Origin: Paraburkholderia edwinii
Lineage (GTDB): Bacteria > Pseudomonadota > Gammaproteobacteria > Burkholderiales > Burkholderiaceae
Assembly (NCBI RefSeq): GCF_019428685.1
Contig: NZ_CP080096.1
Coordinates: forward strand, 1,240,001 to 1,304,000
Reading direction: 5' to 3'
DNA length: 64,000 nt
The notes beneath the pieces were generated by a model that ran no database searches, was not told the origin of the DNA, and saw nothing but the letters and a program-made list of their open reading frames with translations. Both the position numbers and the translations under genes were made by a program. Shown here one piece after another: positions 1 through 64,000 of this stretch. The stretch's first letter is position 1. Each line of letters starts with the position of its first letter.

Positions 1-501
1 GGAAATTCGCGCGATCAGTGCCGCGCACGCCTGGTTTAGCGGGTCGCGGATTTTACAAACGAGGATTTCCGACGCGCTTTCAGGTTCGTATCCGGCCTGC
101 TCGCGCGCGAAGAACATGCGCCGGCCGGGCTTGCTGGTTTTGGCAAAGGCGGCGTCGGCGATCGCTTCCTGAATGCGCAGGAACGCATCGATCAAGGTAG
201 CCGTGTCGGCGTTCTCGCGCAGCACGTTCTGCGCATGTTCGACGGCCGGTCCAAATGTTTTCCACGCTTCGTCGGCCAGCGCTTCGACGCATGCGCGATA
301 GACGCCTTCCTTGTTCTCGAAGTAGTACTGCAGCGCCGGTGCGTTGACGCCGGCGCGTGCCGCGATATCGCGTGTCGAGGCGCCGTCGAAGCCGTATTCG
401 CCAAACAGTTCGACCGCTGCATCGATGATCCGGTGGCGCGTTTCATCGCCGCGCGCATAGCCGCCATCGGGCGACCGGCGCAGCTTCTTTGCGGGGTTCA
501 T
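1..501 (-). CDS. TetR family transcriptional regulator, CecR-like (3' end outside window)
   Basis: The frame is open from an ATG at 501 down to base 1, giving 167 codons without a stop, so the C-terminus lies outside the window. The N-terminus MNPAKKLRRSPDGG leads into a TetR helix-turn-helix at about residues 22-68, with the motif STRDIAARAGVNAPALQYYF typical of the family. The C-terminal part resembles the ligand domain of CecR/YbiH-type regulators. The gene is divergent from an EmrAB-type efflux operon. A near-perfect palindrome over that operon's promoter (555-572) suggests local repression released by a toxic ligand. A GGAG stands upstream of the ATG. The identity of the ligand cannot be read from the sequence. 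Confidence 0.85.
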   Translation of the reverse strand, partial: MNPAKKLRRSPDGGYARGDETRHRIIDAAVELFGEYGFDGASTRDIAARAGVNAPALQYYFENKEGVYRACVEALADEAWKTFGPAVEHAQNVLRENADTATLIDAFLRIQEAIADAAFAKTSKPGRRMFFAREQAGYEPESASEILVCKIRDPLNQACAALIARIS

Positions 502-536
502 GCATTTTTCTCCGTTGCTCCCGAGAAATATAACAC

Positions 537-566
537 TTGACACAATTTTATCGGCTGGAATAATTA
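537..566 (+). promoter_or_regulatory. Probable sigma70 promoter of the efflux operon
   Basis: A perfect TTGACA lies at 537-542. It is followed after 17-18 bp by ATAATT/TAATTA at 560-566, which works as a -10 element. The predicted transcript would start near 573, about 25 bases before the efflux ATG at 596. The -10 lies inside the palindrome at 555-572, as expected for a repressible promoter. Confidence 0.6.
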
Positions 567-572
567 TGCCAG
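555..572. promoter_or_regulatory. Palindromic operator, probable TetR binding site
   Basis: CTGGAATAATTATGCCAG equals its own reverse complement at 16 of 18 positions. It covers the -10 region of the efflux promoter and lies in the intergenic space between the TetR gene and the operon. Size, symmetry and position fit a TetR-family operator. Binding by the neighbouring regulator is inferred. Confidence 0.6.
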
Positions 573-595
573 TTGGAAAAAATTGGACCAAAATA

Positions 596-1747
596 ATGTC
601 AACAACCGCAGGCTCTCCTAACCGCCCTGTTCCGGCTGAACCCGCTAAAGGCTCTTCTGCCGCAGGCGCAAGGCGTCCCAGCCGGCGCATGGTGCTGATC
701 GTGCTGGGTGCCGCCGCGCTGATCGTCGGCGCGCTCTGGCTCGTGCGCTGGTGGACCGTGGGCCGCTTCATCGAAAGCACCGACGACGCGTATTTGCAGG
801 CCGACAGTGTGACGGTCGCGCCGAAAGTGGCGGGTTATGTCACGAAGGTATTCGTCGGCGATAACCAGGTCGTCAAGCCCGGCGATCCGCTGGTGCAGCT
901 CGACGCGCGCCAGTATCAGGTCGCGCTGGACCAGGCGCTCGCCACGATCGATGCACGCAAGGCCGACATCGCACGCGCGCAGGCCGACATCAAGCAGCAG
1001 CAAGCCAACATCGCGCAGGCGCTCGCGCAGCAGCAGGTCTCGCGCGTGAGCGCGCGGCATGCGAGCGATGAGGTGCGTCGTTACGCGCCGCTTATCGCCA
1101 CGGGCGCCGAAACCAGCGAACGGCTGTCGGAGCTGACGAGCAGCCGCGATCAGGCCAACGCCACGCTCGCCGCGAATGCGGCGGCCGTCGATGCGGCGCG
1201 CTCGCAGGTCGCATCGCTCACCGCGCAGCTTGCGCAGGCCAAGGCGCAACTCGAAGCGGCGCAAGCCAGCGCGGCGCAATCGCAGCTCGACCTCGACAAC
1301 ACGACGGTGCGCAGCGCGCTAGGCGGCAAGATCGGAGATCGCACCGTGCGCGTGGGCCAATACATGCAGCCGGGCACGCGGATGCTGACAGTCGTGCCCG
1401 TGCAGAACACCTATCTCGTGGCCAATTTCAAGGAAACGCAGGTGGGCCGCATGCGTATCGGCCAGCCGGTGGACATGCATGTCGATGCCTTGCCTGGCCA
1501 CGATCTGCATGGTGTGGTCGACAGCTTTTCTCCGGGCACGGGCTCGCAATTCGCCTTGCTGCCGCCCGAGAACGCGACCGGCAACTTCACGAAGATCGTG
1601 CAACGCGTGCCGGTGCGGATTCGTATCGAGACGGGCCCGGAAACGCGTAGCGTGCTGTTGCCGGGGCTCTCGGTGACGGTCGACGTCGACACGCGTTCCG
1701 CGCGCGATCGCGATGCGCGCATCGATGCAGAGAACCAACGTGGCTAA
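596..1747 (+). CDS. EmrA-like membrane fusion protein (HlyD family)
   Basis: This is the periplasmic adaptor of a tripartite efflux pump, 383 aa from the ATG at 596. That start is chosen because a promoter and operator occupy the DNA just upstream, and longer reading would begin inside the TetR gene. A single membrane helix lies at about residues 32-52 after an Arg-rich cytoplasmic tail. The typical barrel-sandwich entry (STDDAYLQADSVTVAPKVAG) follows, then a long Ala/Gln-rich coiled-coil hairpin at about 115-225 and a beta-barrel domain to the end. The stop overlaps the start region of the MFS gene, so translation is probably coupled. Its partners are the DHA2 permease and the outer membrane factor that follow. 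Confidence 0.9.
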   Translation: MSTTAGSPNRPVPAEPAKGSSAAGARRPSRRMVLIVLGAAALIVGALWLVRWWTVGRFIESTDDAYLQADSVTVAPKVAGYVTKVFVGDNQVVKPGDPLVQLDARQYQVALDQALATIDARKADIARAQADIKQQQANIAQALAQQQVSRVSARHASDEVRRYAPLIATGAETSERLSELTSSRDQANATLAANAAAVDAARSQVASLTAQLAQAKAQLEAAQASAAQSQLDLDNTTVRSALGGKIGDRTVRVGQYMQPGTRMLTVVPVQNTYLVANFKETQVGRMRIGQPVDMHVDALPGHDLHGVVDSFSPGTGSQFALLPPENATGNFTKIVQRVPVRIRIETGPETRSVLLPGLSVTVDVDTRSARDRDARIDAENQRG

Positions 1748-3356
1748 TTCATCCGCGCCGGCGCCCGGCGCCGCTTCTCATGCATCGCATGCTCCGCACT
1801 CCGAACCGCGTGCCAGCGCGAGCGACTGGATCGCCGTCGCCGCAGGCGCACTCGGCGCGTTGATGGCGACGCTCGATATTTCCATCACGAACTCCGCGCT
1901 GCCGCAAATTCAAGGCGAAATCGGCGCGACTGGAACTGAGGGCACGTGGATCTCGACCGGCTACCTGATGTCGGAAATCGTGATGATTCCGCTCGCCGCG
2001 TGGCTGACGCGCGTATTCGGCTTGCGCAATTTCCTGTTCACGAATTCGGCGCTATTCATTGCGTTTTCGATGATGTGCGGCTGGTCGCACACGCTGCCGA
2101 TGATGATTGCCGGCCGCATCGGGCAGGGCTTCACCGGCGGCGCGCTGATTCCGACCGCGCAGACCATCATCCGCACGCGCCTGCCGCTGTCGCAGATGCC
2201 GGTCGGCATGACCATGTTCGGCTTGATCGTGCTGCTCGGGCCGTTGTTAGGGCCCGTCGTTGGCGGATGGCTCGCGGAAAACATCAGCTGGAGCTGGTGT
2301 TTCTTTATGAATCTGCCGATCTGTCTTGCGCTGATGACGCTGCTCGTGGTCGGCTTACCGTCGGATAAGCCGCACTGGGAGGCGTTTTTGAAGGCGGACT
2401 GGCTCGGCATCGTCGGCCTTGCGATCGGGCTCAGTTCGCTGACGGTGGTGCTCGAGGAAGGTCAGCGCGAGCGCTGGTTCGAGTCGTCGCTGATCATCTC
2501 GCTTACGTGCGTATCGGTGTTCGGCATGGTCCTGATCGGCGCTTCGCAATTGACGGCGAAGAAACCAATCCTGCGCTTGAGCCTGATGCGCAATCCGAAC
2601 TATGCAAGCGTGATTATCATCGTGTCGGCAGTGGGCGCGGCGCTGTATGGCGTGTCGTATCTGCTGCCGCAGTTTCTCGGCATCGTGGCGGGCTATAACG
2701 CGGAACAGTCGGGCGCGATCATGCTGTTGTCCGGATTGCCCGCGTTCATGATCATGCCGGTCTTGCCGCGGATGCTGGCGAAGTTCGACTTCCGCCTGCT
2801 CGTGATCACCGGGCTGCTGATGTACGCGGCCAGTTGCATGCTCGATATCGATTTGACCGCGCAAAGCGTCGGGCACGACTTCGTCTGGTCGCAACTGATA
2901 CGCGGCACCGCGCAGATGCTCGCGATGATGCCGCTCAATCAGGCGTCGATGGCGGCTGTGTCGCGCGAAGATTCGGGCGATGCAGCGGGTTTGTACAACA
3001 TGGCGCGTAACCTGGGCGGGTCGATCGGCCTTGCGATTATCGGCACGGTGATCGATCGGCGCACGACGTTCCATACCGCGATGATTCGCGAATCGGTCAG
3101 CGCGAATTCGCTGATTGGTCAGGAAAACCTCGCAACCAACGCGGCTAACTGGTTCACGCATACGGGCGACATGGCGTACTCGCATATGCGCGCGCTTGGG
3201 CAACTCGCCACGCAGATCCAGCAGCAGGCCACTGTCATGACGTATTCGGAAACCTTCTATCTGCTCGGCATCGCGCTGCTTGCGTGCATTCCGCTTGCGC
3301 TGCTGCTGAAAACGCCGCGCCGGAATGCACCGGCGCCTCCGTCGGCTGGACACTAA
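1725..3356 (+). CDS. EmrB/QacA-type MFS drug efflux permease (DHA2 family)
   Basis: Proton-driven drug antiporter with about 14 predicted membrane helices, around 543 aa. The N-terminal helix carries ATLDISITNSALPQIQ, and GRIGQGFTGGALIPTAQT corresponds to family motif C. The start is uncertain: ATG at 1725 is used, but a GTG at 1740 has a better upstream AGAG and would reduce the overlap with the fusion-protein gene to 8 bases. The TAA stop overlaps the ATG of the next gene by one base. With the EmrA-like protein and the outer membrane factor it should form a complete pump through both membranes. The substrate is unknown. Confidence 0.9.
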   Translation: MQRTNVANSSAPAPGAASHASHAPHSEPRASASDWIAVAAGALGALMATLDISITNSALPQIQGEIGATGTEGTWISTGYLMSEIVMIPLAAWLTRVFGLRNFLFTNSALFIAFSMMCGWSHTLPMMIAGRIGQGFTGGALIPTAQTIIRTRLPLSQMPVGMTMFGLIVLLGPLLGPVVGGWLAENISWSWCFFMNLPICLALMTLLVVGLPSDKPHWEAFLKADWLGIVGLAIGLSSLTVVLEEGQRERWFESSLIISLTCVSVFGMVLIGASQLTAKKPILRLSLMRNPNYASVIIIVSAVGAALYGVSYLLPQFLGIVAGYNAEQSGAIMLLSGLPAFMIMPVLPRMLAKFDFRLLVITGLLMYAASCMLDIDLTAQSVGHDFVWSQLIRGTAQMLAMMPLNQASMAAVSREDSGDAAGLYNMARNLGGSIGLAIIGTVIDRRTTFHTAMIRESVSANSLIGQENLATNAANWFTHTGDMAYSHMRALGQLATQIQQQATVMTYSETFYLLGIALLACIPLALLLKTPRRNAPAPPSAGH

Positions 3357-4858
3357 TGGCGCTTATGTCGCTTTTTCACATCAATATGACGTTCAACCGT
3401 CCTTCGTGTTCTGCAGTCGCGGCTGCTGCGTTGCTGTCCGCGCTTGTGCTTCCGGGCTGCACGGTCGGCCCTGACTATCGCGGCGCGCCCGCTGTCGCGC
3501 AGGATTCGACCGGCAGCAAGACCTTCGTGCGCGCGGCGAATTCCGGCACGACGATGACGCCGGCGCCGCCGAACCAGTGGTGGCTCGCATTCAACGACCC
3601 GCAGTTAAGCGAACTCATCGCGGCCGCGTTTGCGCATAGTCCCGATGTGCGTATCGCACAGGCGCGTTTGCGCGAATCGCGCGCGCAGCTCGATCAGCAG
3701 AATGCCAACGAGTTGCCGAAGCTGTCGGCGAATGCGGCCGCGTTGCGCGCGCGCGAGCCGGACCTGAGTGCGTTTAATAGCGGCAATAACGGCGGCAACG
3801 GAAGCACGTCGTCTTCGGGGCGCGGCCCGCTGCAACTCTATACGGCCGGCTTCGACGCGTCGTGGGAAATCGATCTGTTCGGCGGCACGCGGCGCGCGAT
3901 CGAAGCAGCATCGACGAACGCGCAGGCCGTCGACGCCGATCTTGCGGATACCCAGGTATCGCTTGCGGCCGAGGTCGCTCGCACCTATATCGAACTGCGC
4001 GACGAGCAGACACGTCTTGAGATCGCGCAGCGTCAGGCGCAGACCGAGCAGAACATACTGACGCTCACGCAGCAGCGCCGCGCACGCGGCACGGCGGCGG
4101 ACGTCGATGTCGAGCGCCTGACCACGCAGGTCGAGAACACGCGTGCGACGATCAGTCCGCTCGACGCGCAAGTGACCGATTCGCTCGACCGTCTCGCGGT
4201 GTTGACCGGCCGCGCACCCGGCGCGCTCGACGAACAGCTTGCCGCCACACGCCCGCTGCCGGCGTTGCCTCAGACCGTTTCAATCGGCGACCCATCGGCG
4301 ATGTTGCAGCAGCGGCCCGACATTCGCGCAGCGGAACGGCGGCTTGCGTCGAGCAATGCGGAAATCGGCGAGCATGTTGCGGATTTTTTTCCAAAGGTGA
4401 CTTTGCTTGGCGATATCGGCTTTAGCGCAAGCGATCCGGGTCATCTGATACGCAAGAGCAATTTTAGCTGGGTGACGGTGCCGTATCTGCAATGGAACGT
4501 GTTCGATTTCGGTCGCACGCTAGGCAGCGTGCATGCGGCCGAGGCGTCGCGCGACGAGGCAGAGGCTCAATACACGAAGACCGTGCTCGAGGCGCTGCAG
4601 GATGCGAATTCGTCGCTTTCACGCTATGGGCACCAACGCGAGCATCTCGTCACGTTGCAGAAGGTCGAAGCGTCGGCCACTCATTCGGCTGTGCTGATGC
4701 GGCAGCGCTATACCGCGGGCGTATCGACCTTGATCGATTTGCTCGATACGCAGCGCCAGGAGTTTACGGCGCAGCAGAATGTCGTTGCGGGGCAAGCCGA
4801 GTTGCTGAAAGACTTCGTATCGCTGCAGAAGAGCCTCGGTCTTGGCTGGCAGATTTGA
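3356..4858 (+). CDS. RND-type efflux outer membrane factor lipoprotein (NodT/OprM family)
   Basis: TolC-like outer membrane channel, 500 aa. The ATG at 3356 overlaps the MFS stop (TAATG), which supports coupling. An internal ATG at 3386 gives a shorter signal peptide. The signal ends in the lipobox LPGC, so the mature protein is predicted to be a lipoprotein. Two OEP repeats follow, with the family signatures VGPDYRGAP, WWLAFNDPQL, FDASWEIDLFGG and, in the second half, LLQQRPDIRAAERRL. It completes the pump made by the two preceding genes and is the last gene of the operon. A LysR gene converges 27 bases further on. Confidence 0.9.
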   Translation: MALMSLFHINMTFNRPSCSAVAAAALLSALVLPGCTVGPDYRGAPAVAQDSTGSKTFVRAANSGTTMTPAPPNQWWLAFNDPQLSELIAAAFAHSPDVRIAQARLRESRAQLDQQNANELPKLSANAAALRAREPDLSAFNSGNNGGNGSTSSSGRGPLQLYTAGFDASWEIDLFGGTRRAIEAASTNAQAVDADLADTQVSLAAEVARTYIELRDEQTRLEIAQRQAQTEQNILTLTQQRRARGTAADVDVERLTTQVENTRATISPLDAQVTDSLDRLAVLTGRAPGALDEQLAATRPLPALPQTVSIGDPSAMLQQRPDIRAAERRLASSNAEIGEHVADFFPKVTLLGDIGFSASDPGHLIRKSNFSWVTVPYLQWNVFDFGRTLGSVHAAEASRDEAEAQYTKTVLEALQDANSSLSRYGHQREHLVTLQKVEASATHSAVLMRQRYTAGVSTLIDLLDTQRQEFTAQQNVVAGQAELLKDFVSLQKSLGLGWQI

Positions 4859-4885
4859 TCTCTCGACTAACTTGTTTGTTCGCGT

Positions 4886-5764
4886 TTATACGCTGCCTTG
4901 ATCCGTGCCCTTGCCGAGCGCAAGCACGATCTGTTCATGCATCGCATCGACCGCCTGCGAGCGCACGGACTTCTTGCCTCGAACAAGCGCAACGTCGAGC
5001 TCCGGCAGATCGGGCAAGCCGTGCCGCGCATCGAGAATTTTCAGCGCGGGCGGCACGCTGCAGCGCGTCAGCACGGCGATCGCCATTCCGCTTGCGGCCG
5101 CGGCATGCTGGCCCGCGACGTTCGGGCTGTGATACACGATGCGATAGTCGCGCTTCTGGGCCGCCAACGCTGAAAGCGCGATGGCGCGCGGCAGACTGCC
5201 GGCCTCGTGCACCGCAATCGGCAGCGGGTCGCGGCGCCACGCTTCATGTTGTTCATCGCCGACCCACACCAGACCTTCGCGGAACAGCAGTGTGCCGCGC
5301 TCAGGATGATCGCGCGTGACGACCGCCAGTTCGAGCTCGCTGCGCTCGACTTTCGGTATCAGCACGGTGGACTGCTCGCAGACGAGCGTGACTTCGATGT
5401 TCGGATAGCGCGTCGAAAACTGGCGCAGAACGGAGGTGAGATAGGCCATCGCGTAGTCGTCGGGGACGCCGAGGCGAATGCGGCCGGTGATGTGCGCGCC
5501 ATGAATGGCGGCCAATGCTTCCGCTTGCAATTCGAGCATGCGACGTGCGTAAACGAGCAAGTCCGCGCCGACCGGGGTGAGCGACACGTGCTTCGAATCG
5601 CGCGAAAGCAGCGGTTTGCCTACCGCTTCCTCGAGCTTCTTGATCTGCATGCTCACGGCGGATTGAGAACGGTAGACGAGCCTCGCCGCGGCGGTGAGGG
5701 AGCCGGTATCGACGACCGCCACAAATGCGCGCAGCCAGTCCGTTTGCAAGTCTTTGGGTTGCAT
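4886..5764 (-). CDS. LysR family transcriptional regulator
   Basis: 292 aa with the standard layout: a winged HTH at residues 6-65 (FVAVVDTGSLTAAARLVYRS, then QSAVSMQIKKLEEAVGK) and a periplasmic-binding-like effector domain to the C-terminus. The HTH resembles the LrhA/HexA/PecT group, although the ligand is unknown. It is divergent from the EamA permease gene, with 71 bases between the two starts. By LysR convention it probably controls that permease as well as itself. Confidence 0.88.
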   Translation of the reverse strand: MQPKDLQTDWLRAFVAVVDTGSLTAAARLVYRSQSAVSMQIKKLEEAVGKPLLSRDSKHVSLTPVGADLLVYARRMLELQAEALAAIHGAHITGRIRLGVPDDYAMAYLTSVLRQFSTRYPNIEVTLVCEQSTVLIPKVERSELELAVVTRDHPERGTLLFREGLVWVGDEQHEAWRRDPLPIAVHEAGSLPRAIALSALAAQKRDYRIVYHSPNVAGQHAAAASGMAIAVLTRCSVPPALKILDARHGLPDLPELDVALVRGKKSVRSQAVDAMHEQIVLALGKGTDQGSV

Positions 5765-5835
5765 GTCTTCTATTCGATTTTCGAAAGATTAAATCAATAT
5801 AAATTCGCTTTTGCGATGCCGTCAATGCGCACAGA

Positions 5836-6783
5836 ATGCGCTGCATGAAATCTTCGACATCGACTTCCAGTGTGATAAGCGACGCGCAATGCGCTGATGT
5901 GCAAAGCGCGGCCCGGCACGAGCAGGGCGGCGCCACGTTGATGGTGCTCGGCGGCGTCATGCTCGGCACCATTGGCATCTTTATCGAAGAGGCGGGGCAG
6001 GATCCCATCACGACCGTCCTGTTCCGATGCTTCTTCGGCGGCGTTGCGCTGTCGCTCTGGGGCCTTGCGCAAGGGCGCATCGCGGAACTGCGCCTGACGG
6101 GGCGCGCATTGCGCTATGCGGTCGCGGCGGGGTTGCTGATGGTCGTGAACTGGGGGCTTTTTTTCGCTGCCATTCCACGAACGTCGATTGCCGTATCGAC
6201 CGTGATTTTTCATGTGCAACCGTTCTGGGTCATCGCGATGGGCGCATGGTTGCTGCGGGAGAAGATTTCGGCGCAACGCGCGGTAGCGACGGTCATCGCG
6301 CTCGTCGGTCTCGTGCTGGCAACAGGTGTGCTGAATGGCCACGGCCAACCAGGTAGCCGAGTATCGGCCGACTACTGGAGCGGCGTGGCGATGTGCCTCG
6401 TCGGCTCCTTCGCCTATGCGGGCGTCACGATGATCGCGAGAATGGCGACGCAAGTCAGTTCCTTTGCGCTTGCATGGTGGCAATGCCTGATCGGCCTGTT
6501 AGCGACGTGCTGGTGGCCCTTGCTGCATGGTCTGCCGGGTTGGGGCGTGGCGTGGGGATGGCTCGCGGGCATCGGGGTTATCCATACGGGCCTTGCGTAT
6601 GTTGTGCTCTACGCGGGCATGAGCCGGTTGAAGACAGGCAATATTGCGCTGCTGCAATTTGTTTATCCGTTGACCGCGATTCTCGTCGACAGAGTCGTGT
6701 ATGGACACGCGCTTGGATCAACGCAGATCGTCGGCGTATGCGTGATGGCGGTGACGTTGTGGTGTGTCAGGCGGATGCGTTGA
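5836..6783 (+). CDS. EamA family (DMT superfamily) transporter
   Basis: About 315 aa with ten predicted membrane helices in two EamA repeats. The first begins at LMVLGGVMLGTIGIFIEEAG and the second at YWSGVAMCLVGSFAYAGVT. Such proteins usually export amino acids, purines or drugs through the inner membrane; the substrate cannot be told here. ATGs at 5836 and 5845 are both possible and neither has a strong ribosome-binding site. It is divergent from the LysR gene and is probably controlled by it. Confidence 0.85.
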   Translation: MRCMKSSTSTSSVISDAQCADVQSAARHEQGGATLMVLGGVMLGTIGIFIEEAGQDPITTVLFRCFFGGVALSLWGLAQGRIAELRLTGRALRYAVAAGLLMVVNWGLFFAAIPRTSIAVSTVIFHVQPFWVIAMGAWLLREKISAQRAVATVIALVGLVLATGVLNGHGQPGSRVSADYWSGVAMCLVGSFAYAGVTMIARMATQVSSFALAWWQCLIGLLATCWWPLLHGLPGWGVAWGWLAGIGVIHTGLAYVVLYAGMSRLKTGNIALLQFVYPLTAILVDRVVYGHALGSTQIVGVCVMAVTLWCVRRMR

Positions 6784-6951
6784 TGGGTTGTGCGTGCAAG
6801 CCGTGAGCGTGCGTATGAAATAAGGCCTGCGGGCAGAGGCGCGACGCATCGGGTGGAGGGAGGTATCCTGCGATTTGGAGATGCGATCAAGGTAAGATGA
6901 AGCGGTCGAGGTGCGACGCGCGCGCCCCTCTAATCCGAAGGAGCGACAACC

Positions 6952-8145
6952 GTGCTGAACGAGACGACGGGACCTCGCATTCATCAGATTAAGCAAGGCG
7001 TCAGGCTCGCGTCCGGCTTCGGGGACGGACTCAGAAAGAAGTGGAGTGTTTTGCGGGTCTCACCCGCACAGGCAAAGGTGCTCGCCGGCGCGCTCACGCT
7101 ACTGATCTTTGCGTTGGACTGCTACTTACCGGTTCCGCTCAACGTTGCGAAGCTGTACCTGTTCGTCGTGATCGTGCTCGCCTGGACGCGATCCGTTCGA
7201 TGGTTATGGGGCGGCGCTGCAATCGTAGCGGTACTGGCTGTCATTATTCTGATCTTTAGACACGGGGTCGCGGGTCCGCAAGATATCGCTGCGATCGATT
7301 GGGCGAACCGCTATTTTACGGCTGGCATGCTGCTGGTCATTGCGGGTCTTGTTCATAGCGGAATGGCGATACTGGTCGCGCGCCGGCATGCAGAGGAAGC
7401 GCTTCGGCGCGCCGAGGCGGACTTCGCGCACGCCGCGCGCATCTCGATGCTCGGCGAACTCACTGCATCGATTGCCCATGAACTGAAGCAACCGCTAGCG
7501 GCCATTAGTATCAATGGCCAGGCTGGGCTGCGCTGGCTCGACAGGCCGGAACCCAATATTGCGGAGGTGCGGGAGACGACTGCGCACGTTCTCGCTGAAG
7601 CGCGCCGGGCCGCCGATATCATCGATCATATTCGCGCGATGGCCATCCGGCGCGCGCCCGAGCAGTTGCCCGTATCGCTCGATGAACTTATCGAGGAGTC
7701 GCTAACGTTTCTGCGTCCTGAACTTGAGGCGCGCGGCGTGATCGTGTTTCACGAGTTCACTCCCGAAGCGCCGAACGTGCTCGCTGATCGCGTGCAGTTG
7801 CAACAGGTGATCGTCAATCTCGCCGTCAACGCGATGCAGGCGATGGAACAGGCGGACAGCCCACAGCGCCGAATGACTATCTCGACCTCCATGCCGAATG
7901 CCGCCACCGTGCGCTGCGCGATTGAGGATAGCGGCCCGGGCTTGATGTCCGATCATATGGGGCATCTTTTCGAGCGCTTCTTCACGACCAGGGAAAACGG
8001 TATGGGTATGGGTCTCGCGATCTGCCGCTCGATCATCGAGGCGCATGACGGGTGGATCGCGGCAGACACCGGTTCTGCCCACGGCGGTGCGCGCTTCTAT
8101 TTCACGCTTCCTGCCGTCGATACGTGCGCATCGCTTTCACGTTAG
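6952..8145 (+). CDS. Orphan sensor histidine kinase
   Basis: 397 aa. The N-terminal half has four or five hydrophobic segments at about residues 42-145. It continues into a dimerisation and phosphoacceptor helix with SIAHELKQPLAAI (His176), then the ATPase domain with the N box NLAVNAMQAM, G1 DSGPGL, F box FERFFTT and G2 GMGMGLAIC. All catalytic motifs are present. AAGGAG stands 10 bases before the start codon. No response regulator lies next to it in the window, so its partner must be elsewhere. Its last codons overlap by 9 bases with the end of the convergent aldehyde dehydrogenase gene. Confidence 0.9.
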   Translation: MLNETTGPRIHQIKQGVRLASGFGDGLRKKWSVLRVSPAQAKVLAGALTLLIFALDCYLPVPLNVAKLYLFVVIVLAWTRSVRWLWGGAAIVAVLAVIILIFRHGVAGPQDIAAIDWANRYFTAGMLLVIAGLVHSGMAILVARRHAEEALRRAEADFAHAARISMLGELTASIAHELKQPLAAISINGQAGLRWLDRPEPNIAEVRETTAHVLAEARRAADIIDHIRAMAIRRAPEQLPVSLDELIEESLTFLRPELEARGVIVFHEFTPEAPNVLADRVQLQQVIVNLAVNAMQAMEQADSPQRRMTISTSMPNAATVRCAIEDSGPGLMSDHMGHLFERFFTTRENGMGMGLAICRSIIEAHDGWIAADTGSAHGGARFYFTLPAVDTCASLSR

Positions 8146-9585
8146 CGCGAGCCAGACCGTCTTGGGTTCCGTGAAGTTTTCGATCGCTACATCGCCATGC
8201 TCGCGGCCGAAGCCGGAATCGCCCGAACCGCCCCACGGCAGACGCACATCCGTATAGCCGTAGGTATTGATCCACACGGTGCCGGCCTTCAGACCTGCGG
8301 CGACGCGATGCACGCGCCCGATATCGGCGCTCCATACGCCTGCGGCGAGACTATATAGCGTGCCGTTGGCGATTCGCACCGCGTCCTCTTCGTCATCGAA
8401 CGGAATCACGCTCGCGACGGGCCCGAAAATCTCTTCCTGGGAGATGCGCATTTCATGCGCGACATTGGCGAACACAGTCGGTTCGATGAAATAGCCGCGC
8501 GCACCCGTTCGTTTGCCACCGGTGACAAGCGACGCGCCTTCCTGTTTGCCGATGTCGACGTAGTCGAGAACGCTCTGCATCTGCTTTTCGGAAATAACCG
8601 GCCCCATATGCGTGTCGCGCTGCGCCGGGTCGCCGAGGCGGATCGATTTCGCGCGCGTGGCAAGCCGTTCAACCACTTCGTCGTACACCGCGCGCTGCAC
8701 GAGAATGCGCGAACCCGCCGAACACACTTGCCCCGCGTTGAAGAACACGCCCGATGCCGCAGCGCGCACGGCGTTGTCGAGATTCGCGTCGGCGAAGATC
8801 ACGTTCGCGGATTTGCCGCCCAGTTCTAGCGTCACGCGCTTGAAATTGCTCACCGCGCCTTGCAGAATGCCGCGCCCCACAGACGGCGAGCCGGTGAACG
8901 TGACTTTGTCGATACCCGGATGTTTGACAAGCGCGTCGCCGATCACGGACCCTTTGCCGGTGACGATGTTAAGCACGCCCGGCGGCACGCCTGCTTCGAG
9001 CGCGAGTCTGCCGATACGCAGCGCGGACAGCGGCGTGATTTCCGCGGGCTTCACAATCAATGTGCAACCGCAGGCGAGCGCGGGCGCGATTTTCCACATG
9101 CCGATCATCAGCGGGAAATTCCACGGCACGATCGCAGCGACCACGCCGACCGGTTCGCGCAGCGTGTAGGTCAGCGCATCGGGCCGTGCGGGCACCACCT
9201 GGCCGTTGATCTTGTCGCACCAGCCTGCGTAGTACGCGAGCGTATCGATCGCGGAGGGCACGTCCTGGCGCAACACGCCCCCGATCGGTTTGCCGGCGTC
9301 GCGGCATTCGAGCTCGGCGATTTCATCCTGATGCTCACGCAGCAAGTCGGAAAAGCGCATCAGAATGCGGCCGCGTTCCGCCGCGCGCATCGCGTTCCAC
9401 GGTTTCAATGCGGCACGCGCTGCTTGCACCGCGCGTTCGACATCCTCGACCGTGCCCTCGGCGACGAGCGCGATCGGCTCTTCGGTTGCAGGGTCGAGAT
9501 TGGTGGAGTACTTGCCGCCGCCGGGCGGCACGGCTTCGCCGCCGATCAGCAGATCGTGGCGCATCAGTTCGCGGGGGTTGTTCAT
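8137..9585 (-). CDS. NAD(P)-dependent aldehyde dehydrogenase
   Basis: 482 aa, full length for the ALDH superfamily and closest in look to betaine- or gamma-aminobutyraldehyde-type enzymes. It oxidises an aldehyde to the acid in the cytoplasm. The general base Glu254 lies in VTLELGGKSAN and the nucleophile Cys288 in FFNAGQVCSAG. The cofactor-binding stretches PWNFPLM, GSVIGDALVKHP and FTGSPSVGR are intact. Divergent from it is an M24 peptidase gene, with a 311-base intergenic region that contains a dyad. The specific aldehyde substrate is not determinable. Confidence 0.92.
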   Translation of the reverse strand: MNNPRELMRHDLLIGGEAVPPGGGKYSTNLDPATEEPIALVAEGTVEDVERAVQAARAALKPWNAMRAAERGRILMRFSDLLREHQDEIAELECRDAGKPIGGVLRQDVPSAIDTLAYYAGWCDKINGQVVPARPDALTYTLREPVGVVAAIVPWNFPLMIGMWKIAPALACGCTLIVKPAEITPLSALRIGRLALEAGVPPGVLNIVTGKGSVIGDALVKHPGIDKVTFTGSPSVGRGILQGAVSNFKRVTLELGGKSANVIFADANLDNAVRAAASGVFFNAGQVCSAGSRILVQRAVYDEVVERLATRAKSIRLGDPAQRDTHMGPVISEKQMQSVLDYVDIGKQEGASLVTGGKRTGARGYFIEPTVFANVAHEMRISQEEIFGPVASVIPFDDEEDAVRIANGTLYSLAAGVWSADIGRVHRVAAGLKAGTVWINTYGYTDVRLPWGGSGDSGFGREHGDVAIENFTEPKTVWLALT

Positions 9586-9896
9586 CGCGGCCTCTCATTC
9601 GGTGACGCGGATGGTTCATCGTCGCCGCGAGCGCCGGGCGGCGGACATTCATTATTTTTTATCATTATTATTGACGAACGTTTATGCGTTGGATTCATGC
9701 GAAAATTGCTCGATATATTCGTGTATATACGTCGAATATGCGGCGAAAGCCGCCGATCCGGCGACGCATACAATGTGGGACGGATCGCGGTGCACCAACT
9801 GTACTGAAGGGCATCCGCTGTAACTGTGCTCCTCTGCTGGACCTCGGCGGAGGCAGGTTGCGGAGTAATGCGTGAAGCAATAGATCGGAGTGACAC
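9586..9896. promoter_or_regulatory. Divergent intergenic region with a 7-bp inverted repeat (9715-9739)
   Basis: The space between the aldehyde dehydrogenase and M24 peptidase starts is AT-rich at 9650-9740. It holds ATATTCG at 9715-9721 and its exact complement CGAATAT at 9733-9739, separated by 11 bases that include GTATATAC. This is a plausible operator for a dimeric regulator serving both genes. No regulator gene lies adjacent. No further gene was seen in this stretch. Confidence 0.4.
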
Positions 9897-10556
9897 ATGA
9901 ACATCGAAGCGAAACAGCAGGTGGGTCAGAGCTTTTCCATAGCGGCGATGCGGCACGCGCGTGACATGACCTGGGTGGCGGTTGAAAAGATCGCGGCGGC
10001 GATCCGACCAGGCATGCACGAATCCGAAGCGAACGCGCTGGGCAAGAAGCTGTTGCAGGAAATGGGCATGGACCGCATCTGGCACCCGGTGCTGATCCGC
10101 TTCGGCGAAGACACGCTACGGACCTTCAAGGAGCGCTCCGCGGGCGACCCCACGCTCGGTTCGGACGATATCTTCTTTATCGATCTGGGCGTGGTGTGGG
10201 ATGGCCACGAAGGCGACGCCGGCGCGACGTTCGCTGTCGGCGACGACAACGATATGCAGCGCTGTGCCGAAGCGGCAAAGACGGTGTTTGACGAGGTTGC
10301 CAGGCATTGGCGCGACACCGGCTGCAGTGGTATCGCGTTGTACGAATATGCGGCCGCGCGTGCCGAGGCACACGGCTGGCGGCTTAATGTGGACATCAAA
10401 GGCCATCGCGTGAGCGACTTCCCGCATGCCATCTACAAAGCCGGCAATCTTGGCGATTTCGACAAGCAGCCGGCCGCGGGCTTGTGGATCCTCGAGATTC
10501 AGATTGCGCATCCCACGCGTGCGTTTGGCGCGTTTTACGAAGATCTGCTTGTGTAA
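9897..10556 (+). CDS. M24 family metallopeptidase (aminopeptidase P/methionyl aminopeptidase fold)
   Basis: 219 aa, a single pita-bread domain without the N-terminal creatinase domain. The five metal ligands of the family can be placed: Asp96 (FIDLG), Asp107 (EGDAGATF), His170 (KGHRVSDF), Glu200 (ILEIQ) and Glu215 (YEDLL). His63 (IWHP) fits the substrate-binding histidine. It probably cleaves an N-terminal residue or a C-N bond. Because many short M24 proteins in catabolic loci act on small molecules, peptidase activity is not certain. It is divergent from the aldehyde dehydrogenase. Confidence 0.8.
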   Translation: MNIEAKQQVGQSFSIAAMRHARDMTWVAVEKIAAAIRPGMHESEANALGKKLLQEMGMDRIWHPVLIRFGEDTLRTFKERSAGDPTLGSDDIFFIDLGVVWDGHEGDAGATFAVGDDNDMQRCAEAAKTVFDEVARHWRDTGCSGIALYEYAAARAEAHGWRLNVDIKGHRVSDFPHAIYKAGNLGDFDKQPAAGLWILEIQIAHPTRAFGAFYEDLLV

Positions 10557-10702
10557 AGCGTAGCGTTTTGATGCACCCAACTTGAGCTACCTTGAGCTGC
10601 GGCGCATCGACGTCATTGTCGAAGACAGCATCAATCCCGCCGTCTCGCTTGCAAACGAAAAGCCGGGCATGACGATTTCGCGGAAGTACGCCTTAAGCGC
10701 GG

Positions 10703-11114
10703 TCAAGGCGATCCGCCGTCGACAAAAAAAGTGGGGCGCGCCAGCACGACGCGCTCGATGGTTGCGCCCGCATCGAATTGCGCGCATTGCCTGAGATGGC
10801 GCAGAAACAGCGCGACAACGTCCGTATTGCGAATCGCGATCGACGCCCATGTCGGTCGTGTCGGTCGTGTCGTCGGCGAGTGCAGCGCCAAGGATGCTCT
10901 TGATCAAGCGCATCAACCTTCCGTTGAATCCAGCGAGGTACGCGGCGAGCGTCGCGCGGCCGAATACACGGACTCTGTTCGTCAGCGTTGAAAAAGGATC
11001 CGCGGTCCACGGTGTCCGATGCTCGTCTTCAATCTATGCGAAATGCATCATTCCGTCGCGAGGAATGGCGGCGGCGGAGTTCGACGCACCGAAATTGATA
11101 GCGCAGTAAGTCAT
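10703..11114 (-). pseudogene. Decayed 5' fragment of a YegD-like Hsp70 family protein
   Basis: Read leftward from an ATG at 11114, the DNA encodes MTYCAINFGASNSAAAIP, the N-terminal ATP-binding signature of Hsp70/YegD-like proteins, then a stop near 11034. Matching pieces continue in other frames: DRGSFFNADE, then RVFGRATLAAYLAGFNGRL and MRLIKSILGAALADDTTD, then NTDVVALFLRHLRQCAQFDAG and IERVVLARPTFFVDGG, ending in a stop at 10703. At least three frame changes and the missing last two thirds show it is not functional. The left end lies at or just beyond a run of seven A at 10725-10731. The family assignment is from memory of the conserved blocks. Confidence 0.7.
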
Positions 11115-11416
11115 TTCGATTCGAATTGTCAGTGAAAACCCTGGAACTGAAAAAGTGTTGACAGTTTGCATAAGACGATAGACACTTCGCATCAAGCTGA
11201 TTCGTCGCAGTAAGGCAATCGGCGAAGCGCCGGTGTCGAGTGATCTCTCGCCTCTCGGGCCGGCGTTGGAGGAGACGGATGCGAGCACGTGCAGCGGGCC
11301 ATTCACGGCCTTGCGCTTCGCGGCTCGATATCGACGAAGAGTCCGCAGCCTGTTCACGCACACGAACCGGCGGCGGGGTGTCCTTGCAATCTCAACTAGA
11401 AACTAAGGATCCCGAA
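11115..11416. other. Porin upstream region
   Basis: About 300 bases between the Hsp70-like remnant and the porin start. It contains the 19-bp promoter element at 11152-11170 and otherwise no coding sequence I can support. The long leader implied (about 230 bases from the element to the ATG) is unusual and could carry further regulatory signals. Confidence 0.4.
11152..11170 (+). promoter_or_regulatory. Shared 19-bp promoter element, copy 1 (porin)
   Basis: AAAGTGTTGACAGTTTGCA contains a perfect -35 hexamer TTGACA at 11158-11163. The same sequence, with one mismatch, occurs in front of the GntR regulator at 12657-12675. A following TAGAC is also common to both. It may be both promoter and operator. 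Confidence 0.5.
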
Positions 11417-12580
11417 ATGACAGTCAGGAGGGTGCAGCAGGTGTTATCTGTTATCGCGCTGGGCGGAATGGCCGGCGCGGTGCATGCACAAGGCAGCGTG
11501 ACGCTTTATGGTTTGACGGATGCCGGCATTAGCTACGTGAACAACGCGGCCGGCGCCGATGGTAAAAGCCATAGCCTTGTGAAATTCGACGACGGGATCG
11601 ATGGCGGCAACCGCATCGGTTTCAAAGGCACCGAAGATCTCGGCGGCGGATACAAGGCGATCTTCACGTTGGAGAACGGTTTCGGCCTCGCGGACGGCTC
11701 GATCAGCCAGGGCGGCGCGCTGTTCGGTCGTCAGGCGTTTGTCGGTGTGACCAAAAAAGATATCGGCACGTTTACGCTGGGCCGCCAGTACCCGTTTTCG
11801 CACGACTATCTGAACCGGTTCGCGACAGGTGGCCTCACGGTCGGCGATGCGTACATGTATCACATCGATACGCTCGATCTGCTGACGTCGGTGCGGATCA
11901 ATAATTCCGTGAAGTTCAACAGCGCGCAGTTCTACGGCTTCCGCGTTGGCGCGATGTACGGCTTTTCGAATCAGGCCGGCGAATTCGACGGCTCGAACGG
12001 AAATAATGGCAGCGGCGGATCGTCGAGAACGTACAGCTTCGGTGTCAATTACAACAACGGCCCGTTCAGCATGGCGTTCGCGTACACCGATATCACCTAT
12101 CCGCTGCAAACTGCGCCGCCGCTCAAACTCACGCTTGCGAATCTCGCGCCGCTCGGCGAACGCGATCTGCGTACGTATGGTGTCGGCGCGAAGTACCGGT
12201 ATGGGCCCGCGCTCGGCTATGCGTTGTGGACTAACACGCGTCTCGAGAATCTCGATCACAGCGCTGCGACGCTGAACATTTATGAAGGCGGTGTCGTGTA
12301 CAACATCACGCCGGTCTGGATCGGGGCGCTCGGCTACACGCGCACGCAGGTGACGGGATCGGCGAACGGCACGTGGAACCAGTTCAATAGCAGCATCGAA
12401 TATCTGCTGAGTAAGCGCACGAGCGTGTATGCGCTCGCGATCTATCAGAAGGCGTCCGGTTCGAACAATGGTGTACCGGTACAGGCGATGATCGGCAAGT
12501 CGACGAGCTACTTCGGTAATTCAGGCAGCGATGCGCTGAATCAGCTCGCATTCCGGATCGGGATACAGCACAAATTCTGA
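11417..12580 (+). CDS. General porin, OmpC/Gram-negative porin type
   Basis: 387 aa, a 16-stranded outer membrane trimeric porin of the Burkholderia type. The signal peptide ends in AVHA before the mature start QGSVTLYGLTDAG, which is the family hallmark. The sequence carries the usual turns GFKGTEDLGGG, FTLENGF and LFGRQAFVGV, and ends in the terminal phenylalanine (IQHKF) needed for Bam-dependent insertion. The ATG at 11417 follows an AAGGAT. It begins the catabolic island and shares a promoter element with the GntR regulator downstream, so it probably admits the substrate of that pathway. Confidence 0.92.
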   Translation: MTVRRVQQVLSVIALGGMAGAVHAQGSVTLYGLTDAGISYVNNAAGADGKSHSLVKFDDGIDGGNRIGFKGTEDLGGGYKAIFTLENGFGLADGSISQGGALFGRQAFVGVTKKDIGTFTLGRQYPFSHDYLNRFATGGLTVGDAYMYHIDTLDLLTSVRINNSVKFNSAQFYGFRVGAMYGFSNQAGEFDGSNGNNGSGGSSRTYSFGVNYNNGPFSMAFAYTDITYPLQTAPPLKLTLANLAPLGERDLRTYGVGAKYRYGPALGYALWTNTRLENLDHSAATLNIYEGGVVYNITPVWIGALGYTRTQVTGSANGTWNQFNSSIEYLLSKRTSVYALAIYQKASGSNNGVPVQAMIGKSTSYFGNSGSDALNQLAFRIGIQHKF

Positions 12581-12656
12581 TCGAAGTCCCGGTTGAAATG
12601 GACCGGAGTGGGTAGCGCAAGTGGGGACGATACGTGTTATGCAATCGTCAAAAAGT

Positions 12657-12675
12657 AAAGTGTTGACAGTTTTCA
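12657..12675 (+). promoter_or_regulatory. Shared 19-bp promoter element, copy 2 (GntR regulator)
   Basis: AAAGTGTTGACAGTTTTCA differs from the porin copy at one position. The TTGACA at 12663-12668 is followed after 17 bases by TAGACT, a fair -10. The ATG at 12699 is only 13 bases beyond that, so the regulator is translated from a very short leader and could repress itself here. Confidence 0.5.
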
Positions 12676-12698
12676 CATGGCAACCTAGACTTCTTTGT

Positions 12699-13439
12699 AT
12701 GGAAATCGATCAAAAACCGACTATGGTCTCCCTTGCCGAATTTCGTGCTCACACGCTAACCGGCATGGTCCAGCATGAAATCGAGCGAATGATATTGAGC
12801 GGCGAGCTCGCTCCCGGCAAACGGCTGAATGAAAAGGCCGTGGCAGACAAACTGTCTGTCAGCCGCGGCCCGGTACGCGAAGCGTGTCGGGCTCTCGCCG
12901 AACTGGGCCTCGTGTATCTCGTGCCGAATCGCGGCGTATTCATCAAGAAGGTCACGCGTGACGATGCGATCGAGGTCTACGAGCTGCGCGCAGGCTTCAC
13001 GGCGCTATCGGCGTCGCTGCTCGCACCAGTTCTCACGCCGGCGATGGCCGAAAAGCTCGACGCTTACGTGGACGAAATGCAGGAGGCCGCCGAGCAGGGC
13101 GACTTTTCGCGCTTTGATCCGCTCAATCTCGAGTTTCACGACTACATCGTCGAATCGACCGGCAATTCGCGGTTGATCAAGGTGTATCGCGGCTGCGTGA
13201 AGGAGTTTCATCTGTTCCGCGTGCACGGCATGGTTCAGCGCGGCGCGCTGCTCGCGTCGAATGAAGAGCATCGCGAGATTGTCGATGCGCTAAAGGCGCA
13301 CAACGCAGTGCTCAGTTACGACAAGAGTTTCAGCCACGTCTCGAAGGGTAAGGAGCGCATGCTCCAGGCACTCGACGATCTGGCGAAGAACGCCGCTGAC
13401 GATCAGAGCGACGAAGAAATCGACGACTCGATCGCCTGA
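12699..13439 (+). CDS. GntR family regulator, FadR subfamily (FCD domain)
   Basis: 246 aa from the ATG at 12699. A longer reading from 12621 would run through the promoter and is rejected. The N-terminal winged HTH (about residues 18-85) carries LNEKAVADKLSVSRGPVREA, a textbook GntR motif. The C-terminal FCD domain has the helix LNLEFHDYIVESTGN and NEEHREIVDAL, whose histidines are usual metal ligands. FCD-type GntR proteins mostly sense organic acids. It lies between the porin and the decarboxylase-like gene and is the only regulator of the 11-23 kb island. Confidence 0.88.
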   Translation: MEIDQKPTMVSLAEFRAHTLTGMVQHEIERMILSGELAPGKRLNEKAVADKLSVSRGPVREACRALAELGLVYLVPNRGVFIKKVTRDDAIEVYELRAGFTALSASLLAPVLTPAMAEKLDAYVDEMQEAAEQGDFSRFDPLNLEFHDYIVESTGNSRLIKVYRGCVKEFHLFRVHGMVQRGALLASNEEHREIVDALKAHNAVLSYDKSFSHVSKGKERMLQALDDLAKNAADDQSDEEIDDSIA

Positions 13440-13511
13440 ATAAGCGGCGACTCCGTCTCATACGCGGCAGCGGTCGTCGCGTGACAAGCCTGATGAGGCG
13501 GGGTCGCATCT

Positions 13512-13568
13512 AATGTCGAAATAACTGCCAAAAAAGTCGCCGCGGCAAAGCGACATTTCATTATTTCG
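13512..13568. promoter_or_regulatory. Nested inverted repeats before the decarboxylase-like gene
   Basis: AATGTCG at 13512-13518 pairs with CGACATT at 13551-13557, and CGAAATAA at 13517-13524 pairs with TTATTTCG at 13561-13568. Between them lies GTCGC-N8-GCGAC. The region is between the GntR stop and the next start. It may be an operator or a weak terminator and antiterminator; the sequence alone does not decide. Confidence 0.35.
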
Positions 13569-13669
13569 TACACCGAAATGGTGGCGCGTTTTTGTGGTGG
13601 AAGTTAACCGGTGAATTCGCACGCGTTCGCGCGGTGAATTCGATTATCAGCAACCAGCAGCCCATCCGT

Positions 13670-14653
13670 ATGCTCGAACTATCGCTTGCATGCCAACTGA
13701 CGGACCGCACACGAGCACTCATCGACGGCAAAGCAGCCATCGACGGTTGCAACATCAACTTTATCAATGGCCCTGCGGAGGAACTGTTTCAGCGCGCTTT
13801 CCGGCACGGCGAGTTCGACATCGCTGAACTGTCGCTCGGCACGCATCTGATGACGACCGCGCACGGGCAAAGCCGTTATGTCGCGATTCCAGTGTTTCTG
13901 TCGCGCTCGTTCAGGCATTCCGCGATTTACGTACGGGGTGACTGCGGCATCGAGCGCCCTGAGATGCTCAAAGGCCGCAGGATTGGCGTGCCGGATTTTC
14001 AGCAGACGGCCGGCATCTGGGTGCGCGGCATGTTGAACGATGAATACGGCGTGCGCAGCAGCGACGTTCGCTGGGTAACCGGCGGGCTTGAGCAGACGGG
14101 CCGCCAGGCTCGCGTGCCGTACAGCCTGCCCGAGGAGATCCACGTCGAACCGATTGCGGCCAGCGACACGCTGGCCATGCTGCTCGATCGCGGCGAGATC
14201 GACGCGGTGATCGCGCCGAAGCCGCCGTCATGTTTCGGTCGCAATCCGGACGTTCGGCGTCTCTTCCCCAAGTATCGTGAGGCGGAAGAGGCATGGTTCG
14301 CGAAAACGGGACTTTTCCCGCTGATGCATGTGGTCGGCATTCGCCGCACGCTGGTCGAAGCGCATCCGTGGTTGCCGGTCAACGTCTACGCGGCGTTCTG
14401 CAAATCGCGCGACATTGCGCTGGGCGAGCTGTCGATCATGGACACGCTGCGCGTCATGCATCCATGGCTCGTGTCGGAAGTCGAGCGCGTACGGGCGCTA
14501 ATGGGTCAGGACTTCTGGCGCTACGGGGTCGCAGAGAACCGCGCGGACCTCGACACCTTGCAGCGTTATGCGAAAAACGACGGATTGATCGAGCACGAAG
14601 TACCAATCGAACAGCTATTCTCAGGCAGCACGTTCGACAGTTTCCGCTTCTAG
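13670..14653 (+). CDS. 4,5-dihydroxyphthalate decarboxylase-like protein
   Basis: 327 aa from the ATG at 13670, starting MLELSLACQLTDRTRALIDG. The fold is that of periplasmic binding proteins (NMT1/Pht5 group), but there is no signal peptide, so it is cytoplasmic. Pht5 of phthalate degraders removes a carboxyl group from 4,5-dihydroxyphthalate to give protocatechuate. FDIAELSLGTHLMTTAHG and RRIGVPDFQQTAGIWVRG are typical of that group. It follows the GntR gene and precedes a TctC gene, which fits a pathway for an aromatic di- or tricarboxylate. The exact substrate is inferred. Confidence 0.7.
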   Translation: MLELSLACQLTDRTRALIDGKAAIDGCNINFINGPAEELFQRAFRHGEFDIAELSLGTHLMTTAHGQSRYVAIPVFLSRSFRHSAIYVRGDCGIERPEMLKGRRIGVPDFQQTAGIWVRGMLNDEYGVRSSDVRWVTGGLEQTGRQARVPYSLPEEIHVEPIAASDTLAMLLDRGEIDAVIAPKPPSCFGRNPDVRRLFPKYREAEEAWFAKTGLFPLMHVVGIRRTLVEAHPWLPVNVYAAFCKSRDIALGELSIMDTLRVMHPWLVSEVERVRALMGQDFWRYGVAENRADLDTLQRYAKNDGLIEHEVPIEQLFSGSTFDSFRF

Positions 14654-14754
14654 TCCCGCTTCAGGTCGCGACGCGCAACACGCGAATGACGCGCGAAACG
14701 TACGCGACACCTTGTACAGAAACACGAATAACCCTGCATACAGGAGACGAAGTA

Positions 14755-15750
14755 ATGAGAAGGAGGCAAGCTTTGACGGCGATCGCAAGTGCGGGTGCTG
14801 CGCTTCTGGTTGCAAATCCCGTAATGAGCTTCGCGGCCGAAACATGGCAACCGCATCGGCCCGTCGAAATCGTCGTGCCGAGCGCGCCCGGCGGTGGGCT
14901 CGATCTCGTCGCGCGCACCTTGCAAAGCGTGATCCAGCAGGAAAAGCTGTCGAGCCGGCCGGTCACTGTGCTCAATCGTCCCGGCGGCGGCGGTACGGTC
15001 AGCATCGCATATATCAACTCGCACGAGGGCGACGGGCATTACGTGACGGTCCAGGCGTTGCCGCTGATCACAAACCATATCACCGGCCTCAGCACCATCG
15101 GGCTCAACGACGTGACGCCGCTCGCGGTGTTCGTGACGGAACAGGTGGTGTTTTCGGTGCCGGGCAACTCGCCGATCAAATCAGGCAAAGACCTCGTCGA
15201 CATGCTGAAGAAAGATCCGCAGAGCGTCGCGATGGGCGTATCGAGTTCGCCCGGCGGTCAAAGCCACGATGCCGCAGCGCTCGTGATCAAGGCTGCGGGC
15301 CAGGACCCGAAAAAGCTCAAGGTCGTGTTCTTCGATTCCGGCGGCGAAGCGATGACCGCGCTGATGGGCGGACACGTCACGGTTGCTGCCACGCCGGCCG
15401 GCGTCGTGCTTGGGCCGAGTGAGGCAGGGCGCGTGCGCATGATCGCGATTCCGGGCCCGCATCGCGAGCAGGGTGCGCTTGCGAACGTGCCGACCTGGAA
15501 AGAGCAGGGCCTCGATATCGACTTCACGACATGGCGCGTGCTGGTCGGGCCGAAAAACATGACGCCTGCCGAGATCGCCTGGTGGGACAACGTGCTGAAG
15601 AAGGCAACCGCGTCGCCGGAATGGGCGACCGCGGTCAAACGCAATCTTTGGACTGCGGATTACAAGGACAGCGCGCAGACCCGCGCCTTCCTGCAAAGCG
15701 AACAGGCGCGGCTCACGCCGCTGCTCGGCGATCTCGGTCTCGCCAGATGA
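14755..15750 (+). CDS. Tripartite tricarboxylate transporter substrate-binding protein (TctC/Bug family)
   Basis: 331 aa periplasmic binding protein. The ATG at 14755 has CAGGAGA upstream. The signal peptide begins MRRRQALTAIASAGAALL; the RRRQ start suggests possible Tat export. The Bug signatures VEIVVPSAPGGGLDLVART and VLNRPGGGGTVSIAYI are present. It should capture an organic acid and hand it to the TctAB permease encoded just downstream. It is separated from TctB by a small VOC gene, which is unusual, since tctC, tctB and tctA are normally adjacent. Confidence 0.9.
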   Translation: MRRRQALTAIASAGAALLVANPVMSFAAETWQPHRPVEIVVPSAPGGGLDLVARTLQSVIQQEKLSSRPVTVLNRPGGGGTVSIAYINSHEGDGHYVTVQALPLITNHITGLSTIGLNDVTPLAVFVTEQVVFSVPGNSPIKSGKDLVDMLKKDPQSVAMGVSSSPGGQSHDAAALVIKAAGQDPKKLKVVFFDSGGEAMTALMGGHVTVAATPAGVVLGPSEAGRVRMIAIPGPHREQGALANVPTWKEQGLDIDFTTWRVLVGPKNMTPAEIAWWDNVLKKATASPEWATAVKRNLWTADYKDSAQTRAFLQSEQARLTPLLGDLGLAR

Positions 15751-15765
15751 GCGTCCGCTCCTCCT

Positions 15766-15838
15766 TTTAACCTGCTTTAACCCGCTTTAGTCCCTTCGAC
15801 CTCTTAAGCTCTTTAACCTTTAACCCGCAGTACCCAAC
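15766..15838. repeat. Degenerate TTTAACC repeat tract
   Basis: Between TctC and the VOC gene the motif TTTAACC or a close variant recurs four times, two copies in a 10-11-base period (TTTAACCTGC, TTTAACCCGC). It makes an unusually pyrimidine-rich intercistronic stretch. No function is evident. Confidence 0.35.
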
Positions 15839-15853
15839 GCACTGGAGAAGCTT

Positions 15854-16234
15854 ATGTCCCGCATCGTTCACCTCGCAGTCAAAGTCGACGACCTCGAGGC
15901 GGCAACCCGTTTCTATACCGAAGTGTTCGGCTTCCAGGAAGTGAAAACGGGCCGCAACCGTCAGCATATTTCGCGTCATATGACCGATGGCCACATCGAT
16001 TTCACGCTGATGAAGTACGACAGCGAAGACTCGCACGAAGCGCAGATCGCAGGGCCGGGTCCGCGTCTGCATCACTGGGGCGTGACGGTTGACGACCAGG
16101 AAGCGGCGGCGGAAAAGATCCGGCAATACGGCGGCGAGATTCTGTCGGCGAAGGGCGAAGGCGCGCTGAAATTCCGCGCGCCGGACGGCACCATCGCCGA
16201 GGTCGTGAAGCCGGGCCGCTATAACGAAAAATAA
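15854..16234 (+). CDS. VOC family protein (glyoxalase/dioxygenase fold)
   Basis: 126 aa, one vicinal-oxygen-chelate module made of two beta-alpha-beta-beta-beta halves. His6 (IVHLAVKV), the histidines of LHHWGVTVDD and a Glu in IAEVVKPG are placed as metal ligands would be. VOC proteins include lactoylglutathione lyases, ring-cleavage dioxygenases and isomerases. At this size, a lyase or isomerase acting on a pathway intermediate is more likely than a full dioxygenase. Its position inside the tct gene set ties it to catabolism of the imported acid. Confidence 0.75.
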   Translation: MSRIVHLAVKVDDLEAATRFYTEVFGFQEVKTGRNRQHISRHMTDGHIDFTLMKYDSEDSHEAQIAGPGPRLHHWGVTVDDQEAAAEKIRQYGGEILSAKGEGALKFRAPDGTIAEVVKPGRYNEK

Positions 16235-16447
16235 ACTGGCACGTCACGCATAACGGGGAGGCGGCGTCGCGCCGCACTCCGTTCGAGCGTCCTCTCGCGG
16301 CCGCCGCGCACAAACCGCACTGTCATGCCGCAATCGTGGCGGACAGGCGGCAGCGCGACCGGCGTACCTCACAGATTCACAACTGACCGTTGCCGCGGGT
16401 TGCGCCATCGTATGCACCCGCTCCGGCCGGTCAGTGCTGGAGGAGAC

Positions 16448-17125
16448 ATGAAGAGCGTGAAAGGCGATGTCTGGCTGGCGATCGTCGTGATTGTCGGCGC
16501 AGCCATTTACCTGTACCTGGACCTGCAGTTGCCGGAGGTCAGACTCAGCGACCCGCTTGGGCCCAAGGCATTTCCCGCGCTGGTCGGCGTCGGGTTGATT
16601 TCATCTGCACTGCTGCTCCTGTTCGAAGGTCATAGCAAGGCGCGTCATGCGGCGCATCCGGAGCGGATAGAAAGCGGAAAGGATACCGAAGCGAACGCAC
16701 AGAAGCAGCCCGACACCGTCACGCCGCGATTTGCACTCGAGGCACGTACCGATACGTCTACCGCGCGTTACGGCCAGGAATCCGGGACGGCAGCAGCGAC
16801 TGCAACTGCAACAGCTACAGCGAGCGGTAACGAGCACGCCGATTCGCATGCAGACGCCGCCGACTCCAGCGACGCGAATCCAAAAAAGCTCCCGCGCTAC
16901 GTGCTGGTCGGCATGCTGCTATGGACCGTTGCCTATTACTTCTGCTTCGACCGCGCAGGCTATCTGCTATCGACCACGGTATTTCTTCTAGGTCTGCTCA
17001 GCTACTTCAACCGCAAGCGGCACAAGACCAATTTCGCGGTCGCAATCGGCGTTGCGGTCGTGCTCGATCTGCTTTTTTCGCAGTTGCTTAGCGTTCCGAT
17101 GCCGCAAGGCATCCTCCCATTCTGA
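16448..17125 (+). CDS. tctB: Tripartite tricarboxylate transporter small membrane protein TctB, with long linker
   Basis: 225 aa with AGGAGAC before the ATG at 16448. There are four helices: about residues 8-27 and 40-60, then two or three near 150-220. TctB is usually about 150 aa. Here a hydrophilic stretch of some 80 residues (about 63-145) separates the two helix pairs. It is rich in Ala, Thr, Asp and His and includes GTAAATATATATASGN, so it looks like an unstructured loop. The ends of the protein (LPEVRLSDPLGPKAFPAL and QLLSVPMPQGILPF) are normal TctB. It works with TctA, 10 bases downstream. Confidence 0.85.
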   Translation: MKSVKGDVWLAIVVIVGAAIYLYLDLQLPEVRLSDPLGPKAFPALVGVGLISSALLLLFEGHSKARHAAHPERIESGKDTEANAQKQPDTVTPRFALEARTDTSTARYGQESGTAAATATATATASGNEHADSHADAADSSDANPKKLPRYVLVGMLLWTVAYYFCFDRAGYLLSTTVFLLGLLSYFNRKRHKTNFAVAIGVAVVLDLLFSQLLSVPMPQGILPF

Positions 17126-17135
17126 GGCGGTCGCA

Positions 17136-18689
17136 ATGGATAGTCTGCAAGGCATTTTGCACGGGCTCGCAATCGCCGCGACGCCGACGCATGTTCTGTA
17201 CACGCTGGCCGGCGTGTTTATCGGCACGATGATCAGCCATCTTCCGGGTATCGGACCGTCGGCAGGCATCGCGTTGCTGATTCCAGTGACCTTCGGTATG
17301 GACCCGATGTCCGCGCTGATGATGCTGACCGGCATCTACTACGGTTGCATGTACGGCGGCGCGGTCACGGCGATTCTGCTCAATACACCAGGTGACGCGG
17401 CGGCCGTGATGACGGTGCTCGACGGCTATCCGCTTGCGCGCAAAGGCCGCGCGGCGGCCACGCTTGCGATCGCGGCAGTGAGCTCGTTTATTGCCGGCAT
17501 GATCGGCGTGACCGCGCTGTCGTTCGTGGCCGCGCCGCTTGCGGCCGTCGCGCTTCACTTCGGGCCGACGGAATATTTCGCGCTGATCTGCTTTGCGTTG
17601 TCCACGGTGAGCGCGCTCCACGGCAAGTCGCTAGCGAAAGGGATGATCGCGGTATTTATGGGCTTGGGGCTCGCCACCGTCGGCATCGATCTGCAAAGCG
17701 GTGTGCCGCGCTTTACGCTCGGCTTTACCGAATTGCTCGATCGCGTAAATTTTCTGGTCGTCGTGGTGGGACTCTTTGCGATTGCCGAAGTGAGCCGCAT
17801 GGTCGAAGGCACCTTGGGCGGCACACTGCATACGGTGCGCGTCGAAGGAAAGCTCTGGTTTACGCGCGCCGAGTGGCGACGCGCAAGGCCGGCGATTCTG
17901 CGCGGCTCGTCGGTCGGCTTTCTGTGCGGCGCGGCGCCGGGTCTTGGCGGCACGCTGGCCGCCATGCTGTCGTATGTGCTCGAGAAGAAGCTTTCGAAGC
18001 ACCCCGAAGAGTTCGGCCACGGCGCGATCGAAGGCGTCGCGGCGCCGGAAGCGGCGACCAACGCGGATACCTGCGGCGCCTTTGTGCATCTGCTTGCGCT
18101 CGGTGTGCCGGGCTCGGGCGCGACCGCGGTGATCATGGGCGCTTTCATCATGTATGGCCTGCAGCCAGGTCCAATGCTGTTCCATACGAATCCCGACATC
18201 GTGTGGGGGCTTATTGCGAGCATGTACGTGGGCAATATCATGCTGCTCGTGCTGAATTTACCGCTGGTCGGCATTCTGTCGCGCATTCTTTATGTGCCGC
18301 CCGGCATTCTGCTTTGCGTGATTCTCGCGATCGCATCGATCGGCGTGTTTTCGTTCAATAGCGACACCTTCGATCTTTATCTCGCGCTCGTGTTCGGCAT
18401 GCTTGGCTACGCGTTCCGGCGTTTCGACATTCCCAAGGCGCCGCTGCTGTTTGGCCTGATTCTGGGCCATACGCTCGAGCAGTCGTTCCGTCAGGCACTG
18501 ACGATCTCCAATGGCGACCCGACCGTCTTCGTGCGCAGCCCGATTGCAGCCGGCTTGCTTGTGTGCGCAACGATCAGCGTGAGCGCGTCGGTATGGAGCC
18601 GCCGCAAGCCGCGCAACGTCATACAGCAGGCGAAGGAAGAAGCCGACGAACAGATTGCCGAGCACCACCTCGTGAACGGCCGCCACTGA
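17136..18689 (+). CDS. tctA: Tripartite tricarboxylate transporter permease TctA
   Basis: 517 aa with about 12 membrane helices. The family signature GTMISHLPGIGPSAGIALLIP and the repeat GFLCGAAPGLGGTLAAMLSY are intact, as is YGCMYGGAVTAILLNTPGDAAAV. It imports the acid bound by the upstream TctC, powered by the ion gradient. The start at 17136 is chosen because the longer frame would read back through TctB. Two small ChrA-type permease genes follow within 40 bases, so they are probably co-transcribed. Confidence 0.92.
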   Translation: MDSLQGILHGLAIAATPTHVLYTLAGVFIGTMISHLPGIGPSAGIALLIPVTFGMDPMSALMMLTGIYYGCMYGGAVTAILLNTPGDAAAVMTVLDGYPLARKGRAAATLAIAAVSSFIAGMIGVTALSFVAAPLAAVALHFGPTEYFALICFALSTVSALHGKSLAKGMIAVFMGLGLATVGIDLQSGVPRFTLGFTELLDRVNFLVVVVGLFAIAEVSRMVEGTLGGTLHTVRVEGKLWFTRAEWRRARPAILRGSSVGFLCGAAPGLGGTLAAMLSYVLEKKLSKHPEEFGHGAIEGVAAPEAATNADTCGAFVHLLALGVPGSGATAVIMGAFIMYGLQPGPMLFHTNPDIVWGLIASMYVGNIMLLVLNLPLVGILSRILYVPPGILLCVILAIASIGVFSFNSDTFDLYLALVFGMLGYAFRRFDIPKAPLLFGLILGHTLEQSFRQALTISNGDPTVFVRSPIAAGLLVCATISVSASVWSRRKPRNVIQQAKEEADEQIAEHHLVNGRH

Positions 18690-18724
18690 ACGAAGCCCGA
18701 CCTAACGGTCGACGAGGCATAACC

Positions 18725-19300
18725 ATGGGAATGGAGACTGCAACGAATCCCGATGCGCGCCAGGTGTCGCTGCTGCAGATCATTGCGCTCTTTGCGCGTG
18801 TCGGGTTGACGAGTTTCGGTGGAGGCCTCTCGGCGTGGATTTATCGGGAAGTCGTGACGCAGCGCGGCTGGCTCAAAGACGAGGAGTTTCTCGGCGCATT
18901 GACGCTGGGCCAGATTCTGCCGGGCTCGAACGTGGTGAACCTGTCCATCTATGTCGGTCATCGATTGCGAGGCCCGCTCGGAAGCGTGGTGGCCGTCAGC
19001 GCATTGCTCGTTCCGCCGATGGTGGTCGTCGTGCTGTTCGCGAGCGTATTTCACGCATTCACGCAGCTTGCCGCGGTCCATCGCTTTCTCGAAGGCGTCG
19101 CGGCGGCCGCGATCGGCATGACGGCGTCGGTCGGCCTTCGCACGGCTCGTGCGGCAATCGCGGTGCAACGTTGGCCAGTGCTGCTGATCGTCGCGGTGTT
19201 TGTTGCGGTTGGCGTGCTGCGTTGGCCGTTGGTGCCAGTCGCGATCGTTGCGGGCGCAACCGGTTTGCTGATTTCCGCGAGGATCCGGGCCCGTGCGTGA
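18725..19300 (+). CDS. Chromate transporter family (CHR), first half protein
   Basis: 191 aa with about six helices, the N-terminal-type domain of the CHR superfamily. RVGLTSFGGGLSAWIYREVV and LTLGQILPGSNVVNLSIYVGH are the usual signature. Full-length ChrA proteins fuse two such domains. Here the two halves are separate genes overlapping by 8 bases, the short-chain CHR arrangement in which the two proteins act as a pair. The start is ATG 18725. It lies right behind TctA, so it may carry an anion related to the pathway rather than chromate itself. Confidence 0.85.
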   Translation: MGMETATNPDARQVSLLQIIALFARVGLTSFGGGLSAWIYREVVTQRGWLKDEEFLGALTLGQILPGSNVVNLSIYVGHRLRGPLGSVVAVSALLVPPMVVVVLFASVFHAFTQLAAVHRFLEGVAAAAIGMTASVGLRTARAAIAVQRWPVLLIVAVFVAVGVLRWPLVPVAIVAGATGLLISARIRARA

Positions 19301-19829
19301 AAACCTTTATTTGCAGCTGATCGCGGTATTCGCTCCCCTGTCGTTACTGTCGATCGGCGGTGGGCAGAGCATTGTTGCGGACATCGATCAGCAGGCTGTG
19401 GTCATTCACCACTGGGTGACGCAGCAGCAATTCGTGGATCTGTTCGCGATTTCGCGCGCCGCGCCGGGACCGGGCGCGCTGCTGACAACATTGATCGGCT
19501 GGAAAGCGGCCGGCTGGACCGGTGCGCTGATCGCGTCGCTGGCGCTTTTCGTGCCATCGTCGCTGCTCGCGTATGCGGCCGTGCTTGCGTGGAGCCGGCA
19601 CAAGCGGCACCCGTGGCACGCGATTGCCGAACGCGGCCTCGCACCGGTTGCGACCGGGCTCATCCTGTCCAGTTCGTTGACTGTGCTGCGCGCCGCATCG
19701 GCGACGTGGGTGATCTGGGGCCTCGCGCTGATCGCGCTAGGCGTATTTCTGGCGAGGCCAAAAATGAATCCGTTGATTGTTCTTTTCTGCGCCGGGCTCG
19801 CGAATGCCCTGGCCGGCAGGATTCTATAG
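19293..19829 (+). CDS. Chromate transporter family (CHR), second half protein
   Basis: 178 aa, start GTG at 19293 overlapping the end of the first CHR gene by 8 bases. PLSLLSIGGGQSIVADIDQQAV and LFAISRAAPGPGALLTTLIGW are the conserved CHR blocks, and six helices are predicted. It should form a heterodimer in the inner membrane with the preceding protein. It is the last gene of the rightward tct unit. The PrpD gene runs toward it, with 21 bases between the stops. Confidence 0.85.
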   Translation: MRENLYLQLIAVFAPLSLLSIGGGQSIVADIDQQAVVIHHWVTQQQFVDLFAISRAAPGPGALLTTLIGWKAAGWTGALIASLALFVPSSLLAYAAVLAWSRHKRHPWHAIAERGLAPVATGLILSSSLTVLRAASATWVIWGLALIALGVFLARPKMNPLIVLFCAGLANALAGRIL

Positions 19830-19850
19830 ATGACCTCGCAAACGCGCGTG

Positions 19851-21239
19851 CTATTGCCGGAACTGTGCCGCATCCTCGAGCGTTGCAGCATCGAACGCCT
19901 GAGAGAACCAGCGCTGCGCCGCATGCGCAAGCGGGTCGTTCCATCCGCCGTATTTGGCATTATCGGCAAACTTCGCGTTCAGGGCCTCAGGCGAAAGCGG
20001 TTCACGCGCGCCGCCGCGCATATGCGGCTGGCGCAATTCCAGCACGCTGCCATCCGCTAGCGTCGCCCGCAAATGGCCCGTGAAATTCTTCGGATATTCG
20101 TTATCCGGATCGATCCGGTAGCGAATCTTCGCGGCGAGTTCGAGTACCGCCGGGTCATGAATGCGCGCATCGGTGAACTGCTCGAAGCCAGCCTTACGAT
20201 CGAAGAAGCCGACGGCCATGCAATACGGCGTGCTGAACTTCGCAGCGTAGGCGGTGGGCGGACGGTGCTTGACCGCGAGGTCTTCCCACAGTCGATGCAC
20301 GGTTCCTTCGCCGACGTCGCACACGATTTCGCGGATCTGTGCGGCCTTCACGCCGCGCTCCGCGAGCGCGATCGCGCAGTCGATAAACGGCTGGGTCATG
20401 GTTCCGCATGCATACGGTTTGAATGCGATCGTGTCCATGATCCAGCTCTGCCCGAGCCCGTCGAGCACCGGCTCGAAATTGGGCGGGCGCGATGGCGCGA
20501 ATGCCTTGAAGAAACCGTGACGCCCTTCGAGCACCGTGCGCGGACCATCGAAGCCGCCACGCGCCAGCAACGCAGCGCGAATACCGGCCTGCGCCGCCCA
20601 GCCCGCGTGCATGCGCTTGGTCGACGTGCCTTCGGCGAGGTACTCGATGATGCCCGAGGCCATGCTGCCCGCGATGCCGAGTGCCGACGTCGCCGTGCGT
20701 GCATCGAGCCGCAGCGCAGCCGATACGCCGGCCGCCGCGGCCAGCGCGCCGATCACCGCGGTCGGATGAAAACCGGCCGAGTGGATCGCGCGCGGTGCGA
20801 CGAGACTCAGACGGCACATCAATTCCGCGCCCGCGGCAATGCCGCGCAGCAATGCATCGCCGCCGAGCTGCTCGCGCTCGCACACCGCCAGCACCGCGGG
20901 CACGACGACCGCGCCGGAATGCACGGGGCCGCCTTCGAACGTGTCGTCGTAATCCTCGCCGTGTGCCGCGGTGCCGTTGATCAGCGCCGCGTCGTATGCG
21001 TTGAAGCCGCCCGTGTGACCGAATGCGGTGCAGCGTCCGCCGGGCTCGGTCGAAGCGAGGATCGCGCGAATGTAGCTTTCCTCGCGACCGGCCACGCACA
21101 GGCCCGTGACGTCGAGCAGCAGCATGCGAGCAGCCTTGACCGTCGAAGTCGGAAGGCGCGCCGCGTCCATTCCCGCGATCCAATTTCCAATCTGATCAGC
21201 GATGCTTACTGATTTGTCAGCAACGGTATCGGTATTCAT
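19851..21239 (-). CDS. MmgE/PrpD family protein
   Basis: 462 aa, full length for a family that includes 2-methylcitrate dehydratase, cis-aconitate decarboxylase and iminodisuccinate epimerase. The helical domain carries INGTAAHGEDYDDTFEGGPVH, the conserved His and Asp block, and AEGTSTKRMHAGWAAQAG. FKPYACGTMTQPFIDC and the lid domain follow. Its likely role is hydration or dehydration of a tricarboxylic intermediate, which fits a pathway fed by the tct transporter. It is divergent from the MFS and SDR genes, so it belongs to the same island. Confidence 0.87.
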   Translation of the reverse strand: MNTDTVADKSVSIADQIGNWIAGMDAARLPTSTVKAARMLLLDVTGLCVAGREESYIRAILASTEPGGRCTAFGHTGGFNAYDAALINGTAAHGEDYDDTFEGGPVHSGAVVVPAVLAVCEREQLGGDALLRGIAAGAELMCRLSLVAPRAIHSAGFHPTAVIGALAAAAGVSAALRLDARTATSALGIAGSMASGIIEYLAEGTSTKRMHAGWAAQAGIRAALLARGGFDGPRTVLEGRHGFFKAFAPSRPPNFEPVLDGLGQSWIMDTIAFKPYACGTMTQPFIDCAIALAERGVKAAQIREIVCDVGEGTVHRLWEDLAVKHRPPTAYAAKFSTPYCMAVGFFDRKAGFEQFTDARIHDPAVLELAAKIRYRIDPDNEYPKNFTGHLRATLADGSVLELRQPHMRGGAREPLSPEALNAKFADNAKYGGWNDPLAHAAQRWFSQAFDAATLEDAAQFRQ

Positions 21240-21326
21240 GCTTGGTCACACTCCGGCCTGGATGGCTTTGAAGGGTTCGTGCTTTACGTGAGCGAAAGGT
21301 CATCGTGACGCTTGCAAACTGCAGAA

Positions 21327-21334
21327 TGTCGACA
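21327..21334. promoter_or_regulatory. TGTCGACA palindrome in the PrpD-MFS divergent promoter
   Basis: A perfect 8-bp palindrome in the 206-base space between the PrpD and MFS starts. Its pattern TGTYGACA matches the core of the two 19-bp elements at 11152 and 12657. It could be a third, weaker site for the GntR protein. The motif is short, so chance is not excluded. Confidence 0.3.
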
Positions 21335-21445
21335 ATATACTTAAAACACGTTTGACGTACAAGCCGAAGTGAACGCCGAAAGTCGAAGTCGAACCGAAGT
21401 CGGAGACAAGCCCATGCGCTCGAGCAACCGTCGGGGTGACGTGTG

Positions 21446-22744
21446 ATGCAGAAGACGAATATGTTCAAAGGCGCGACAGGCCGCGTGTTCATGCTGATCT
21501 GCGCGATGTATTTCATCGAGTACGTCGATCGCGTGAATCTGTCGGTTGCTGCGCCGCTGCTGAAGTCCGAATTGCATCTGAGCAACACGCAGCTCGGTGT
21601 CGCGCTTTCGGCATTCGGGTATTGCTATGCGACGTTCCAGATCATCAACGGCTACCTCGGCGACCGCATCGGGCCGCGCCTCATGCTGGCAATTTCCGGG
21701 CTGCTGTGGGCGATTGGCACGCTGACGACCGGCGTAGTCGGCGGGCTTAGCACGCTCGTGTTCGCGCGCATGTGCGTCGGTCTCGGCGAAGCCGGCACGA
21801 TTCCGAATGCGACGCGCGCCATGACTAACTGGGTGCCGGCGCCGAAGCGCGGCTTTGCGCAAGGTTTCACGCATGCGGCTGCGCGCTGTGCGGCAACCGT
21901 CACACCTCCGCTGTTAGTGGTGATGTTTCCGGTGCTCGGCTGGCGCGGCTCGTTTATGGCGCTCGGTTGCGTGAGCCTCGTCTGGGTGACGGTGTGGCTG
22001 TTCTACTTTCGCGACGATCCGCGCACGCATCGCGGCGTGACACGAGCGGAAATCGACTTTCTGCCTGCATATGTGGGCCCGCGTCATCGCACGGCTGTGC
22101 CCTGGTGGCCCTTGATCAGGCGCATCATGCCCGTCACGCTCGTGTTCTTCTGTCATGCGTGGACGCTTTGGCTTTATCTGAGCTGGTTGCCGAGTTTCTT
22201 TGTCGGCGAATATGGCATCGAGCTCAAGCATTCGGCGCTGTTCACGTCCGGCGTATTTCTCGCTGGTGTAGTCGGCGACACGGCAGGCGGCATGTTGACC
22301 GATGCGATCTATAAACGCACTGGCAACCTGAACCGCGCGCGCCGCGATGTGATCGTCTGCGGCTTTCTCGGTTCGCTTGTGCTGTTGTCGTGTGTGCTGT
22401 TCGTGCGGAATACGGCCGTGATTACGCTCTGTCTTGCCGGCGCGCTGTTCTGTCTCGAAGCCACGGAAGGGCCGATCTGGGCCGTGCCGATGGATGTGGC
22501 GCCGGCCTTCGCAGGCGTCGCAAGCGGATTTGTAAGCACGGCGGCGGGCTTAGCCGCGATCGTTTCGCCGCTCGCGTTCGGCATCGTCACGGATATGACG
22601 GGCAGCTATCGCGTGCCCTTTGTGATGTCGATCGTGCTGTTGCTGATCGGCGTGGGTCTGGCATTCTGGATTCGTGCCGACCGGCGCGTGCAGTCTTCAA
22701 GCGAATCCATTACTTCAACGCAGTCACTGGAGGCTCAACCATGA
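21446..22744 (+). CDS. MFS transporter, anion:cation symporter type
   Basis: 432 aa with 12 predicted helices. MYFIEYVDRVNLSVAAP and LGDRIGPRLMLAISGLLW match the ACS family, which imports phthalate, hydroxybenzoate, glucarate and similar organic anions with protons. The ATG at 21446 is preceded by an in-frame GTG. The stop overlaps the start of the SDR gene in an ATGA, so the two are translationally coupled. In this island it gives a second uptake route beside the Tct system. Confidence 0.88.
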   Translation: MQKTNMFKGATGRVFMLICAMYFIEYVDRVNLSVAAPLLKSELHLSNTQLGVALSAFGYCYATFQIINGYLGDRIGPRLMLAISGLLWAIGTLTTGVVGGLSTLVFARMCVGLGEAGTIPNATRAMTNWVPAPKRGFAQGFTHAAARCAATVTPPLLVVMFPVLGWRGSFMALGCVSLVWVTVWLFYFRDDPRTHRGVTRAEIDFLPAYVGPRHRTAVPWWPLIRRIMPVTLVFFCHAWTLWLYLSWLPSFFVGEYGIELKHSALFTSGVFLAGVVGDTAGGMLTDAIYKRTGNLNRARRDVIVCGFLGSLVLLSCVLFVRNTAVITLCLAGALFCLEATEGPIWAVPMDVAPAFAGVASGFVSTAAGLAAIVSPLAFGIVTDMTGSYRVPFVMSIVLLLIGVGLAFWIRADRRVQSSSESITSTQSLEAQP

Positions 22745-23496
22745 GTGCAGCACCGCGCGAACGCGTTGCCGTTGTTACCGGCGCCGCTCGCAACATCGGA
22801 CGGGCGATTGCGCTCGAACTTGCCGCGGCAGGGGCGACGGTGGTCGTCAACGCGCGTAGCTCCGCCGCTGAAGCGGCCGAAACGGTCCGCGCGATCGAGG
22901 CGGCCGGCGGACGTGCGGTCGTGGAGCTTGCCGATGTGAGCGCGCCCGACGGCGCGCAGGCGCTGATGAAGGCCGCCGTGGAGCGCTTCGGCCATATCGA
23001 CGTCCTCGTGAATAACGCCGCGCTGCGGCGTGAAGTGCCGTTCGAGCAGCTCGACTGGACCCAGTGGCGCGAAGTAATGTCGGTGATTCTCGACGGCGCA
23101 TATCTGTGTGCGCGGGCCGCGTTGCCGCATATGATCGGATCGGAAGCGGGCGCGATCGTGAACATCGGCGGGATGTCGGCGCATGCCGGGTCGGCGGGGC
23201 GCGCGCATGTGATTGCGGCCAAAGCAGGGCTTGTCGGCCTCACGCGCGCGCTTGCCCATGACCTGGCGCCCGACGGTATTACGGTGAACTGCGTAGTGCC
23301 GGGTTTGATCGCCACGCAGCGTGGTGGAGCGGCGGGCAACACGGAACCTGCGCATCACGCCGAACGCAAGACTTTGCTAGGACGTCGAGGCACGCCCGAA
23401 GAAGTGGCCGATGTGGTTGCGTTTCTTTGCAGCGACAAGGCTCGATACCTGACCGGTCAGGTGATTCACGCGAACGGCGGCGCGTTTCTTGGTTGA
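22741..23496 (+). CDS. SDR family protein lacking the Ser and Tyr catalytic residues
   Basis: 251 aa Rossmann protein. The cofactor motif is clear (VVTGAARNIGRAIA), as is LVNNAAL. In the place of the usual Ser there is Gly (NIGGMSA, about residues 141-147). The YxxxK motif is replaced by HVIAAK, so only Lys161 remains, with Val or His where Tyr should be. The Asn of the tetrad is also changed (SVILDGAY). The fold is intact, but ordinary dehydrogenase chemistry is doubtful. It may act with another mechanism or as a binding protein. It is coupled to the MFS gene by ATGA. Confidence 0.85.
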   Translation: MSAAPRERVAVVTGAARNIGRAIALELAAAGATVVVNARSSAAEAAETVRAIEAAGGRAVVELADVSAPDGAQALMKAAVERFGHIDVLVNNAALRREVPFEQLDWTQWREVMSVILDGAYLCARAALPHMIGSEAGAIVNIGGMSAHAGSAGRAHVIAAKAGLVGLTRALAHDLAPDGITVNCVVPGLIATQRGGAAGNTEPAHHAERKTLLGRRGTPEEVADVVAFLCSDKARYLTGQVIHANGGAFLG

Positions 23497-23615
23497 ATTG
23501 GTTTCACGCTAAGGAGATATACTTCGCGGCGGCATGGGATTGCTAAACGATTGCTAAAGCACTCGGCGCCCCTGGAAATGCATCTGGACCCACGCGAACT
23601 ATAAATTCAAAAAGC

Positions 23616-24215
23616 ATGATTCCCTTATCTAGCCTTTACGCCTGCCTGTTTGCAGTATTCCTCGTTCTTGTGATGCCAGGCCCGACTAACACGCTACTCG
23701 CGGCGGCGGGCCTCGAACATGGCTTTCGCCGTGCGGTCCGGCTGACCGTCGCCGAATGTTGTGGATATCTGATCGCGATCTCATTCTGGGGCATGTTTCT
23801 GCTCGAACTCGCACGTGCAGTGTCCTGGCTGCCATGGGCAGTGCGTCTTGTGAGCGCGTTTTACATTGCCTGGCTTGCGATTCGCATGTGGGGCGCCACG
23901 CTCGATCTCGCGGGCGGGCAGCGCCGAACCGTCAACATGCGAACGCTTTTTGTCGCTACGTTGCTCAATCCCAAAGCGATCCTGTTTGGTGGAACGATTT
24001 TTCCTGCTGCTGCGTTTGCCAGTTTGACGGGCTACCTCGAAGTGATGGGGGCCTTCGTTGGCTTGCTGTTTCCGATTGGCTCGCTATGGGTAGCAGTGGG
24101 CGCGCAATTGGGGAAGGGACGGCTTGCATGGCTTAAGCCGGCGTACGTGTTGCGCGGAGCGGCGATTGTGCTGGGGGCGTTTTCGGTGACGGTGGCGTGG
24201 TCGGCAGTGCACTAA
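23616..24215 (+). CDS. LysE/RhtB family amino acid exporter
   Basis: 199 aa with six helices. VLVMPGPTNTLLAAAGLEHGFRRA is the family signature. The protein exports an amino acid or related metabolite across the inner membrane. The start at 23616 is 119 bases after the SDR stop and there is no sign of co-transcription. The nearest regulator on the same side is distant, so control is unknown. Confidence 0.87.
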   Translation: MIPLSSLYACLFAVFLVLVMPGPTNTLLAAAGLEHGFRRAVRLTVAECCGYLIAISFWGMFLLELARAVSWLPWAVRLVSAFYIAWLAIRMWGATLDLAGGQRRTVNMRTLFVATLLNPKAILFGGTIFPAAAFASLTGYLEVMGAFVGLLFPIGSLWVAVGAQLGKGRLAWLKPAYVLRGAAIVLGAFSVTVAWSAVH

Positions 24216-24402
24216 GAAACAATTCAAACAGAACTCGGCATGTCCAATTTTTTGCTCAGCCGTGCAGCGTATTTCCTGATGAAGAAGAAAGAGGCGACGC
24301 AATAGGTCGAGCTGATTTTTCAGCCCGGCCTATCGACAGCCGTGTAGCGCCGGATCACGCCGGCCCCGGTTGAACCGTTACGGTAAGGGTCACGTATTCA
24401 AC

Positions 24403-25533
24403 TCAATGCGCCCCGATCTCCGAATCCTTGCAATCAGCCGCCGCATTCACCGGATCGCACCGCGCCACCGACTCGCCAGGTAACGCAACCTTAAACCCCG
24501 TCGACGCAGGCTCCGCAGCCGGATAGTCCGTGCTGATAATCTGCGCGCCGCTATCAAGAGCTTCATCCCGCCGCGTCGTATCGTTGCGCATCGCTTCAAT
24601 CGTGCCGTCGTCGGTTCTGGTTCGGATCAGATAGCCGTCGCGCACGAGTTGCTGGATTTGCGCGACGTCAGGCGTATTAACCTCGATAAACGCGCCGTCT
24701 GCCGCCCCCGGCGTCGAATTCGTAAACAGCACGCGTCCCTCAAGCGACGGATGACCGTCGCGATAAATCGCGGCCAGCTTCGGCGGATCAAGCAGGAACA
24801 CAACCTTACCGCGCGCCTTTTCAAGCGTCGGCCAGCCGTTGTGCGTCACCGCATCGTTAAGCGTGGCATGCGTGCCGCGAACATCATCGGGCATGACGAT
24901 TTGCGAACGCTTGAATACCGACAGAATCGCATGGTCGAGCGCATCGAAGGTCGCGCGATCGAATGGCTCCGGCGACACGGTAGGCAGCGGCCATTTTTTG
25001 GTTAGCGGCTTTTGCTTGGGCTCGATCAGAATAAACAGCGGTACATGCCCCGGGTTCGCAGCAGACCATGCGCGAATCTCCCGCAAACAGGCGCTAAACG
25101 GCTGGCACGTGCTGCGATAGTCGACATCCTGGATATGCATCACCTTGAAGCCGGGCTTTCGCATCAAATGCTGCGGATCGAACGGCGGATCGGCCGGTAG
25201 TCCGGCAGCCTTCACCATTCTCGGGCCGGCAGGGTTGGCATATAGGCCGCCGTTCTGATCGCTGAAAACGTCGAGTTCGAGTTGTCTGACGCCGCCCGTC
25301 AGCTGCGTGGTCAGCGAAGGGTGCTTGTATCCGAGCTTCTTCAGGTCATCGGGATGATGCATTTCCCAAATCTTCGTGTCGCTTGGTGCGATGCCGACGT
25401 GGTAACTGTTGTGCGTGCCGATCACCTGAATCTGGTTCATGCGCACGGCGTTGTCGCCGGTTTGCGCGAGACAGAGCATCGGCGCGAGCGCGAACGCGCC
25501 GGGCATCAGGCATTTGAAAAAAAGCGATTTCAT
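24403..25533 (-). CDS. Secreted Ca2+-dependent phosphatidylinositol-specific phospholipase C-like protein
   Basis: 376 aa. The signal peptide ends at CLA before QTGDN. The catalytic TIM-barrel motif VIGTHNSYH (His41) begins the barrel. GVRQLELDVFSDQNGG supplies the acidic residues, and FKVMHIQDVDYRSTC the second histidine. FILIEPKQKP and FLLDPPK follow. The whole resembles the PLC1-like group of Ca2+-dependent PI-PLCs, which cleave inositol phospholipids or their glycosyl derivatives. It is the last gene of a leftward unit with a GH92 mannosidase and a TonB system. Bacterial PI is scarce, so a host or fungal lipid target is plausible. Confidence 0.82.
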   Translation of the reverse strand: MKSLFFKCLMPGAFALAPMLCLAQTGDNAVRMNQIQVIGTHNSYHVGIAPSDTKIWEMHHPDDLKKLGYKHPSLTTQLTGGVRQLELDVFSDQNGGLYANPAGPRMVKAAGLPADPPFDPQHLMRKPGFKVMHIQDVDYRSTCQPFSACLREIRAWSAANPGHVPLFILIEPKQKPLTKKWPLPTVSPEPFDRATFDALDHAILSVFKRSQIVMPDDVRGTHATLNDAVTHNGWPTLEKARGKVVFLLDPPKLAAIYRDGHPSLEGRVLFTNSTPGAADGAFIEVNTPDVAQIQQLVRDGYLIRTRTDDGTIEAMRNDTTRRDEALDSGAQIISTDYPAAEPASTGFKVALPGESVARCDPVNAAADCKDSEIGAH

Positions 25534-25566
25534 CGAAGCTTCCTGTGGTTGAGCGATTACCGCTCA

Positions 25567-25614
25567 GTGATCGAGTGAGTGATCGAGCGAGTGATCGAGC
25601 GAGTGCTCGAGTTA
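25567..25614. repeat. Four tandem copies of a 12-bp unit
   Basis: GTGATCGAGTGA, GTGATCGAGCGA twice and GTGCTCGAGTTA stand head to tail between the GH92 stop and the phospholipase start. The unit is nearly free of mismatches in the inner copies. Such a short intercistronic array may vary in copy number between strains and alter spacing or mRNA structure. Confidence 0.75.
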
Positions 25615-25619
25615 GCGCT

Positions 25620-28001
25620 TTAGCGCGCGGCGGATGAAGTCGAGCTCGCGCTTGTACCCTGTGTCGCCGCAGCCGCACAAAGCGGCGACTGTGGATCGGA
25701 CATCGACGGCGGCGGCACACGCGTGCCCCAGTCCGTCGGTACCGGTCCCATCGTCAATTCCAGCGTCCCGCCGTCGGCGATCTGCGCATGGCGGAACCAC
25801 GCGTTATCGAGCGGCTTGCCATTGAGCGTCGCCGACTGCACATAGCGGTTCAAACGCTCGCGATCGAAATTTTTTGTGACGATCCGGAACACCTTGCCCG
25901 ACGGCATGTCGATTTCCGCTTCGGGAAAACTCGGCGTGCCGATCAGATAGACATCCTGACCCGCATTCGGATAAAACCCGAGCATCTGGAACACGAGCCA
26001 CGATGACATCGCGCCGGAGTCGTCGTTGCCCGGCAATCCGGCGCGCGAAGCGCTGAACTGTTTTTCGAGCTGATCGACGATGCGATCGACGGACTTGTCG
26101 GGTCGGCCGGCCCATAAATAAAGCATCGGCAGCAAAAAGCCGGGCTCATTCGACATGTCGAAATGCTTGCGGTTGAAAAGCGTATCGAGACGATGAACAA
26201 AAGCCTCCTTGCCACCCGATATCCGTATCAAGCCGCGCACGTCTTGCGGCGCGTACAGCGAGTACGTCCAGATATCGCCTTCATATTCGAAGTTGGGCCA
26301 GGTGCCGCGTATCGTCAGATCGGGCGGCGCCCAGCTGCCGTCCGGATTACGCGGGCGTATGAAGCCGGTCACGCCGCCGGTCGAAAGGCTCGTGTCCCAC
26401 AGGTTGGCCCAGTTGCCCGCGCGTGCCGCATAGCGCCTCGCCGCCGCGGTGTCGCCGAGTCCGCACGCGAGTTCGGCGATCGCGAAATCGTCATAGGCGT
26501 ACTCGACTGTGCGCGATCCCGACCGTTCGTCGGCGTCGGTCACATAGCCTTTGCTGTTGTAATCGATGAGGCCGCCACGGCCTTCCATGCGCGCGTCGGC
26601 GGGCGGCACTTCGGCGTCCTTTTTCATGGCCGCGAATGCGGCGCGGTAATCGATACCCGTCATGCCCTTCACGTATGCGTCGGCCACCACCACGTCCGCG
26701 TTGCTGCCGCCCTGCGTGCGACCGCTCGTATTGCCGCTGCGCGCGTCGGGCATATAGCCTTCATGCCGGTAAATGTCGATCAGCGAGCGGATCGCGTCAC
26801 GCTGACGATCGGGCGCGATCAGCGTGAGCAGCGGCCCCTGCGAGCGGAACGTGTCCCAGATCGCGTAGTAGTCGTCGTAGTACGGTTCTTTCGACTTCCA
26901 CAGCGGATTCTCGCCGGTACGATCCGACGGCAGCAGTAACGCGTGATAAAGGGCGGTGTAGAACTGGCGGCGCTGCGAAACGGTGGCGCCGTCAATGCGA
27001 ATCGGCGATAACGCCTTGTCCCATGTAGCGGTTGCGGCGTCGCGCACGGTGTCGAACTGCCATCCCGGCGCTTCAGCGGTTACGTTGCGGCGTGCCTGCT
27101 CTTCGCTGACAAATGAAATGCCCACCTTGAGCTGGATCACTTGTCCCGCGCCGGTGGTGTAGTCAAGCGACGCGCCGAGCTGCGAGTCGCCTTCAATCGA
27201 TGCGTGCCTCGCTGAAGTGATCGATGCGCCGGACCATGTGTGCGCATCTTTGGCAGGTGTGTCAGAGACGAGGTAGAAGTACACGCGGTATTCGCCGCCT
27301 TCGTTCCATCCACCCCGATAGCGGCCCACACCCGCCACTTCGTGGTCGGACAGCACATCGACCTTGCCGCCGACGAACTGCTGCGATTCGGCGCCGTTGC
27401 CGTGATCGAGCAGATGAGCGACGTCGACGGTGATATGCGCGTCGTCGCTTTGCGGGAATGTGTAGCGATGCAAGCCGACACGGCGTGTCGCGGTCAACTC
27501 GGCAAGCGTGTCGTAGCGCGTCAGCCGCACACGGTAGTAGCCGGCACTTGCCTCTTCATCGGCCCGCGCGGACTTGATGTCGCCGGGATTCAATGGCCCG
27601 GTCACGGGCGCGACGAGTATATTGCCGTACTTGCCGGAGCCGCCGCTCAGATGCAGATGGCTGAAGCCTTTCACGAGGCCGCTGCTTGCATAGCCGCCGC
27701 TAGCGGGTTCGCCGTCGAAATTTTCGACGTCGGGGCCGAGCCTGACCATGCCGAAAGGCAAGGTTGCGCCGAGAAAGACCTTACCGCCGGTATCGACGCC
27801 AAGGTAGGGATAGACCGCGCTGGCGGGTCCCGACGTTGCCGTTTCGTGCGACGTGGTTGGAACGCCGTAGGCGTCGCCGGTCGCGGTCTGCGCGAGCGTC
27901 GCCGCGCTTACGCTGCCTGAATACGCAAAATACAGCGCCGCCGCCGCGAGGCAAGCCTTCGCCCGAACGCATCTGAGTGACGCTAAAAGTGAGCAGTTCA
28001 T
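25620..28001 (-). CDS. GH92 family alpha-mannosidase
   Basis: 793 aa from the ATG at 28001, with an export signal (LAAAALYFAYSGSVSA). The N-terminal beta-sandwich (VDTGGKVFLGATLPFGMVRLG) leads to an (alpha/alpha)6 barrel with YYAIWDTFRSQGPLL, GRTQGGSNADVVVADAYVKG and the catalytic loop LPGNDDSGAMSSW, where the two Asp act with a Ca2+ ion in the family. GH92 enzymes remove alpha-linked mannose from N-glycans, yeast mannan and phosphoinositol mannosides. It follows a TonB-dependent receptor by 15 bases and precedes the phospholipase, so it is probably periplasmic or surface-exposed processing. Confidence 0.9.
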   Translation of the reverse strand: MNCSLLASLRCVRAKACLAAAALYFAYSGSVSAATLAQTATGDAYGVPTTSHETATSGPASAVYPYLGVDTGGKVFLGATLPFGMVRLGPDVENFDGEPASGGYASSGLVKGFSHLHLSGGSGKYGNILVAPVTGPLNPGDIKSARADEEASAGYYRVRLTRYDTLAELTATRRVGLHRYTFPQSDDAHITVDVAHLLDHGNGAESQQFVGGKVDVLSDHEVAGVGRYRGGWNEGGEYRVYFYLVSDTPAKDAHTWSGASITSARHASIEGDSQLGASLDYTTGAGQVIQLKVGISFVSEEQARRNVTAEAPGWQFDTVRDAATATWDKALSPIRIDGATVSQRRQFYTALYHALLLPSDRTGENPLWKSKEPYYDDYYAIWDTFRSQGPLLTLIAPDRQRDAIRSLIDIYRHEGYMPDARSGNTSGRTQGGSNADVVVADAYVKGMTGIDYRAAFAAMKKDAEVPPADARMEGRGGLIDYNSKGYVTDADERSGSRTVEYAYDDFAIAELACGLGDTAAARRYAARAGNWANLWDTSLSTGGVTGFIRPRNPDGSWAPPDLTIRGTWPNFEYEGDIWTYSLYAPQDVRGLIRISGGKEAFVHRLDTLFNRKHFDMSNEPGFLLPMLYLWAGRPDKSVDRIVDQLEKQFSASRAGLPGNDDSGAMSSWLVFQMLGFYPNAGQDVYLIGTPSFPEAEIDMPSGKVFRIVTKNFDRERLNRYVQSATLNGKPLDNAWFRHAQIADGGTLELTMGPVPTDWGTRVPPPSMSDPQSPLCAAAATQGTSASSTSSAAR

Positions 28002-28016
28002 ATCAAAGCGACCCAA

Positions 28017-30272
28017 TCAGAAATACACCGTTGCCTGCAGCGTGAAGTTGCGCCGCGGCAGGAAATAGAAGGTCGGATCGACCGCCGCGCCATTGCCTTC
28101 GGTCGCGGTGCGCCGATTGAACAGGTTATCGACGAGCAATTGCAGCTTCAGCCGCTTCTGATACCGGAAGCCGAGCACCAGATCCGAGTAGTAGTACGCG
28201 GGAAGATTCACGTTCGGGTTCTTCGGGTCTTCGCCGGAACCCGTGAAGCGCGTGCCGACGTACTTGGTCAGAAACGAACCGAAGAACGGCCCGCGGTCGT
28301 AAAGCACGCCGAACAATGCGGTCGAGCTAGGCGCATTGGCGATCGTCAGACCCGTCGTCTTCGACTTCGCGCTGTTCAAACTGCCGTTGACCGTTACCGC
28401 GAAACCGTGGCCGATCTGATACGTGGCCTCGGCCTCCAGACCCTTGTAGATCACGCCGCCCTGGTTGAAGAACACCGGCTGGTTCGTCACGCCGTCGACG
28501 GTTTCGAGCCGGCTGTTGATCTCATTGGCGAAGTCGATGTAGTAGCCGTCGAAGTCCGCTGCCAGCCGGTCGCTCTTGTAGACCACACCAGCCTGGTAGT
28601 TCAGCGTTTTTTGCGGATCGAGCGGCGCCTGTTGCGGCGCGAGGCTTTGCAACACGCTAACGGGCGGCGCCTGAAAACCCATCGCCCACGATGCGTACAC
28701 CGACACCGGCGGTGCGATGCGATAGTTCGCGGTCACCGAGCCGAGGTCTGCGCTATACGATGCGCTGTTATTCAAGGCGATAAAGTTTTGCAGGCCATCG
28801 AAGCTGCGATTGAAATTGATGTGCTTGTAGCCCGGCGTGATGGTGAGCCCGGGCAGCGGCTTCCACTCGAATTCGAGGAAGGTCTGCGCGGTGTTGGTCA
28901 CTGCGAGGTTGTTGTTGACGAGCGAGCCCTTGCCCGGGTTCGTCAGAAATTGCACCGGTGTGTTGGTTCTCAGGTCGACGTCCTGCTCGAACTGGTTGAT
29001 CCGCGCGTGTTCGAGCCATGTGCCCGCGCGAATCGTCGTCGAGAGCCAGCCGCGGCCGACGTCGCCTTCGATCTTGAAGATATCGCCCCAAGAACGGTAC
29101 TGGCTCAACGATTGCGTGCCGGGCACGCCGCTCGCGAGATTCACCGAATTGGGCGTGCGCAGCGTCGGGTCCAGACCGCCGAGGCCTTCGTCGGACAGCG
29201 CGTACGTGTACACCTTGTTGTCGATCCGCACGACGCCGAGGTCGCTTTGCACGCCGATATATTCAAAATCAGCGCGGCGGTGATCGGTGTTGTAGCCCGC
29301 GAACGCCTGCGAGTTCGGATCGGCATTCAGGTTACCGAAGTCTTTGCTGAAGCGGTTCGCCGTTTCGGTCGTGATCTGCGAAAACGTGTTCCAGATCACG
29401 TCGCTGACGCTCGAGAAGAGCGTCACCACCGTGTTGTCGCCGATCGGCTGTTCGACCTTGAACGACCAGTTATTACGGCGGAAATTCGCGTTTTCGATCA
29501 GGCCGTTGGTGCGCGTATGGTCGAAGTTGAGCTGCGCGGTCGTGCCGCCTGTCTGCGAAATCACGCCGGTGTCGAGCACGCCGCCTTCCTCCCACGACGC
29601 GCCGGTGCCGATTGCGCTAAAGAGCCGGCCGCCAGGTGTCTGCGAAGGCGTTTCCGAAAACAGCGAGATGGTGCCGCCGAAGGTCGCGTTGCCCACCGTG
29701 CTTGCCGTGCCCGGCCCGCGATCGATCACGACATGATCGAGCACGGCGGCCGGAAAGAACGACACCGTCGCGTGCCCGAACGCGCTCGGGTCACCGAATG
29801 GAATGCCATCCCACGTCACGTTGTACTGGCCGTCCTGGAAGCCGCGGATCGTGCCGCTCTTGCTCGAATAGCCGGCACCGTTCGGCGTGGCATTGACGAC
29901 CGAAGGCGCATATTGCGCGATCGCCAGATAGTCGGAGTTCGGTTGCGCGATGTTCCGGATCAGATTCTTGTTTAGCACCGTTTGCGGCTGAATTTCGGTC
30001 AGCGATGCCTGCGTCGGCGCGATCAAGGGAGCGGTGTTTGCATGCGCGTTGGGCGCATTCGGGTCGTTGCTCTGCGTATCAGCTGCGCCGGTGGCGCCGA
30101 CCGTCCCGAGATCGAGGGGTTGGCCCGAGGATTGTCCCGCGGTTTGAGCGGGGGGCTGACCGGCGGGTTGACCCGGCGAGTTTGCAGGAACAGTCGACGA
30201 CGAAGCGGGTTTGTCCTGCGCATTCGCGTTGAGCGCGAATGCCATGAGCGCGAGCGAGGCTGTGAGGCGCAT
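28017..30272 (-). CDS. TonB-dependent outer membrane receptor
   Basis: 751 aa. A signal peptide (LALMAFALNANA) is followed by an odd Gln/Pro/Ala-rich segment to about residue 55. The TonB-box-like LDLGTVGATG follows, then the plug (TIRGFQDGQYNVTWDGIPFGDP) and a 22-strand barrel ending in the terminal Phe (LQATVYF). It takes up a large or scarce ligand across the outer membrane. Its neighbours TonB, ExbB and ExbD on one side and GH92 and PI-PLC on the other suggest glycan rather than siderophore uptake. FecA-like iron transport is the alternative. Confidence 0.9.
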   Translation of the reverse strand: MRLTASLALMAFALNANAQDKPASSSTVPANSPGQPAGQPPAQTAGQSSGQPLDLGTVGATGAADTQSNDPNAPNAHANTAPLIAPTQASLTEIQPQTVLNKNLIRNIAQPNSDYLAIAQYAPSVVNATPNGAGYSSKSGTIRGFQDGQYNVTWDGIPFGDPSAFGHATVSFFPAAVLDHVVIDRGPGTASTVGNATFGGTISLFSETPSQTPGGRLFSAIGTGASWEEGGVLDTGVISQTGGTTAQLNFDHTRTNGLIENANFRRNNWSFKVEQPIGDNTVVTLFSSVSDVIWNTFSQITTETANRFSKDFGNLNADPNSQAFAGYNTDHRRADFEYIGVQSDLGVVRIDNKVYTYALSDEGLGGLDPTLRTPNSVNLASGVPGTQSLSQYRSWGDIFKIEGDVGRGWLSTTIRAGTWLEHARINQFEQDVDLRTNTPVQFLTNPGKGSLVNNNLAVTNTAQTFLEFEWKPLPGLTITPGYKHINFNRSFDGLQNFIALNNSASYSADLGSVTANYRIAPPVSVYASWAMGFQAPPVSVLQSLAPQQAPLDPQKTLNYQAGVVYKSDRLAADFDGYYIDFANEINSRLETVDGVTNQPVFFNQGGVIYKGLEAEATYQIGHGFAVTVNGSLNSAKSKTTGLTIANAPSSTALFGVLYDRGPFFGSFLTKYVGTRFTGSGEDPKNPNVNLPAYYYSDLVLGFRYQKRLKLQLLVDNLFNRRTATEGNGAAVDPTFYFLPRRNFTLQATVYF

Positions 30273-30367
30273 GACGACTCCTTGCCGGACGGCAATAGGG
30301 AAGTGGGTGCCGCTGTGACGCGGCGATAGGAACTGGCGTGAACCGCCGGGCGACTTGCGTCGTGCGG

Positions 30368-31132
30368 TCAGGAAGACGGTGCGAAGGTCACGACAATCTC
30401 GAGGTTCAGCAGATGACCCTTGAGTTCGGGCGGAGGGTCCGGAAACGCGGCGCTATTGAGTGCCGTCAATGCGGCGTCGTCGAGCATGCGCTGCCCGGAC
30501 GATTGCACGACATGCGGGTTCGAAATCGTGCCGTCCTGATACGCGAAACCGAGCCGGACATGCCCGGTAAGCCGCATGATTCGCGCGGCATTCGGATAGC
30601 GGACGGCGGCCTGCACGGCATCGCGCAAGCGTGCCTGGAACAGTGCGGATGGTTTGGCATCCGAATGGCTTGCCTGCGCTTGAGGCTGCGGTTGAGGCTG
30701 TTGCGGCGACGCATCGACGGGAGGCGCGGGCGTTTCCGGTGCCTGGTCATGCGCCTGCTCGGGCTGCGCTGGGGTATCAGCAGGCGCGGGCGCCTTCGGC
30801 AACTCCGGCTTTGGCGCAATGGGATTCGCGTTCCGCTTAGGCGCCACGGGTTGCTTCACCGCGCGCGGCGGCGGCTTCACCGGCACCGGCGGCGTGGGCG
30901 GCGCTGTCTTCGCGGCAGCCGGCGGCGGCGCGGGAGGCGTTGGCGCGGGTGCCGCTGGCGCCAGCATGACCTTGATCGGCTCGGGCGGCTTCGCTTTTGG
31001 CCTGATCTCCTCGCGCTTGAAGAGCCCAGTGAGCGCTGCGAGAATCAGCGCCTCAATGACGAGCGAAACGACGAAAGCTTCGCCGAGTACCGTGCGAGCT
31101 CTCGCCGGCTCCGGCTGTTGCAACGTGCTCAT
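30368..31132 (-). CDS. tonB: TonB energy transducer
   Basis: 254 aa. One N-terminal helix (VVSLVIEALILAALTGLF) anchors it in the inner membrane. A Pro/Ala/Lys-rich spacer (about residues 45-165) crosses the periplasm. The C-terminal TonB domain carries YPNAARIMRLTGHVRLGFAY and DDAALTALNSAAFPDPP. It works with ExbB and ExbD upstream in the same unit and energises the receptor encoded next. It is a dedicated copy, so this receptor need not share the housekeeping TonB. Confidence 0.9.
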   Translation of the reverse strand: MSTLQQPEPARARTVLGEAFVVSLVIEALILAALTGLFKREEIRPKAKPPEPIKVMLAPAAPAPTPPAPPPAAAKTAPPTPPVPVKPPPRAVKQPVAPKRNANPIAPKPELPKAPAPADTPAQPEQAHDQAPETPAPPVDASPQQPQPQPQAQASHSDAKPSALFQARLRDAVQAAVRYPNAARIMRLTGHVRLGFAYQDGTISNPHVVQSSGQRMLDDAALTALNSAAFPDPPPELKGHLLNLEIVVTFAPSS

Positions 31133-31165
31133 TTCACGATTCCAGTATTGCGGTCGGCCGCATGT

Positions 31166-31558
31166 TTATTGCTGCACTTTGGCGGCCAGAGAAATCTGCG
31201 TGACGCCTGCAGTGCGGCATGCGTCCATGACAGCCATCAGGCTTTGCACCGACGTGCCCTGATCGCTTGCAATCGTCACGGCCGTTTTGGCGGGGTCGTT
31301 GGCGGCGAGTTGATGGGAAAGTTCAGGCAACGCAACCGGCTTGCCGTCGACCAGCACGCTGCCGTTCTTCAGCAGAGCCACGAGCACCTTCGGGTGCGGC
31401 ACTTCCGTGGCGGTCGAGCTATGCGGCAATTGCGAAGCGATGCCGCTGCTCGGAATCATCTTCAGCATTGCGATCACGAAGAAGACGAGCAGGAAGAACA
31501 TGATGTCGATCATCGGCACGATCTCGATGCGTGCCTTGCGTGGCTCGAGGTAGCGCAT
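31166..31558 (-). CDS. exbD: ExbD biopolymer transport protein
   Basis: 130 aa. The single helix IVPMIDIMFFLLVFFVIAML contains the conserved Asp that carries protons. The periplasmic domain has DGKPVALPELSHQL and VTIASDQGTSVQSLMAVMDACR, typical of ExbD/TolR. The ATG at 31558 overlaps the TGA of ExbB (TGATG). With ExbB it forms the proton-driven motor for the adjacent TonB. Confidence 0.9.
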   Translation of the reverse strand: MRYLEPRKARIEIVPMIDIMFFLLVFFVIAMLKMIPSSGIASQLPHSSTATEVPHPKVLVALLKNGSVLVDGKPVALPELSHQLAANDPAKTAVTIASDQGTSVQSLMAVMDACRTAGVTQISLAAKVQQ

Positions 31559-32193
31559 CACGCATGACTCCTTGCGCTCGATCCGTCGAGACGGTTGATC
31601 AGCATCGTCTTTAGCGTTTCCATGTCGTGCACGAGCATGCGAACGCGCGTCTGCAACGCATTGAGGAAGATCAGACCGACAATCGCGACCAGCAGTCCGG
31701 ATGCGGTCGCGACCAGCGCTTCCGCGATACCGCCGGTGATCTGGGTGGGTGCCGTGCCGGGCTGGCCTAACACCTGAAACGAGTTGAACATGCCGATGAT
31801 CGTGCCCAACAGGCCGAGCAGCGGCGCCAGCGTGACAGCGGTGTCGAGCAGCCACAGCGAACGGTCCATTCTTGGAACTTCGAGAAGAATCGCTTCTTCG
31901 AGCCTGTCGCCAAGCCGCACGTGATCGCGCAGATCCGGAAAGTTGAGTGGCACGCGTAGCACGCTCGCAAGCGGCTGGCGCTGCACGCTGCGCAGCAGGT
32001 TACCTAGCTCATTCAGGTCGAGATGATTGAGCGATTCGACTCGCTTGATGACGAGATGACCTTTTTCTCTAAGCCGCGCAAGAAACCACGTGCGTTCGAG
32101 ACTAATTGTGAGGGTCATCAGAAACAATAGCGGCATAACGAACAATATGCCGCCGGAAGACATGGCGATATTAATCAGATTGCTGAAAGACAA
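31558..32193 (-). CDS. exbB: ExbB/TolQ/MotA family proton channel protein
   Basis: 211 aa. The TTG at 32193 is preferred because GGAG lies 7 bases before it and the first helix then begins properly; an ATG at 32163 is the alternative. Helix one is GGILFVMPLLFLMTLTISLE. LLDTAVTLAPLLGLLGTIIGMFNSF and ATASGLLVAIVGLIFLNAL are the other two, with the usual channel-lining residues. It is the first gene of the leftward TonB-receptor-GH92-PLC unit. Confidence 0.87.
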   Translation of the reverse strand: MSFSNLINIAMSSGGILFVMPLLFLMTLTISLERTWFLARLREKGHLVIKRVESLNHLDLNELGNLLRSVQRQPLASVLRVPLNFPDLRDHVRLGDRLEEAILLEVPRMDRSLWLLDTAVTLAPLLGLLGTIIGMFNSFQVLGQPGTAPTQITGGIAEALVATASGLLVAIVGLIFLNALQTRVRMLVHDMETLKTMLINRLDGSSARSHA

Positions 32194-32546
32194 TTGACTG
32201 CTCCGGCTAAAGAAGTAACTTGCAAAAGGCTTGGTGAATCGAAACCCAGATATTGGACATGTGCCGAACAATTCGAGGGAAGTTAGAGGGGGTGTGTTTC
32301 AGGTTTGTGTCGGTGGCCTACCGGCCATTTCGATGTCGCACCATTTTTTTATTTTTTTGAGTCGGATAACTGATTGATTGGAACTTTAAGGGGCGCTTTG
32401 CTTTATTAGCTCATTGCTTTGTGTGCTGGCGTGTTTAGTTCGTGCGCAATCTTATTTTAGTTAATGACTGAATGCGCAGAATGGCAATAGATCGACGCGG
32501 CGCATAAAGGGACTTATGGCCGCAAATCGATCGGAGAAGGAAGCGT
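32194..32546. other. AT-rich intergenic region ahead of ExbB
   Basis: About 350 bases between the MFS stop and the ExbB start. 32330-32480 is clearly AT-richer than its surroundings and includes two T-runs. It must hold the promoter of the whole ExbB-to-PLC unit. I cannot recognise a convincing Fur box or catabolite operator, and no gene is supported here. Confidence 0.4.
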
Positions 32547-34193
32547 TTAGTCGGATTTGCACACTTTGCTTCGTGAGGTTGAACGGACCTTGGCGAGCAT
32601 GTTAGTTGCCACCCTGGTCAGGAATCTATCCTTCCTGGCAACAACCGGATGACGTACACTCGCATTCGCTTCGCGCGCCGAGCGACCGTCAAACGCGACA
32701 ACGCTAAAAAACGTCAAGACCCAGGCACCGGTCATGCCGTACAACATCACGAGACGGAAGCCATGCACGAGCGCCGCATGAACGATCACGCCGTGCGGAT
32801 CGGCGGCCATCAGTTCGACGCTGCTTTGCGAGAGCTCCGCGATCGCGCCGGCAGCAACTTTTTCCGCAAGCAAGCGCAGCGAAGCGACATCGGAAATATC
32901 GGGCAGTGCGCGCGAGAGCGAGGAAAGCACGCCTTCGAGCAAGACAAAACCCATGAGTGCGATATTGATGGCGAGGCTGATCAATCTCGCGCTCATATCG
33001 ATGCCCGAAGCCATACCCGCGCGGTTTGAAGACACGGAGCCCGTAGCGGTATTCGTGACGGGCGTATTGGTCAGGCCGAGCCCGATCCCGCACGCCAGGC
33101 AGCCCGGCAACATCGTGATCCAGCTGGCGTGGTCGGCGCCGGTTCCGAGCCTCATCAGCAGGAAGCCGAGGCCGATGGTGAACATGCCGAGCGGAATGAC
33201 GCGGCGCGCTTCGAACCGGAGCGCGAGACGCTCAGCAAACGGCGGCACCACCAGTGTCGGCAACGTATAGGCAAGTAGCGACAGTCCCGCCTTTACGCTC
33301 GTATAGCCGAGCGCGCCTTGAAAATAGATCGGCAGGTAGATCATGAACGGCCAATAGCTGAAGTTCATGCCCATCGACCCAAACATCGCACCCGAAAACG
33401 GACGAATCCGGAACACCGAAAAATCGAACATCGGCCGAGGGCTGCGCTTCTCGACATAGAGGAATGCCATGAAACTCGTGGCCGTGCCCGCGATGATGCT
33501 CCACGCGACGACGCTGTCGAATCCGAGGGCGGGCCCTTGCGTAATCAGATAAACAAGGCCGAAAGTCGATGCCGATAGCGTGACGACACCGGGCACATCG
33601 AGGTGCTGCGCATGCGGGTCGCACGATTCCTGCACACCGGCGAAGGCGAGACCGAACGCGACGACCGAGACCAGCGTGTGGACGAGAAACACCCACTGCC
33701 AGTTGGCGATCGCGACGATCATGCCGCCGATAATCGGCCCGAAACCCAGCCCGATGCCAAAGATAATTCCCCATGCGCTAAACGCCTTACTGCGTTCGCG
33801 TCCTTCCTGAAACTGATGCGACAGCACAGCGACCTGGCAGATAAGCATCGCGCCGCCGCCCATGCCTTGAAGAAACCGGCTGACGATCAGCACGGGCGCG
33901 TTCCACGCAAGCCCGCAAACCAGCGACGTGACCGCGAACATCACGATGCTGGCCATATAAACGCGTTTGCGCCCGAAACGGTCGGCGAGCGCCCCGGTAG
34001 CCATCAGCACGGTGGTGCACGCGAGCGTGTACGCATTCATGATCCATTGAATTTCCTTGAAGTCGGCATGGAGCACATGCTCGAGCGTGGAGAGTATGGT
34101 CGGCACACTCGATATTTCGAGCCCGAACATCAGCGAAGTCAGGCAAACCGTGGCGAGTGCAACGGCATTTTGAGGATGGCGAAGTAGTGTCAT
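32547..34193 (-). CDS. MFS multidrug efflux transporter, DHA2 type
   Basis: 548 aa from the ATG at 34193. A longer frame to 34256 would pass into the shared promoter. There are 14 helices, with FGLEISSVPTILSTLEHVL in helix 1, GALADRFGRKRVY in the first loop, and SRFLQGMGGGAMLICQ. The C-terminus is Arg/Lys-rich and cytoplasmic. It is divergent from a LysR gene with a perfect inverted repeat between them, so it is probably induced by the drug or metabolite it expels. Confidence 0.87.
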   Translation of the reverse strand: MTLLRHPQNAVALATVCLTSLMFGLEISSVPTILSTLEHVLHADFKEIQWIMNAYTLACTTVLMATGALADRFGRKRVYMASIVMFAVTSLVCGLAWNAPVLIVSRFLQGMGGGAMLICQVAVLSHQFQEGRERSKAFSAWGIIFGIGLGFGPIIGGMIVAIANWQWVFLVHTLVSVVAFGLAFAGVQESCDPHAQHLDVPGVVTLSASTFGLVYLITQGPALGFDSVVAWSIIAGTATSFMAFLYVEKRSPRPMFDFSVFRIRPFSGAMFGSMGMNFSYWPFMIYLPIYFQGALGYTSVKAGLSLLAYTLPTLVVPPFAERLALRFEARRVIPLGMFTIGLGFLLMRLGTGADHASWITMLPGCLACGIGLGLTNTPVTNTATGSVSSNRAGMASGIDMSARLISLAINIALMGFVLLEGVLSSLSRALPDISDVASLRLLAEKVAAGAIAELSQSSVELMAADPHGVIVHAALVHGFRLVMLYGMTGAWVLTFFSVVAFDGRSAREANASVRHPVVARKDRFLTRVATNMLAKVRSTSRSKVCKSD

Positions 34194-34280
34194 GGGTATC
34201 GAAGGGAAAGGGATTCTTGTGAACCGCATGCACCGAACACAACAGCAACGGTTCAATCAGGAATACGTCGGATGTACTAT

Positions 34281-34301
34281 ATCGGGAATGCAGTTCCCGA
34301 T
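34281..34301. promoter_or_regulatory. Perfect inverted repeat, probable LysR operator
   Basis: ATCGGGAA at 34281-34288 and its exact complement TTCCCGAT at 34294-34301 flank five bases. It stands 88 bases from the MFS start and 44 from the LysR start. This is the expected place and size for the recognition site of a LysR dimer. Binding is inferred. Confidence 0.6.
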
Positions 34302-34344
34302 TGACGCTGGTTTTTCCCTTCAATTGTTCCTGTTGGGACCCAAT

Positions 34345-35250
34345 ATGACGGACAAGCTCGATGGCGTGGCAGTCTTCGTGCAAGTGGTCGAAGCGGGCAG
34401 CTTCACGCTTGCGGCCGAGCGCATGCATCTCACGCGCTCGGCAATCGGCAAGGTGATCGCGCGGCTCGAAGGCCGTCTCGACGCGCGGCTACTCCATCGC
34501 ACGACGCGCACTCAGACACTCACGGAAGCGGGGCAGGCCTATTACGACCGATGCGTACGGGCGCTTGCCGAACTCGACGCCGCCGAAGCCGAACTCGATA
34601 GCGGACATAGCGAGCCGCGCGGCCGTTTGCGCGTCAGCGCGCCGCTCGCGTTCGGCCACCATTGCGTCGCGCCTGTGTTGTTCGGTCTCGCGCGCAAGCA
34701 CCCCGCGCTCCAGATCGACATTTCGTTCACCGACCGTGTGGTGGACCTCGTCGAAGAAAACATCGATCTGGCGATACGGATCGGCGAACTGCGCGACAGC
34801 ACGAGCCTCGCGGCACGCGGCCTCGGCGTTCAGGATCTCAGTATCGGGGCCGCGCCGTCGTATCTGGCGCGGCATGGCATGCCCGTCGATATCGACGATT
34901 TCGCGGGGCATGTGGGCATTGCTTACTCGCGCGCGGGTGTCGTATCGCCATGGCGCATGCGCGACACGGATGGCGTCGAGTGGGAGCTACCGATCGAGTC
35001 GAAACTGAGCATGGACGATATCCAGGCGATTGCGGGAGCCGGCGTCGCCGGGCTGGGGCTCGTGCAGGTGCCGTGCTGGCTGCTGACGCGATATATGGCG
35101 ACCGGCGAACTCGTGGCAGTAAGAGAGCGTTGCGGCGTGCGACCGATGGATATTCATGCGGTGTGGCCGAAAACGCCGTACTTGCCGTTGAAAACGCGTT
35201 ATGCAATTGATGCGCTCGTGGCGGAAATCCCGGCGATGAATCTGGGTTGA
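34345..35250 (+). CDS. LysR family transcriptional regulator
   Basis: 301 aa from the ATG at 34345. The HTH (VFVQVVEAGSFTLAAERMHL, then RSAIGKVIARLEGRLDARLL) and the RGRLRVSAPLAFG transition belong to the large CrgA/DmlR-like group, which often controls a divergent transporter. The effector domain ends normally. It is divergent from the MFS efflux gene with a perfect dyad between the starts. It converges with the beta-lactamase gene 82 bases away. Confidence 0.88.
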   Translation: MTDKLDGVAVFVQVVEAGSFTLAAERMHLTRSAIGKVIARLEGRLDARLLHRTTRTQTLTEAGQAYYDRCVRALAELDAAEAELDSGHSEPRGRLRVSAPLAFGHHCVAPVLFGLARKHPALQIDISFTDRVVDLVEENIDLAIRIGELRDSTSLAARGLGVQDLSIGAAPSYLARHGMPVDIDDFAGHVGIAYSRAGVVSPWRMRDTDGVEWELPIESKLSMDDIQAIAGAGVAGLGLVQVPCWLLTRYMATGELVAVRERCGVRPMDIHAVWPKTPYLPLKTRYAIDALVAEIPAMNLG

Positions 35251-35331
35251 GAGGATGCTAGCGAGCTCAGCAATGCACGCGACACCCAACCCAACGCCAT
35301 GACAGCACGCAAACCTGGCATGCGTTGCTTC

Positions 35332-36243
35332 TCATCCGTGAAGCCATTGGGCAATTGCCGCACCGACAGAAGCGATCGTCGCATTCTGGTGCTTTCCATC
35401 GGACGGATCGCCGGTCAGATAGATCGAGATAAACAGCGGGCGGCTTTCTTCCGACGGCCAGACGACGGCCACGTCGTTTGTGGTTCCGTGTTCGCCTGCG
35501 CCGGTCTTGTCTCCGATTCGCCACTGCTGCGGCAGCCCCGCGCGCAGCCGCGTCCCGCCGGTTTTATTGCCGGCCAGCCAGCCGATCAGGCGGTCTCGCG
35601 ACGCGGGCTGTAGCGGGTCGCCTGTCACTAGTGCGCGCATATTCGACAGCATGGCGGCCGGCGATGTCGTATCGCGCGGATCGCCGGGGCGTGCTTCGTT
35701 AAGCTCAGGTTCGACCCGATCGAGGCGCGTGACGTGATCGCCGAGCAGGCGCGCATAGGCGGTGAGGGCCTCAGGCCCGCCGATGCTTGCCAGCATGAGA
35801 TTGCCGGCGGTGTTGTCGCTAAAGGTGATGGCCGCTTCGCAGATTTCCGCGAGTGTCATGCCTTGCGCACCGGACCTGTTTTGGGTAACCGGAGAATTCA
35901 CCACGACATCGTTCGGCTCGAAACGGATGCGGCGTTCCAGTCGATCGGTGCCGCTATCGACTCGTGAAAGCACCGCAGCGACCGCCAATAGCTTGAACGT
36001 GCTGCACATTGGAAAACGCTCGTGTGACCGGTAACCGGCGCGCTTGCCGGTCTGCGTGTCGATCACTGCAACGCCCAGCCGGCCCCCGCGGTCGGTCTCG
36101 ATGTGACGCAGCGCGACCGATAGTGCATCGGGTGCGTCGTTATCGCTTTGAGCGAACGCCCTCGACATCGGGAAAAGCGTCGGAAATAAACACGCCCCCG
36201 AAACAGCAAGAATTGCTTTTGCAACGCCGCGACGATCAGTCAT
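35332..36243 (-). CDS. Class A beta-lactamase
   Basis: 303 aa. All active-site elements are present: Ser81-x-x-Lys84 in CSTFK, Ser-Asp-Asn at 142-144, Glu178 in EPELN and Lys-Thr-Gly at 246-248. Cys80 precedes the catalytic Ser, as in PenA and CTX-M. No second Cys follows the KTG (GDKTGAGEHGTTND), so the disulphide of KPC/NMC-A carbapenemases is absent. The N-terminus has DRRGVAKAIL then SRAFA, possibly a Tat signal, as reported for Burkholderia PenA. No AmpR-like regulator is adjacent; the nearest LysR gene is of another type and converges. Confidence 0.93.
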   Translation of the reverse strand: MTDRRGVAKAILAVSGACLFPTLFPMSRAFAQSDNDAPDALSVALRHIETDRGGRLGVAVIDTQTGKRAGYRSHERFPMCSTFKLLAVAAVLSRVDSGTDRLERRIRFEPNDVVVNSPVTQNRSGAQGMTLAEICEAAITFSDNTAGNLMLASIGGPEALTAYARLLGDHVTRLDRVEPELNEARPGDPRDTTSPAAMLSNMRALVTGDPLQPASRDRLIGWLAGNKTGGTRLRAGLPQQWRIGDKTGAGEHGTTNDVAVVWPSEESRPLFISIYLTGDPSDGKHQNATIASVGAAIAQWLHG

Positions 36244-36485
36244 TCCATGTTCTCCTTATGTTTTCCTCATGTTCTTCTCAGGCAGGAGCGCTACTGTCGC
36301 TGTGGCTCGCCTGATCGACAAGCGATGAAAAATCGGGAGAGCCGATAGATAAACTTGGGCATCGATGCGCGCTGGGAAAAGTAAGCACTTCGCTCAAGCC
36401 CGGGTTTGGAAAACCCTAAGGCGATTGACTAAAGTTATCTTCATGCCCATTACCTCGCATGACGGCGTGCAAAGCGGAGGAGAGC

Positions 36486-37913
36486 ATGGCCGACCTTCAA
36501 CTCGACGTGAACCCGACCTTGCGCACCGTTGCGGATCTGCCGTGCCCGCGCGGTATGCCGATTCTGGGGAATCTCTTCCAGATGGCGCCGGCAAAATTGC
36601 ATCTGACCTTGGAGCAATGGGCGAAGCAATTCGGTTCGCCATACAGGGTCCAACTCGGCACGATCCCGGTGACGGTATGGACGCAGGCCGATCTGTTCCA
36701 GACCGTCATGCGCGAGCGGCCGCATCTGTATCGCCGGTTTGCGCCCATGGAATCCGTGATGGCCGAACTGGGCGGAAACGGCTTGTTTTCGGCGGAAGGC
36801 GCGGCCTGGGAACCGCAGCGCCGGCTCGTCATGCGAGCGCTTTCCTTTTCGAACATCAAGGGCTTCTTTCCGGCGCTGGAAGCGATTACCGGGCGTTTTC
36901 TCGTTCGACTGCAACAGGCCGAGAAGGAGCAACGAACGCTCGAGATGACGAAGGAACTCAAGCGCTATACGGTCGATGTGACAAGCACGCTCGCCTTCGG
37001 CGAGGACCCGCATACGCTCGAACGGGAACAAGGCATCATCCAGGAACAGCTTGCTCTCGTCACGCCCGCGCTGATGCGGCGCATCACCGCGATTTTTCCT
37101 TACTGGCACTACGTCACGCTTGCCGAGGACCGGCGGCTCGCGCGGGCCATGGTGGAAGTGCACAGTTATATCCGCAAGATGATCGAGCGGGCGCGCGAGC
37201 GCATGCGTGAGGCTCCCGATGCGCCGCCGCGCAACCTGCTTGAAGCCATGCTTGCCGCGCGCAACGAGCCCGATTCGAAAGTGACCGATGAACAGATTTC
37301 GGCGAACGTGCTGACGCTGCTCGTCGCGGGCGAGGACACGACGGCGAATGCGATTGCCTGGGCGCTGATGTACGTTGCCGCGGATACCCGGCTGCAGAAT
37401 CGCCTGTTCGAACAGGCGCGTATGGCGTTCGGCGAATCCGCAATCTGTCCGGACTACGACGCATTGAAGCATCTCGATCTGTGCGAGGCCGTATGCAACG
37501 AGGCGCTGCGCTTGCGGCCCGTTGCCGCGATCCAGACATTCGAGCCGCTGACCGATGTGTATATCGGCGGCGTCGCGATACCGGCGCGAACACGCATGCT
37601 GTTTCTGACGCGTCCGGCCACGCGCGACCCGCTGAACTTCGCGCACCCGGAAACGTTCGATCCCGACCGCTGGAAGCACCCGCGAGATCCATCGGAAGGC
37701 GCGCACGAACTGAAGGCGTACCTGACATTCGGAGCGGGTCCGCGCGTGTGCCCGGGCCGTTATCTCGCAGCGGTCGAGATGAGGCTCGTCATATCGATGC
37801 TGACGCGCCACTTCGAGATCGAACTCGCGATCGACCCCGCGAAGATTGAAGAAGTCTCGGCATTCACGATGGTGCCGAACACCATGCCGGTGCGGCTCAG
37901 GCCACGCGGCTGA
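36486..37913 (+). CDS. Cytochrome P450
   Basis: 475 aa, cytoplasmic, starting at the ATG behind GGAGGAGAGC. The I-helix oxygen-activating motif AGEDTT is at about 281-286, the K-helix ExxR in NEALRLRP, and the haem loop FGAGPRVCPG with Cys422 as ligand. Its look (LPCPRGMPILGNLFQM at the start, FDPDRW) is of the CYP4/CYP102-like class that hydroxylates fatty acids or terpenoids. No redox partner gene lies near. A large cyclase-domain gene follows after 46 bases on the same strand, probably in the same transcript. Confidence 0.92.
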   Translation: MADLQLDVNPTLRTVADLPCPRGMPILGNLFQMAPAKLHLTLEQWAKQFGSPYRVQLGTIPVTVWTQADLFQTVMRERPHLYRRFAPMESVMAELGGNGLFSAEGAAWEPQRRLVMRALSFSNIKGFFPALEAITGRFLVRLQQAEKEQRTLEMTKELKRYTVDVTSTLAFGEDPHTLEREQGIIQEQLALVTPALMRRITAIFPYWHYVTLAEDRRLARAMVEVHSYIRKMIERARERMREAPDAPPRNLLEAMLAARNEPDSKVTDEQISANVLTLLVAGEDTTANAIAWALMYVAADTRLQNRLFEQARMAFGESAICPDYDALKHLDLCEAVCNEALRLRPVAAIQTFEPLTDVYIGGVAIPARTRMLFLTRPATRDPLNFAHPETFDPDRWKHPRDPSEGAHELKAYLTFGAGPRVCPGRYLAAVEMRLVISMLTRHFEIELAIDPAKIEEVSAFTMVPNTMPVRLRPRG

Positions 37914-37959
37914 ATCGCGGCTGAATAACAGTTCGGAGACTTTCCCCGCAGGAGAGAAC

Positions 37960-40900
37960 GTGGACGTCGCCGCCTGGCTGCATAGCCTCGGAATGGAACA
38001 ATATGAGCGGGCGTTTCGCGAGAACGCGATCGACGAGCACGTGCTGCACAGCCTGACGGCCGACGATCTGAAAGAACTCGGTATCGCCTCGATCGGTCAT
38101 CGCCGCAAGCTACTCGATGCGCTGAGCGAATTGCGAACGCGGACGCAGGCATCGCGGCAGGCTACCACCCCGATACGATCCGCGCACGCCACAGCGACCC
38201 TCAGCGACACGAAGGCCGAACGACGGCAGGTCGCCGTGCTGTTTGCCGATCTGTGCGGCTTTACGGAGATGAGCCGCGAAGTCGACGCGGAGGACGTGCT
38301 CGCGATGCTCGATCGATACTTCGAGCAGACGGATCGCATTGTCGAGCAACATGGCGGCCATATCGACAAGCATGTTGGCGATTGCGTGATGGCTGTTTTC
38401 GGGGCGCCGCTTTCGCACGGGAACGATGTCGAACGCGCGTTGCGTGCGGCGCTTGCCATCCGCGACGCGATGCCGCGTTTATCGCGCACGCTGTCGCGTC
38501 CGCTCTCGGTGCATGTCGGTATTGCAGGCGGACAGGTCGTCGCGAGCGGCGCCGGCAGCGACGCGCATCGCGAGTACACCGTGACCGGCGAGACCGTGAA
38601 CCTCGCCTCGCGCCTCACCGACGCGGCCGGGCAAGGCGAGATCCTGATTTCGGAAGCCGTGTGGCGCGCGGTGGCCGATCGCGTCGACTGCGCGGAGCGT
38701 GGCGCGATTGTCGTCAAGGGTTTTGCGCAGGCGCTGCCGGCCTGGTGTCTTGCCGGGTTTCGGCACACTGGCCTGGGGCGGCCGTTTATCGGCCGTCGCG
38801 ATGAACTGCTCCAGTTCAGGGCCGTGCTCGAATCGTGTCGCGAGACCGGGCGCGGGCAGGTTGTGCAGGTGCGCGGCGAAGCCGGCATCGGTAAGACCCG
38901 TATTGTCGAGGAATTCCAGCGTGAGGCGAGCGAGCTGGGCTTCGCTTGCCATGGCGCCGTCGTGCTCGACTTCGGTGCAAGTACGGGACGGAATACGATT
39001 CGGTCGCTTGTGCGAAGTGTCCTTGCGCTCGACGATGCAAGCGATGCCGGCACGAGCGATGCCGCTGAAGATGCCGGCGCGGCCGCAATCGCGCATGCCA
39101 CTGCGCACGGCTTGATCGATGCCGGCGAGGCGCTCTTTCTAAGCGACCTGGCCGGTGTGCCGCAGACGGCCAGCGAACGGGCGGTCTATGAGGCGATGGA
39201 CAATGCAATGCGTGTCTCGGGCCGCGCGAACGTTTTGACGGGGCTCGTGCAACGAGCGAGCCGTATGCAGGCCCTTGTGCTGACCGTCGAGGACATTCAC
39301 TGGTCAGACGGATCGACACTCAGTGACCTTGCCCAAGTCGCCGCGACGGCGGCTCAGTGTCCGGCTGTTCTGCTGTTGACGACACGTGTCCAGGGCGACC
39401 CGCTCGATGAGATATGGCGCGCGGCGGCCGCTGCGCCGTATGCGCGTTTCGATGTCGGTCCGTTGAACGTCGGCGACGCGCGTCTGATGGCCGAATCGTT
39501 TCCTGGTGCGACGGCGGACCTTGCCGAACGCTGCATCGAACGCGCGTCGGGCAACCCGCTTTTCCTCGAACAGTTGCTCAGAAATGCGGAGGAGACGGCA
39601 GGAACGGGCGTGCCCGGATCGGTGCAAAGTCTCGTACAGGCGCGGCTGGACCGGCTCGATCCGGCAGACAAAACGGTGTTGCAGGCGGCCTCGGTACTGG
39701 GGCAGCGTTTTGAAAAAGACGCGGTCGTTCACCTGCTCGATGGCGCCGACGCGAAGTTGGAGAGCCTCGTAGAAAGCCTTTTGCTGCGGCATCAAGGCAG
39801 TGGATTTCTGTTTCACCACGCGCTGATTCGCGATGCGATCTATGACGGACTGCTCAACAGCCGGCGCCGCGAGTTGCATCGCCGCGCGGCACACTGGTAT
39901 AGCGAGCGCGACCTCGTGCTGCGCGCCGAACATCTGGATCGCGCGGCGGACGCCGATGCGGTCCGCGCCTATTGCGACGCGGCACGTTCGCTGGCGGCCG
40001 GATACCGCTATGAATTCGCGCTTCGTCTCGTCGATCGAGGGCTGCAACTCGCGGCGCCCGCCGACGCCGAGCGCGTCGCGCTCGAGTGCCTGCGTGGCAA
40101 CATCCTGTATGACATGGGCGACATGACACAGGCGCTCGGCGCTTTCGAAACGGCGCTCGACTCCGCGACCACGGACACCGAGCGATGCCACGCATGGATC
40201 GGGTGCGCCACGGTGAAGCGCGTGATCGACCATCTCGATAGCGCATGGACCGATCTGGACCATGCGCAGGCCGCAGCCACCGCTGCAGGCCTGCTGCGCG
40301 AAGAGGCCCGCATCCATTTCCTGCGCGGCAATCTGTGTTTCCCGCGCGCCGATAGCGACGGATGCCTGCGCGAACACCAGCGCGCCCTTGCACTCGCGCG
40401 CGAGACGCACGACCACGAACAGGAGGCGGCCGCGCTGGGCGGCGTCGGCGATGCCGAGTACATGCGCGGCCACATGATGAGCGCCTACGATGCTTTCTGC
40501 CGCTGCATCCGGTTGTGTCAGCGGCATGGCTTCGGACGCATCGAGGTCGCCAATCGGCCGATGCGCGCGATCACTGCATGGCTGGTCGGCAAGGTCAGAG
40601 CGGGACTCGACGACGCGCTCGCGAGCGTTGCCGCCGCGGAAAAGGTCGGCCATCGCCGCGCGCTTGCCATCGCGCATCACTCCGCCTACAACTGCCTGCA
40701 CGATCTTGCCGAATGGGATCGCGCTATGGAGCATGTCGGCCCGGCGTTGCAGTGTGCACTCGAGCTTGGAGCAAGGCGCTTCGAAGGCGAAGCGCTGCTG
40801 TTTCGCGCGGAGTTGCACCGCGCGGCGGGGCGCCGCCGCGAGGCGCTCGACGACATTGAAAAAGCGCTGGCGATCAGCCGGGAGACCGGTATGGCTTATC

Positions 40901-41307
40901 TTGGCGCGTCATGCCTCGGCATCCTGGCGAACACCACAGACAACGTCGCCGTCTTCGAAGCAGCGCTCGCCGAAGGGGAAGCGGTGCTTGCCGCCGGAGC
41001 GGTGAGCCATAACTACTATCTGTTTCGACGCGATGCGATCGACGCATGCATCGATCGGGGGTTGTGGGATGCGGCCGAGGCCCATGCCGTGGCGCTCGAC
41101 GAATACGCTTGCCGCGAGCTTTCGCCCTTCGCGGTCTTTGTGGCGGCGCGGGCACGCGCGCTTATCGCATATGGAAAGGGTGTCCGGGATGCGGCACTGC
41201 TGGCCGAACTGGAAAAGCTCAGGGAAGAGGGCAATAACCTCGGGTTCGTCTACGCGCTTCCGACCATCGATGCGGCAATTGCAGGCGAGACCATCAAAAC
41301 CGGATGA
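37960..41307 (+). CDS. SAM-adenylate/guanylate cyclase-ATPase-TPR protein
   Basis: 1115 aa from a GTG at 37960 with CAGGAGAG upstream. Domains in order: SAM (about 1-64), class III nucleotide cyclase (about 88-265), AAA/STAND-type ATPase (about 280-640) and a TPR-rich C-terminal half. In the cyclase both metal Asp (97 in FADLCGFT, 141 in KHVGDCVMA), an adenylate-type Lys137 and the Asn214/Arg218 pair (NLASR) are kept, so it is probably active and makes cAMP. Walker A is GEAGIGKT at 306-313 and Walker B VLTVEDIHWSD. It follows the P450 gene and converges with a SulP protein that carries a cyclic-nucleotide domain. Confidence 0.88.
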   Translation: MDVAAWLHSLGMEQYERAFRENAIDEHVLHSLTADDLKELGIASIGHRRKLLDALSELRTRTQASRQATTPIRSAHATATLSDTKAERRQVAVLFADLCGFTEMSREVDAEDVLAMLDRYFEQTDRIVEQHGGHIDKHVGDCVMAVFGAPLSHGNDVERALRAALAIRDAMPRLSRTLSRPLSVHVGIAGGQVVASGAGSDAHREYTVTGETVNLASRLTDAAGQGEILISEAVWRAVADRVDCAERGAIVVKGFAQALPAWCLAGFRHTGLGRPFIGRRDELLQFRAVLESCRETGRGQVVQVRGEAGIGKTRIVEEFQREASELGFACHGAVVLDFGASTGRNTIRSLVRSVLALDDASDAGTSDAAEDAGAAAIAHATAHGLIDAGEALFLSDLAGVPQTASERAVYEAMDNAMRVSGRANVLTGLVQRASRMQALVLTVEDIHWSDGSTLSDLAQVAATAAQCPAVLLLTTRVQGDPLDEIWRAAAAAPYARFDVGPLNVGDARLMAESFPGATADLAERCIERASGNPLFLEQLLRNAEETAGTGVPGSVQSLVQARLDRLDPADKTVLQAASVLGQRFEKDAVVHLLDGADAKLESLVESLLLRHQGSGFLFHHALIRDAIYDGLLNSRRRELHRRAAHWYSERDLVLRAEHLDRAADADAVRAYCDAARSLAAGYRYEFALRLVDRGLQLAAPADAERVALECLRGNILYDMGDMTQALGAFETALDSATTDTERCHAWIGCATVKRVIDHLDSAWTDLDHAQAAATAAGLLREEARIHFLRGNLCFPRADSDGCLREHQRALALARETHDHEQEAAALGGVGDAEYMRGHMMSAYDAFCRCIRLCQRHGFGRIEVANRPMRAITAWLVGKVRAGLDDALASVAAAEKVGHRRALAIAHHSAYNCLHDLAEWDRAMEHVGPALQCALELGARRFEGEALLFRAELHRAAGRRREALDDIEKALAISRETGMAYLGASCLGILANTTDNVAVFEAALAEGEAVLAAGAVSHNYYLFRRDAIDACIDRGLWDAAEAHAVALDEYACRELSPFAVFVAARARALIAYGKGVRDAALLAELEKLREEGNNLGFVYALPTIDAAIAGETIKTG

Positions 41308-41334
41308 AATCGGCGCCGCTGGAAATCGCACCGA

Positions 41335-43572
41335 TCAGTACGCGGCCCGCAACGCCTCATTCGCAACGGCCAGCCGCGCAGCAATCGACTTGATCAAAAA
41401 ACGGTGAAATTGCTGGGCAGCGACGGGGTCTTCGCGCTCGAGCGCAAGCAATGTCGGCAGTGCAAGCCGTCGAACGCGCGTCGGCGCCTCGGCGATGACA
41501 TCGGCACTGCGGGGCGTCTGCATGTAGACGGCCATTTCGCCGACTACGGTTCCGGGGCCGAATGAACGCAAGCGCACAAGCCGGCCGTCCGGCAATGGCA
41601 ACGAAACCGCCACGCGCCCGCGTTCGACGATATAGAGCGCGTCTCCCGGTTCGCCACGCAGAAACAACGGTTGGCCTGCATCGAGATCGCGCACTTCGAG
41701 ACAGGCCGACAGCTTTTCCAGTGCAGGCGCCGTGAAATGCGCCTTGAGCGTCACGTAGAAATCCTGATCGTCTGCATCGTGCGTACTCGCACCCGATTCG
41801 AGCAATTGGTCTTCGATCCATTCGAGCCCCGCATCGAGCGTCGCGAATTCGTGAATTCGCAGATTGAGCGTGCCTGACCGTGTGAGCAGGCTGCGCGAGC
41901 GCGCCGGTAGTGAAGTCAGCACGAGGTCCGCACCCGACGACGCGCATAGCTGCCTCAACTTCACGAATGCAATCGATACCGACGCATCCATGCCATTGGT
42001 CGCCGCGAAATCGAGCACGACATAGCGAACCGGGAGCGCGCCGTGCGTATCGAGCCGCTCGCGCACGCGCTGCAGAAGCGAATTCGCGGTGCCGAAGAAC
42101 AGAAAGCCTTGCAGACACATACCGCACAGCTGTGCGCCGCGTTCGCGCAGCCGTGTCGTGGCCTCGATGCTGCGTTCGACGGTCGAGGTCCGCGTGGCCG
42201 CATCGAACTCCGAGCGCACGCAACTGACGCGTCCGTACAGCAGCGCGAACATCACGCATGCCGCGACGATGCCGGCTACCACGCCGGCAATCACGCCATA
42301 AAAGGCGATAACGGCGAGGATGCCGGGCACGAGCGCGTACTCGTACCAGTTAAGCCGTGCGTACGCGCCCACGAGCCAGTGCAGCAGCAGACGCAAGCCC
42401 ATGAAAAGTTGCAACCCGACCAGCACGGGCACAGGAAAAAGCGCCACGAGATCGGGCAAAGCAGCCAGCGCCACCAGACACGCGACGGCGGCGAACACGG
42501 CCGCCAAACGGCTCGTCGCGCCGGCGCGCGAGTTGAGCATCGAGCGGTTGTACGACTGGTAGCCGACCATGCCGCCCAACAGGCCACTCGCAATATTGGC
42601 CAGCCCCGCGGCCCGCATTTCGCGATTGAGGTCGACGTTTTCGCCGGTCGCCGCGCCGATCGCTGTCGAGTTCATCAGGATCGTGATCGCCGATGCGGAC
42701 GTGACGACCAGTGTTTCGGGGAGATGCGCGGTGATCGCGGGCCAGTCGATTGCACCGCGCGCAAATGATGAGGGCAGTTCGAAGTGAGGAATCAGATGCA
42801 GCCTGACACGCGGCATCAGCAGGCCCATGTTGCGCGCATCGTCGATCGACAGGCCGGCGAGCGCGAGCAACACGTAAAACAGCGCGATGCCGCACACGAG
42901 CACCAGCGGCAGCGCGGCGATGTGCTGGCGGCCTGGTGTTGGGACTGTCATCAGAACGGTCGTCAGCGCGCCGACGAAAAGCGCGGGCACCCACGCGAGC
43001 CAGGACAGATGCGTAAGCAATGCGAGATTCTGCCAGTGCGGCGTTTCGCCGGTCAGCACACGAAAAGCGCCCGCCAGCAGCAGAAAGCCCGTGCCCGCCA
43101 GAAATCCTCCGACGACGGGATAGGGCAGGAACTGCAGCGAGCGGCTTCGTTTTGACGAGCCGATCGCGTACAGCACGATGCCCGTCAACACGGAGCACAA
43201 CGCAATCGCGATCAGTACGGTGAGCAGGGCGGTTTGCGGCGATCCGCCGTCGGCGCGCACGCTGCTCGCCACGCCCGCGGCGACACCCGCGAGAAACGCG
43301 GTGGCGTTGCTGTCCGGTCCGGCGATGTTCAGGCGCATCGAACTGGTCAGTGCAATGACCAGCGCGGTGACGATGCAGCTGACGAGTGCGGTGGGAACGC
43401 CGAGTTGGGCATAGTGCGCCAGGTCGGCGCTGAAGATCAGCGTGCCGAGACTCATCGCGTAGCACAGCATGACGAGCGCGGACACGCCGCCCGCGGTCAG
43501 GTCGCCGAGCAAGCCTGCGACCCGCAGGCTTTTGACCCATTCGGAGCGAGAACCTGTGGCACCGGGCTTCAC
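41335..43572 (-). CDS. SulP anion transporter with STAS and cyclic-nucleotide-binding domains
   Basis: 745 aa from a GTG at 43572 preceded by GGGAGAAC. The SulP membrane part takes residues 15-440 (FSADLAHYAQLGVPTALVS, NIAGPDSNATAFLAGVAAG, and GGMVGYQSYNRSMLNSRAGA). A STAS domain lies at about 470-590 and a cNMP-binding domain at about 610-730. The phosphate-binding cassette VVGEMAVYMQTPRSADVIAE keeps the Glu and Arg that bind cyclic nucleotides. The likely cargo is sulphate, bicarbonate or an organic anion. It ends 27 bases from the end of the cyclase gene, so nucleotide made next door may gate transport. Confidence 0.9.
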   Translation of the reverse strand: MKPGATGSRSEWVKSLRVAGLLGDLTAGGVSALVMLCYAMSLGTLIFSADLAHYAQLGVPTALVSCIVTALVIALTSSMRLNIAGPDSNATAFLAGVAAGVASSVRADGGSPQTALLTVLIAIALCSVLTGIVLYAIGSSKRSRSLQFLPYPVVGGFLAGTGFLLLAGAFRVLTGETPHWQNLALLTHLSWLAWVPALFVGALTTVLMTVPTPGRQHIAALPLVLVCGIALFYVLLALAGLSIDDARNMGLLMPRVRLHLIPHFELPSSFARGAIDWPAITAHLPETLVVTSASAITILMNSTAIGAATGENVDLNREMRAAGLANIASGLLGGMVGYQSYNRSMLNSRAGATSRLAAVFAAVACLVALAALPDLVALFPVPVLVGLQLFMGLRLLLHWLVGAYARLNWYEYALVPGILAVIAFYGVIAGVVAGIVAACVMFALLYGRVSCVRSEFDAATRTSTVERSIEATTRLRERGAQLCGMCLQGFLFFGTANSLLQRVRERLDTHGALPVRYVVLDFAATNGMDASVSIAFVKLRQLCASSGADLVLTSLPARSRSLLTRSGTLNLRIHEFATLDAGLEWIEDQLLESGASTHDADDQDFYVTLKAHFTAPALEKLSACLEVRDLDAGQPLFLRGEPGDALYIVERGRVAVSLPLPDGRLVRLRSFGPGTVVGEMAVYMQTPRSADVIAEAPTRVRRLALPTLLALEREDPVAAQQFHRFLIKSIAARLAVANEALRAAY

Positions 43573-44012
43573 TGCGTTCTCCCATCATGCGCGGAACCTG
43601 ACGCATATCGACGGTTTCTACCGTGTCCAGTATTTACCGTGTCTCGCGCGCCTGTCAAACGGCGTACGCCGGTTACTGCTGTAAGCGCACGGCGAGGTAC
43701 GCGCGCAATTGAACTCAGTCTCTTTTCGCCTGCCGTATCAACCTGAATGCCGGCACGGCCTGACGATAATCCATACGCAGGTCAATTCTGTTATTCCTTG
43801 CAATCAATGCATCGGAAAATAATGAAGAAAATTCACGATAAACATAATTCGGGAGCCTAAGTACATTCAGTTTTGGGGCATGCTTTTTTGACAAAAAAGG
43901 GCGTCCGCATAGCGCCGATATAAACCCGAAAGTTAAATTACACGCCTCTGTCGTACAGCTGGCCGATTCACTCGAGTTGGCTTTCGACTGTCAATCAAAT
44001 GAGAGGAGAGAA
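43573..44012. other. Intergenic region between SulP and porin, with A/T palindrome
   Basis: A 440-base stretch upstream of the porin. 43780-43900 is AT-rich and contains CTTTTTT-GAC-AAAAAAG at 43883-43899, a perfect dyad that includes a TTGACA. A TATAAA lies at 43919-43924 but is too far from it for one promoter. No gene is supported. The dyad may be a terminator-like or operator element of the porin promoter. Confidence 0.4.
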
Positions 44013-45155
44013 ATGAAACGGGGTTTGTATTTTATTGCCTGTTCAGGCGTGTTCGCCGCGCAGCTCGCGCATGCACAAAGCTCAGTGACGCTGTATGGCC
44101 TGCTCGATGCAGGGCTTCAATACACGAATAACGCCAATGGCGGATCGCTCTTCAGACAGAGCACCGGCAATATCAACGGCGACCGCTTCGGCATGCGCGG
44201 CAACGAAGATCTCGGCGGCGGCCTCGGTGCGATTTTCGTACTTGAAGGCGGATTCAACATCAACAACGGAAAATCGGCGCAGGACGGGCGATTGTTCGGC
44301 CGCCAGGCGTACGTCGGTCTGCACAGCGAGGCATACGGTCTGGTTTCGCTTGGCCGTCAGTACGACGCGCTGACCGACACGCTGATTCCACTTTCGGCCA
44401 CGTCGATCAACTTCGGCGATACCGCGTTTGCTCACCCGTTCGACAACGACGACATGATTCACTCATATCGTTTAAGCAACACAGTGAAGTACACGAGTCC
44501 GGTTTACGGCGGGTTGAAGTTCGAGGCCCAGTACGCGTTCTCCAATAGCGTGGACTTTGCGGTGAACCGCGCATACAGTGCGGGCCTCGCGTATAGCAAG
44601 GGGCCATTGAATGCCGGTATCGCGTACTTTCAACTGAACGGCACGAAAAACACCACGATCAGCAGCCCCGGCGCGCTCGACGCCAACGAAACGCAGGCGA
44701 ACAATACGGCTGGCTTCGTGCTGGGCGCCGATGTGCAGCGGATCGCCGGCGCGGGCGTGAACTACGAAATCGGCAAGGCGAAGGTTGGCTTCGTCTATAC
44801 GCACACGCAGTTCCAGGGCTCGACGTCGTTCGGTTCACAGAACGGAACGGTGCGCTTCGATAACTACGAACTCAACGGCAAATACTTCGTGCTGCCGCAG
44901 CTCACGGTCGGCGCCGAATACGTCTTTACGAATGGCCATGTGACGAACACTTCGACATTCGGGTCGTCGCCGAAGTGGAATCAGGTCGGCTTGCAAACCG
45001 TGTACAGCTTTTCGAAGCGTACCGATGTATATCTCGAGGGCGTCTATCAGCACGTGAGCGGCCGTAATTTCAGCGCTTTCGTCTATAACTCGGGCGGGGC
45101 CTCGTCGACCAACAATCAGATCGTCGGCATGATGGGGATGCGCACGCGCTTTTAA
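44013..45155 (+). CDS. General porin, OmpC/Gram-negative porin type
   Basis: 380 aa with GAGAGGAGAG before the ATG. The signal ends AQLAHA and the mature start is QSSVTLYGLLDAGLQY. FGMRGNEDLGGGLGAIF, LFGRQAYVGL and the terminal Phe (MGMRTRF) mark the trimeric porin family. It is only distantly like the porin at 11417. It converges with an AraC regulator across a strong hairpin. The permeating solute is unknown. Confidence 0.92.
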   Translation: MKRGLYFIACSGVFAAQLAHAQSSVTLYGLLDAGLQYTNNANGGSLFRQSTGNINGDRFGMRGNEDLGGGLGAIFVLEGGFNINNGKSAQDGRLFGRQAYVGLHSEAYGLVSLGRQYDALTDTLIPLSATSINFGDTAFAHPFDNDDMIHSYRLSNTVKYTSPVYGGLKFEAQYAFSNSVDFAVNRAYSAGLAYSKGPLNAGIAYFQLNGTKNTTISSPGALDANETQANNTAGFVLGADVQRIAGAGVNYEIGKAKVGFVYTHTQFQGSTSFGSQNGTVRFDNYELNGKYFVLPQLTVGAEYVFTNGHVTNTSTFGSSPKWNQVGLQTVYSFSKRTDVYLEGVYQHVSGRNFSAFVYNSGGASSTNNQIVGMMGMRTRF

Positions 45156-45183
45156 TGATGCGCCGGGCGGCGAAGCATGAGCG

Positions 45184-45212
45184 GCATGAGTCCGGCTCGA
45201 GCGGACTCATGC
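45184..45212. terminator. Bidirectional hairpin between porin and AraC genes
   Basis: GCATGAGTCCG at 45184-45194 pairs perfectly with CGGACTCATGC at 45202-45212 around a 7-base loop. It sits between two convergent stops, as a shared terminator would. No T-run follows on either side, so it is either Rho-assisted or a simple barrier. Confidence 0.6.
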
Positions 45213-45226
45213 AGGCTCAAGCAGGA

Positions 45227-46063
45227 TCAATCGAATGCGCGAAACGCGTCGCGATACTGCCCGGGTGTCATGCCCATAATCGCCTTGAACGTGCGGGTTA
45301 GATGTGCCTGATCCGCAAACCCCGTCGAGACGGCGATGTCGACGAGCGGTTGCTGCGACCGCAACAGTCGGCACGCCGCACGGATGCGCGTCTGCGTTTG
45401 ATACGCATGCGGCGTGAGCCCCACCGATTGCTGAAACGCGCGTAAAAGCCGGAACGGCGGCAAGCCCGACGTAGCCGCCAGTTCGTCCAGCGTCACCTTG
45501 TCGCCGAGGTTTTCGACCAGATAGTCGCGCGCGAGCCCAACCGCGCGCGGCTCGCGTTCGCGCGCGGGAAGCGTGACCGCGGCTTCCGAATGCCGCAACA
45601 GCAGTCGTGCGATCAGCGTGACGAGCCACGATTGGCGTTCCAGTGAAGATGCGTCGGCTTCGGAGCGTCGGTGCAATTCGAGCAGTTCGTTGGCCGCATC
45701 GGGGTCGTCGAACGTCGGACCGAGAAACGCGATGCTGGACGCGGGAGAGTATCTGCGCAAATCCGCCGCGGTGATCTGCACCATTTGCGGATTGAGGTGG
45801 ATGGTTCTGCACCGCCATCCTTCGGCGTTCACCGGCGTGCCGTAGTGCGCTTCCTCCGCGTTGATGAGCGTGAAAGAGCCGGCCTTGGCAATACCCTGAC
45901 GCGAGCGGGTGCGCAGATTGATCGCGCCTTCCAGCACGAGACCCAGGCTTATTTCCTCATGAGCGTGCCACGGATACATGTGCTGAACATAAGTACCCTT
46001 GAGCATCTCCGCGTCATGCAGGTCCATCATCCGCCAGACCTTGACGCTGCTGTCATGCGACAT
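45227..46063 (-). CDS. AraC family transcriptional regulator
   Basis: 278 aa from the ATG at 46063. The N-terminal cupin-like effector domain contains HMYPWHAHEEISLGLVLEG, and SFTLINAEEAHYG. The C-terminal double HTH (about 180-275) includes LDELAATSGLPPFRLLRAFQ and VDIAVSTGFADQAHLTRTFK, ending with the family GMTPGQYR. A longer upstream frame is rejected because it reads through an intergenic region with a large inverted repeat. It is divergent from the FAD/NAD(P)-binding gene and probably regulates it or a distant transporter. Confidence 0.88.
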   Translation of the reverse strand: MSHDSSVKVWRMMDLHDAEMLKGTYVQHMYPWHAHEEISLGLVLEGAINLRTRSRQGIAKAGSFTLINAEEAHYGTPVNAEGWRCRTIHLNPQMVQITAADLRRYSPASSIAFLGPTFDDPDAANELLELHRRSEADASSLERQSWLVTLIARLLLRHSEAAVTLPAREREPRAVGLARDYLVENLGDKVTLDELAATSGLPPFRLLRAFQQSVGLTPHAYQTQTRIRAACRLLRSQQPLVDIAVSTGFADQAHLTRTFKAIMGMTPGQYRDAFRAFD

Positions 46064-46436
46064 CTTTACCTCGAAATCAGATTCGCGATGTGTTCCCCGA
46101 AGCGAGCCGGGAAAACGCGAACCAAAACCATACCGGATATCGGCCATCTTTGCCGGGTGTGCCGGCGCAGCCCTGTTTTTCGCGGCGAACCGCGCCCGCC
46201 ATTCACGAACACGGACCGCGCCGGACCGGAACACGGTGCAAATTTCCCTGCATCGCGTGCCGACACCACACCTCTCTTCCAGCTTACCAGGCCGCGCCGC
46301 CGCTGGTCTTGAAGAATCTTGCAAGCAGGCGAGCGGCGCCTGGCGGCGTTCCGTGGACGCAAGATTCTTCAAGACCCGGCTCAGGAGCGCCGGATATCGT
46401 GCGTCACGCGTGAACGTGGTCAACGGTAAGAAGGAC
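46064..46436. other. AraC-FAD gene divergent intergenic region
   Basis: 373 bases without a supported gene. Its main content is the 18-bp-armed inverted repeat at 46305-46376. The rest is ordinary GC-rich DNA with no promoter I can call with confidence. Confidence 0.5.
46305..46376. repeat. Large inverted repeat, 18-bp perfect arms
   Basis: GGTCTTGAAGAATCTTGC at 46305-46322 and its exact reverse complement at 46359-46376 flank 36 bases. An RNA of this region would make a stem of 18 base pairs, ending 60 bases before the FAD gene. It may be an operator pair, a mobile-element footprint or a leader structure. Perfect pairing over 36 bases is far beyond chance. Confidence 0.85.
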
Positions 46437-47990
46437 ATGGGTACGATGAAGCAGGACGAAAATAGTGTGGCTCTGGTCGGCGGAGGCGCCGCTTGCGTGG
46501 CGACGTTTATCGCGCTCGTCAAACAACGCGCGGTGCGAACTATCTATATAGTCTCTCCGGGTGATATCGGTCCCGGCATGGTCTTCGGAAATCACGACGA
46601 AGACCTGTTATGCAATACCTCGGCGGAAATCATGTCGGCGATCGCGGATGTCCCACAAGATTTTCTGCTTTATTTGCGGCAAAACGGACGACCGGTGGAT
46701 CCGGAAGCGTTCGTGCCCCGCGCGTGGGTCGGCGCCTATCTCGCGGATCGCTTCCGCCACTTTTCGGATATCGCTCACCGGCACGGCATCAAGGTGATTC
46801 ACCTGCCGTATCGCTTTCGCTCCGTGCGTGTGATCGATGGCGGCGGTCACGAGTTGAAGCTCGAGCGCGGCGAGACGCCGTATTCGCTGTTTGCAACGGA
46901 CGTCGTTTTCTGCACGGGCCTTGGTGTGCCCCGCATTCCCGATCTGCTGAAGACGTATCTCGGCCATCCGCGTCTGATCGAAAGTCCTTATCCGGAAGCC
47001 GACATGCTGCGTCGCATTCCCAGGCATGCGCGCGTGCTCGTGGTGGGCAGCAAGCTGTCGGCGGTCGACGCGGCGATTCTGCTGTGCCGGCAACACTGCA
47101 AGGTGTCGATGGTCTCGCCGTCCGGCGCGCTTCCTGCCGTGCGCAGCCGGTCCATCCGGAATGCGCGATTTCGCCTCGACCGCTCGTGGCTCGAGTCGCT
47201 TTTCAGGGGATGGACACCGGGCGGCGATGTGTCGTATCCGAAGGGCTTGAGGCACGGTTATCTGAAGTACCTCGCGTACCACATGTCGACTCTGACCGGC
47301 CCTTCGTGGCGCGAGCAGTTCAGTGCGGCACGCGGCTACCGCGAGCGGCTGCGCGATCAGATCCGTCTCGCCGAACTCGGCCAATGCGAATGGCAGGACC
47401 TGCTGGTGGACCTCGTGGAAGCGATCAACGCGATCTACGCCAAAACCCGGTGTCCATTTCCCGGCGCCATGCACCCCGCAGTCGGCGAGCGGGTCGAACC
47501 ATACCTGACGTCGCTCGCGCTGCCGAATGCGAAGAAGCTGCTAGACGTGATCGACGATGGCTTGCTGACCGTCAGCAAGGGCCGATTGCTCGATGTCGTC
47601 GCGCCGCCCGATAAAACGGCGCCGTGGAGCGTGAATTGGGGCGAGGGCTTTCAGAATTTCGATGCGATCGTCACGACCGCGGGATTTCATGCGCCACGCC
47701 TCGTCAGGAACGAGTCGGGCGAGATGGAACTCGAAGTGCACGGCGCGCGCGACAGGGAGACGGTGGCGGTATCGCAGCGATTGAACGCCGAGCCGACGCG
47801 GCCAGCCGGACAGGGCAACCTCTGGTTTGTCGGGCCGCCCACGCATTCCCGCGTGCCGATTTCGAGCGCGCTATTCGTCAATGCATCGGTCGCTGCGCGC
47901 GTGGCAGAAAATCTCGCAATGGGCCGTTGCGCGACGATTGCGCGGCGAATTCCGCCCTCAGGACGCCGCCGCGCAACGATGGCCGGTTGA
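46437..47990 (+). CDS. FAD/NAD(P)-binding protein (NAD_binding_9-type oxidoreductase)
   Basis: 517 aa from the ATG at 46437, with AAGGAC just before it. The dinucleotide motif VALVGGGAACVATFIAL is at the N-terminus. GPGMVFGNHDEDLLCNTSAE matches the FAD/NAD(P)-binding domain of the HI0933/YdhS-like group. A second nucleotide motif (RVLVVGSKLSAVDAAILLC) is at about 200. These proteins are predicted flavin monooxygenases or dehydrogenases of unknown substrate. A GalB-like gene starts 146 bases downstream, so it may belong to the same catabolic set, but an intergenic promoter is possible. Confidence 0.8.
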   Translation: MGTMKQDENSVALVGGGAACVATFIALVKQRAVRTIYIVSPGDIGPGMVFGNHDEDLLCNTSAEIMSAIADVPQDFLLYLRQNGRPVDPEAFVPRAWVGAYLADRFRHFSDIAHRHGIKVIHLPYRFRSVRVIDGGGHELKLERGETPYSLFATDVVFCTGLGVPRIPDLLKTYLGHPRLIESPYPEADMLRRIPRHARVLVVGSKLSAVDAAILLCRQHCKVSMVSPSGALPAVRSRSIRNARFRLDRSWLESLFRGWTPGGDVSYPKGLRHGYLKYLAYHMSTLTGPSWREQFSAARGYRERLRDQIRLAELGQCEWQDLLVDLVEAINAIYAKTRCPFPGAMHPAVGERVEPYLTSLALPNAKKLLDVIDDGLLTVSKGRLLDVVAPPDKTAPWSVNWGEGFQNFDAIVTTAGFHAPRLVRNESGEMELEVHGARDRETVAVSQRLNAEPTRPAGQGNLWFVGPPTHSRVPISSALFVNASVAARVAENLAMGRCATIARRIPPSGRRRATMAG

Positions 47991-48136
47991 CGCGGTTTGC
48001 CTTCAAAACAGTTTCAATAAACAGAATAGATAACCACCGAGGGTTCTTCGCGTACCCTATGCCGGCGCGCGGCTCCTAGAATCATCAGCGTTGTATTTCA
48101 TTTTTTTTCCGAAAAAATCAACGTATAGGGCAGCAG

Positions 48137-48868
48137 ATGGCGGAGAACAACTCGATGCTGGTCGTCAGCGCGCATAGCGCTGATTTTGTGTGGCGGGCAG
48201 GTGGCGCAATCGCGCTGCATAAGAAAAACGGGTACCGCGTCAAGGTGGTGTGTCTTTCGTTCGGCGAGCGCGGCGAGTCCGCCAAGCTGTGGCGAAAAGA
48301 AGGCATGACGCTCGACAAGGTCAAGACTTCGCGCCGCGAGGAAGCGCTGCGTGCAGCCGACGTGCTCGGCGCGGAAGTCGAATTCTTCGACCTCGGCGAT
48401 TACCCGTTGCGCGTGTCGGACGAAGCGCTGCTGCGCCTCGTCGACGTTTATCGCGACGTTCAGCCCGCTTTCGTGCTGAGCCATTCGCTCAAAGATCCGT
48501 ATAACTTCGACCATCCGCTGGCGATGCATGTGGCGCAGGAAGCGCGCATCATCGCTCAGGCCGAAGGTCACAACCCGGGCCAGAAAATTGTCGGTGCGCC
48601 GCCCGTCTACGCATTCGAGCCGCACCAGACCGAGCAGTGCGAATGGTCGCCGAATACGTTCCTCGACATCACGGAAGTGTGGGACGTAAAGCGCAAGGCA
48701 ATCGAATGCATGGCAGGTCAGGAGCATCTGTGGGAGTACTACACTCGCGTCGCCCTGCAGCGCGGCGTGCAGGCCAAGCGCAATATCGGCATTACCGCCA
48801 AGCGCAACATCGAATACGCAGAAGCGTATCAGCGTGTCACGCCGAGCGTGGTGGGAGATCTGTCATGA
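48137..48868 (+). CDS. galB: PIG-L family protein, GalB-like 4-oxalomesaconate hydratase
   Basis: 243 aa, a metal-dependent LmbE/PIG-L fold. Instead of the deacetylase motif HPDDE, it has [12 protein letters not shown] (His13, Asp16), and a DHPLAMHV third ligand region. This is the form of GalB, which hydrates 4-oxalomesaconate in the gallate and protocatechuate 4,5-cleavage routes rather than deacetylating sugars. The next gene, overlapping by ATGA, encodes the aldolase that acts directly after GalB, which strongly supports the call. No ring-cleavage dioxygenase is in the window. Confidence 0.82.
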
Positions 48869-49560
48869 AGCGCGGCGTTGTCGTTACCCGTATCTCGCGG
48901 GCCGATCCGGCCGCCGTCGAAGTGCTGAAGAACGCCGGCAGCGCGACCGTGCATGAGGCGCAGAACCGTCTCGGGCTGCTCGCCACGTATATGCGGCCGA
49001 TCTATGCGGGTGCATCGATTGCCGGCTCCGCGGTGACGGTGCTGATTCCGCCGTCCGACAACTGGATGATCCACGTAGCCGTCGAGCAATGCCAGCAAGG
49101 CGACGTGCTCGTCGTTGCGCCGACTTCGCCCTGCGAAGACGGCTATTTCGGCGAACTGCTCGCGACCTCGCTGGCCGCGCGCGGCGTGCGCGGCCTTATC
49201 ATCGACGCTGGCTGCCGCGATTTGCGTGCGCTGAAGGAGATGGACTTCCCGGTCTGGTCGAAGGCGATTTCATCGCAAGGCACGGTGAAGGAAACGCTGG
49301 GCTCGGTGAACATTCCCGTGGTGTGCGCGCAGCAACTCGTGCGTCCCGGCGATGTGATCGTAGCGGACGACGACGGTATCGTCGTGGTGCCGCTCGAAAC
49401 GGTCGCGGCGGTCGTCGAAGCGACGCAGGCCCGTCTCGCGAAGGAAGAAAAGACGCGCAGCGTGCTGGCATCGGGCCAGCTCGGCCTCGACTACTACGGC
49501 ATGCGCGACAAGCTCGCGGCCAAGGGTTTGCGCTACGTCGAATCGGCCGACGATCTGTAA
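48865..49560 (+). CDS. 4-carboxy-4-hydroxy-2-oxoadipate aldolase/oxaloacetate decarboxylase (LigK/GalC, RraA-like)
   Basis: 231 aa, class II pyruvate aldolase of the RraA-like fold. [29 protein letters not shown] and [21 protein letters not shown] contain the metal- and pyruvate-binding Asp and Arg. It splits 4-carboxy-4-hydroxy-2-oxoadipate into pyruvate and oxaloacetate, the last step after GalB. It is coupled to GalB by ATGA. A GC-rich hairpin separates it from the dehydrogenase gene downstream. Confidence 0.87.
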
Positions 49561-49598
49561 CTTGGCCACGTTGCCCAGCCTGGTTGTTTGAGAGAAGA

Positions 49599-49627
49599 CG
49601 GGCGAGCGCTCATCAAGCGCTCGCCCG
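49599..49627 (+). promoter_or_regulatory. Intercistronic hairpin with 12-bp GC-rich stem
   Basis: CGGGCGAGCGCT at 49599-49610 and AGCGCTCGCCCG at 49616-49627 pair perfectly around CATCA. It lies between the aldolase stop and the ribosome-binding site of the next gene. No T-run follows, so it is more likely an mRNA stabiliser or partial terminator that lowers downstream expression than a full terminator. Confidence 0.65.
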
Positions 49628-49650
49628 ATACTAAAGAAGGAGACACCTCG

Positions 49651-50562
49651 ATGCGCGATGCAGCGAGTATGGCGGCAATCGAACGCGTAGCGTTTATCGG
49701 TTTCGGCGAAGCGGGCGGCATGCTCGGTTCGGCGCTCGCGAGCAAGGGCGTGCAGGTGTCGATGTACGACCGCCTGCTCGACGGCGGCGAGCACCACGCG
49801 GAGGCGATGCGCGACAAGGCGAAGCAAGCAGGCGTGCGCGCGGCGCCGGATCTTGCGCAGGCGTTAGCGGACGCGCAACTCGTGATCTCGGCAGTGACGG
49901 CGGCTTCCGATGTCGAAGTCGCCGAAGCGGTGAGCCGCTGCATCACGCCGGATCAGACCTATCTCGACATCAATTCGGTATCGCCGCATACGAAGCAGCA
50001 TGGGCAGCATTGCATCGAAGCGGCTGGTGCGCACTACGTCGAAGCGGCGGTGATGGCGCCGGTGCCGCCATACGGTCTGAAAGTGCCGATGCTGCTCGGC
50101 GGTACGACTGCCGAGGCGCTTGCGCCGCGGTTGCAGGCACTCGGCTTCAATGCGCGCGCGGTATCGGGTAAGGTCGGCGTTGCGTCGGCCGCGAAGATGT
50201 GCCGCAGCGTGATGATCAAGGGCATCGAGGCGCTGTCGGTGGAATGCCTCGCGGCGGCGCGGCACTACGGCGCCGAAGAAATCGTGCTGGCCTCGCTGAA
50301 GGAAACCTTCGGCAAGATGCAGCACGATACAGACGTACCCGGCTATCTGATCAGCCGCGTCGCCGAACACGGGCGCCGGCGCGCGGAGGAAATGCGCGAA
50401 GTCGCGCAGACCCTGCGCGATGCGAAACTCGATCCGCTGATGAGCGAAGCGTGCGCGAAACTACAGGACGGCGTGGTGGATGCGATGCAAACGCGCGACA
50501 TCCGTTACGAGGATGTCGTGCCGTTCGTCTGGCGGGACTTTCTGGATCTGCTCGCGCGTTGA
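49651..50562 (+). CDS. NAD(P)-dependent beta-hydroxyacid dehydrogenase-like protein (DUF1932 C-terminus)
   Basis: 303 aa with AAGGAGAC before the ATG. The Rossmann motif VAFIGFGEAGGMLGSAL opens the protein. The C-terminal domain (GVASAAKMCRSVMIKGIEAL, KETFGK) is of the DUF1932 kind found in putative phosphogluconate-dehydrogenase-like enzymes. The middle Lys of KMCRSVMIKG is where the family's catalytic Lys lies. It is third in the GalB-GalC unit and may reduce or oxidise a side intermediate. The exact reaction is not known. Confidence 0.82.
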   Translation: MRDAASMAAIERVAFIGFGEAGGMLGSALASKGVQVSMYDRLLDGGEHHAEAMRDKAKQAGVRAAPDLAQALADAQLVISAVTAASDVEVAEAVSRCITPDQTYLDINSVSPHTKQHGQHCIEAAGAHYVEAAVMAPVPPYGLKVPMLLGGTTAEALAPRLQALGFNARAVSGKVGVASAAKMCRSVMIKGIEALSVECLAAARHYGAEEIVLASLKETFGKMQHDTDVPGYLISRVAEHGRRRAEEMREVAQTLRDAKLDPLMSEACAKLQDGVVDAMQTRDIRYEDVVPFVWRDFLDLLAR

Positions 50563-50604
50563 TATTACGTTGATGCCGCAATAGCGTCGCGTTGATTCCG
50601 ATGA

Positions 50605-51897
50605 TCACGCAACCGCACGCCCGGCATACCCGAGTGGATTGAACTGCGCGACGACCTCGCGAATCGCGTCGATCAGTTTGCGCGCGGCCGGCGACGGTTC
50701 GGCGAATGCGCGCATCGTGAAGCCGATGTCGCGCACCGTATCCGGCATCGGCACGTCGAGCACCGCGAGCTGGCCCATTTCGCACTCATACTGCATCTGA
50801 TGCGCGGAAAGCGCGGCCACCATATCCGATTGCAGCAGCAGACCGCGAATCATCGCAAGGTCGGCCGTTTCCACCGCGGGCACGGGCGGCGCGAGCCGGC
50901 TGCGCTCGAATAGCGCGTCGAGAATCTCGCGGCTCGGAGAATGGCTGCGCGGCAGCACCCATTGCATATCGGACAGCTGTTTGAGCTTCAGATTGCGCAC
51001 GCCCGCAAGCGGATGGCCGGGCCGCGCGAGCACCGCCATCGGTTCGGACATCAGCGGTTCGGTGACGAGGCCGCTTGCCGGATCGGGCTCGCGCACCGCG
51101 CCGAGAATAAAGTCTATATCGCCTGCACGCAGCCCCACGGCCAGCGTTTCGTAGGCGCTTTCATCGGTAATGACGCGCACGCCCGGATAGGCCTTGCTCA
51201 GATGCGCGACCGCGGCGGGCAGGATCAGCGTGCGTCCGAGCGGCAGCGCGCCGACCAGGACATGGCCGCGAATCGTGCCCTGCAATGCGGCGACGTCGTC
51301 GGGTACATGGCGCAATTCGTTTAACGCGCGGCGGACGTGAAGCACGAAGATCTCGCCGTCGGGCGTCGGCTGCAGGCCGCGCGCGCTGCGATGAAACAGT
51401 TCGAAGCCCGCGCCCGTTTCGAGCACGCGGATCGCGCTGCTGACCGCGGGCTGGCTGATGCCGAGCGCGCGTGCGGCGCTCGGCATGTGCCGGTGGCGTG
51501 CGAGTTCGACGAGCAATTGCAGGCGTCGCGTATTGAGCAGCGACGACGGCACGCCGCGCGGCGCGTTCACCCGCCGCTCCTGCTGACGCGTCGCGCACCA
51601 CGTGGCCAGCGTTTCGAGCTCGCCGAACACGCGCTGCGCGCGCTCGAGCACCGTGCGGCCGGTCGGCGTGGGCAGCATGCCCGACGGATGCCGCTCGAAC
51701 AGCGGCACGCCGAGCGCGCCCTCGAGTTCGTGGATCGAGCGCGTGACCGCGGACTGCGCGCGATACAGCGTCTCGGCCGCACGCATCGCGCTGCCGTGCT
51801 GCGCGACCCGCACGAACACGAGCAGATGCGCGAGATTGAGCAGCTCGCGCGGTGCGTGCGGATCGGTAGCGGGCGGGCGAGGGCGTTTGGCGGTCAT
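50605..51897 (-). CDS. LysR-type regulator with two N-terminal HTH domains
   Basis: 430 aa, about 130 longer than ordinary LysR proteins. Two complete LysR winged HTH units are present. The first, at about residues 21-82, has FVRVAQHGSAMRAAETLYRA then QSAVTRSIHELEGALGVPLF. The second, at about 120-181, has LVELARHRHMPSAARALGIS then QPAVSSAIRVLETGAGFELF. A single effector domain follows (about 210-420). ATG 51897 is used; a TTG at 51924 is possible. It converges with the GalB-GalC-dehydrogenase unit and is its likely regulator. The tandem could bridge two half-sites. Confidence 0.85.
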   Translation of the reverse strand: MTAKRPRPPATDPHAPRELLNLAHLLVFVRVAQHGSAMRAAETLYRAQSAVTRSIHELEGALGVPLFERHPSGMLPTPTGRTVLERAQRVFGELETLATWCATRQQERRVNAPRGVPSSLLNTRRLQLLVELARHRHMPSAARALGISQPAVSSAIRVLETGAGFELFHRSARGLQPTPDGEIFVLHVRRALNELRHVPDDVAALQGTIRGHVLVGALPLGRTLILPAAVAHLSKAYPGVRVITDESAYETLAVGLRAGDIDFILGAVREPDPASGLVTEPLMSEPMAVLARPGHPLAGVRNLKLKQLSDMQWVLPRSHSPSREILDALFERSRLAPPVPAVETADLAMIRGLLLQSDMVAALSAHQMQYECEMGQLAVLDVPMPDTVRDIGFTMRAFAEPSPAARKLIDAIREVVAQFNPLGYAGRAVA

Positions 51898-51991
51898 GGC
51901 GCGCGGTGGACGGATGGCGGTCAATGATACGCGACGTGATTTGCGCCTTGCAGCGAAATGAGCCGTCGGGCAGGCTGCGATCCGGCTCCTT

Positions 51992-53746
51992 CTAGCCGCC
52001 GTGGCCGCCGGTCGAGCCTTCCGCTTTGCCTAGATGGTAGTCGACAGCACTGTCTATAGTCGGATGAAACCGTTCGGCGCCGACGAGCTCCATCAATTCG
52101 AAGCGCTTGAGCTTGTCGCGAACCGGGTCCTTCATCTCGGCGAAATGCAAGGTGATGCCGCGCTCGTTCAGTACGCGAATCAGTTCGAGCAACATGTCGG
52201 CCGATGTTACGTCCACGCTCGTCACGGGTTCCGCTGCCACAACGACCCTACGCACGGGCGTCGGCGATTCTTCCACCGCCTGTAGCAGCCGCTCCTGAAA
52301 CAGCTCGGAATTGGCGAAAAACAGCGGGGCGTCCCAGCGAAACAGCAGCAGCCCAGGAATGCGCGCGGCATTCGGGTAGCGCTTGATGTCGTGGAAACCG
52401 CGCACGTCGTCGACATGGCCTAGCACGGCAAAATGAGGCCGCCAGCCGTCCCACAGAAATTCGATGACGGCGATGACGACCGCGATGCAGATGCCGGTAA
52501 TCGCGCCGAAAACCGCGACGCCGACGAAGCACACCATGGCAAGCCAGAACTCCCACTGCTGAATGCGATAGATCCGTTTGAGATCCGTTATTTCGAACAG
52601 GCCGATGGCGGCTGCGATAACGACGGCCGCCAGTGCGCTGTTAGGCACGTAACGCATGAGGTTCGGCGCCGCGATCAGCAGCAGGGCGACGGCCAATGCG
52701 CCGACCACGCCCGACAGCTGCGTTTTAGCACCCGCCGCCTCGGCCACCGGTGTGCGCGATGAACTGCTGCTGATCGGGAACCCTTGAAAGAGCCCTGCCG
52801 CCAGGTTCGCGGCGCCGAGGCCCACCATTTCCTGGTTGGGATCGACGCGGCTACGCGATCGTGCCGCAAAGGTTCGCGACAGCACGCTGGTATCGGCAAA
52901 CGATATCAGCGCGACAGCGCAGCCGCCGACGATGATTCTGGTCAAATCGGCACCGTTTGCCCAAGGCAGGACAAACGACGGCAGGCCTTGCGGAATCTTG
53001 CCGAGCACCTTGACGCCGAGACTATCGAGGCCGAACACGCTCACGCATAGTGTGGCGAGCACGACCGCGATCAGAATGCCCGGCACCTTTTCAAAGCGCT
53101 TGAGAAACAGGATCAATGCGAGGCTGGCCGCGCCGACCGCGAAGCTATACCAGTTCGTTTTGCCGTTAGCGATGCCCATGCCCAGGCTTAGCAGATCTCT
53201 TAGCGGACCGGCCTCATCGATTTTGATGGCAAAGAGCTTCGGCAACTGACTGATCAGAACGGCGATCGCGATGCCGTTCATATAGCCATATCGGATCGGC
53301 TTCGACAGCAATTCCGTGATAAAGCCAAGGCGCAATACGCCCATTGCGATGCAAAACACCCCGGAGACGATGGCCATCATGCTTGCGACGGCGATGGCAC
53401 GCGACGGATCGCCAGCGGCCGCCGTCACGACGACAGCGAGAATCGGCGCGGCCAGGGCGGAATCCGGCCCGAGCACGAGTATCCGGCTGGGCCCGAATAC
53501 GGCATACGCAAGCAATGGCACGATGGTGGCGTAGAGCCCGTAGACACCGGGCACACCCGACGCTTCCGCGTAGGCAATGCCGACCGGCACCAGCATCGTG
53601 GTCAGGACGAGCCCGGCGGCGATGTCTTTCGGTAGCCAGCTCGTCTGGTATTCCCTGAGCATCGTGACGCCGGGCAGCCACCGCAACCATCGGTGATTGG
53701 GTTTGGCAGATGGTTTGCCTGGGGAGATTGACGTGTCGGGTTGCAT
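51992..53746 (-). CDS. SulP family anion transporter with STAS domain
   Basis: 584 aa from the ATG at 53746. The SulP signature is complete: VGIAYAEASGVPGVYGLYATIVP, FGPSRILVLGPDSALAAPI, and QGFPISSSSSRTPVAEAAGAKTQ. A STAS domain (about 450-560) ends the protein, with the SVDVTSADMLLELIRVL helix. There is no cyclic-nucleotide domain, unlike the SulP at 41335. Probable cargo is sulphate or bicarbonate. A gene of unknown function is divergent from it with 177 bases between. Confidence 0.92.
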   Translation of the reverse strand: MQPDTSISPGKPSAKPNHRWLRWLPGVTMLREYQTSWLPKDIAAGLVLTTMLVPVGIAYAEASGVPGVYGLYATIVPLLAYAVFGPSRILVLGPDSALAAPILAVVVTAAAGDPSRAIAVASMMAIVSGVFCIAMGVLRLGFITELLSKPIRYGYMNGIAIAVLISQLPKLFAIKIDEAGPLRDLLSLGMGIANGKTNWYSFAVGAASLALILFLKRFEKVPGILIAVVLATLCVSVFGLDSLGVKVLGKIPQGLPSFVLPWANGADLTRIIVGGCAVALISFADTSVLSRTFAARSRSRVDPNQEMVGLGAANLAAGLFQGFPISSSSSRTPVAEAAGAKTQLSGVVGALAVALLLIAAPNLMRYVPNSALAAVVIAAAIGLFEITDLKRIYRIQQWEFWLAMVCFVGVAVFGAITGICIAVVIAVIEFLWDGWRPHFAVLGHVDDVRGFHDIKRYPNAARIPGLLLFRWDAPLFFANSELFQERLLQAVEESPTPVRRVVVAAEPVTSVDVTSADMLLELIRVLNERGITLHFAEMKDPVRDKLKRFELMELVGAERFHPTIDSAVDYHLGKAEGSTGGHGG

Positions 53747-53923
53747 GAGTCGATCGCGTGAGATCGAAACCGGCCTCACGTTTTGATAGTTGGAGGGGAT
53801 GCCGTGCGGGTAACGTCCAAGCCCGGATAACGCCTAGAATAGTTCAGGGATGCAAAAGAGACCAGCGCGCCAAGGCTCGTTCGTATGGCTTTAGCGGCGC
53901 CACTCGCAGCGAGGGATAGACAG

Positions 53924-54940
53924 ATGGGAATGCTCAACTGGCTCCTCAACCGGAATCACGCGCAGACCGGCTCGCAAAATTCGGCACAGATCGACGCAGG
54001 CATCAAACGCATTCTGGCCATGCATCCGCGCCTGCAAATGGCATCGCGCTACGAACAGCGTTTGAAGCCCGCGGTACTGACCGCGCTTCAGTACATCGAC
54101 GGCTTGCTGGCTTCGTTGCCGTCGGCGCATCAAGCCAATGCGCAGGCCTGGTCAGCCGATTTTCATCTGCGTGCTTTTTTTGCCACGCCCGAGACGCTGC
54201 TGGAGGCGTTCGGCCGCGCCGAAGAACTGCGATCGTTTTTCGACGGCAATGCCGAATCGACAGAAGCCTATGCGGCGCTCGGCATGACGATGAACGAGCG
54301 GCATTTCCTCGGGGTTGCGCTCGAGGGCAATGAAGTGCGTCACGATGTTCCTCAGACTTCACTGTTGTTCGGCGATCATCGGGTGCGTATGTGCAGTCGC
54401 ACTGAGCTTGAGCTACGCGACGAAATCGGGCATCGGCTGCTGGATCAACTGGTGCTCGAGGGCATGGCGAAGCTGTCGAACGATCACCATAAGCTGCTCG
54501 ATGAAGCGCGCTCCATGCTGCAAGCGCGTAAGACGCTGCTTGAGCGGCAGGGCGCCGGCATGCGCTCGGTGGTAGGCGACGAATCGGCTGACGAAGCCGG
54601 ACAGCTCGAACACGTGCAGAAACAGCTGGAAGAAAATGCGCGCCAGCTTGGTGAGATCAGAATGCCGGGCAAGACGTACGACCTTCAGTTAAAGGGAATC
54701 TGCGACGTTCTGGCTCATCCCGCGGCCCATCTGTACGTCAATACGAAACGCGTTCGCATCGACCTGATGAACGTGATTCGCGACAAGGATGGTCCGGGCT
54801 GCCACGAAATCGAGTTTCATTTCGCGCGTATTCCGGGCGACCCGCCTCGCATGCGCGCATTCGCGCTCGTGTGTTTTCCTCGTGCGGAACTGGCGCCCGG
54901 CGGAATGCGAATCGATGCCGTGATGCGTGGCCTCGGTTAG
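53924..54940 (+). CDS. Conserved-looking protein of unknown function
   Basis: 338 aa from the ATG behind GAGGGATAGACAG. No family is recognised. There is no signal peptide or membrane helix. The centre has a helical, charged stretch (about residues 190-255, with LLDEARSMLQARKTLLERQG and LEHVQKQLEENARQLGEIR) likely to be coiled coil. The C-terminal third (TKRVRIDLMNVIRDKDGPGCHEIEFHFARI) looks like a beta-rich domain. Codon use is like the neighbours, so it is probably a real, native gene. It is divergent from the second SulP gene. Confidence 0.75.
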   Translation: MGMLNWLLNRNHAQTGSQNSAQIDAGIKRILAMHPRLQMASRYEQRLKPAVLTALQYIDGLLASLPSAHQANAQAWSADFHLRAFFATPETLLEAFGRAEELRSFFDGNAESTEAYAALGMTMNERHFLGVALEGNEVRHDVPQTSLLFGDHRVRMCSRTELELRDEIGHRLLDQLVLEGMAKLSNDHHKLLDEARSMLQARKTLLERQGAGMRSVVGDESADEAGQLEHVQKQLEENARQLGEIRMPGKTYDLQLKGICDVLAHPAAHLYVNTKRVRIDLMNVIRDKDGPGCHEIEFHFARIPGDPPRMRAFALVCFPRAELAPGGMRIDAVMRGLG

Positions 54941-54972
54941 CGGCATCAGCTAGATGCTCAGTTAGATGAGTA

Positions 54973-54984
54973 GGACCTTGGTCC
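54973..54984. promoter_or_regulatory. Dyad GGACC-TT-GGTCC, copy A (AI-2E operon)
   Basis: A perfect inverted repeat whose right half continues as CAATTG. It stands about 111 bases before the ATG at 55090. A close relative is found at 60794-60811 in front of the periplasmic gene, also with GGTCCAAT on the right and about the same distance from the ATG. See the finding on the shared dyad. Confidence 0.5.
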
Positions 54985-55089
54985 AATTGTCTCCGCGGTG
55001 CGATGGGGCCTACCATCCCCGATAGCGGCCCAGGTATTTGCCGGATACTCGTATCGGAGTATTGGAGGCAACCCGCGAGGAGACATGCG

Positions 55090-56199
55090 ATGCTGCCCAC
55101 GCCGACTACCCGAAGGGTGTTGTCCAGAGAGCTGCTCGACGTCCTGATCCGGGCCGGGCTGGTTGCCGTACTGGCGATATTCTGCGTTCGGATCTTCCTT
55201 CCATTTCTTAATCTGATGGTCTGGGCGGTGATTCTCGCGATCACGCTTTATCCGCTTCAAGTCAGACTTCGCCGCGCGCTCGGAAGGGATGGTCTCGTTG
55301 CGACGCTGATTGTGATCGTCGCATTTGCCGTCATTCTCCTGCCGACTTATCTGCTCGGCGTGGCGGTGGCCGAATCCATCGAGCGCGCAATGGATATCGT
55401 CAGGAACGGCGAATTCCGCATTCCGCCGCCCGCCGAATCGGTGGCGCGCTGGCCGCTGATCGGTCAACGCGTGTACGACTTCTGGCAACAGGCCTCGACC
55501 GATCTCACCGGTCTCGTGCACAAGTTCGCGCCGCAACTGAAGGAAATGAGTCTCGCCTTGCTCGGTATGGTGACCGGGCTCGGTGCCGGGCTGCTGATAT
55601 TTTTCGTCGCGCTGATCGTGGCCGGCATATTCATGGCTTACGGAGAAAAAGGCCACCACAGTGCGGTGCAGATCGCATCGCGCATCTCCGGCCCCGAGAA
55701 TGGCCCGCAAATCACGGATCTTTGCACGGCGACGATTCGCGCGGTCGCTCAAGGCGTGGTCGGCATCGCGTTTATCCAGATGCTGCTGATCGGCGTCGCA
55801 TTCGTCGTGATGGGGATTCCCGGCGCGGGGCTGCTCGCCCTTGCCGTGCTGCTGATCGGCATCATGCAGTTGCCCGCGACGCTGATCACCATCCCTGTCA
55901 TCGCTTTCGTCATCGTGACCGAGGGCGTCAGTGTCGCGACGATCGTTTTCTCCGTCTATGTTTTCGTCGCGGGACTGGCCGACAACGTGCTCAAGCCGCT
56001 GATGCTCGGGCGCGGCGTGGCCGTGCCGATGCCGGTCGTGCTGATCGGCGCGCTCGGCGGGATGGTGTCGGGCGGCGTCATCGGTCTGTTCATCGGTCCT
56101 GTCATGCTGGCGGTCGGCTACCAGCTGTTCTGGCGATGGGTGAGGGATCAGCCGCAGCCGCAGCCGGAGAGGGCGAAGGAAGAACAGCACACTACGTAG
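55090..56199 (+). CDS. AI-2E family transporter (PerM/YdiK type)
   Basis: 369 aa with GAGGAGACATGCG before the ATG. Seven or eight helices are predicted. FLPFLNLMVWAVILAITLYPLQ and, near the end, GLADNVLKPLMLGRGVAVPMPVVLIGALGGM are the family signatures. Members export or exchange diverse small molecules, and some Na+/H+. It leads an operon with an outer membrane factor, a HlyD adaptor and a DUF2955 permease. It may supply a second inner-membrane component. Confidence 0.88.
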   Translation: MLPTPTTRRVLSRELLDVLIRAGLVAVLAIFCVRIFLPFLNLMVWAVILAITLYPLQVRLRRALGRDGLVATLIVIVAFAVILLPTYLLGVAVAESIERAMDIVRNGEFRIPPPAESVARWPLIGQRVYDFWQQASTDLTGLVHKFAPQLKEMSLALLGMVTGLGAGLLIFFVALIVAGIFMAYGEKGHHSAVQIASRISGPENGPQITDLCTATIRAVAQGVVGIAFIQMLLIGVAFVVMGIPGAGLLALAVLLIGIMQLPATLITIPVIAFVIVTEGVSVATIVFSVYVFVAGLADNVLKPLMLGRGVAVPMPVVLIGALGGMVSGGVIGLFIGPVMLAVGYQLFWRWVRDQPQPQPERAKEEQHTT

Positions 56200-56217
56200 A
56201 ACCGACGGGGCCGCGCC

Positions 56218-57765
56218 GTGTCGACGAACCTGCGTCAATCGTGGCTCATGCTTATCGGCGCGGGTTGCCTCTGCGGATGTACCAGCGTGGGGCCCGATTT
56301 TCATCCGCAGCACGAAAACTGGAGCGAACACTGGAGCAGCGCTTCGATTGCGCAGGTCACCGAGCAGCGTACCGAGCCCGATGTCCGGCAATGGTGGCGA
56401 ATTTTCGCGGATGAGAATCTCGAGTATCTAGTTGCGCAAGCCGATGCGCAAAACGGTGACCTGAAGATTGCGGGCCTGCGCGTGATCGAGGCCCGCGCGC
56501 AACTAGGCATTGCGACCGCGGGGCGGTATCCGCAACTGCAGCAGGTCAATGCCGATGTGCTGTATTCGGCACGCAAGCGCTCCGACGGTTTCAACCCGCG
56601 CTCAGGCGCCTACTGGCAATACGGCGTGGGCTTCAGCATCGGCTGGGAGCTGGATTTCTGGGGGCGCTTCAGCCGCGCGATCGAGTCGGCCGACGCGTCG
56701 TTCTTCGCGGCGCAGGCCAATCGCGACGACGTGCTGGTGCTGCTGCACGCGCAGGTGGCCGATACGTATTTCGCGCTGCGTACCGCGCAGGCCCGTCTGC
56801 ATATCGCGCGCGAAAACGCCCGCTTGCAAAAGCGCAGCTTTGAGATCACGCAACGCCTTTTCAAAAGCGGAGAAAGCGATGAACTCGATCTCCAGCAGGC
56901 GAAGACGCAATACCTCGGCACGCTGAGCAGTGTTCCCGTGTTCGAAAGCCAGATCGTGCTCGCGCGCCACGCGTTGTCGGTGCTGATCGGCCGGCCGCCC
57001 GACCCGTTGCCGGAACTCGACATGCAGCCCGGCAAGGAGGGGGTGCTTCCGCTCGTCAGCCGGGCTGTATTGCAGGATGTGCCCGCCGATCTCCTGCTGC
57101 GTCGTCCCGATGTGCGCGCGGCCGAGTGGCAGATGGCCGCGCAATCCGCGCTGATCGGCGTTGCGGAGGCGGACTTGTACCCGTCCGTGTCGCTGCTCGG
57201 CTCGCTTGTCTGGAGCGCCAGTTCGCTGACCGGTTCGCCGAATACGCTTGCCGTGGTCGGCGGGCCGAGCGTCACGTGGAACGTATTCGATCACGGCAGG
57301 ATCACGAACAACGTGCGCGTGCAGGATGCGCGTTTGCAGCAACTGATCGTCGCTTATCAGAACACCGTGCGCGAAGCAGCGCGCGAGGCCGACGACGCGG
57401 CGACGGCGTTGATCGCGGCGTTGCAGCGCGACAGTATTCTTTACGATGCCGAGCGCGCGGCGCGGCGTTCGCTCACGCTAGCCAACACGATCTATCGCGA
57501 AGGATATTCGGACTTTCAGCGGGTACTCGATGCGCAACGCGCGCTGTTCTCGCAGCAGGACGCGTATGTCGTCAACCGCGGCAATGCGGTGAGCAGCGTG
57601 ATCGCGCTTTACAAGGCGCTCGGCGGCGGCTGGTACACGGCACAGCCGCTCGTCGATCCGGCGACGCGCATGCAGATGCAGCAGCGCACCGACTGGGGCG
57701 ATCTGCTCGACGAGCCGGCCGCATCATCCGTTACCGGCGGCAAGCCGGAAGGGCCGGTGCAATGA
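56218..57765 (+). CDS. Efflux outer membrane factor lipoprotein (NodT family)
   Basis: 515 aa starting at a GTG. The signal sequence ends LCGC, a lipobox. The TolC-type repeats carry VGPDFHPQHENW, WWRIFADENLEYLV, GWELDFWGRFSRAIESADASF and LLLRRPDVRAAEWQMA. It forms the outer membrane exit of the pump encoded by the next genes. The ATGA overlap with the HlyD gene shows translational coupling. Confidence 0.9.
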   Translation: MSTNLRQSWLMLIGAGCLCGCTSVGPDFHPQHENWSEHWSSASIAQVTEQRTEPDVRQWWRIFADENLEYLVAQADAQNGDLKIAGLRVIEARAQLGIATAGRYPQLQQVNADVLYSARKRSDGFNPRSGAYWQYGVGFSIGWELDFWGRFSRAIESADASFFAAQANRDDVLVLLHAQVADTYFALRTAQARLHIARENARLQKRSFEITQRLFKSGESDELDLQQAKTQYLGTLSSVPVFESQIVLARHALSVLIGRPPDPLPELDMQPGKEGVLPLVSRAVLQDVPADLLLRRPDVRAAEWQMAAQSALIGVAEADLYPSVSLLGSLVWSASSLTGSPNTLAVVGGPSVTWNVFDHGRITNNVRVQDARLQQLIVAYQNTVREAAREADDAATALIAALQRDSILYDAERAARRSLTLANTIYREGYSDFQRVLDAQRALFSQQDAYVVNRGNAVSSVIALYKALGGGWYTAQPLVDPATRMQMQQRTDWGDLLDEPAASSVTGGKPEGPVQ

Positions 57766-58889
57766 GCGGCACGCCCGAACCCTCCGCGGACCCGCCGCGA
57801 CAGCCGCCGGCGCCGGCCGCCGACCCTTCGTCGAGGGCGGTCAAATGGGTGCTCGGTGCGATTGCCGTCAGCCTTGTCTGGTATCTGCTGGCGGATCGTT
57901 TTACGCCCTATACGCAACAGGCTCGCATCGAGGCCTACGTCGTGCCCGTGGCCGCGGAAGTGTCGGGCCGGGTGACACGCGTACTCGTGCACAACAACGA
58001 GGAAGTCAACGCAGGGGATGTGCTGTTCGAAGTTGATGGCGAGCAGTACCGGATTGCCGCGGATCGGGCGCGCGCGGAACTCGAATCGACGCGCCGGCAG
58101 ATCGGCGCCAGCACGGCCGGCATCGATTCGGCGCGCGCATCGTTACGCGCGGCGCTCGCGAACGAGGTCAAGGCGCGCCAGGACAGCGACCGGCTCGAAC
58201 GACTCTACCGGGAAGACGAAGGCACCGTCTCGCTGCGTCGCCTTGAAGTCGCGCGTGCCACTTACGAACAGGCGCAAAGCCAGGTGGCGGCGGCACGCGC
58301 GGAAGTGGAACGCGCGCGCGAACAGCAAGGCGGCCGTGACGCGGAAAATGCGCAGCTGCGCAGCGCCGCCGCTTCACTCGAAAAGGCGGAACTCGATTTT
58401 GCCAATACGCGGATACGCGCGCGCTCGGCGGGCGTGATCACCGACCTGCGCACGGAAGTGGGCCAGTTTGCTGCGGCGGGCAATCCGCTCATGACGCTGA
58501 TCGCGATTCGTGATGTGTGGATTAGCGCGGACATGACCGAGAACAACCTCGGACGCCTCGAGCCAGGCACGCCGGTCGCCATCGCTCTGGACGCATTGCC
58601 CGGGCAAATTTTCGAAGGACATGTGCGCAGCATCGGCTACGGGGTGAACGTCGGGCCGAGCACGCCGCCGGGCACGCTGCCGACGGTTCAGAACAGCCGC
58701 GACTGGCTGCGTCCGGCCCAGCGCTTTCCGGTGATCGTCGAGTTCGCAAAGGACGAACGCGCAAAACTGCACAACATTCGTGTCGGCGGTCAGGCCGAGG
58801 TGATGGCGTTCCCCAGTCCGGGCAACCCGCTCAATCTGCCCGGCAGAGTGTTTTTGCGCGCGATGAGCTGGCTCTCGTACGTTTACTGA
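57762..58889 (+). CDS. HlyD family membrane fusion protein
   Basis: 375 aa. One helix at about 28-46 (WVLGAIAVSLVWYLLADRF) follows a Pro-rich cytoplasmic tail. The lipoyl-like part (IEAYVVPVAAEVSGRVTRVLV), a coiled-coil hairpin (about 95-215) and a beta-barrel (FANTRIRARSAGVITDLRTEVG) follow. This is the AaeA/EmrA-like adaptor type. It links the outer membrane factor before it with the DUF2955 permease after it (TGATG overlap). Confidence 0.9.
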   Translation: MSGTPEPSADPPRQPPAPAADPSSRAVKWVLGAIAVSLVWYLLADRFTPYTQQARIEAYVVPVAAEVSGRVTRVLVHNNEEVNAGDVLFEVDGEQYRIAADRARAELESTRRQIGASTAGIDSARASLRAALANEVKARQDSDRLERLYREDEGTVSLRRLEVARATYEQAQSQVAAARAEVERAREQQGGRDAENAQLRSAAASLEKAELDFANTRIRARSAGVITDLRTEVGQFAAAGNPLMTLIAIRDVWISADMTENNLGRLEPGTPVAIALDALPGQIFEGHVRSIGYGVNVGPSTPPGTLPTVQNSRDWLRPAQRFPVIVEFAKDERAKLHNIRVGGQAEVMAFPSPGNPLNLPGRVFLRAMSWLSYVY

Positions 58890-59920
58890 TGGTATGGATG
58901 CCTATGCAAAGCGACGTTCAGCGGTCTGGCCGGCGCGTGCTTCGATTGGCGACTGGGACAGCGCTCAGCCTCGCGATCAGTTTCGCGCTGGACTTGCCGA
59001 TTCCGGTGATAGCGCCGGTATTTGCCCTTTTTTTGCTCGCCACGCGGACTGGGCCGTTGACATTCAAGGCGGCGCTTGCACTCGCTATGATCGTCGCGGC
59101 GACGACAGGCAGCGGCTTACTGGTCGTTCCGCTGCTTCGCTATTACTCCGCCGCCGGCGTGCTGACGGTCGGCCTCGGGCTCTTTCTGGCGTTTCGCTAC
59201 GGTCTTCGCGGCGGGAACAATCTCGTCGCCACTTTCCTCGCGGCCGGTTTGACCATGATCTCCGCGGCCGGCGTTGCCGATATGCAACTGGCCGCGACCG
59301 TCGTGGGCGCGCTCGTGAAAGGGCTGCTCGTGGCGCTGTTCGTGTCGGCATTGAGTCATGCGATCTTTCCGGAGCCCGCGAGCGAAAGGCCGCAACTGCC
59401 GCAAGCACGCACGGCTCGGGATGGTGAGGCCGTGCGAATCGCACTGCGAGCCGCACTGGTGGTCATGCCCGCGTGGCTGCTCGCAATGAGCGATCCGGCC
59501 GCTTACATGCCGATCATCATGAAATCGGTCAGCCTCGGCCGCCAAAGCTGCACGACGTCCGCTCGCGATGCCGCACGCGAACTGCTCGGGTCCACGTTGC
59601 TCGGTGGACTGCTCGCAATCGTGTTCTGGTTTGCACTCAGGCTCTTCGTCAACCTCTGGATGTTTTATCTGTGGATGCTGCTGTTCGGCTTGCTGGCAGG
59701 GCGCAAACTCTATCGCCTGAGCCCGACACGGCAATCGCCGGGGTTCTGGCTGAACAGCCTCGTTACGCTGATTATTTTGCTGGGTCAGTCCGTGCAGGAC
59801 AGTGCGGCCGGCAAGGACGTTTATGCCGCGTTCGCGGTGCGCATGGGGTTGTTCCTCGGCGTGACAATCTACGCGTGTTTCGTGCTTCAGCTTTTCGAAC
59901 GATATGGCAGATCCCGCTGA
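58889..59920 (+). CDS. DUF2955 inner membrane permease (FUSC-like)
   Basis: 343 aa with about ten helices in two sets, separated by a soluble stretch around residues 165-185. The domain DUF2955 is often encoded together with a HlyD adaptor and resembles the aromatic-acid exporter AaeB. It probably works as the inner membrane pump of the operon. The ATG overlaps the HlyD stop. A role in exporting aromatic acids would suit the catabolic genes of this window but is not shown. Confidence 0.85.
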   Translation: MVWMPMQSDVQRSGRRVLRLATGTALSLAISFALDLPIPVIAPVFALFLLATRTGPLTFKAALALAMIVAATTGSGLLVVPLLRYYSAAGVLTVGLGLFLAFRYGLRGGNNLVATFLAAGLTMISAAGVADMQLAATVVGALVKGLLVALFVSALSHAIFPEPASERPQLPQARTARDGEAVRIALRAALVVMPAWLLAMSDPAAYMPIIMKSVSLGRQSCTTSARDAARELLGSTLLGGLLAIVFWFALRLFVNLWMFYLWMLLFGLLAGRKLYRLSPTRQSPGFWLNSLVTLIILLGQSVQDSAAGKDVYAAFAVRMGLFLGVTIYACFVLQLFERYGRSR

Positions 59921-59988
59921 AGACTGCCAGCCGATATCGACGACATCGGCGATGGCCGCGGGATTCGCAGACCTCGCCGGCACGGGGC

Positions 59989-60576
59989 TTAAATCTTCAG
60001 CGGCGTCACCTTGGTGCCGGCAAGCGAGACATCCGCCATCAGGCCGGCATTGGTCATGACGATGACCTCGACAGGCGCCGTCGCGGATGTCGTGTCGATC
60101 ATGCCATTGGCGCCGACCTTCACGAGCGCCACGGAGGCGTCGCCGGCAACCGTCCACCCTTTCGAGTTCCGGAACTGAGCGAGCGCATCGGACGTCATGA
60201 AAAGAAAGAAAATCGCCTTCGATTGCGCACCCGCGGTTAGTCCGACCGATCCCGATGTCGTGCTGTAGTACCCGACGGTGCCGCCGCCCACGCGCAGCGC
60301 GCCGTCGCCATGCTGGGCACCGATGATGAATCCGGCCTGAAGCACGTTCGGGAAGACCAGAACACCTTGTGCCTTCGATATGAGTTCCCGCGACCCTTTG
60401 ACCGAGGTATAGAGGCGCGACAGTGCGCCATCGACGCTCGCGTCGAGTGACTGACGCTGCGCCATATCCGTTGCTGCGCTCTCGCCGCTGCCGGAAGTCG
60501 TCGTGCATCCGGCGAATACGGCCGGCACAGCCGCCGCAATCGCGGTGATCAGGAAATCTCGCCTCTGCATTGTCAT
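59989..60576 (-). CDS. YSC84/SYLF domain lipoprotein
   Basis: 195 aa. The N-terminus has QRRDFLITAIAAAVPAVFAGC, a Tat-type twin-Arg with a lipobox Cys. The SYLF domain (about 45-195) shows SRELISKAQGVLVFPNVLQAGFIIG and GYYSTTSGSVGLTAGAQSKAIFFLFM, which is typical. SYLF proteins bind phosphoinositides in eukaryotes and are thought to be envelope stress proteins in bacteria. It is divergent from the periplasmic gene at 60924. Confidence 0.87.
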   Translation of the reverse strand: MTMQRRDFLITAIAAAVPAVFAGCTTTSGSGESAATDMAQRQSLDASVDGALSRLYTSVKGSRELISKAQGVLVFPNVLQAGFIIGAQHGDGALRVGGGTVGYYSTTSGSVGLTAGAQSKAIFFLFMTSDALAQFRNSKGWTVAGDASVALVKVGANGMIDTTSATAPVEVIVMTNAGLMADVSLAGTKVTPLKI

Positions 60577-60923
60577 CCTCCATGTGCGTCATTGATGGGC
60601 TCGAAGACGCATAGTTCATTTAATGCCTTTATCTGAATTTTCAAAAATATTTTTTATTAAATAAGGGTTCCGAATTATGACTTCCGTTTTTAATGAAAAT
60701 GAATTGAGAACGGGAAGTGATTTGTTAGCGGGAAATTTTCCTGAAGGGATAGCGATTCGCGAAGCGGCTACATGCAAACGCTTTGAATGACCAATTGGAC
60801 TAAGGTCCAATATCGTTCGTGCAACGCTGTGAGTAGGCTGAAGCAGGATCCGCCGGCGCCGAAGTTCGGCACGAAGCAAGGCTCGCAGGTGGACTGCGCA
60901 CGAACTCTCCGAGGAGCACAACG
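60577..60923. other. Intergenic region with AT-rich tract and dyad
   Basis: 347 bases between the YSC84 and periplasmic-protein starts. 60610-60730 is markedly AT-rich and probably holds the promoter of the leftward gene. The dyad at 60794-60811 belongs to the rightward gene. No coding sequence is supported. Confidence 0.5.
60794..60811. promoter_or_regulatory. Dyad ATTGGAC-TAAG-GTCCAAT, copy B (periplasmic gene)
   Basis: Seven-base arms pair perfectly around TAAG. It lies about 121 bases before the ATG at 60924. A possible -10 (TAGGCT) is about 33 bases beyond the centre. The right half GGTCCAAT is identical to the copy at 54973, so the two are probably bound by the same dimeric activator. 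Confidence 0.6.
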
Positions 60924-61511
60924 ATGAAGGTCGGACACTTTCTGCTGGCAGCCACCCTCGCGCTGGTGGCGCATTTCGCACTCGCTCAACCGCAAACGTC
61001 GGTCGACGTATCAAAAGGAACGGGCAATGTGTCGGCGGCGGCAACCTCCACAGTCACGGCCACGGTCGTGGCTATTGCGCCGGCAACGCGGACCGTGACA
61101 CTGAAGGAGGCGAGCGGCCGGGTGTTCGAGGTTCAGGTAGGCGAGGAAGCGCGCAATTTCGATCAGCTTAAGGTTGGCGATATCGTCACAATGGAATACA
61201 GGAAAGCGATTTCGCTAAGCCTTGAGAAAACGAGCGGCCCACGCTCCGCCACGCAGCAGATTATAGAAAAGCGCGCGGCTCCGGGTGAGAAGCCAGGCGG
61301 CACGATTGGCAGGGAAGTGACCGTGATGGCGGACGTGATTTCCGTTAATGCCAAATCAAAAACGGTCTCATTGAAGGGGCCGCAAGGCAATATCGTGGAT
61401 GTGATCGTGGAGGACCCGGAGCAGATGAAACATGTCCGGAAGGGCGATCAGGTGAAGGTGGTGTACACCGAGGCCATTGCGATATCGGTCACCCCTGGTG
61501 CCAGCCAGTAG
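60924..61511 (+). CDS. Periplasmic protein with internal duplication
   Basis: 195 aa, ribosome-binding site GAGGAGC before the ATG. A signal peptide ends HFALA. Two repeats of about 57 residues cover 44-100 (VTATVVAIAPATRTVTLKEA, then LKVGDIVTMEYRKAISLSL) and 132-189 (VTVMADVISVNAKSKTVSLK, then VRKGDQVKVVYTEAIAISV). Each looks like a small OB- or SH3-like beta-barrel. The function is unknown; an envelope or metal-related role is only a guess. Its promoter shares a dyad with the efflux operon at 55090. Confidence 0.78.
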   Translation: MKVGHFLLAATLALVAHFALAQPQTSVDVSKGTGNVSAAATSTVTATVVAIAPATRTVTLKEASGRVFEVQVGEEARNFDQLKVGDIVTMEYRKAISLSLEKTSGPRSATQQIIEKRAAPGEKPGGTIGREVTVMADVISVNAKSKTVSLKGPQGNIVDVIVEDPEQMKHVRKGDQVKVVYTEAIAISVTPGASQ

Positions 61512-61526
61512 GGCGATAGCGTTTGC

Positions 61527-62105
61527 CTAGAAATCGTGCCGGACAGAAACGGCTGCGCCGACTTCGTGAATATGAGTGGCGTTGATGAGCGGGTTGGCCA
61601 TAAAGCGCCAGTTGTCGTCCGATGCGGTTGAGCTGACTGACGAAGCCGGCGCTGCAGGCGCGCCATATGGCGTCGAATTTCGCTTCAGAATCTGACTCTC
61701 GACTGTCGTGCCCGCATAGCGCGATTCGCCGTTTTCCGGCTGGGGCGAGAACGGGACATTGGCGTTCCCGTACGCGAACTGGTATTGGCTCAGTGCTGCA
61801 CTGTAGCTATGCTCGGGTTGCTTCGTGGTGGCGTTCGCTATGGGCGTGGTTGCTGGCTTCGCGGAAACCGCATGCTCCGTTCGAGCGGTGTGCGTATGCG
61901 GTTGCGTCCGTTCAGTCGGCCGAACCGTAGAGCGATGCGCCGAAGGTGCGGAAGAAGTGTGGCCCGCGGGTTTTGCGGGCGCTGTTGCAGCGACCTCCGC
62001 AAATGCGGCACTGGTGAGGCCCCATAAGCATGCCCCGGCGATCCAATAGCCCCGGTTGCGGCCCTTCATGAAAACGCCCCATTTGGCGGCTGCGAAAATC
62101 GACAT
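61527..62105 (-). CDS. Exported protein of unknown function, Ala/Thr/His-rich
   Basis: 192 aa from the ATG at 62105, which has AGAAGG in front; an ATG at 62069 gives a shorter signal. The signal peptide ends LTSAAFA. Next comes a long low-complexity stretch rich in Ala, Pro, Thr and His (about 38-100 of the mature part). The C-terminus FMANPLINATHIHEVGAAVSVRHDF ends in Phe. No family is recognised. It ends 15 bases from the duplicated periplasmic gene and converges with it. Confidence 0.6.
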   Translation of the reverse strand: MSIFAAAKWGVFMKGRNRGYWIAGACLWGLTSAAFAEVAATAPAKPAGHTSSAPSAHRSTVRPTERTQPHTHTARTEHAVSAKPATTPIANATTKQPEHSYSAALSQYQFAYGNANVPFSPQPENGESRYAGTTVESQILKRNSTPYGAPAAPASSVSSTASDDNWRFMANPLINATHIHEVGAAVSVRHDF

Positions 62106-62438
62106 TCGAAGACCTTCTGTTTCGACCGCGCGCCTCGATCGCCGAATGCGGTATGACTGCATTGCGCGGTAAGTCATGCTTGCCTGCCCATTAAACAGGC
62201 AGCGTAATCATAAGGCACGTTCAACCCGCCAACCGTTCGAGATTTCCCTTGTAACCGGCATTTCGCGGCTTGAATACAACAGGGGTTTTCACGGAGTCGT
62301 CGCGCGCATGGCTGCATTCGAACGCTGAATTCGCAGGGAATCGCGGCAGGCAAGTTTGTGCGCGAGACATTCGAGAACCGACCCCGCAAATGGGCCACTG
62401 TTCTCGCTCAACCTCGCGCTACCGATAAGGGCAATCGC
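62106..62438. other. Intergenic stretch without a gene
   Basis: 333 bases between the exported protein and the peroxiredoxin gene. The only structure seen is a short hairpin TGCCTG-N9-CAGGCA at 62181-62201. I see no coding sequence. Confidence 0.5.
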
Positions 62439-63107
62439 TCAGGCGATGTTTTCCAGCTGCCGCAATTTCCGCAAGACCGTCACCAGTTCGCTCGGGTCGG
62501 GCCGCTTCGTGTAGTCGGGACTTACCTCGGCATAGGCCACCGTGCCGTCCTGCGCGATCACATATCGAGCCGGCATCGGCAGTGTCCAGCTCGCCTCGCC
62601 ATTGATAACCGGCAAGTCGACATCGAACCCCTTGTACGCTTCGATCAGTTCATCCTGCAGGCGGAAGCGGATTCCAAACGCGTCAGCGGTCTGGCCGCCT
62701 GCGTCGACGAGAATCGGATAACTGAGCTTGTTCTGCCGTTGCGACTTCAGGCTGTGTGTCGCGGTCTGCATCGAGATCGAAACGAGATGTGCGCCGAGCG
62801 AGCGGATCTCCTCTGCGACTTCCTCGATAGCCTGCAAATCGATATTGCAATATGGGCACCAGACGCCGCGATAAAACGTGACAACGAGCGGCCCGCGTTC
62901 GAGCATGTCCGTCGACGAGACAAGCTCGCCCTCGGCTGTCTTGAGCGTGAACGTAGGGGCGACATCGCCCACTTTGAGCGAACGCCCGGCCTGACCCGTT
63001 GCGATCAGTTCATCTGTTGTCCTGTGAAAGAGTTCGACCACGTGGGGCGGCGCGACCTTGCTCTCGAAGTGCGTTCTGAAGGCATCCAGTTTGTCTTGCA
63101 GGTTCAT
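62439..63107 (-). CDS. AhpC/TSA-type peroxiredoxin-like protein
   Basis: 222 aa, thioredoxin fold. The catalytic region is FYRGVWCPYCNIDL with Cys84 and Cys87 in a CxxC, unlike the single Cys of classic AhpC. It resembles the atypical peroxiredoxin/alkyl hydroperoxide reductase-like proteins, which reduce peroxides in the cytoplasm. The N-terminal 45 residues form a helical extension (LQDKLDAFRTHFESKVAPP). It is divergent from a LysR gene, 106 bases away, which may control it. Confidence 0.87.
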   Translation of the reverse strand: MNLQDKLDAFRTHFESKVAPPHVVELFHRTTDELIATGQAGRSLKVGDVAPTFTLKTAEGELVSSTDMLERGPLVVTFYRGVWCPYCNIDLQAIEEVAEEIRSLGAHLVSISMQTATHSLKSQRQNKLSYPILVDAGGQTADAFGIRFRLQDELIEAYKGFDVDLPVINGEASWTLPMPARYVIAQDGTVAYAEVSPDYTKRPDPSELVTVLRKLRQLENIA

Positions 63108-63213
63108 TTCCCGACTCCTTGTTTGCTCGCCGGTGTTGGCGTGAAGTCATGGTGATTTATTTGTCCGTTGACGGGTAGAATGGCTGAACGACTTTCAGTT
63201 ATTCGCCAGCCAA

Positions 63214-64000
63214 ATGAATGACAAACTATCCGTGCTGCGGCTTTTCACGCGGGTCGCCCGTACGTCGAGCTTTACGAAAGCGGGGCGCGAACTGGGAATC
63301 AGCCAGCCATCGGTGTCGAGGCAGATTTCGGAACTCGAAGTGGACGTGGGAACCGCGCTCTTCGTCAGAAGCACACGCGCGGTGAAACTGACCGAGGCGG
63401 GCGTCGACTATCTGATGCGTGTCGAGGCGATTCTCGAAGCGCTCGAAGAGGCCGATCTTGTGGCTCGCGGTACCTCGGAACTGCGCGGTCGCCTGCGCGT
63501 CGCGCTATCGACGAGCTTCGGCATCCGCGAGGTGATTCCGCGCATCGGGCGTTTCATGGCGCGGCATCCCGCGTTGCACATCGACTTGCTGATGTCGGAC
63601 GATCGGCAGGATCTGATTGCGGAAGGCGTCGATGTGGCGATCCGGTTCGGTGCGCTACCGGATTCGACTGCGAGATCGAGGCTTATCGGACGTTCACCGC
63701 GAATGCTTGTGGCTTCGCCTGAGTATCTGGCGCGCGCGGGGCGGCCTGTCGAGCCATCCGATCTGAGCGAGCATGCATTCGTGCTGGGGCCATCGAGCGC
63801 GGCTTCATTGGGATGGACGCTCCGCAAAGGCGGACGCGAGTTTGTTTTGCGCGGACAGGGGCCCGTGCAGGCGCAAGGACAAGGACGCCTGACGACTACC
63901 GTCAACGAGGGCGCGACGGCCGCGGCGATCGCCGGGCTGGGTATTTTGACCGTCGGTTTGTGGGGGTGCCGAAGCGAGCTTGCGGATGGGCGCCTCGTGC
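63214..64000 (+). CDS. LysR family transcriptional regulator (3' end outside window)
   Basis: The frame starts at ATG 63214 and stays open to the last base, giving 262 codons of an expected 300. The HTH (LFTRVARTSSFTKAGRELGI, then SQPSVSRQISELEVDVGTALF) and RGRLRVALSTSFG are typical of the CrgA/DmlR-like LysR group. The effector domain is nearly complete. It is divergent from the peroxiredoxin-like gene and probably regulates it. Confidence 0.87.
   Translation, partial: MNDKLSVLRLFTRVARTSSFTKAGRELGISQPSVSRQISELEVDVGTALFVRSTRAVKLTEAGVDYLMRVEAILEALEEADLVARGTSELRGRLRVALSTSFGIREVIPRIGRFMARHPALHIDLLMSDDRQDLIAEGVDVAIRFGALPDSTARSRLIGRSPRMLVASPEYLARAGRPVEPSDLSEHAFVLGPSSAASLGWTLRKGGREFVLRGQGPVQAQGQGRLTTTVNEGATAAAIAGLGILTVGLWGCRSELADGRLV

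What the first reader, a model, noticed from the sequence alone, without database searches (positions are those of the whole stretch)
24403..32193. Complete TonB-GH92-PI-PLC scavenging unit
Seen: six leftward genes with short gaps encode ExbB, ExbD, TonB, a TonB-dependent receptor, a GH92 alpha-mannosidase and a secreted PI-specific phospholipase C. Known: GH92 enzymes trim alpha-mannose and PI-PLCs cut inositol lipids; TonB receptors import large ligands. Inference: the enzymes together would take apart mannosylated inositol lipids (GPI-type anchors, fungal or mycobacterial phosphoinositol mannosides), with their own dedicated energy transducer. I know of no described system with this exact gene set.
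Basis: partly seen in the sequence, partly recalled or inferred. Interest (0 to 1): 0.72.

Follow-up and report, generated by a model that had tools for sequence, protein, structure and literature searches.

The report
Mannosyl-inositol lipid scavenging gene cassette
A soil-type bacterium carries a portable six-gene set, pairing a mannose-trimming enzyme with an inositol-lipid-cutting enzyme and its own powered import gate, that probably lets it feed on the sugar-inositol head groups of membrane lipids of fungi, plants or other microbes.

Summary
In P. humisilvae and P. solisilvae the same 7.8-kb set lies in unrelated flanks. The conserved core is the GH92 plus PI-PLC pair. 19 of the 120 listed closest GH92 homologues are natural GH92-PLC fusions. 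A PLC occurs in 41 of 42 genomes with a GH92 locus of at least 57% identity. Of 144 genus genomes, the same three hold both. The receptor orthologue accompanies the pair in five Azospirillaceae and Rhodanobacteraceae loci; other loci tested have other outer-membrane proteins. ExbB-ExbD-TonB was found only in Paraburkholderia (80 loci). The best functional clue lies outside the window: in Rhodanobacter and Fulvimonas, paralogous GH92, PLC and TonB-receptor genes share one run with myo-inositol catabolic genes (iolC, iolD, iolE, iolG). Which lipid (GPI, fungal MIPC, plant GIPC, mycobacterial PIM) is undecided; no enzyme was assayed. It is a TonB-type utilisation locus, a known kind, with a target that no listed paper described.

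The parts
31558..32193 (-). ExbB-like proton channel, TTG start
   Evidence: PF01618 105 bits; TTG start and preceding GGAG conserved in L032 and L033
31166..31558 (-). ExbD-like protein, start overlaps exbB stop
   Evidence: PF02472 97.2 bits; junction TGATG
30368..31132 (-). TonB-like protein
   Evidence: PF03544 43.6 bits; TIGR01352 40.3 bits over cut-off 27.1
28017..30272 (-). TonB-dependent outer-membrane receptor
   Evidence: PF00593 116.1 and PF07715 35.3 bits; none of the six NCBIfam receptor models listed reaches its cut-off
25620..28001 (-). exported GH92 exo-alpha-mannosidase (open frame starts at 28016, ATG at 28001 more likely; signal peptide judged by eye)
   Evidence: PF07971 510.7, PF17678 195.9 bits; TIGR01180 445.9 over cut-off 249.55; E579 and D666 of the 798-aa frame invariant in 24 of 24 rows
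24403..25533 (-). exported Ca2+-dependent-type PI-PLC (PI-PLC-C1; signal peptide judged by eye)
   Evidence: PF16670 437.2 bits over the whole model; relatives 3h4w and 5fyo in the PDB
32194..32546 (-). leader region upstream of exbB; parts alignable between three Paraburkholderia cassettes; no Fur or Pho box above shuffles
25534..25619 (-). GH92-PLC spacer with imperfect repeats of about CTCGATCACT
   Evidence: sequence

Best explanation
The cassette is a self-powered TonB scavenging locus for mannosylated inositol lipids. An exported GH92 alpha-mannosidase removes terminal alpha-mannose, and an exported Ca2+-dependent-type PI-PLC then splits the inositol phosphate head from the lipid (diacylglycerol or ceramide). 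The TonB-dependent receptor, driven by its own ExbB-ExbD-TonB, brings the water-soluble head group, or a larger piece of it, across the outer membrane. Mannose and inositol (after a phosphatase) enter central metabolism; the genome encodes at least one inositol catabolic step (iolE) elsewhere. Shown: genes, families, conserved catalytic positions, fusions, co-occurrence, the cassette in unrelated flanks, and a paralogous set beside inositol catabolic genes. Inferred: the substrate, the order of action, which side of the outer membrane each enzyme works on, and what the receptor carries. A reason for the order, also inferred: PI-PLCs start with attack by a neighbouring inositol hydroxyl (2-OH in classical enzymes; the Ca2+-dependent type may use another; recalled). 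Mannose on that hydroxyl would block the cut until removed.
For: Families and catalytic positions (residue roles from PMC5930347). 19 of the 120 listed closest GH92 homologues are single chains with GH92 first (from residue 14-42) and PLC second (from residue 758-794), the order of the genes here. PLC in 41 of 42 genomes with a GH92 locus of at least 57% identity against 8 of 22 searched with more distant GH92 loci (23 of the 37 such loci were given, one not held; one of the 8 also holds a close GH92). In 150 genomes of the family of Granulicella mallensis, 10 of 10 with GH92 of at least 57% have a PLC against 12 of 140 without (Fisher 5.5e-10, not corrected for kinship). In the genus the same 3 of 144 genomes hold both. 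PLC within the flanks held for 24 of 44 rows of one GH92 clade and 0 of 37 outside it. In Rhodanobacter sp. OK091 and Fulvimonas sp. R45 one strand holds an ABC transporter, IolC, IolD, IolE and an MMSDH-type dehydrogenase, then GH92, TonB receptor, PI-PLC, sugar kinase, GH92, RpiR regulator and IolG; Iol and MMSDH models over curated cut-offs (overlaps checked). Own genome has iolE over cut-off.
Against: No assay exists. The PLC and GH92s in the inositol runs are paralogues (PLC 284-286 bits, GH92 260-346 bits, against 1128 for the close GH92 in the same Rhodanobacter stretch), so function is carried over by analogy; their receptor was not matched by ours at E 1e-5. 20 of the 44 clade rows have no PLC within the flanks held. 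PF16670 proteins also occur without this GH92 (12 of 140). The 57% line was drawn after seeing the gap in identities, six of the ten genomes in the family draw are also among the 42, and the comparison with distant GH92s is mixed with phylum (14 of those 22 are Bacteroidota or Verrucomicrobiota, 4 with PLC; 8 are Acidobacteriota, 4 with PLC; counted by eye). The short loop near the GH92 +1 site also occurs in sister clades without linked PLC. No phosphatase or inositol gene is in the cassette, and iolE is on the other contig.
Confidence: 0.62

Rival explanations
1. Generalist debris locus: GH92 trims alpha-mannan or N-glycans and the PLC cuts ordinary phosphatidylinositol, each on its own substrate; they travel together because dead fungi and plants supply both.
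For: Characterised GH92 enzymes act mostly on mannan, N-glycans and mannobioses (PMC5930347). One Acidobacteriaceae locus (L045) adds a phosphocholine-PLC-like enzyme (TIGR03396 567.6 bits, just under cut-off 580.25), a GH28 and a second GH92.
Against: 19 of 120 one-chain fusions of exactly these two domains; genomes with the close GH92 nearly all hold a PLC (41 of 42), those picked by more distant GH92s often do not (14 of 22 without, mixed with phylum).
Confidence: 0.23
2. Release of GPI-anchored proteins or damage to a eukaryotic host membrane is the purpose (interaction or virulence factor), with uptake secondary.
For: PI-PLCs can release GPI proteins (general knowledge); a fungal PLC is reported to be involved in degrading plant GIPC during infection (PMC11496612, title and abstract start, passages).
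Against: A TonB receptor and an energiser in the cassette, and the inositol catabolic genes around the paralogous set, point to nutrition.
Confidence: 0.08
3. The receptor is an ordinary iron, haem or B12 receptor with its energiser, and the two enzymes are accidental neighbours.
For: Source names call relatives iron complex receptor or BtuB; TIGR01783 gives 81 bits.
Against: The NCBIfam receptor models listed are far below their cut-offs; no Fur box above shuffles; the receptor orthologue is next to the GH92-PLC pair in 7 named loci from three families besides the window, in 5 of them with a TetR gene beside it.
Confidence: 0.04

Closest known systems
TonB-type carbohydrate utilisation loci (Bacteroides PULs for mannan and N-glycan; Xanthomonas CUT loci, the latter recalled)
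   Same: Outer-membrane TonB receptor next to an exported GH92 alpha-mannosidase in one co-directional cluster; scavenging logic
   Different: Adds a PI-PLC as a regular partner and, in Paraburkholderia, its own ExbB-ExbD-TonB; no SusD-type family among the six genes
GH92 exo-alpha-mannosidases BT3130, BT3965, BT3990
   Same: Family, general acid and base positions; best PDB hit 6f8z = BT3130 (PMC5930347); Ca2+-dependence expected
   Different: About 13-17 residues shorter before the NEP motif than the three solved enzymes aligned across it (6f8z, 7zgm, 6f91); that this is the 580-loop carrying His584-Glu585 in BT3990 is inferred from numbering; sister GH92 clades share the shortness
Ca2+-dependent bacterial PI-PLC (PDB 3h4w, 5fyo)
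   Same: Weak but significant sequence matches to both; PF16670 for ours
   Different: Alignable to those structures only from about residue 137 to 278; gene-linked or fused to GH92
myo-inositol catabolic (iol) operons
   Same: In two Rhodanobacteraceae iol genes share one run with GH92, PI-PLC and a TonB receptor
   Different: The Paraburkholderia cassette itself has no iol gene; iolE is elsewhere in the genome

Membership tests
GH92 | N-terminal and catalytic domains over Pfam and NCBIfam cut-offs | tested here: met
GH92 | general acid and base at BT3130 Glu535 and Asp637 positions | tested here: met
   E579 and D666 by the alignment (chain-to-native offset of 16 inferred, fits both residues); 24 of 24 rows; roles from PMC5930347
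GH92 | Ca2+-dependent exo-alpha-mannosidase activity | not testable with these tools
   needs assay
PI-PLC-C1 (PF16670) | full-length match to the model | tested here: met
   437.2 bits, model 1-329 of 329
PI-PLC-C1 (PF16670) | catalytic histidines and metal ligands of 3h4w and 5fyo present | tested here: inconclusive
   H41 and H133 invariant in 22 of 22 rows, but PDB alignments start near residue 137; residue roles recalled
TonB-dependent receptor | plug and barrel domains | tested here: met
Siderophore, haem or B12 receptor | score over the curated cut-off of such a model | tested here: not met
   best TIGR01783 81.1 against 223.5
TonB-ExbB-ExbD energiser | three genes together, each over the Pfam cut-off | tested here: met
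   one of 8 ExbD-family places in the genome
Bacteroides-type PUL | SusC/SusD pair | tested here: not met
   Pfam hits of the six genes hold no SusD-type family
TonB CUT-type utilisation locus | TonB receptor gene-linked to exported degradative enzymes across lineages | tested here: met
   window plus L032, L033, L038, L039, L041, L059, L061
TonB CUT-type utilisation locus | substrate-induced expression and TonB-dependent uptake | not testable with these tools
   needs bench work

The most novel reading that the evidence does not exclude
This is a dedicated bacterial utilisation system for mannosyl-inositol lipids (fungal MIPC, plant GIPC, GPI cores or phosphatidylinositol mannosides), in which a GH92 branch removes mannose from inositol itself, unmasking the hydroxyl that the partner PI-PLC needs, so that two enzymes, often fused, act as a strictly ordered pair. 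Mannose on inositol O-2 of a mycobacterial glycolipid resisted Jack bean alpha-mannosidase in one study (PMC8294699, passage), so such an activity would be a new tool as well.
Probability: 0.3. Interest if true: 0.75.

Novelty: new variant of a known kind. Interest (0 to 1): 0.6.

Why it matters
Inositol glycolipids are major membrane and anchor lipids of fungi, plants, protists and mycobacteria (general knowledge). How soil bacteria recover their mannose, inositol and phosphate did not turn up in the papers I could search. A portable gene set, a fusion enzyme found repeatedly in public sequence, and an inositol gene run containing the same parts make this directly testable with recombinant proteins. 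If right, it gives new reagents for stripping GPI, MIPC, GIPC or PIM head groups, and it adds inositol lipids to the list of TonB-imported nutrients.

Tried and rejected
AlphaFold model of a GH92-PLC fusion (P0135 with 38 further rows): mean pLDDT 57.4, pTM 0.46, too poor; no fold search was run on it. Short GH92 +1-site loop as a PLC-specific adaptation: rejected, since sister clades without linked PLC share the length (45-46 residues between the acid and NEP in the rows where the pattern matched). Fur or Pho regulation: best matches no better than 300 shuffles in three leaders. Sigma-70 promoter scan of 24150-32700: none found, shuffles mean 1.9; terminator-like sites 11 against 8.8 in shuffles, so nothing to use. 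Conserved TetR regulator: beside the operon in 8 of the 80 loci, the query's own locus included, not in the Paraburkholderia cassettes; the nearest own-genome match is 39% identical and unlinked. Ceramidase PF04734 in the own genome: no hit, but no control rang either, so it says nothing. PLC near the Desertivirga GH92 (L104): suspected from coordinates, dropped because contig lengths differ. Ten paper searches: no listed title or abstract start describes a GH92 plus PI-PLC locus; lists were capped (for example 20 of 1,123) and the library holds only open-licence PMC papers.
Full report
OBSERVATION. The window lies in an 8.30-Mb, two-contig genome (G000:C2:1240001-1304000). Six leftward genes between 24403 and 32193 encode ExbB, ExbD, TonB, a TonB-dependent receptor, a GH92 glycoside hydrolase and a PI-PLC-C1 phospholipase, each over its Pfam cut-off. 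Gaps in gene order are -1, 33, 95, 15 and 86 bases. exbB starts with TTG, conserved with its GGAG in two relatives. The GH92 start is more likely the ATG at 28001, giving an N-terminus that looks like a Sec signal (by eye). PLC and receptor also start with signal-like sequences (by eye). A refinement: the PLC is of the Ca2+-dependent PF16670 type, with PDB relatives 3h4w and 5fyo.

A PORTABLE CASSETTE. blastn of the whole window against the loci of P. humisilvae (L032) and P. solisilvae (L033) finds only the cassette (24403-32214 and 24438-32214), in pieces of 79-85% identity, with no match in the flanks; L032 against L033 likewise matches only there. Among 144 genus genomes, 3 hold the PLC and the same 3 hold the close GH92 at 81-100% identity; by size and coordinates two of these are the two named species, so this is not independent of L032 and L033. 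21 others hold only GH92s whose best match is at most 38% identical (fragments up to 42%). Protein lists put PLC and GH92 of P. jirisanensis, and PLC, GH92 and receptor of P. domus, on contigs of one length each (by eye; their ExbB, ExbD and TonB were not looked at). GC of the cassette (61.6%) equals that of the window, so composition does not mark it as foreign.

THE CORE IS GH92 PLUS PLC. Of the 120 listed closest GH92 homologues, 19 are single chains. In all 19 the GH92 match starts at residue 14-42 and the PLC match at 758-794; in three a further small GH92 match falls inside the PLC part. 80 named genome loci were fetched from 532 candidates. phmmer on their open frames and a quick tree (SH-aLRT only, drawn root) show one group of 44 rows (support 100), from Acidobacteriota and Pseudomonadota plus the window and one unassigned MAG, with a PLC in the flanks of 24 rows, the window included; the 37 rows outside have none. 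Flanks are short on several small contigs, so these are lower bounds. At genome level, 41 of 42 genomes with GH92 loci of at least 57% identity have a PLC at E <= 1e-20. The miss is a MAG (L073) whose GH92 is in pieces, and one hit is partial (G314). Of the 37 more distant loci 23 were given, 22 held, 8 with a PLC, one of these also holding a close GH92; phylum is mixed into this comparison. In a draw of 150 genomes from the family of Granulicella mallensis, all 10 with GH92 of at least 57% identity have a PLC, against 12 of the other 140; six of the ten are among the 42. The 57% line was set after seeing the gap to the next best (52%). Fisher values are; kinship is not corrected for.

RECEPTOR AND ENERGISER VARY. 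The window's receptor orthologue stands beside the pair in L032, L033, L038 (Azospirillum), L039 (Nitrospirillum), L041 (Dyella), L059 and L061 (Luteibacter). Of the four sphingomonad loci, two were tested and hold a different TonB receptor (L064, L068). The one Acidobacteriaceae locus tested (L044) has an OMP_b-brl_4 barrel between PLC and GH92. ExbB-ExbD-TonB, sought by phmmer with the window's own proteins, was seen only in L032, L033 and the window. A TetR gene lies beside the operon in 8 of the 80 loci, from Azospirillaceae, Rhodanobacteraceae and Sphingomonadaceae, the query's locus included.

STRONGEST FUNCTIONAL CLUE. In Rhodanobacter sp. OK091 and Fulvimonas sp. R45 the PLC is a more distant one. 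Reading around it (contig identity and overlaps checked) shows one co-directional run. In order: an ABC transporter of monosaccharide type (all three parts below model cut-offs), IolC-aldolase (1038 bits), IolD (896), IolE (401), IolB (321; scanned in Rhodanobacter only), methylmalonate-semialdehyde dehydrogenase (701), a GH92, a TonB-dependent receptor, the PI-PLC, a PfkB sugar kinase, a second GH92, an RpiR-type regulator and IolG (413). In Rhodanobacter a CehA/McbA metallohydrolase follows the PLC; the Fulvimonas frame tested there matched nothing. The Iol and dehydrogenase models are over their curated cut-offs (Fulvimonas IolC 1038, IolD 908, IolE 403, MMSDH 702, IolG 406). The close-type GH92 lies farther along the same contig, about 3.6 kb (Rhodanobacter) and 14 kb (Fulvimonas) beyond iolG. 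These GH92s and PLCs are paralogues of ours, so this is evidence by analogy, but it ties GH92, PI-PLC and a TonB receptor to inositol as a nutrient. The window's own genome has iolE over cut-off on the other contig. Two Acidobacteriaceae loci carry CehA/McbA hydrolases, two each (L040, L045).

MECHANISM. GH92 enzymes are Ca2+-dependent, inverting exo-alpha-mannosidases; BT3130 Glu535 and Asp637 are acid and base (PMC5930347, parts 1-3 of 6 read). They map to E579 and D666 here, invariant in 24 of 24 aligned relatives. The stretch before the NEP motif is shorter than in the three solved enzymes aligned across it, but sister clades without linked PLC share this. The same paper notes alpha-1,4-mannose in GPI cores. 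In mycobacterial lipoarabinomannan the inositol carries mannose at O-2 and O-6, and Jack bean mannosidase did not remove the O-2 mannose (PMC8294699, passages). Fungal MIPC and plant GIPC are further candidates (PMC12942302 and PMC11496612, passages). I infer that the mannosidase acts first and the PLC second. 12 of 120 listed PLCs carry a lipobox-like start by a loose pattern, the five named Azospirillum and Nitrospirillum ones among them, suggesting membrane anchoring there; ours does not match it.

STANDING. What it works like: a TonB utilisation locus. Is it a member of the Bacteroides PUL class: no SusD-type family among the six genes, so not filed there. Ten paper searches listed no description of this gene pair (calls named under Tried and rejected); the novelty claim is limited to that library.

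Noticed in passing
window 35332-36243 (-): Class A beta-lactamase gene (NF033103 329.5 bits over cut-off 200; nearest named family BOR, below its cut-off), close to the cassette.
   Followed up: no
window 36459-37913 (+) and 37846-41307 (+): A cytochrome P450-like gene overlapping a large protein that looks like a SAM-domain adenylate cyclase with an ATPase region (by eye, no family search).
   Followed up: no
window 25533-25612 (-): Spacer between GH92 and PLC holds imperfect tandem repeats of about CTCGATCACT.
   Followed up: no
L130, L133 (Rhodanobacter sp. OK091) and L131, L134 (Fulvimonas sp. R45): myo-inositol catabolic genes in one run with two GH92s, a TonB receptor and a PI-PLC; a finding in its own right.
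   Followed up: partly
L040:16260-17441: NagX-like (glucosamine N-acetyltransferase, 169 bits, below cut-off 480) gene near PLC and GH92 in Silvibacterium; GPI heads contain glucosamine (recalled).
   Followed up: no
L045:7038-8501: Phosphocholine-specific phospholipase C-like gene next to the PI-PLC and GH92 in Granulicella sp. L60, suggesting a broader lipid-head locus.
   Followed up: no
L060 and L063 (Terriglobus roseus): Two GH92 copies with identical rows in the tree at two places about 460 kb apart in one chromosome.
   Followed up: partly
L038:13494-14933 and L039:13494-14978: Signal-bearing gene after the PLC in both Azospirillaceae loci; the L038 one is a predicted M20 peptidase, the L039 one looks similar by eye only.
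   Followed up: partly
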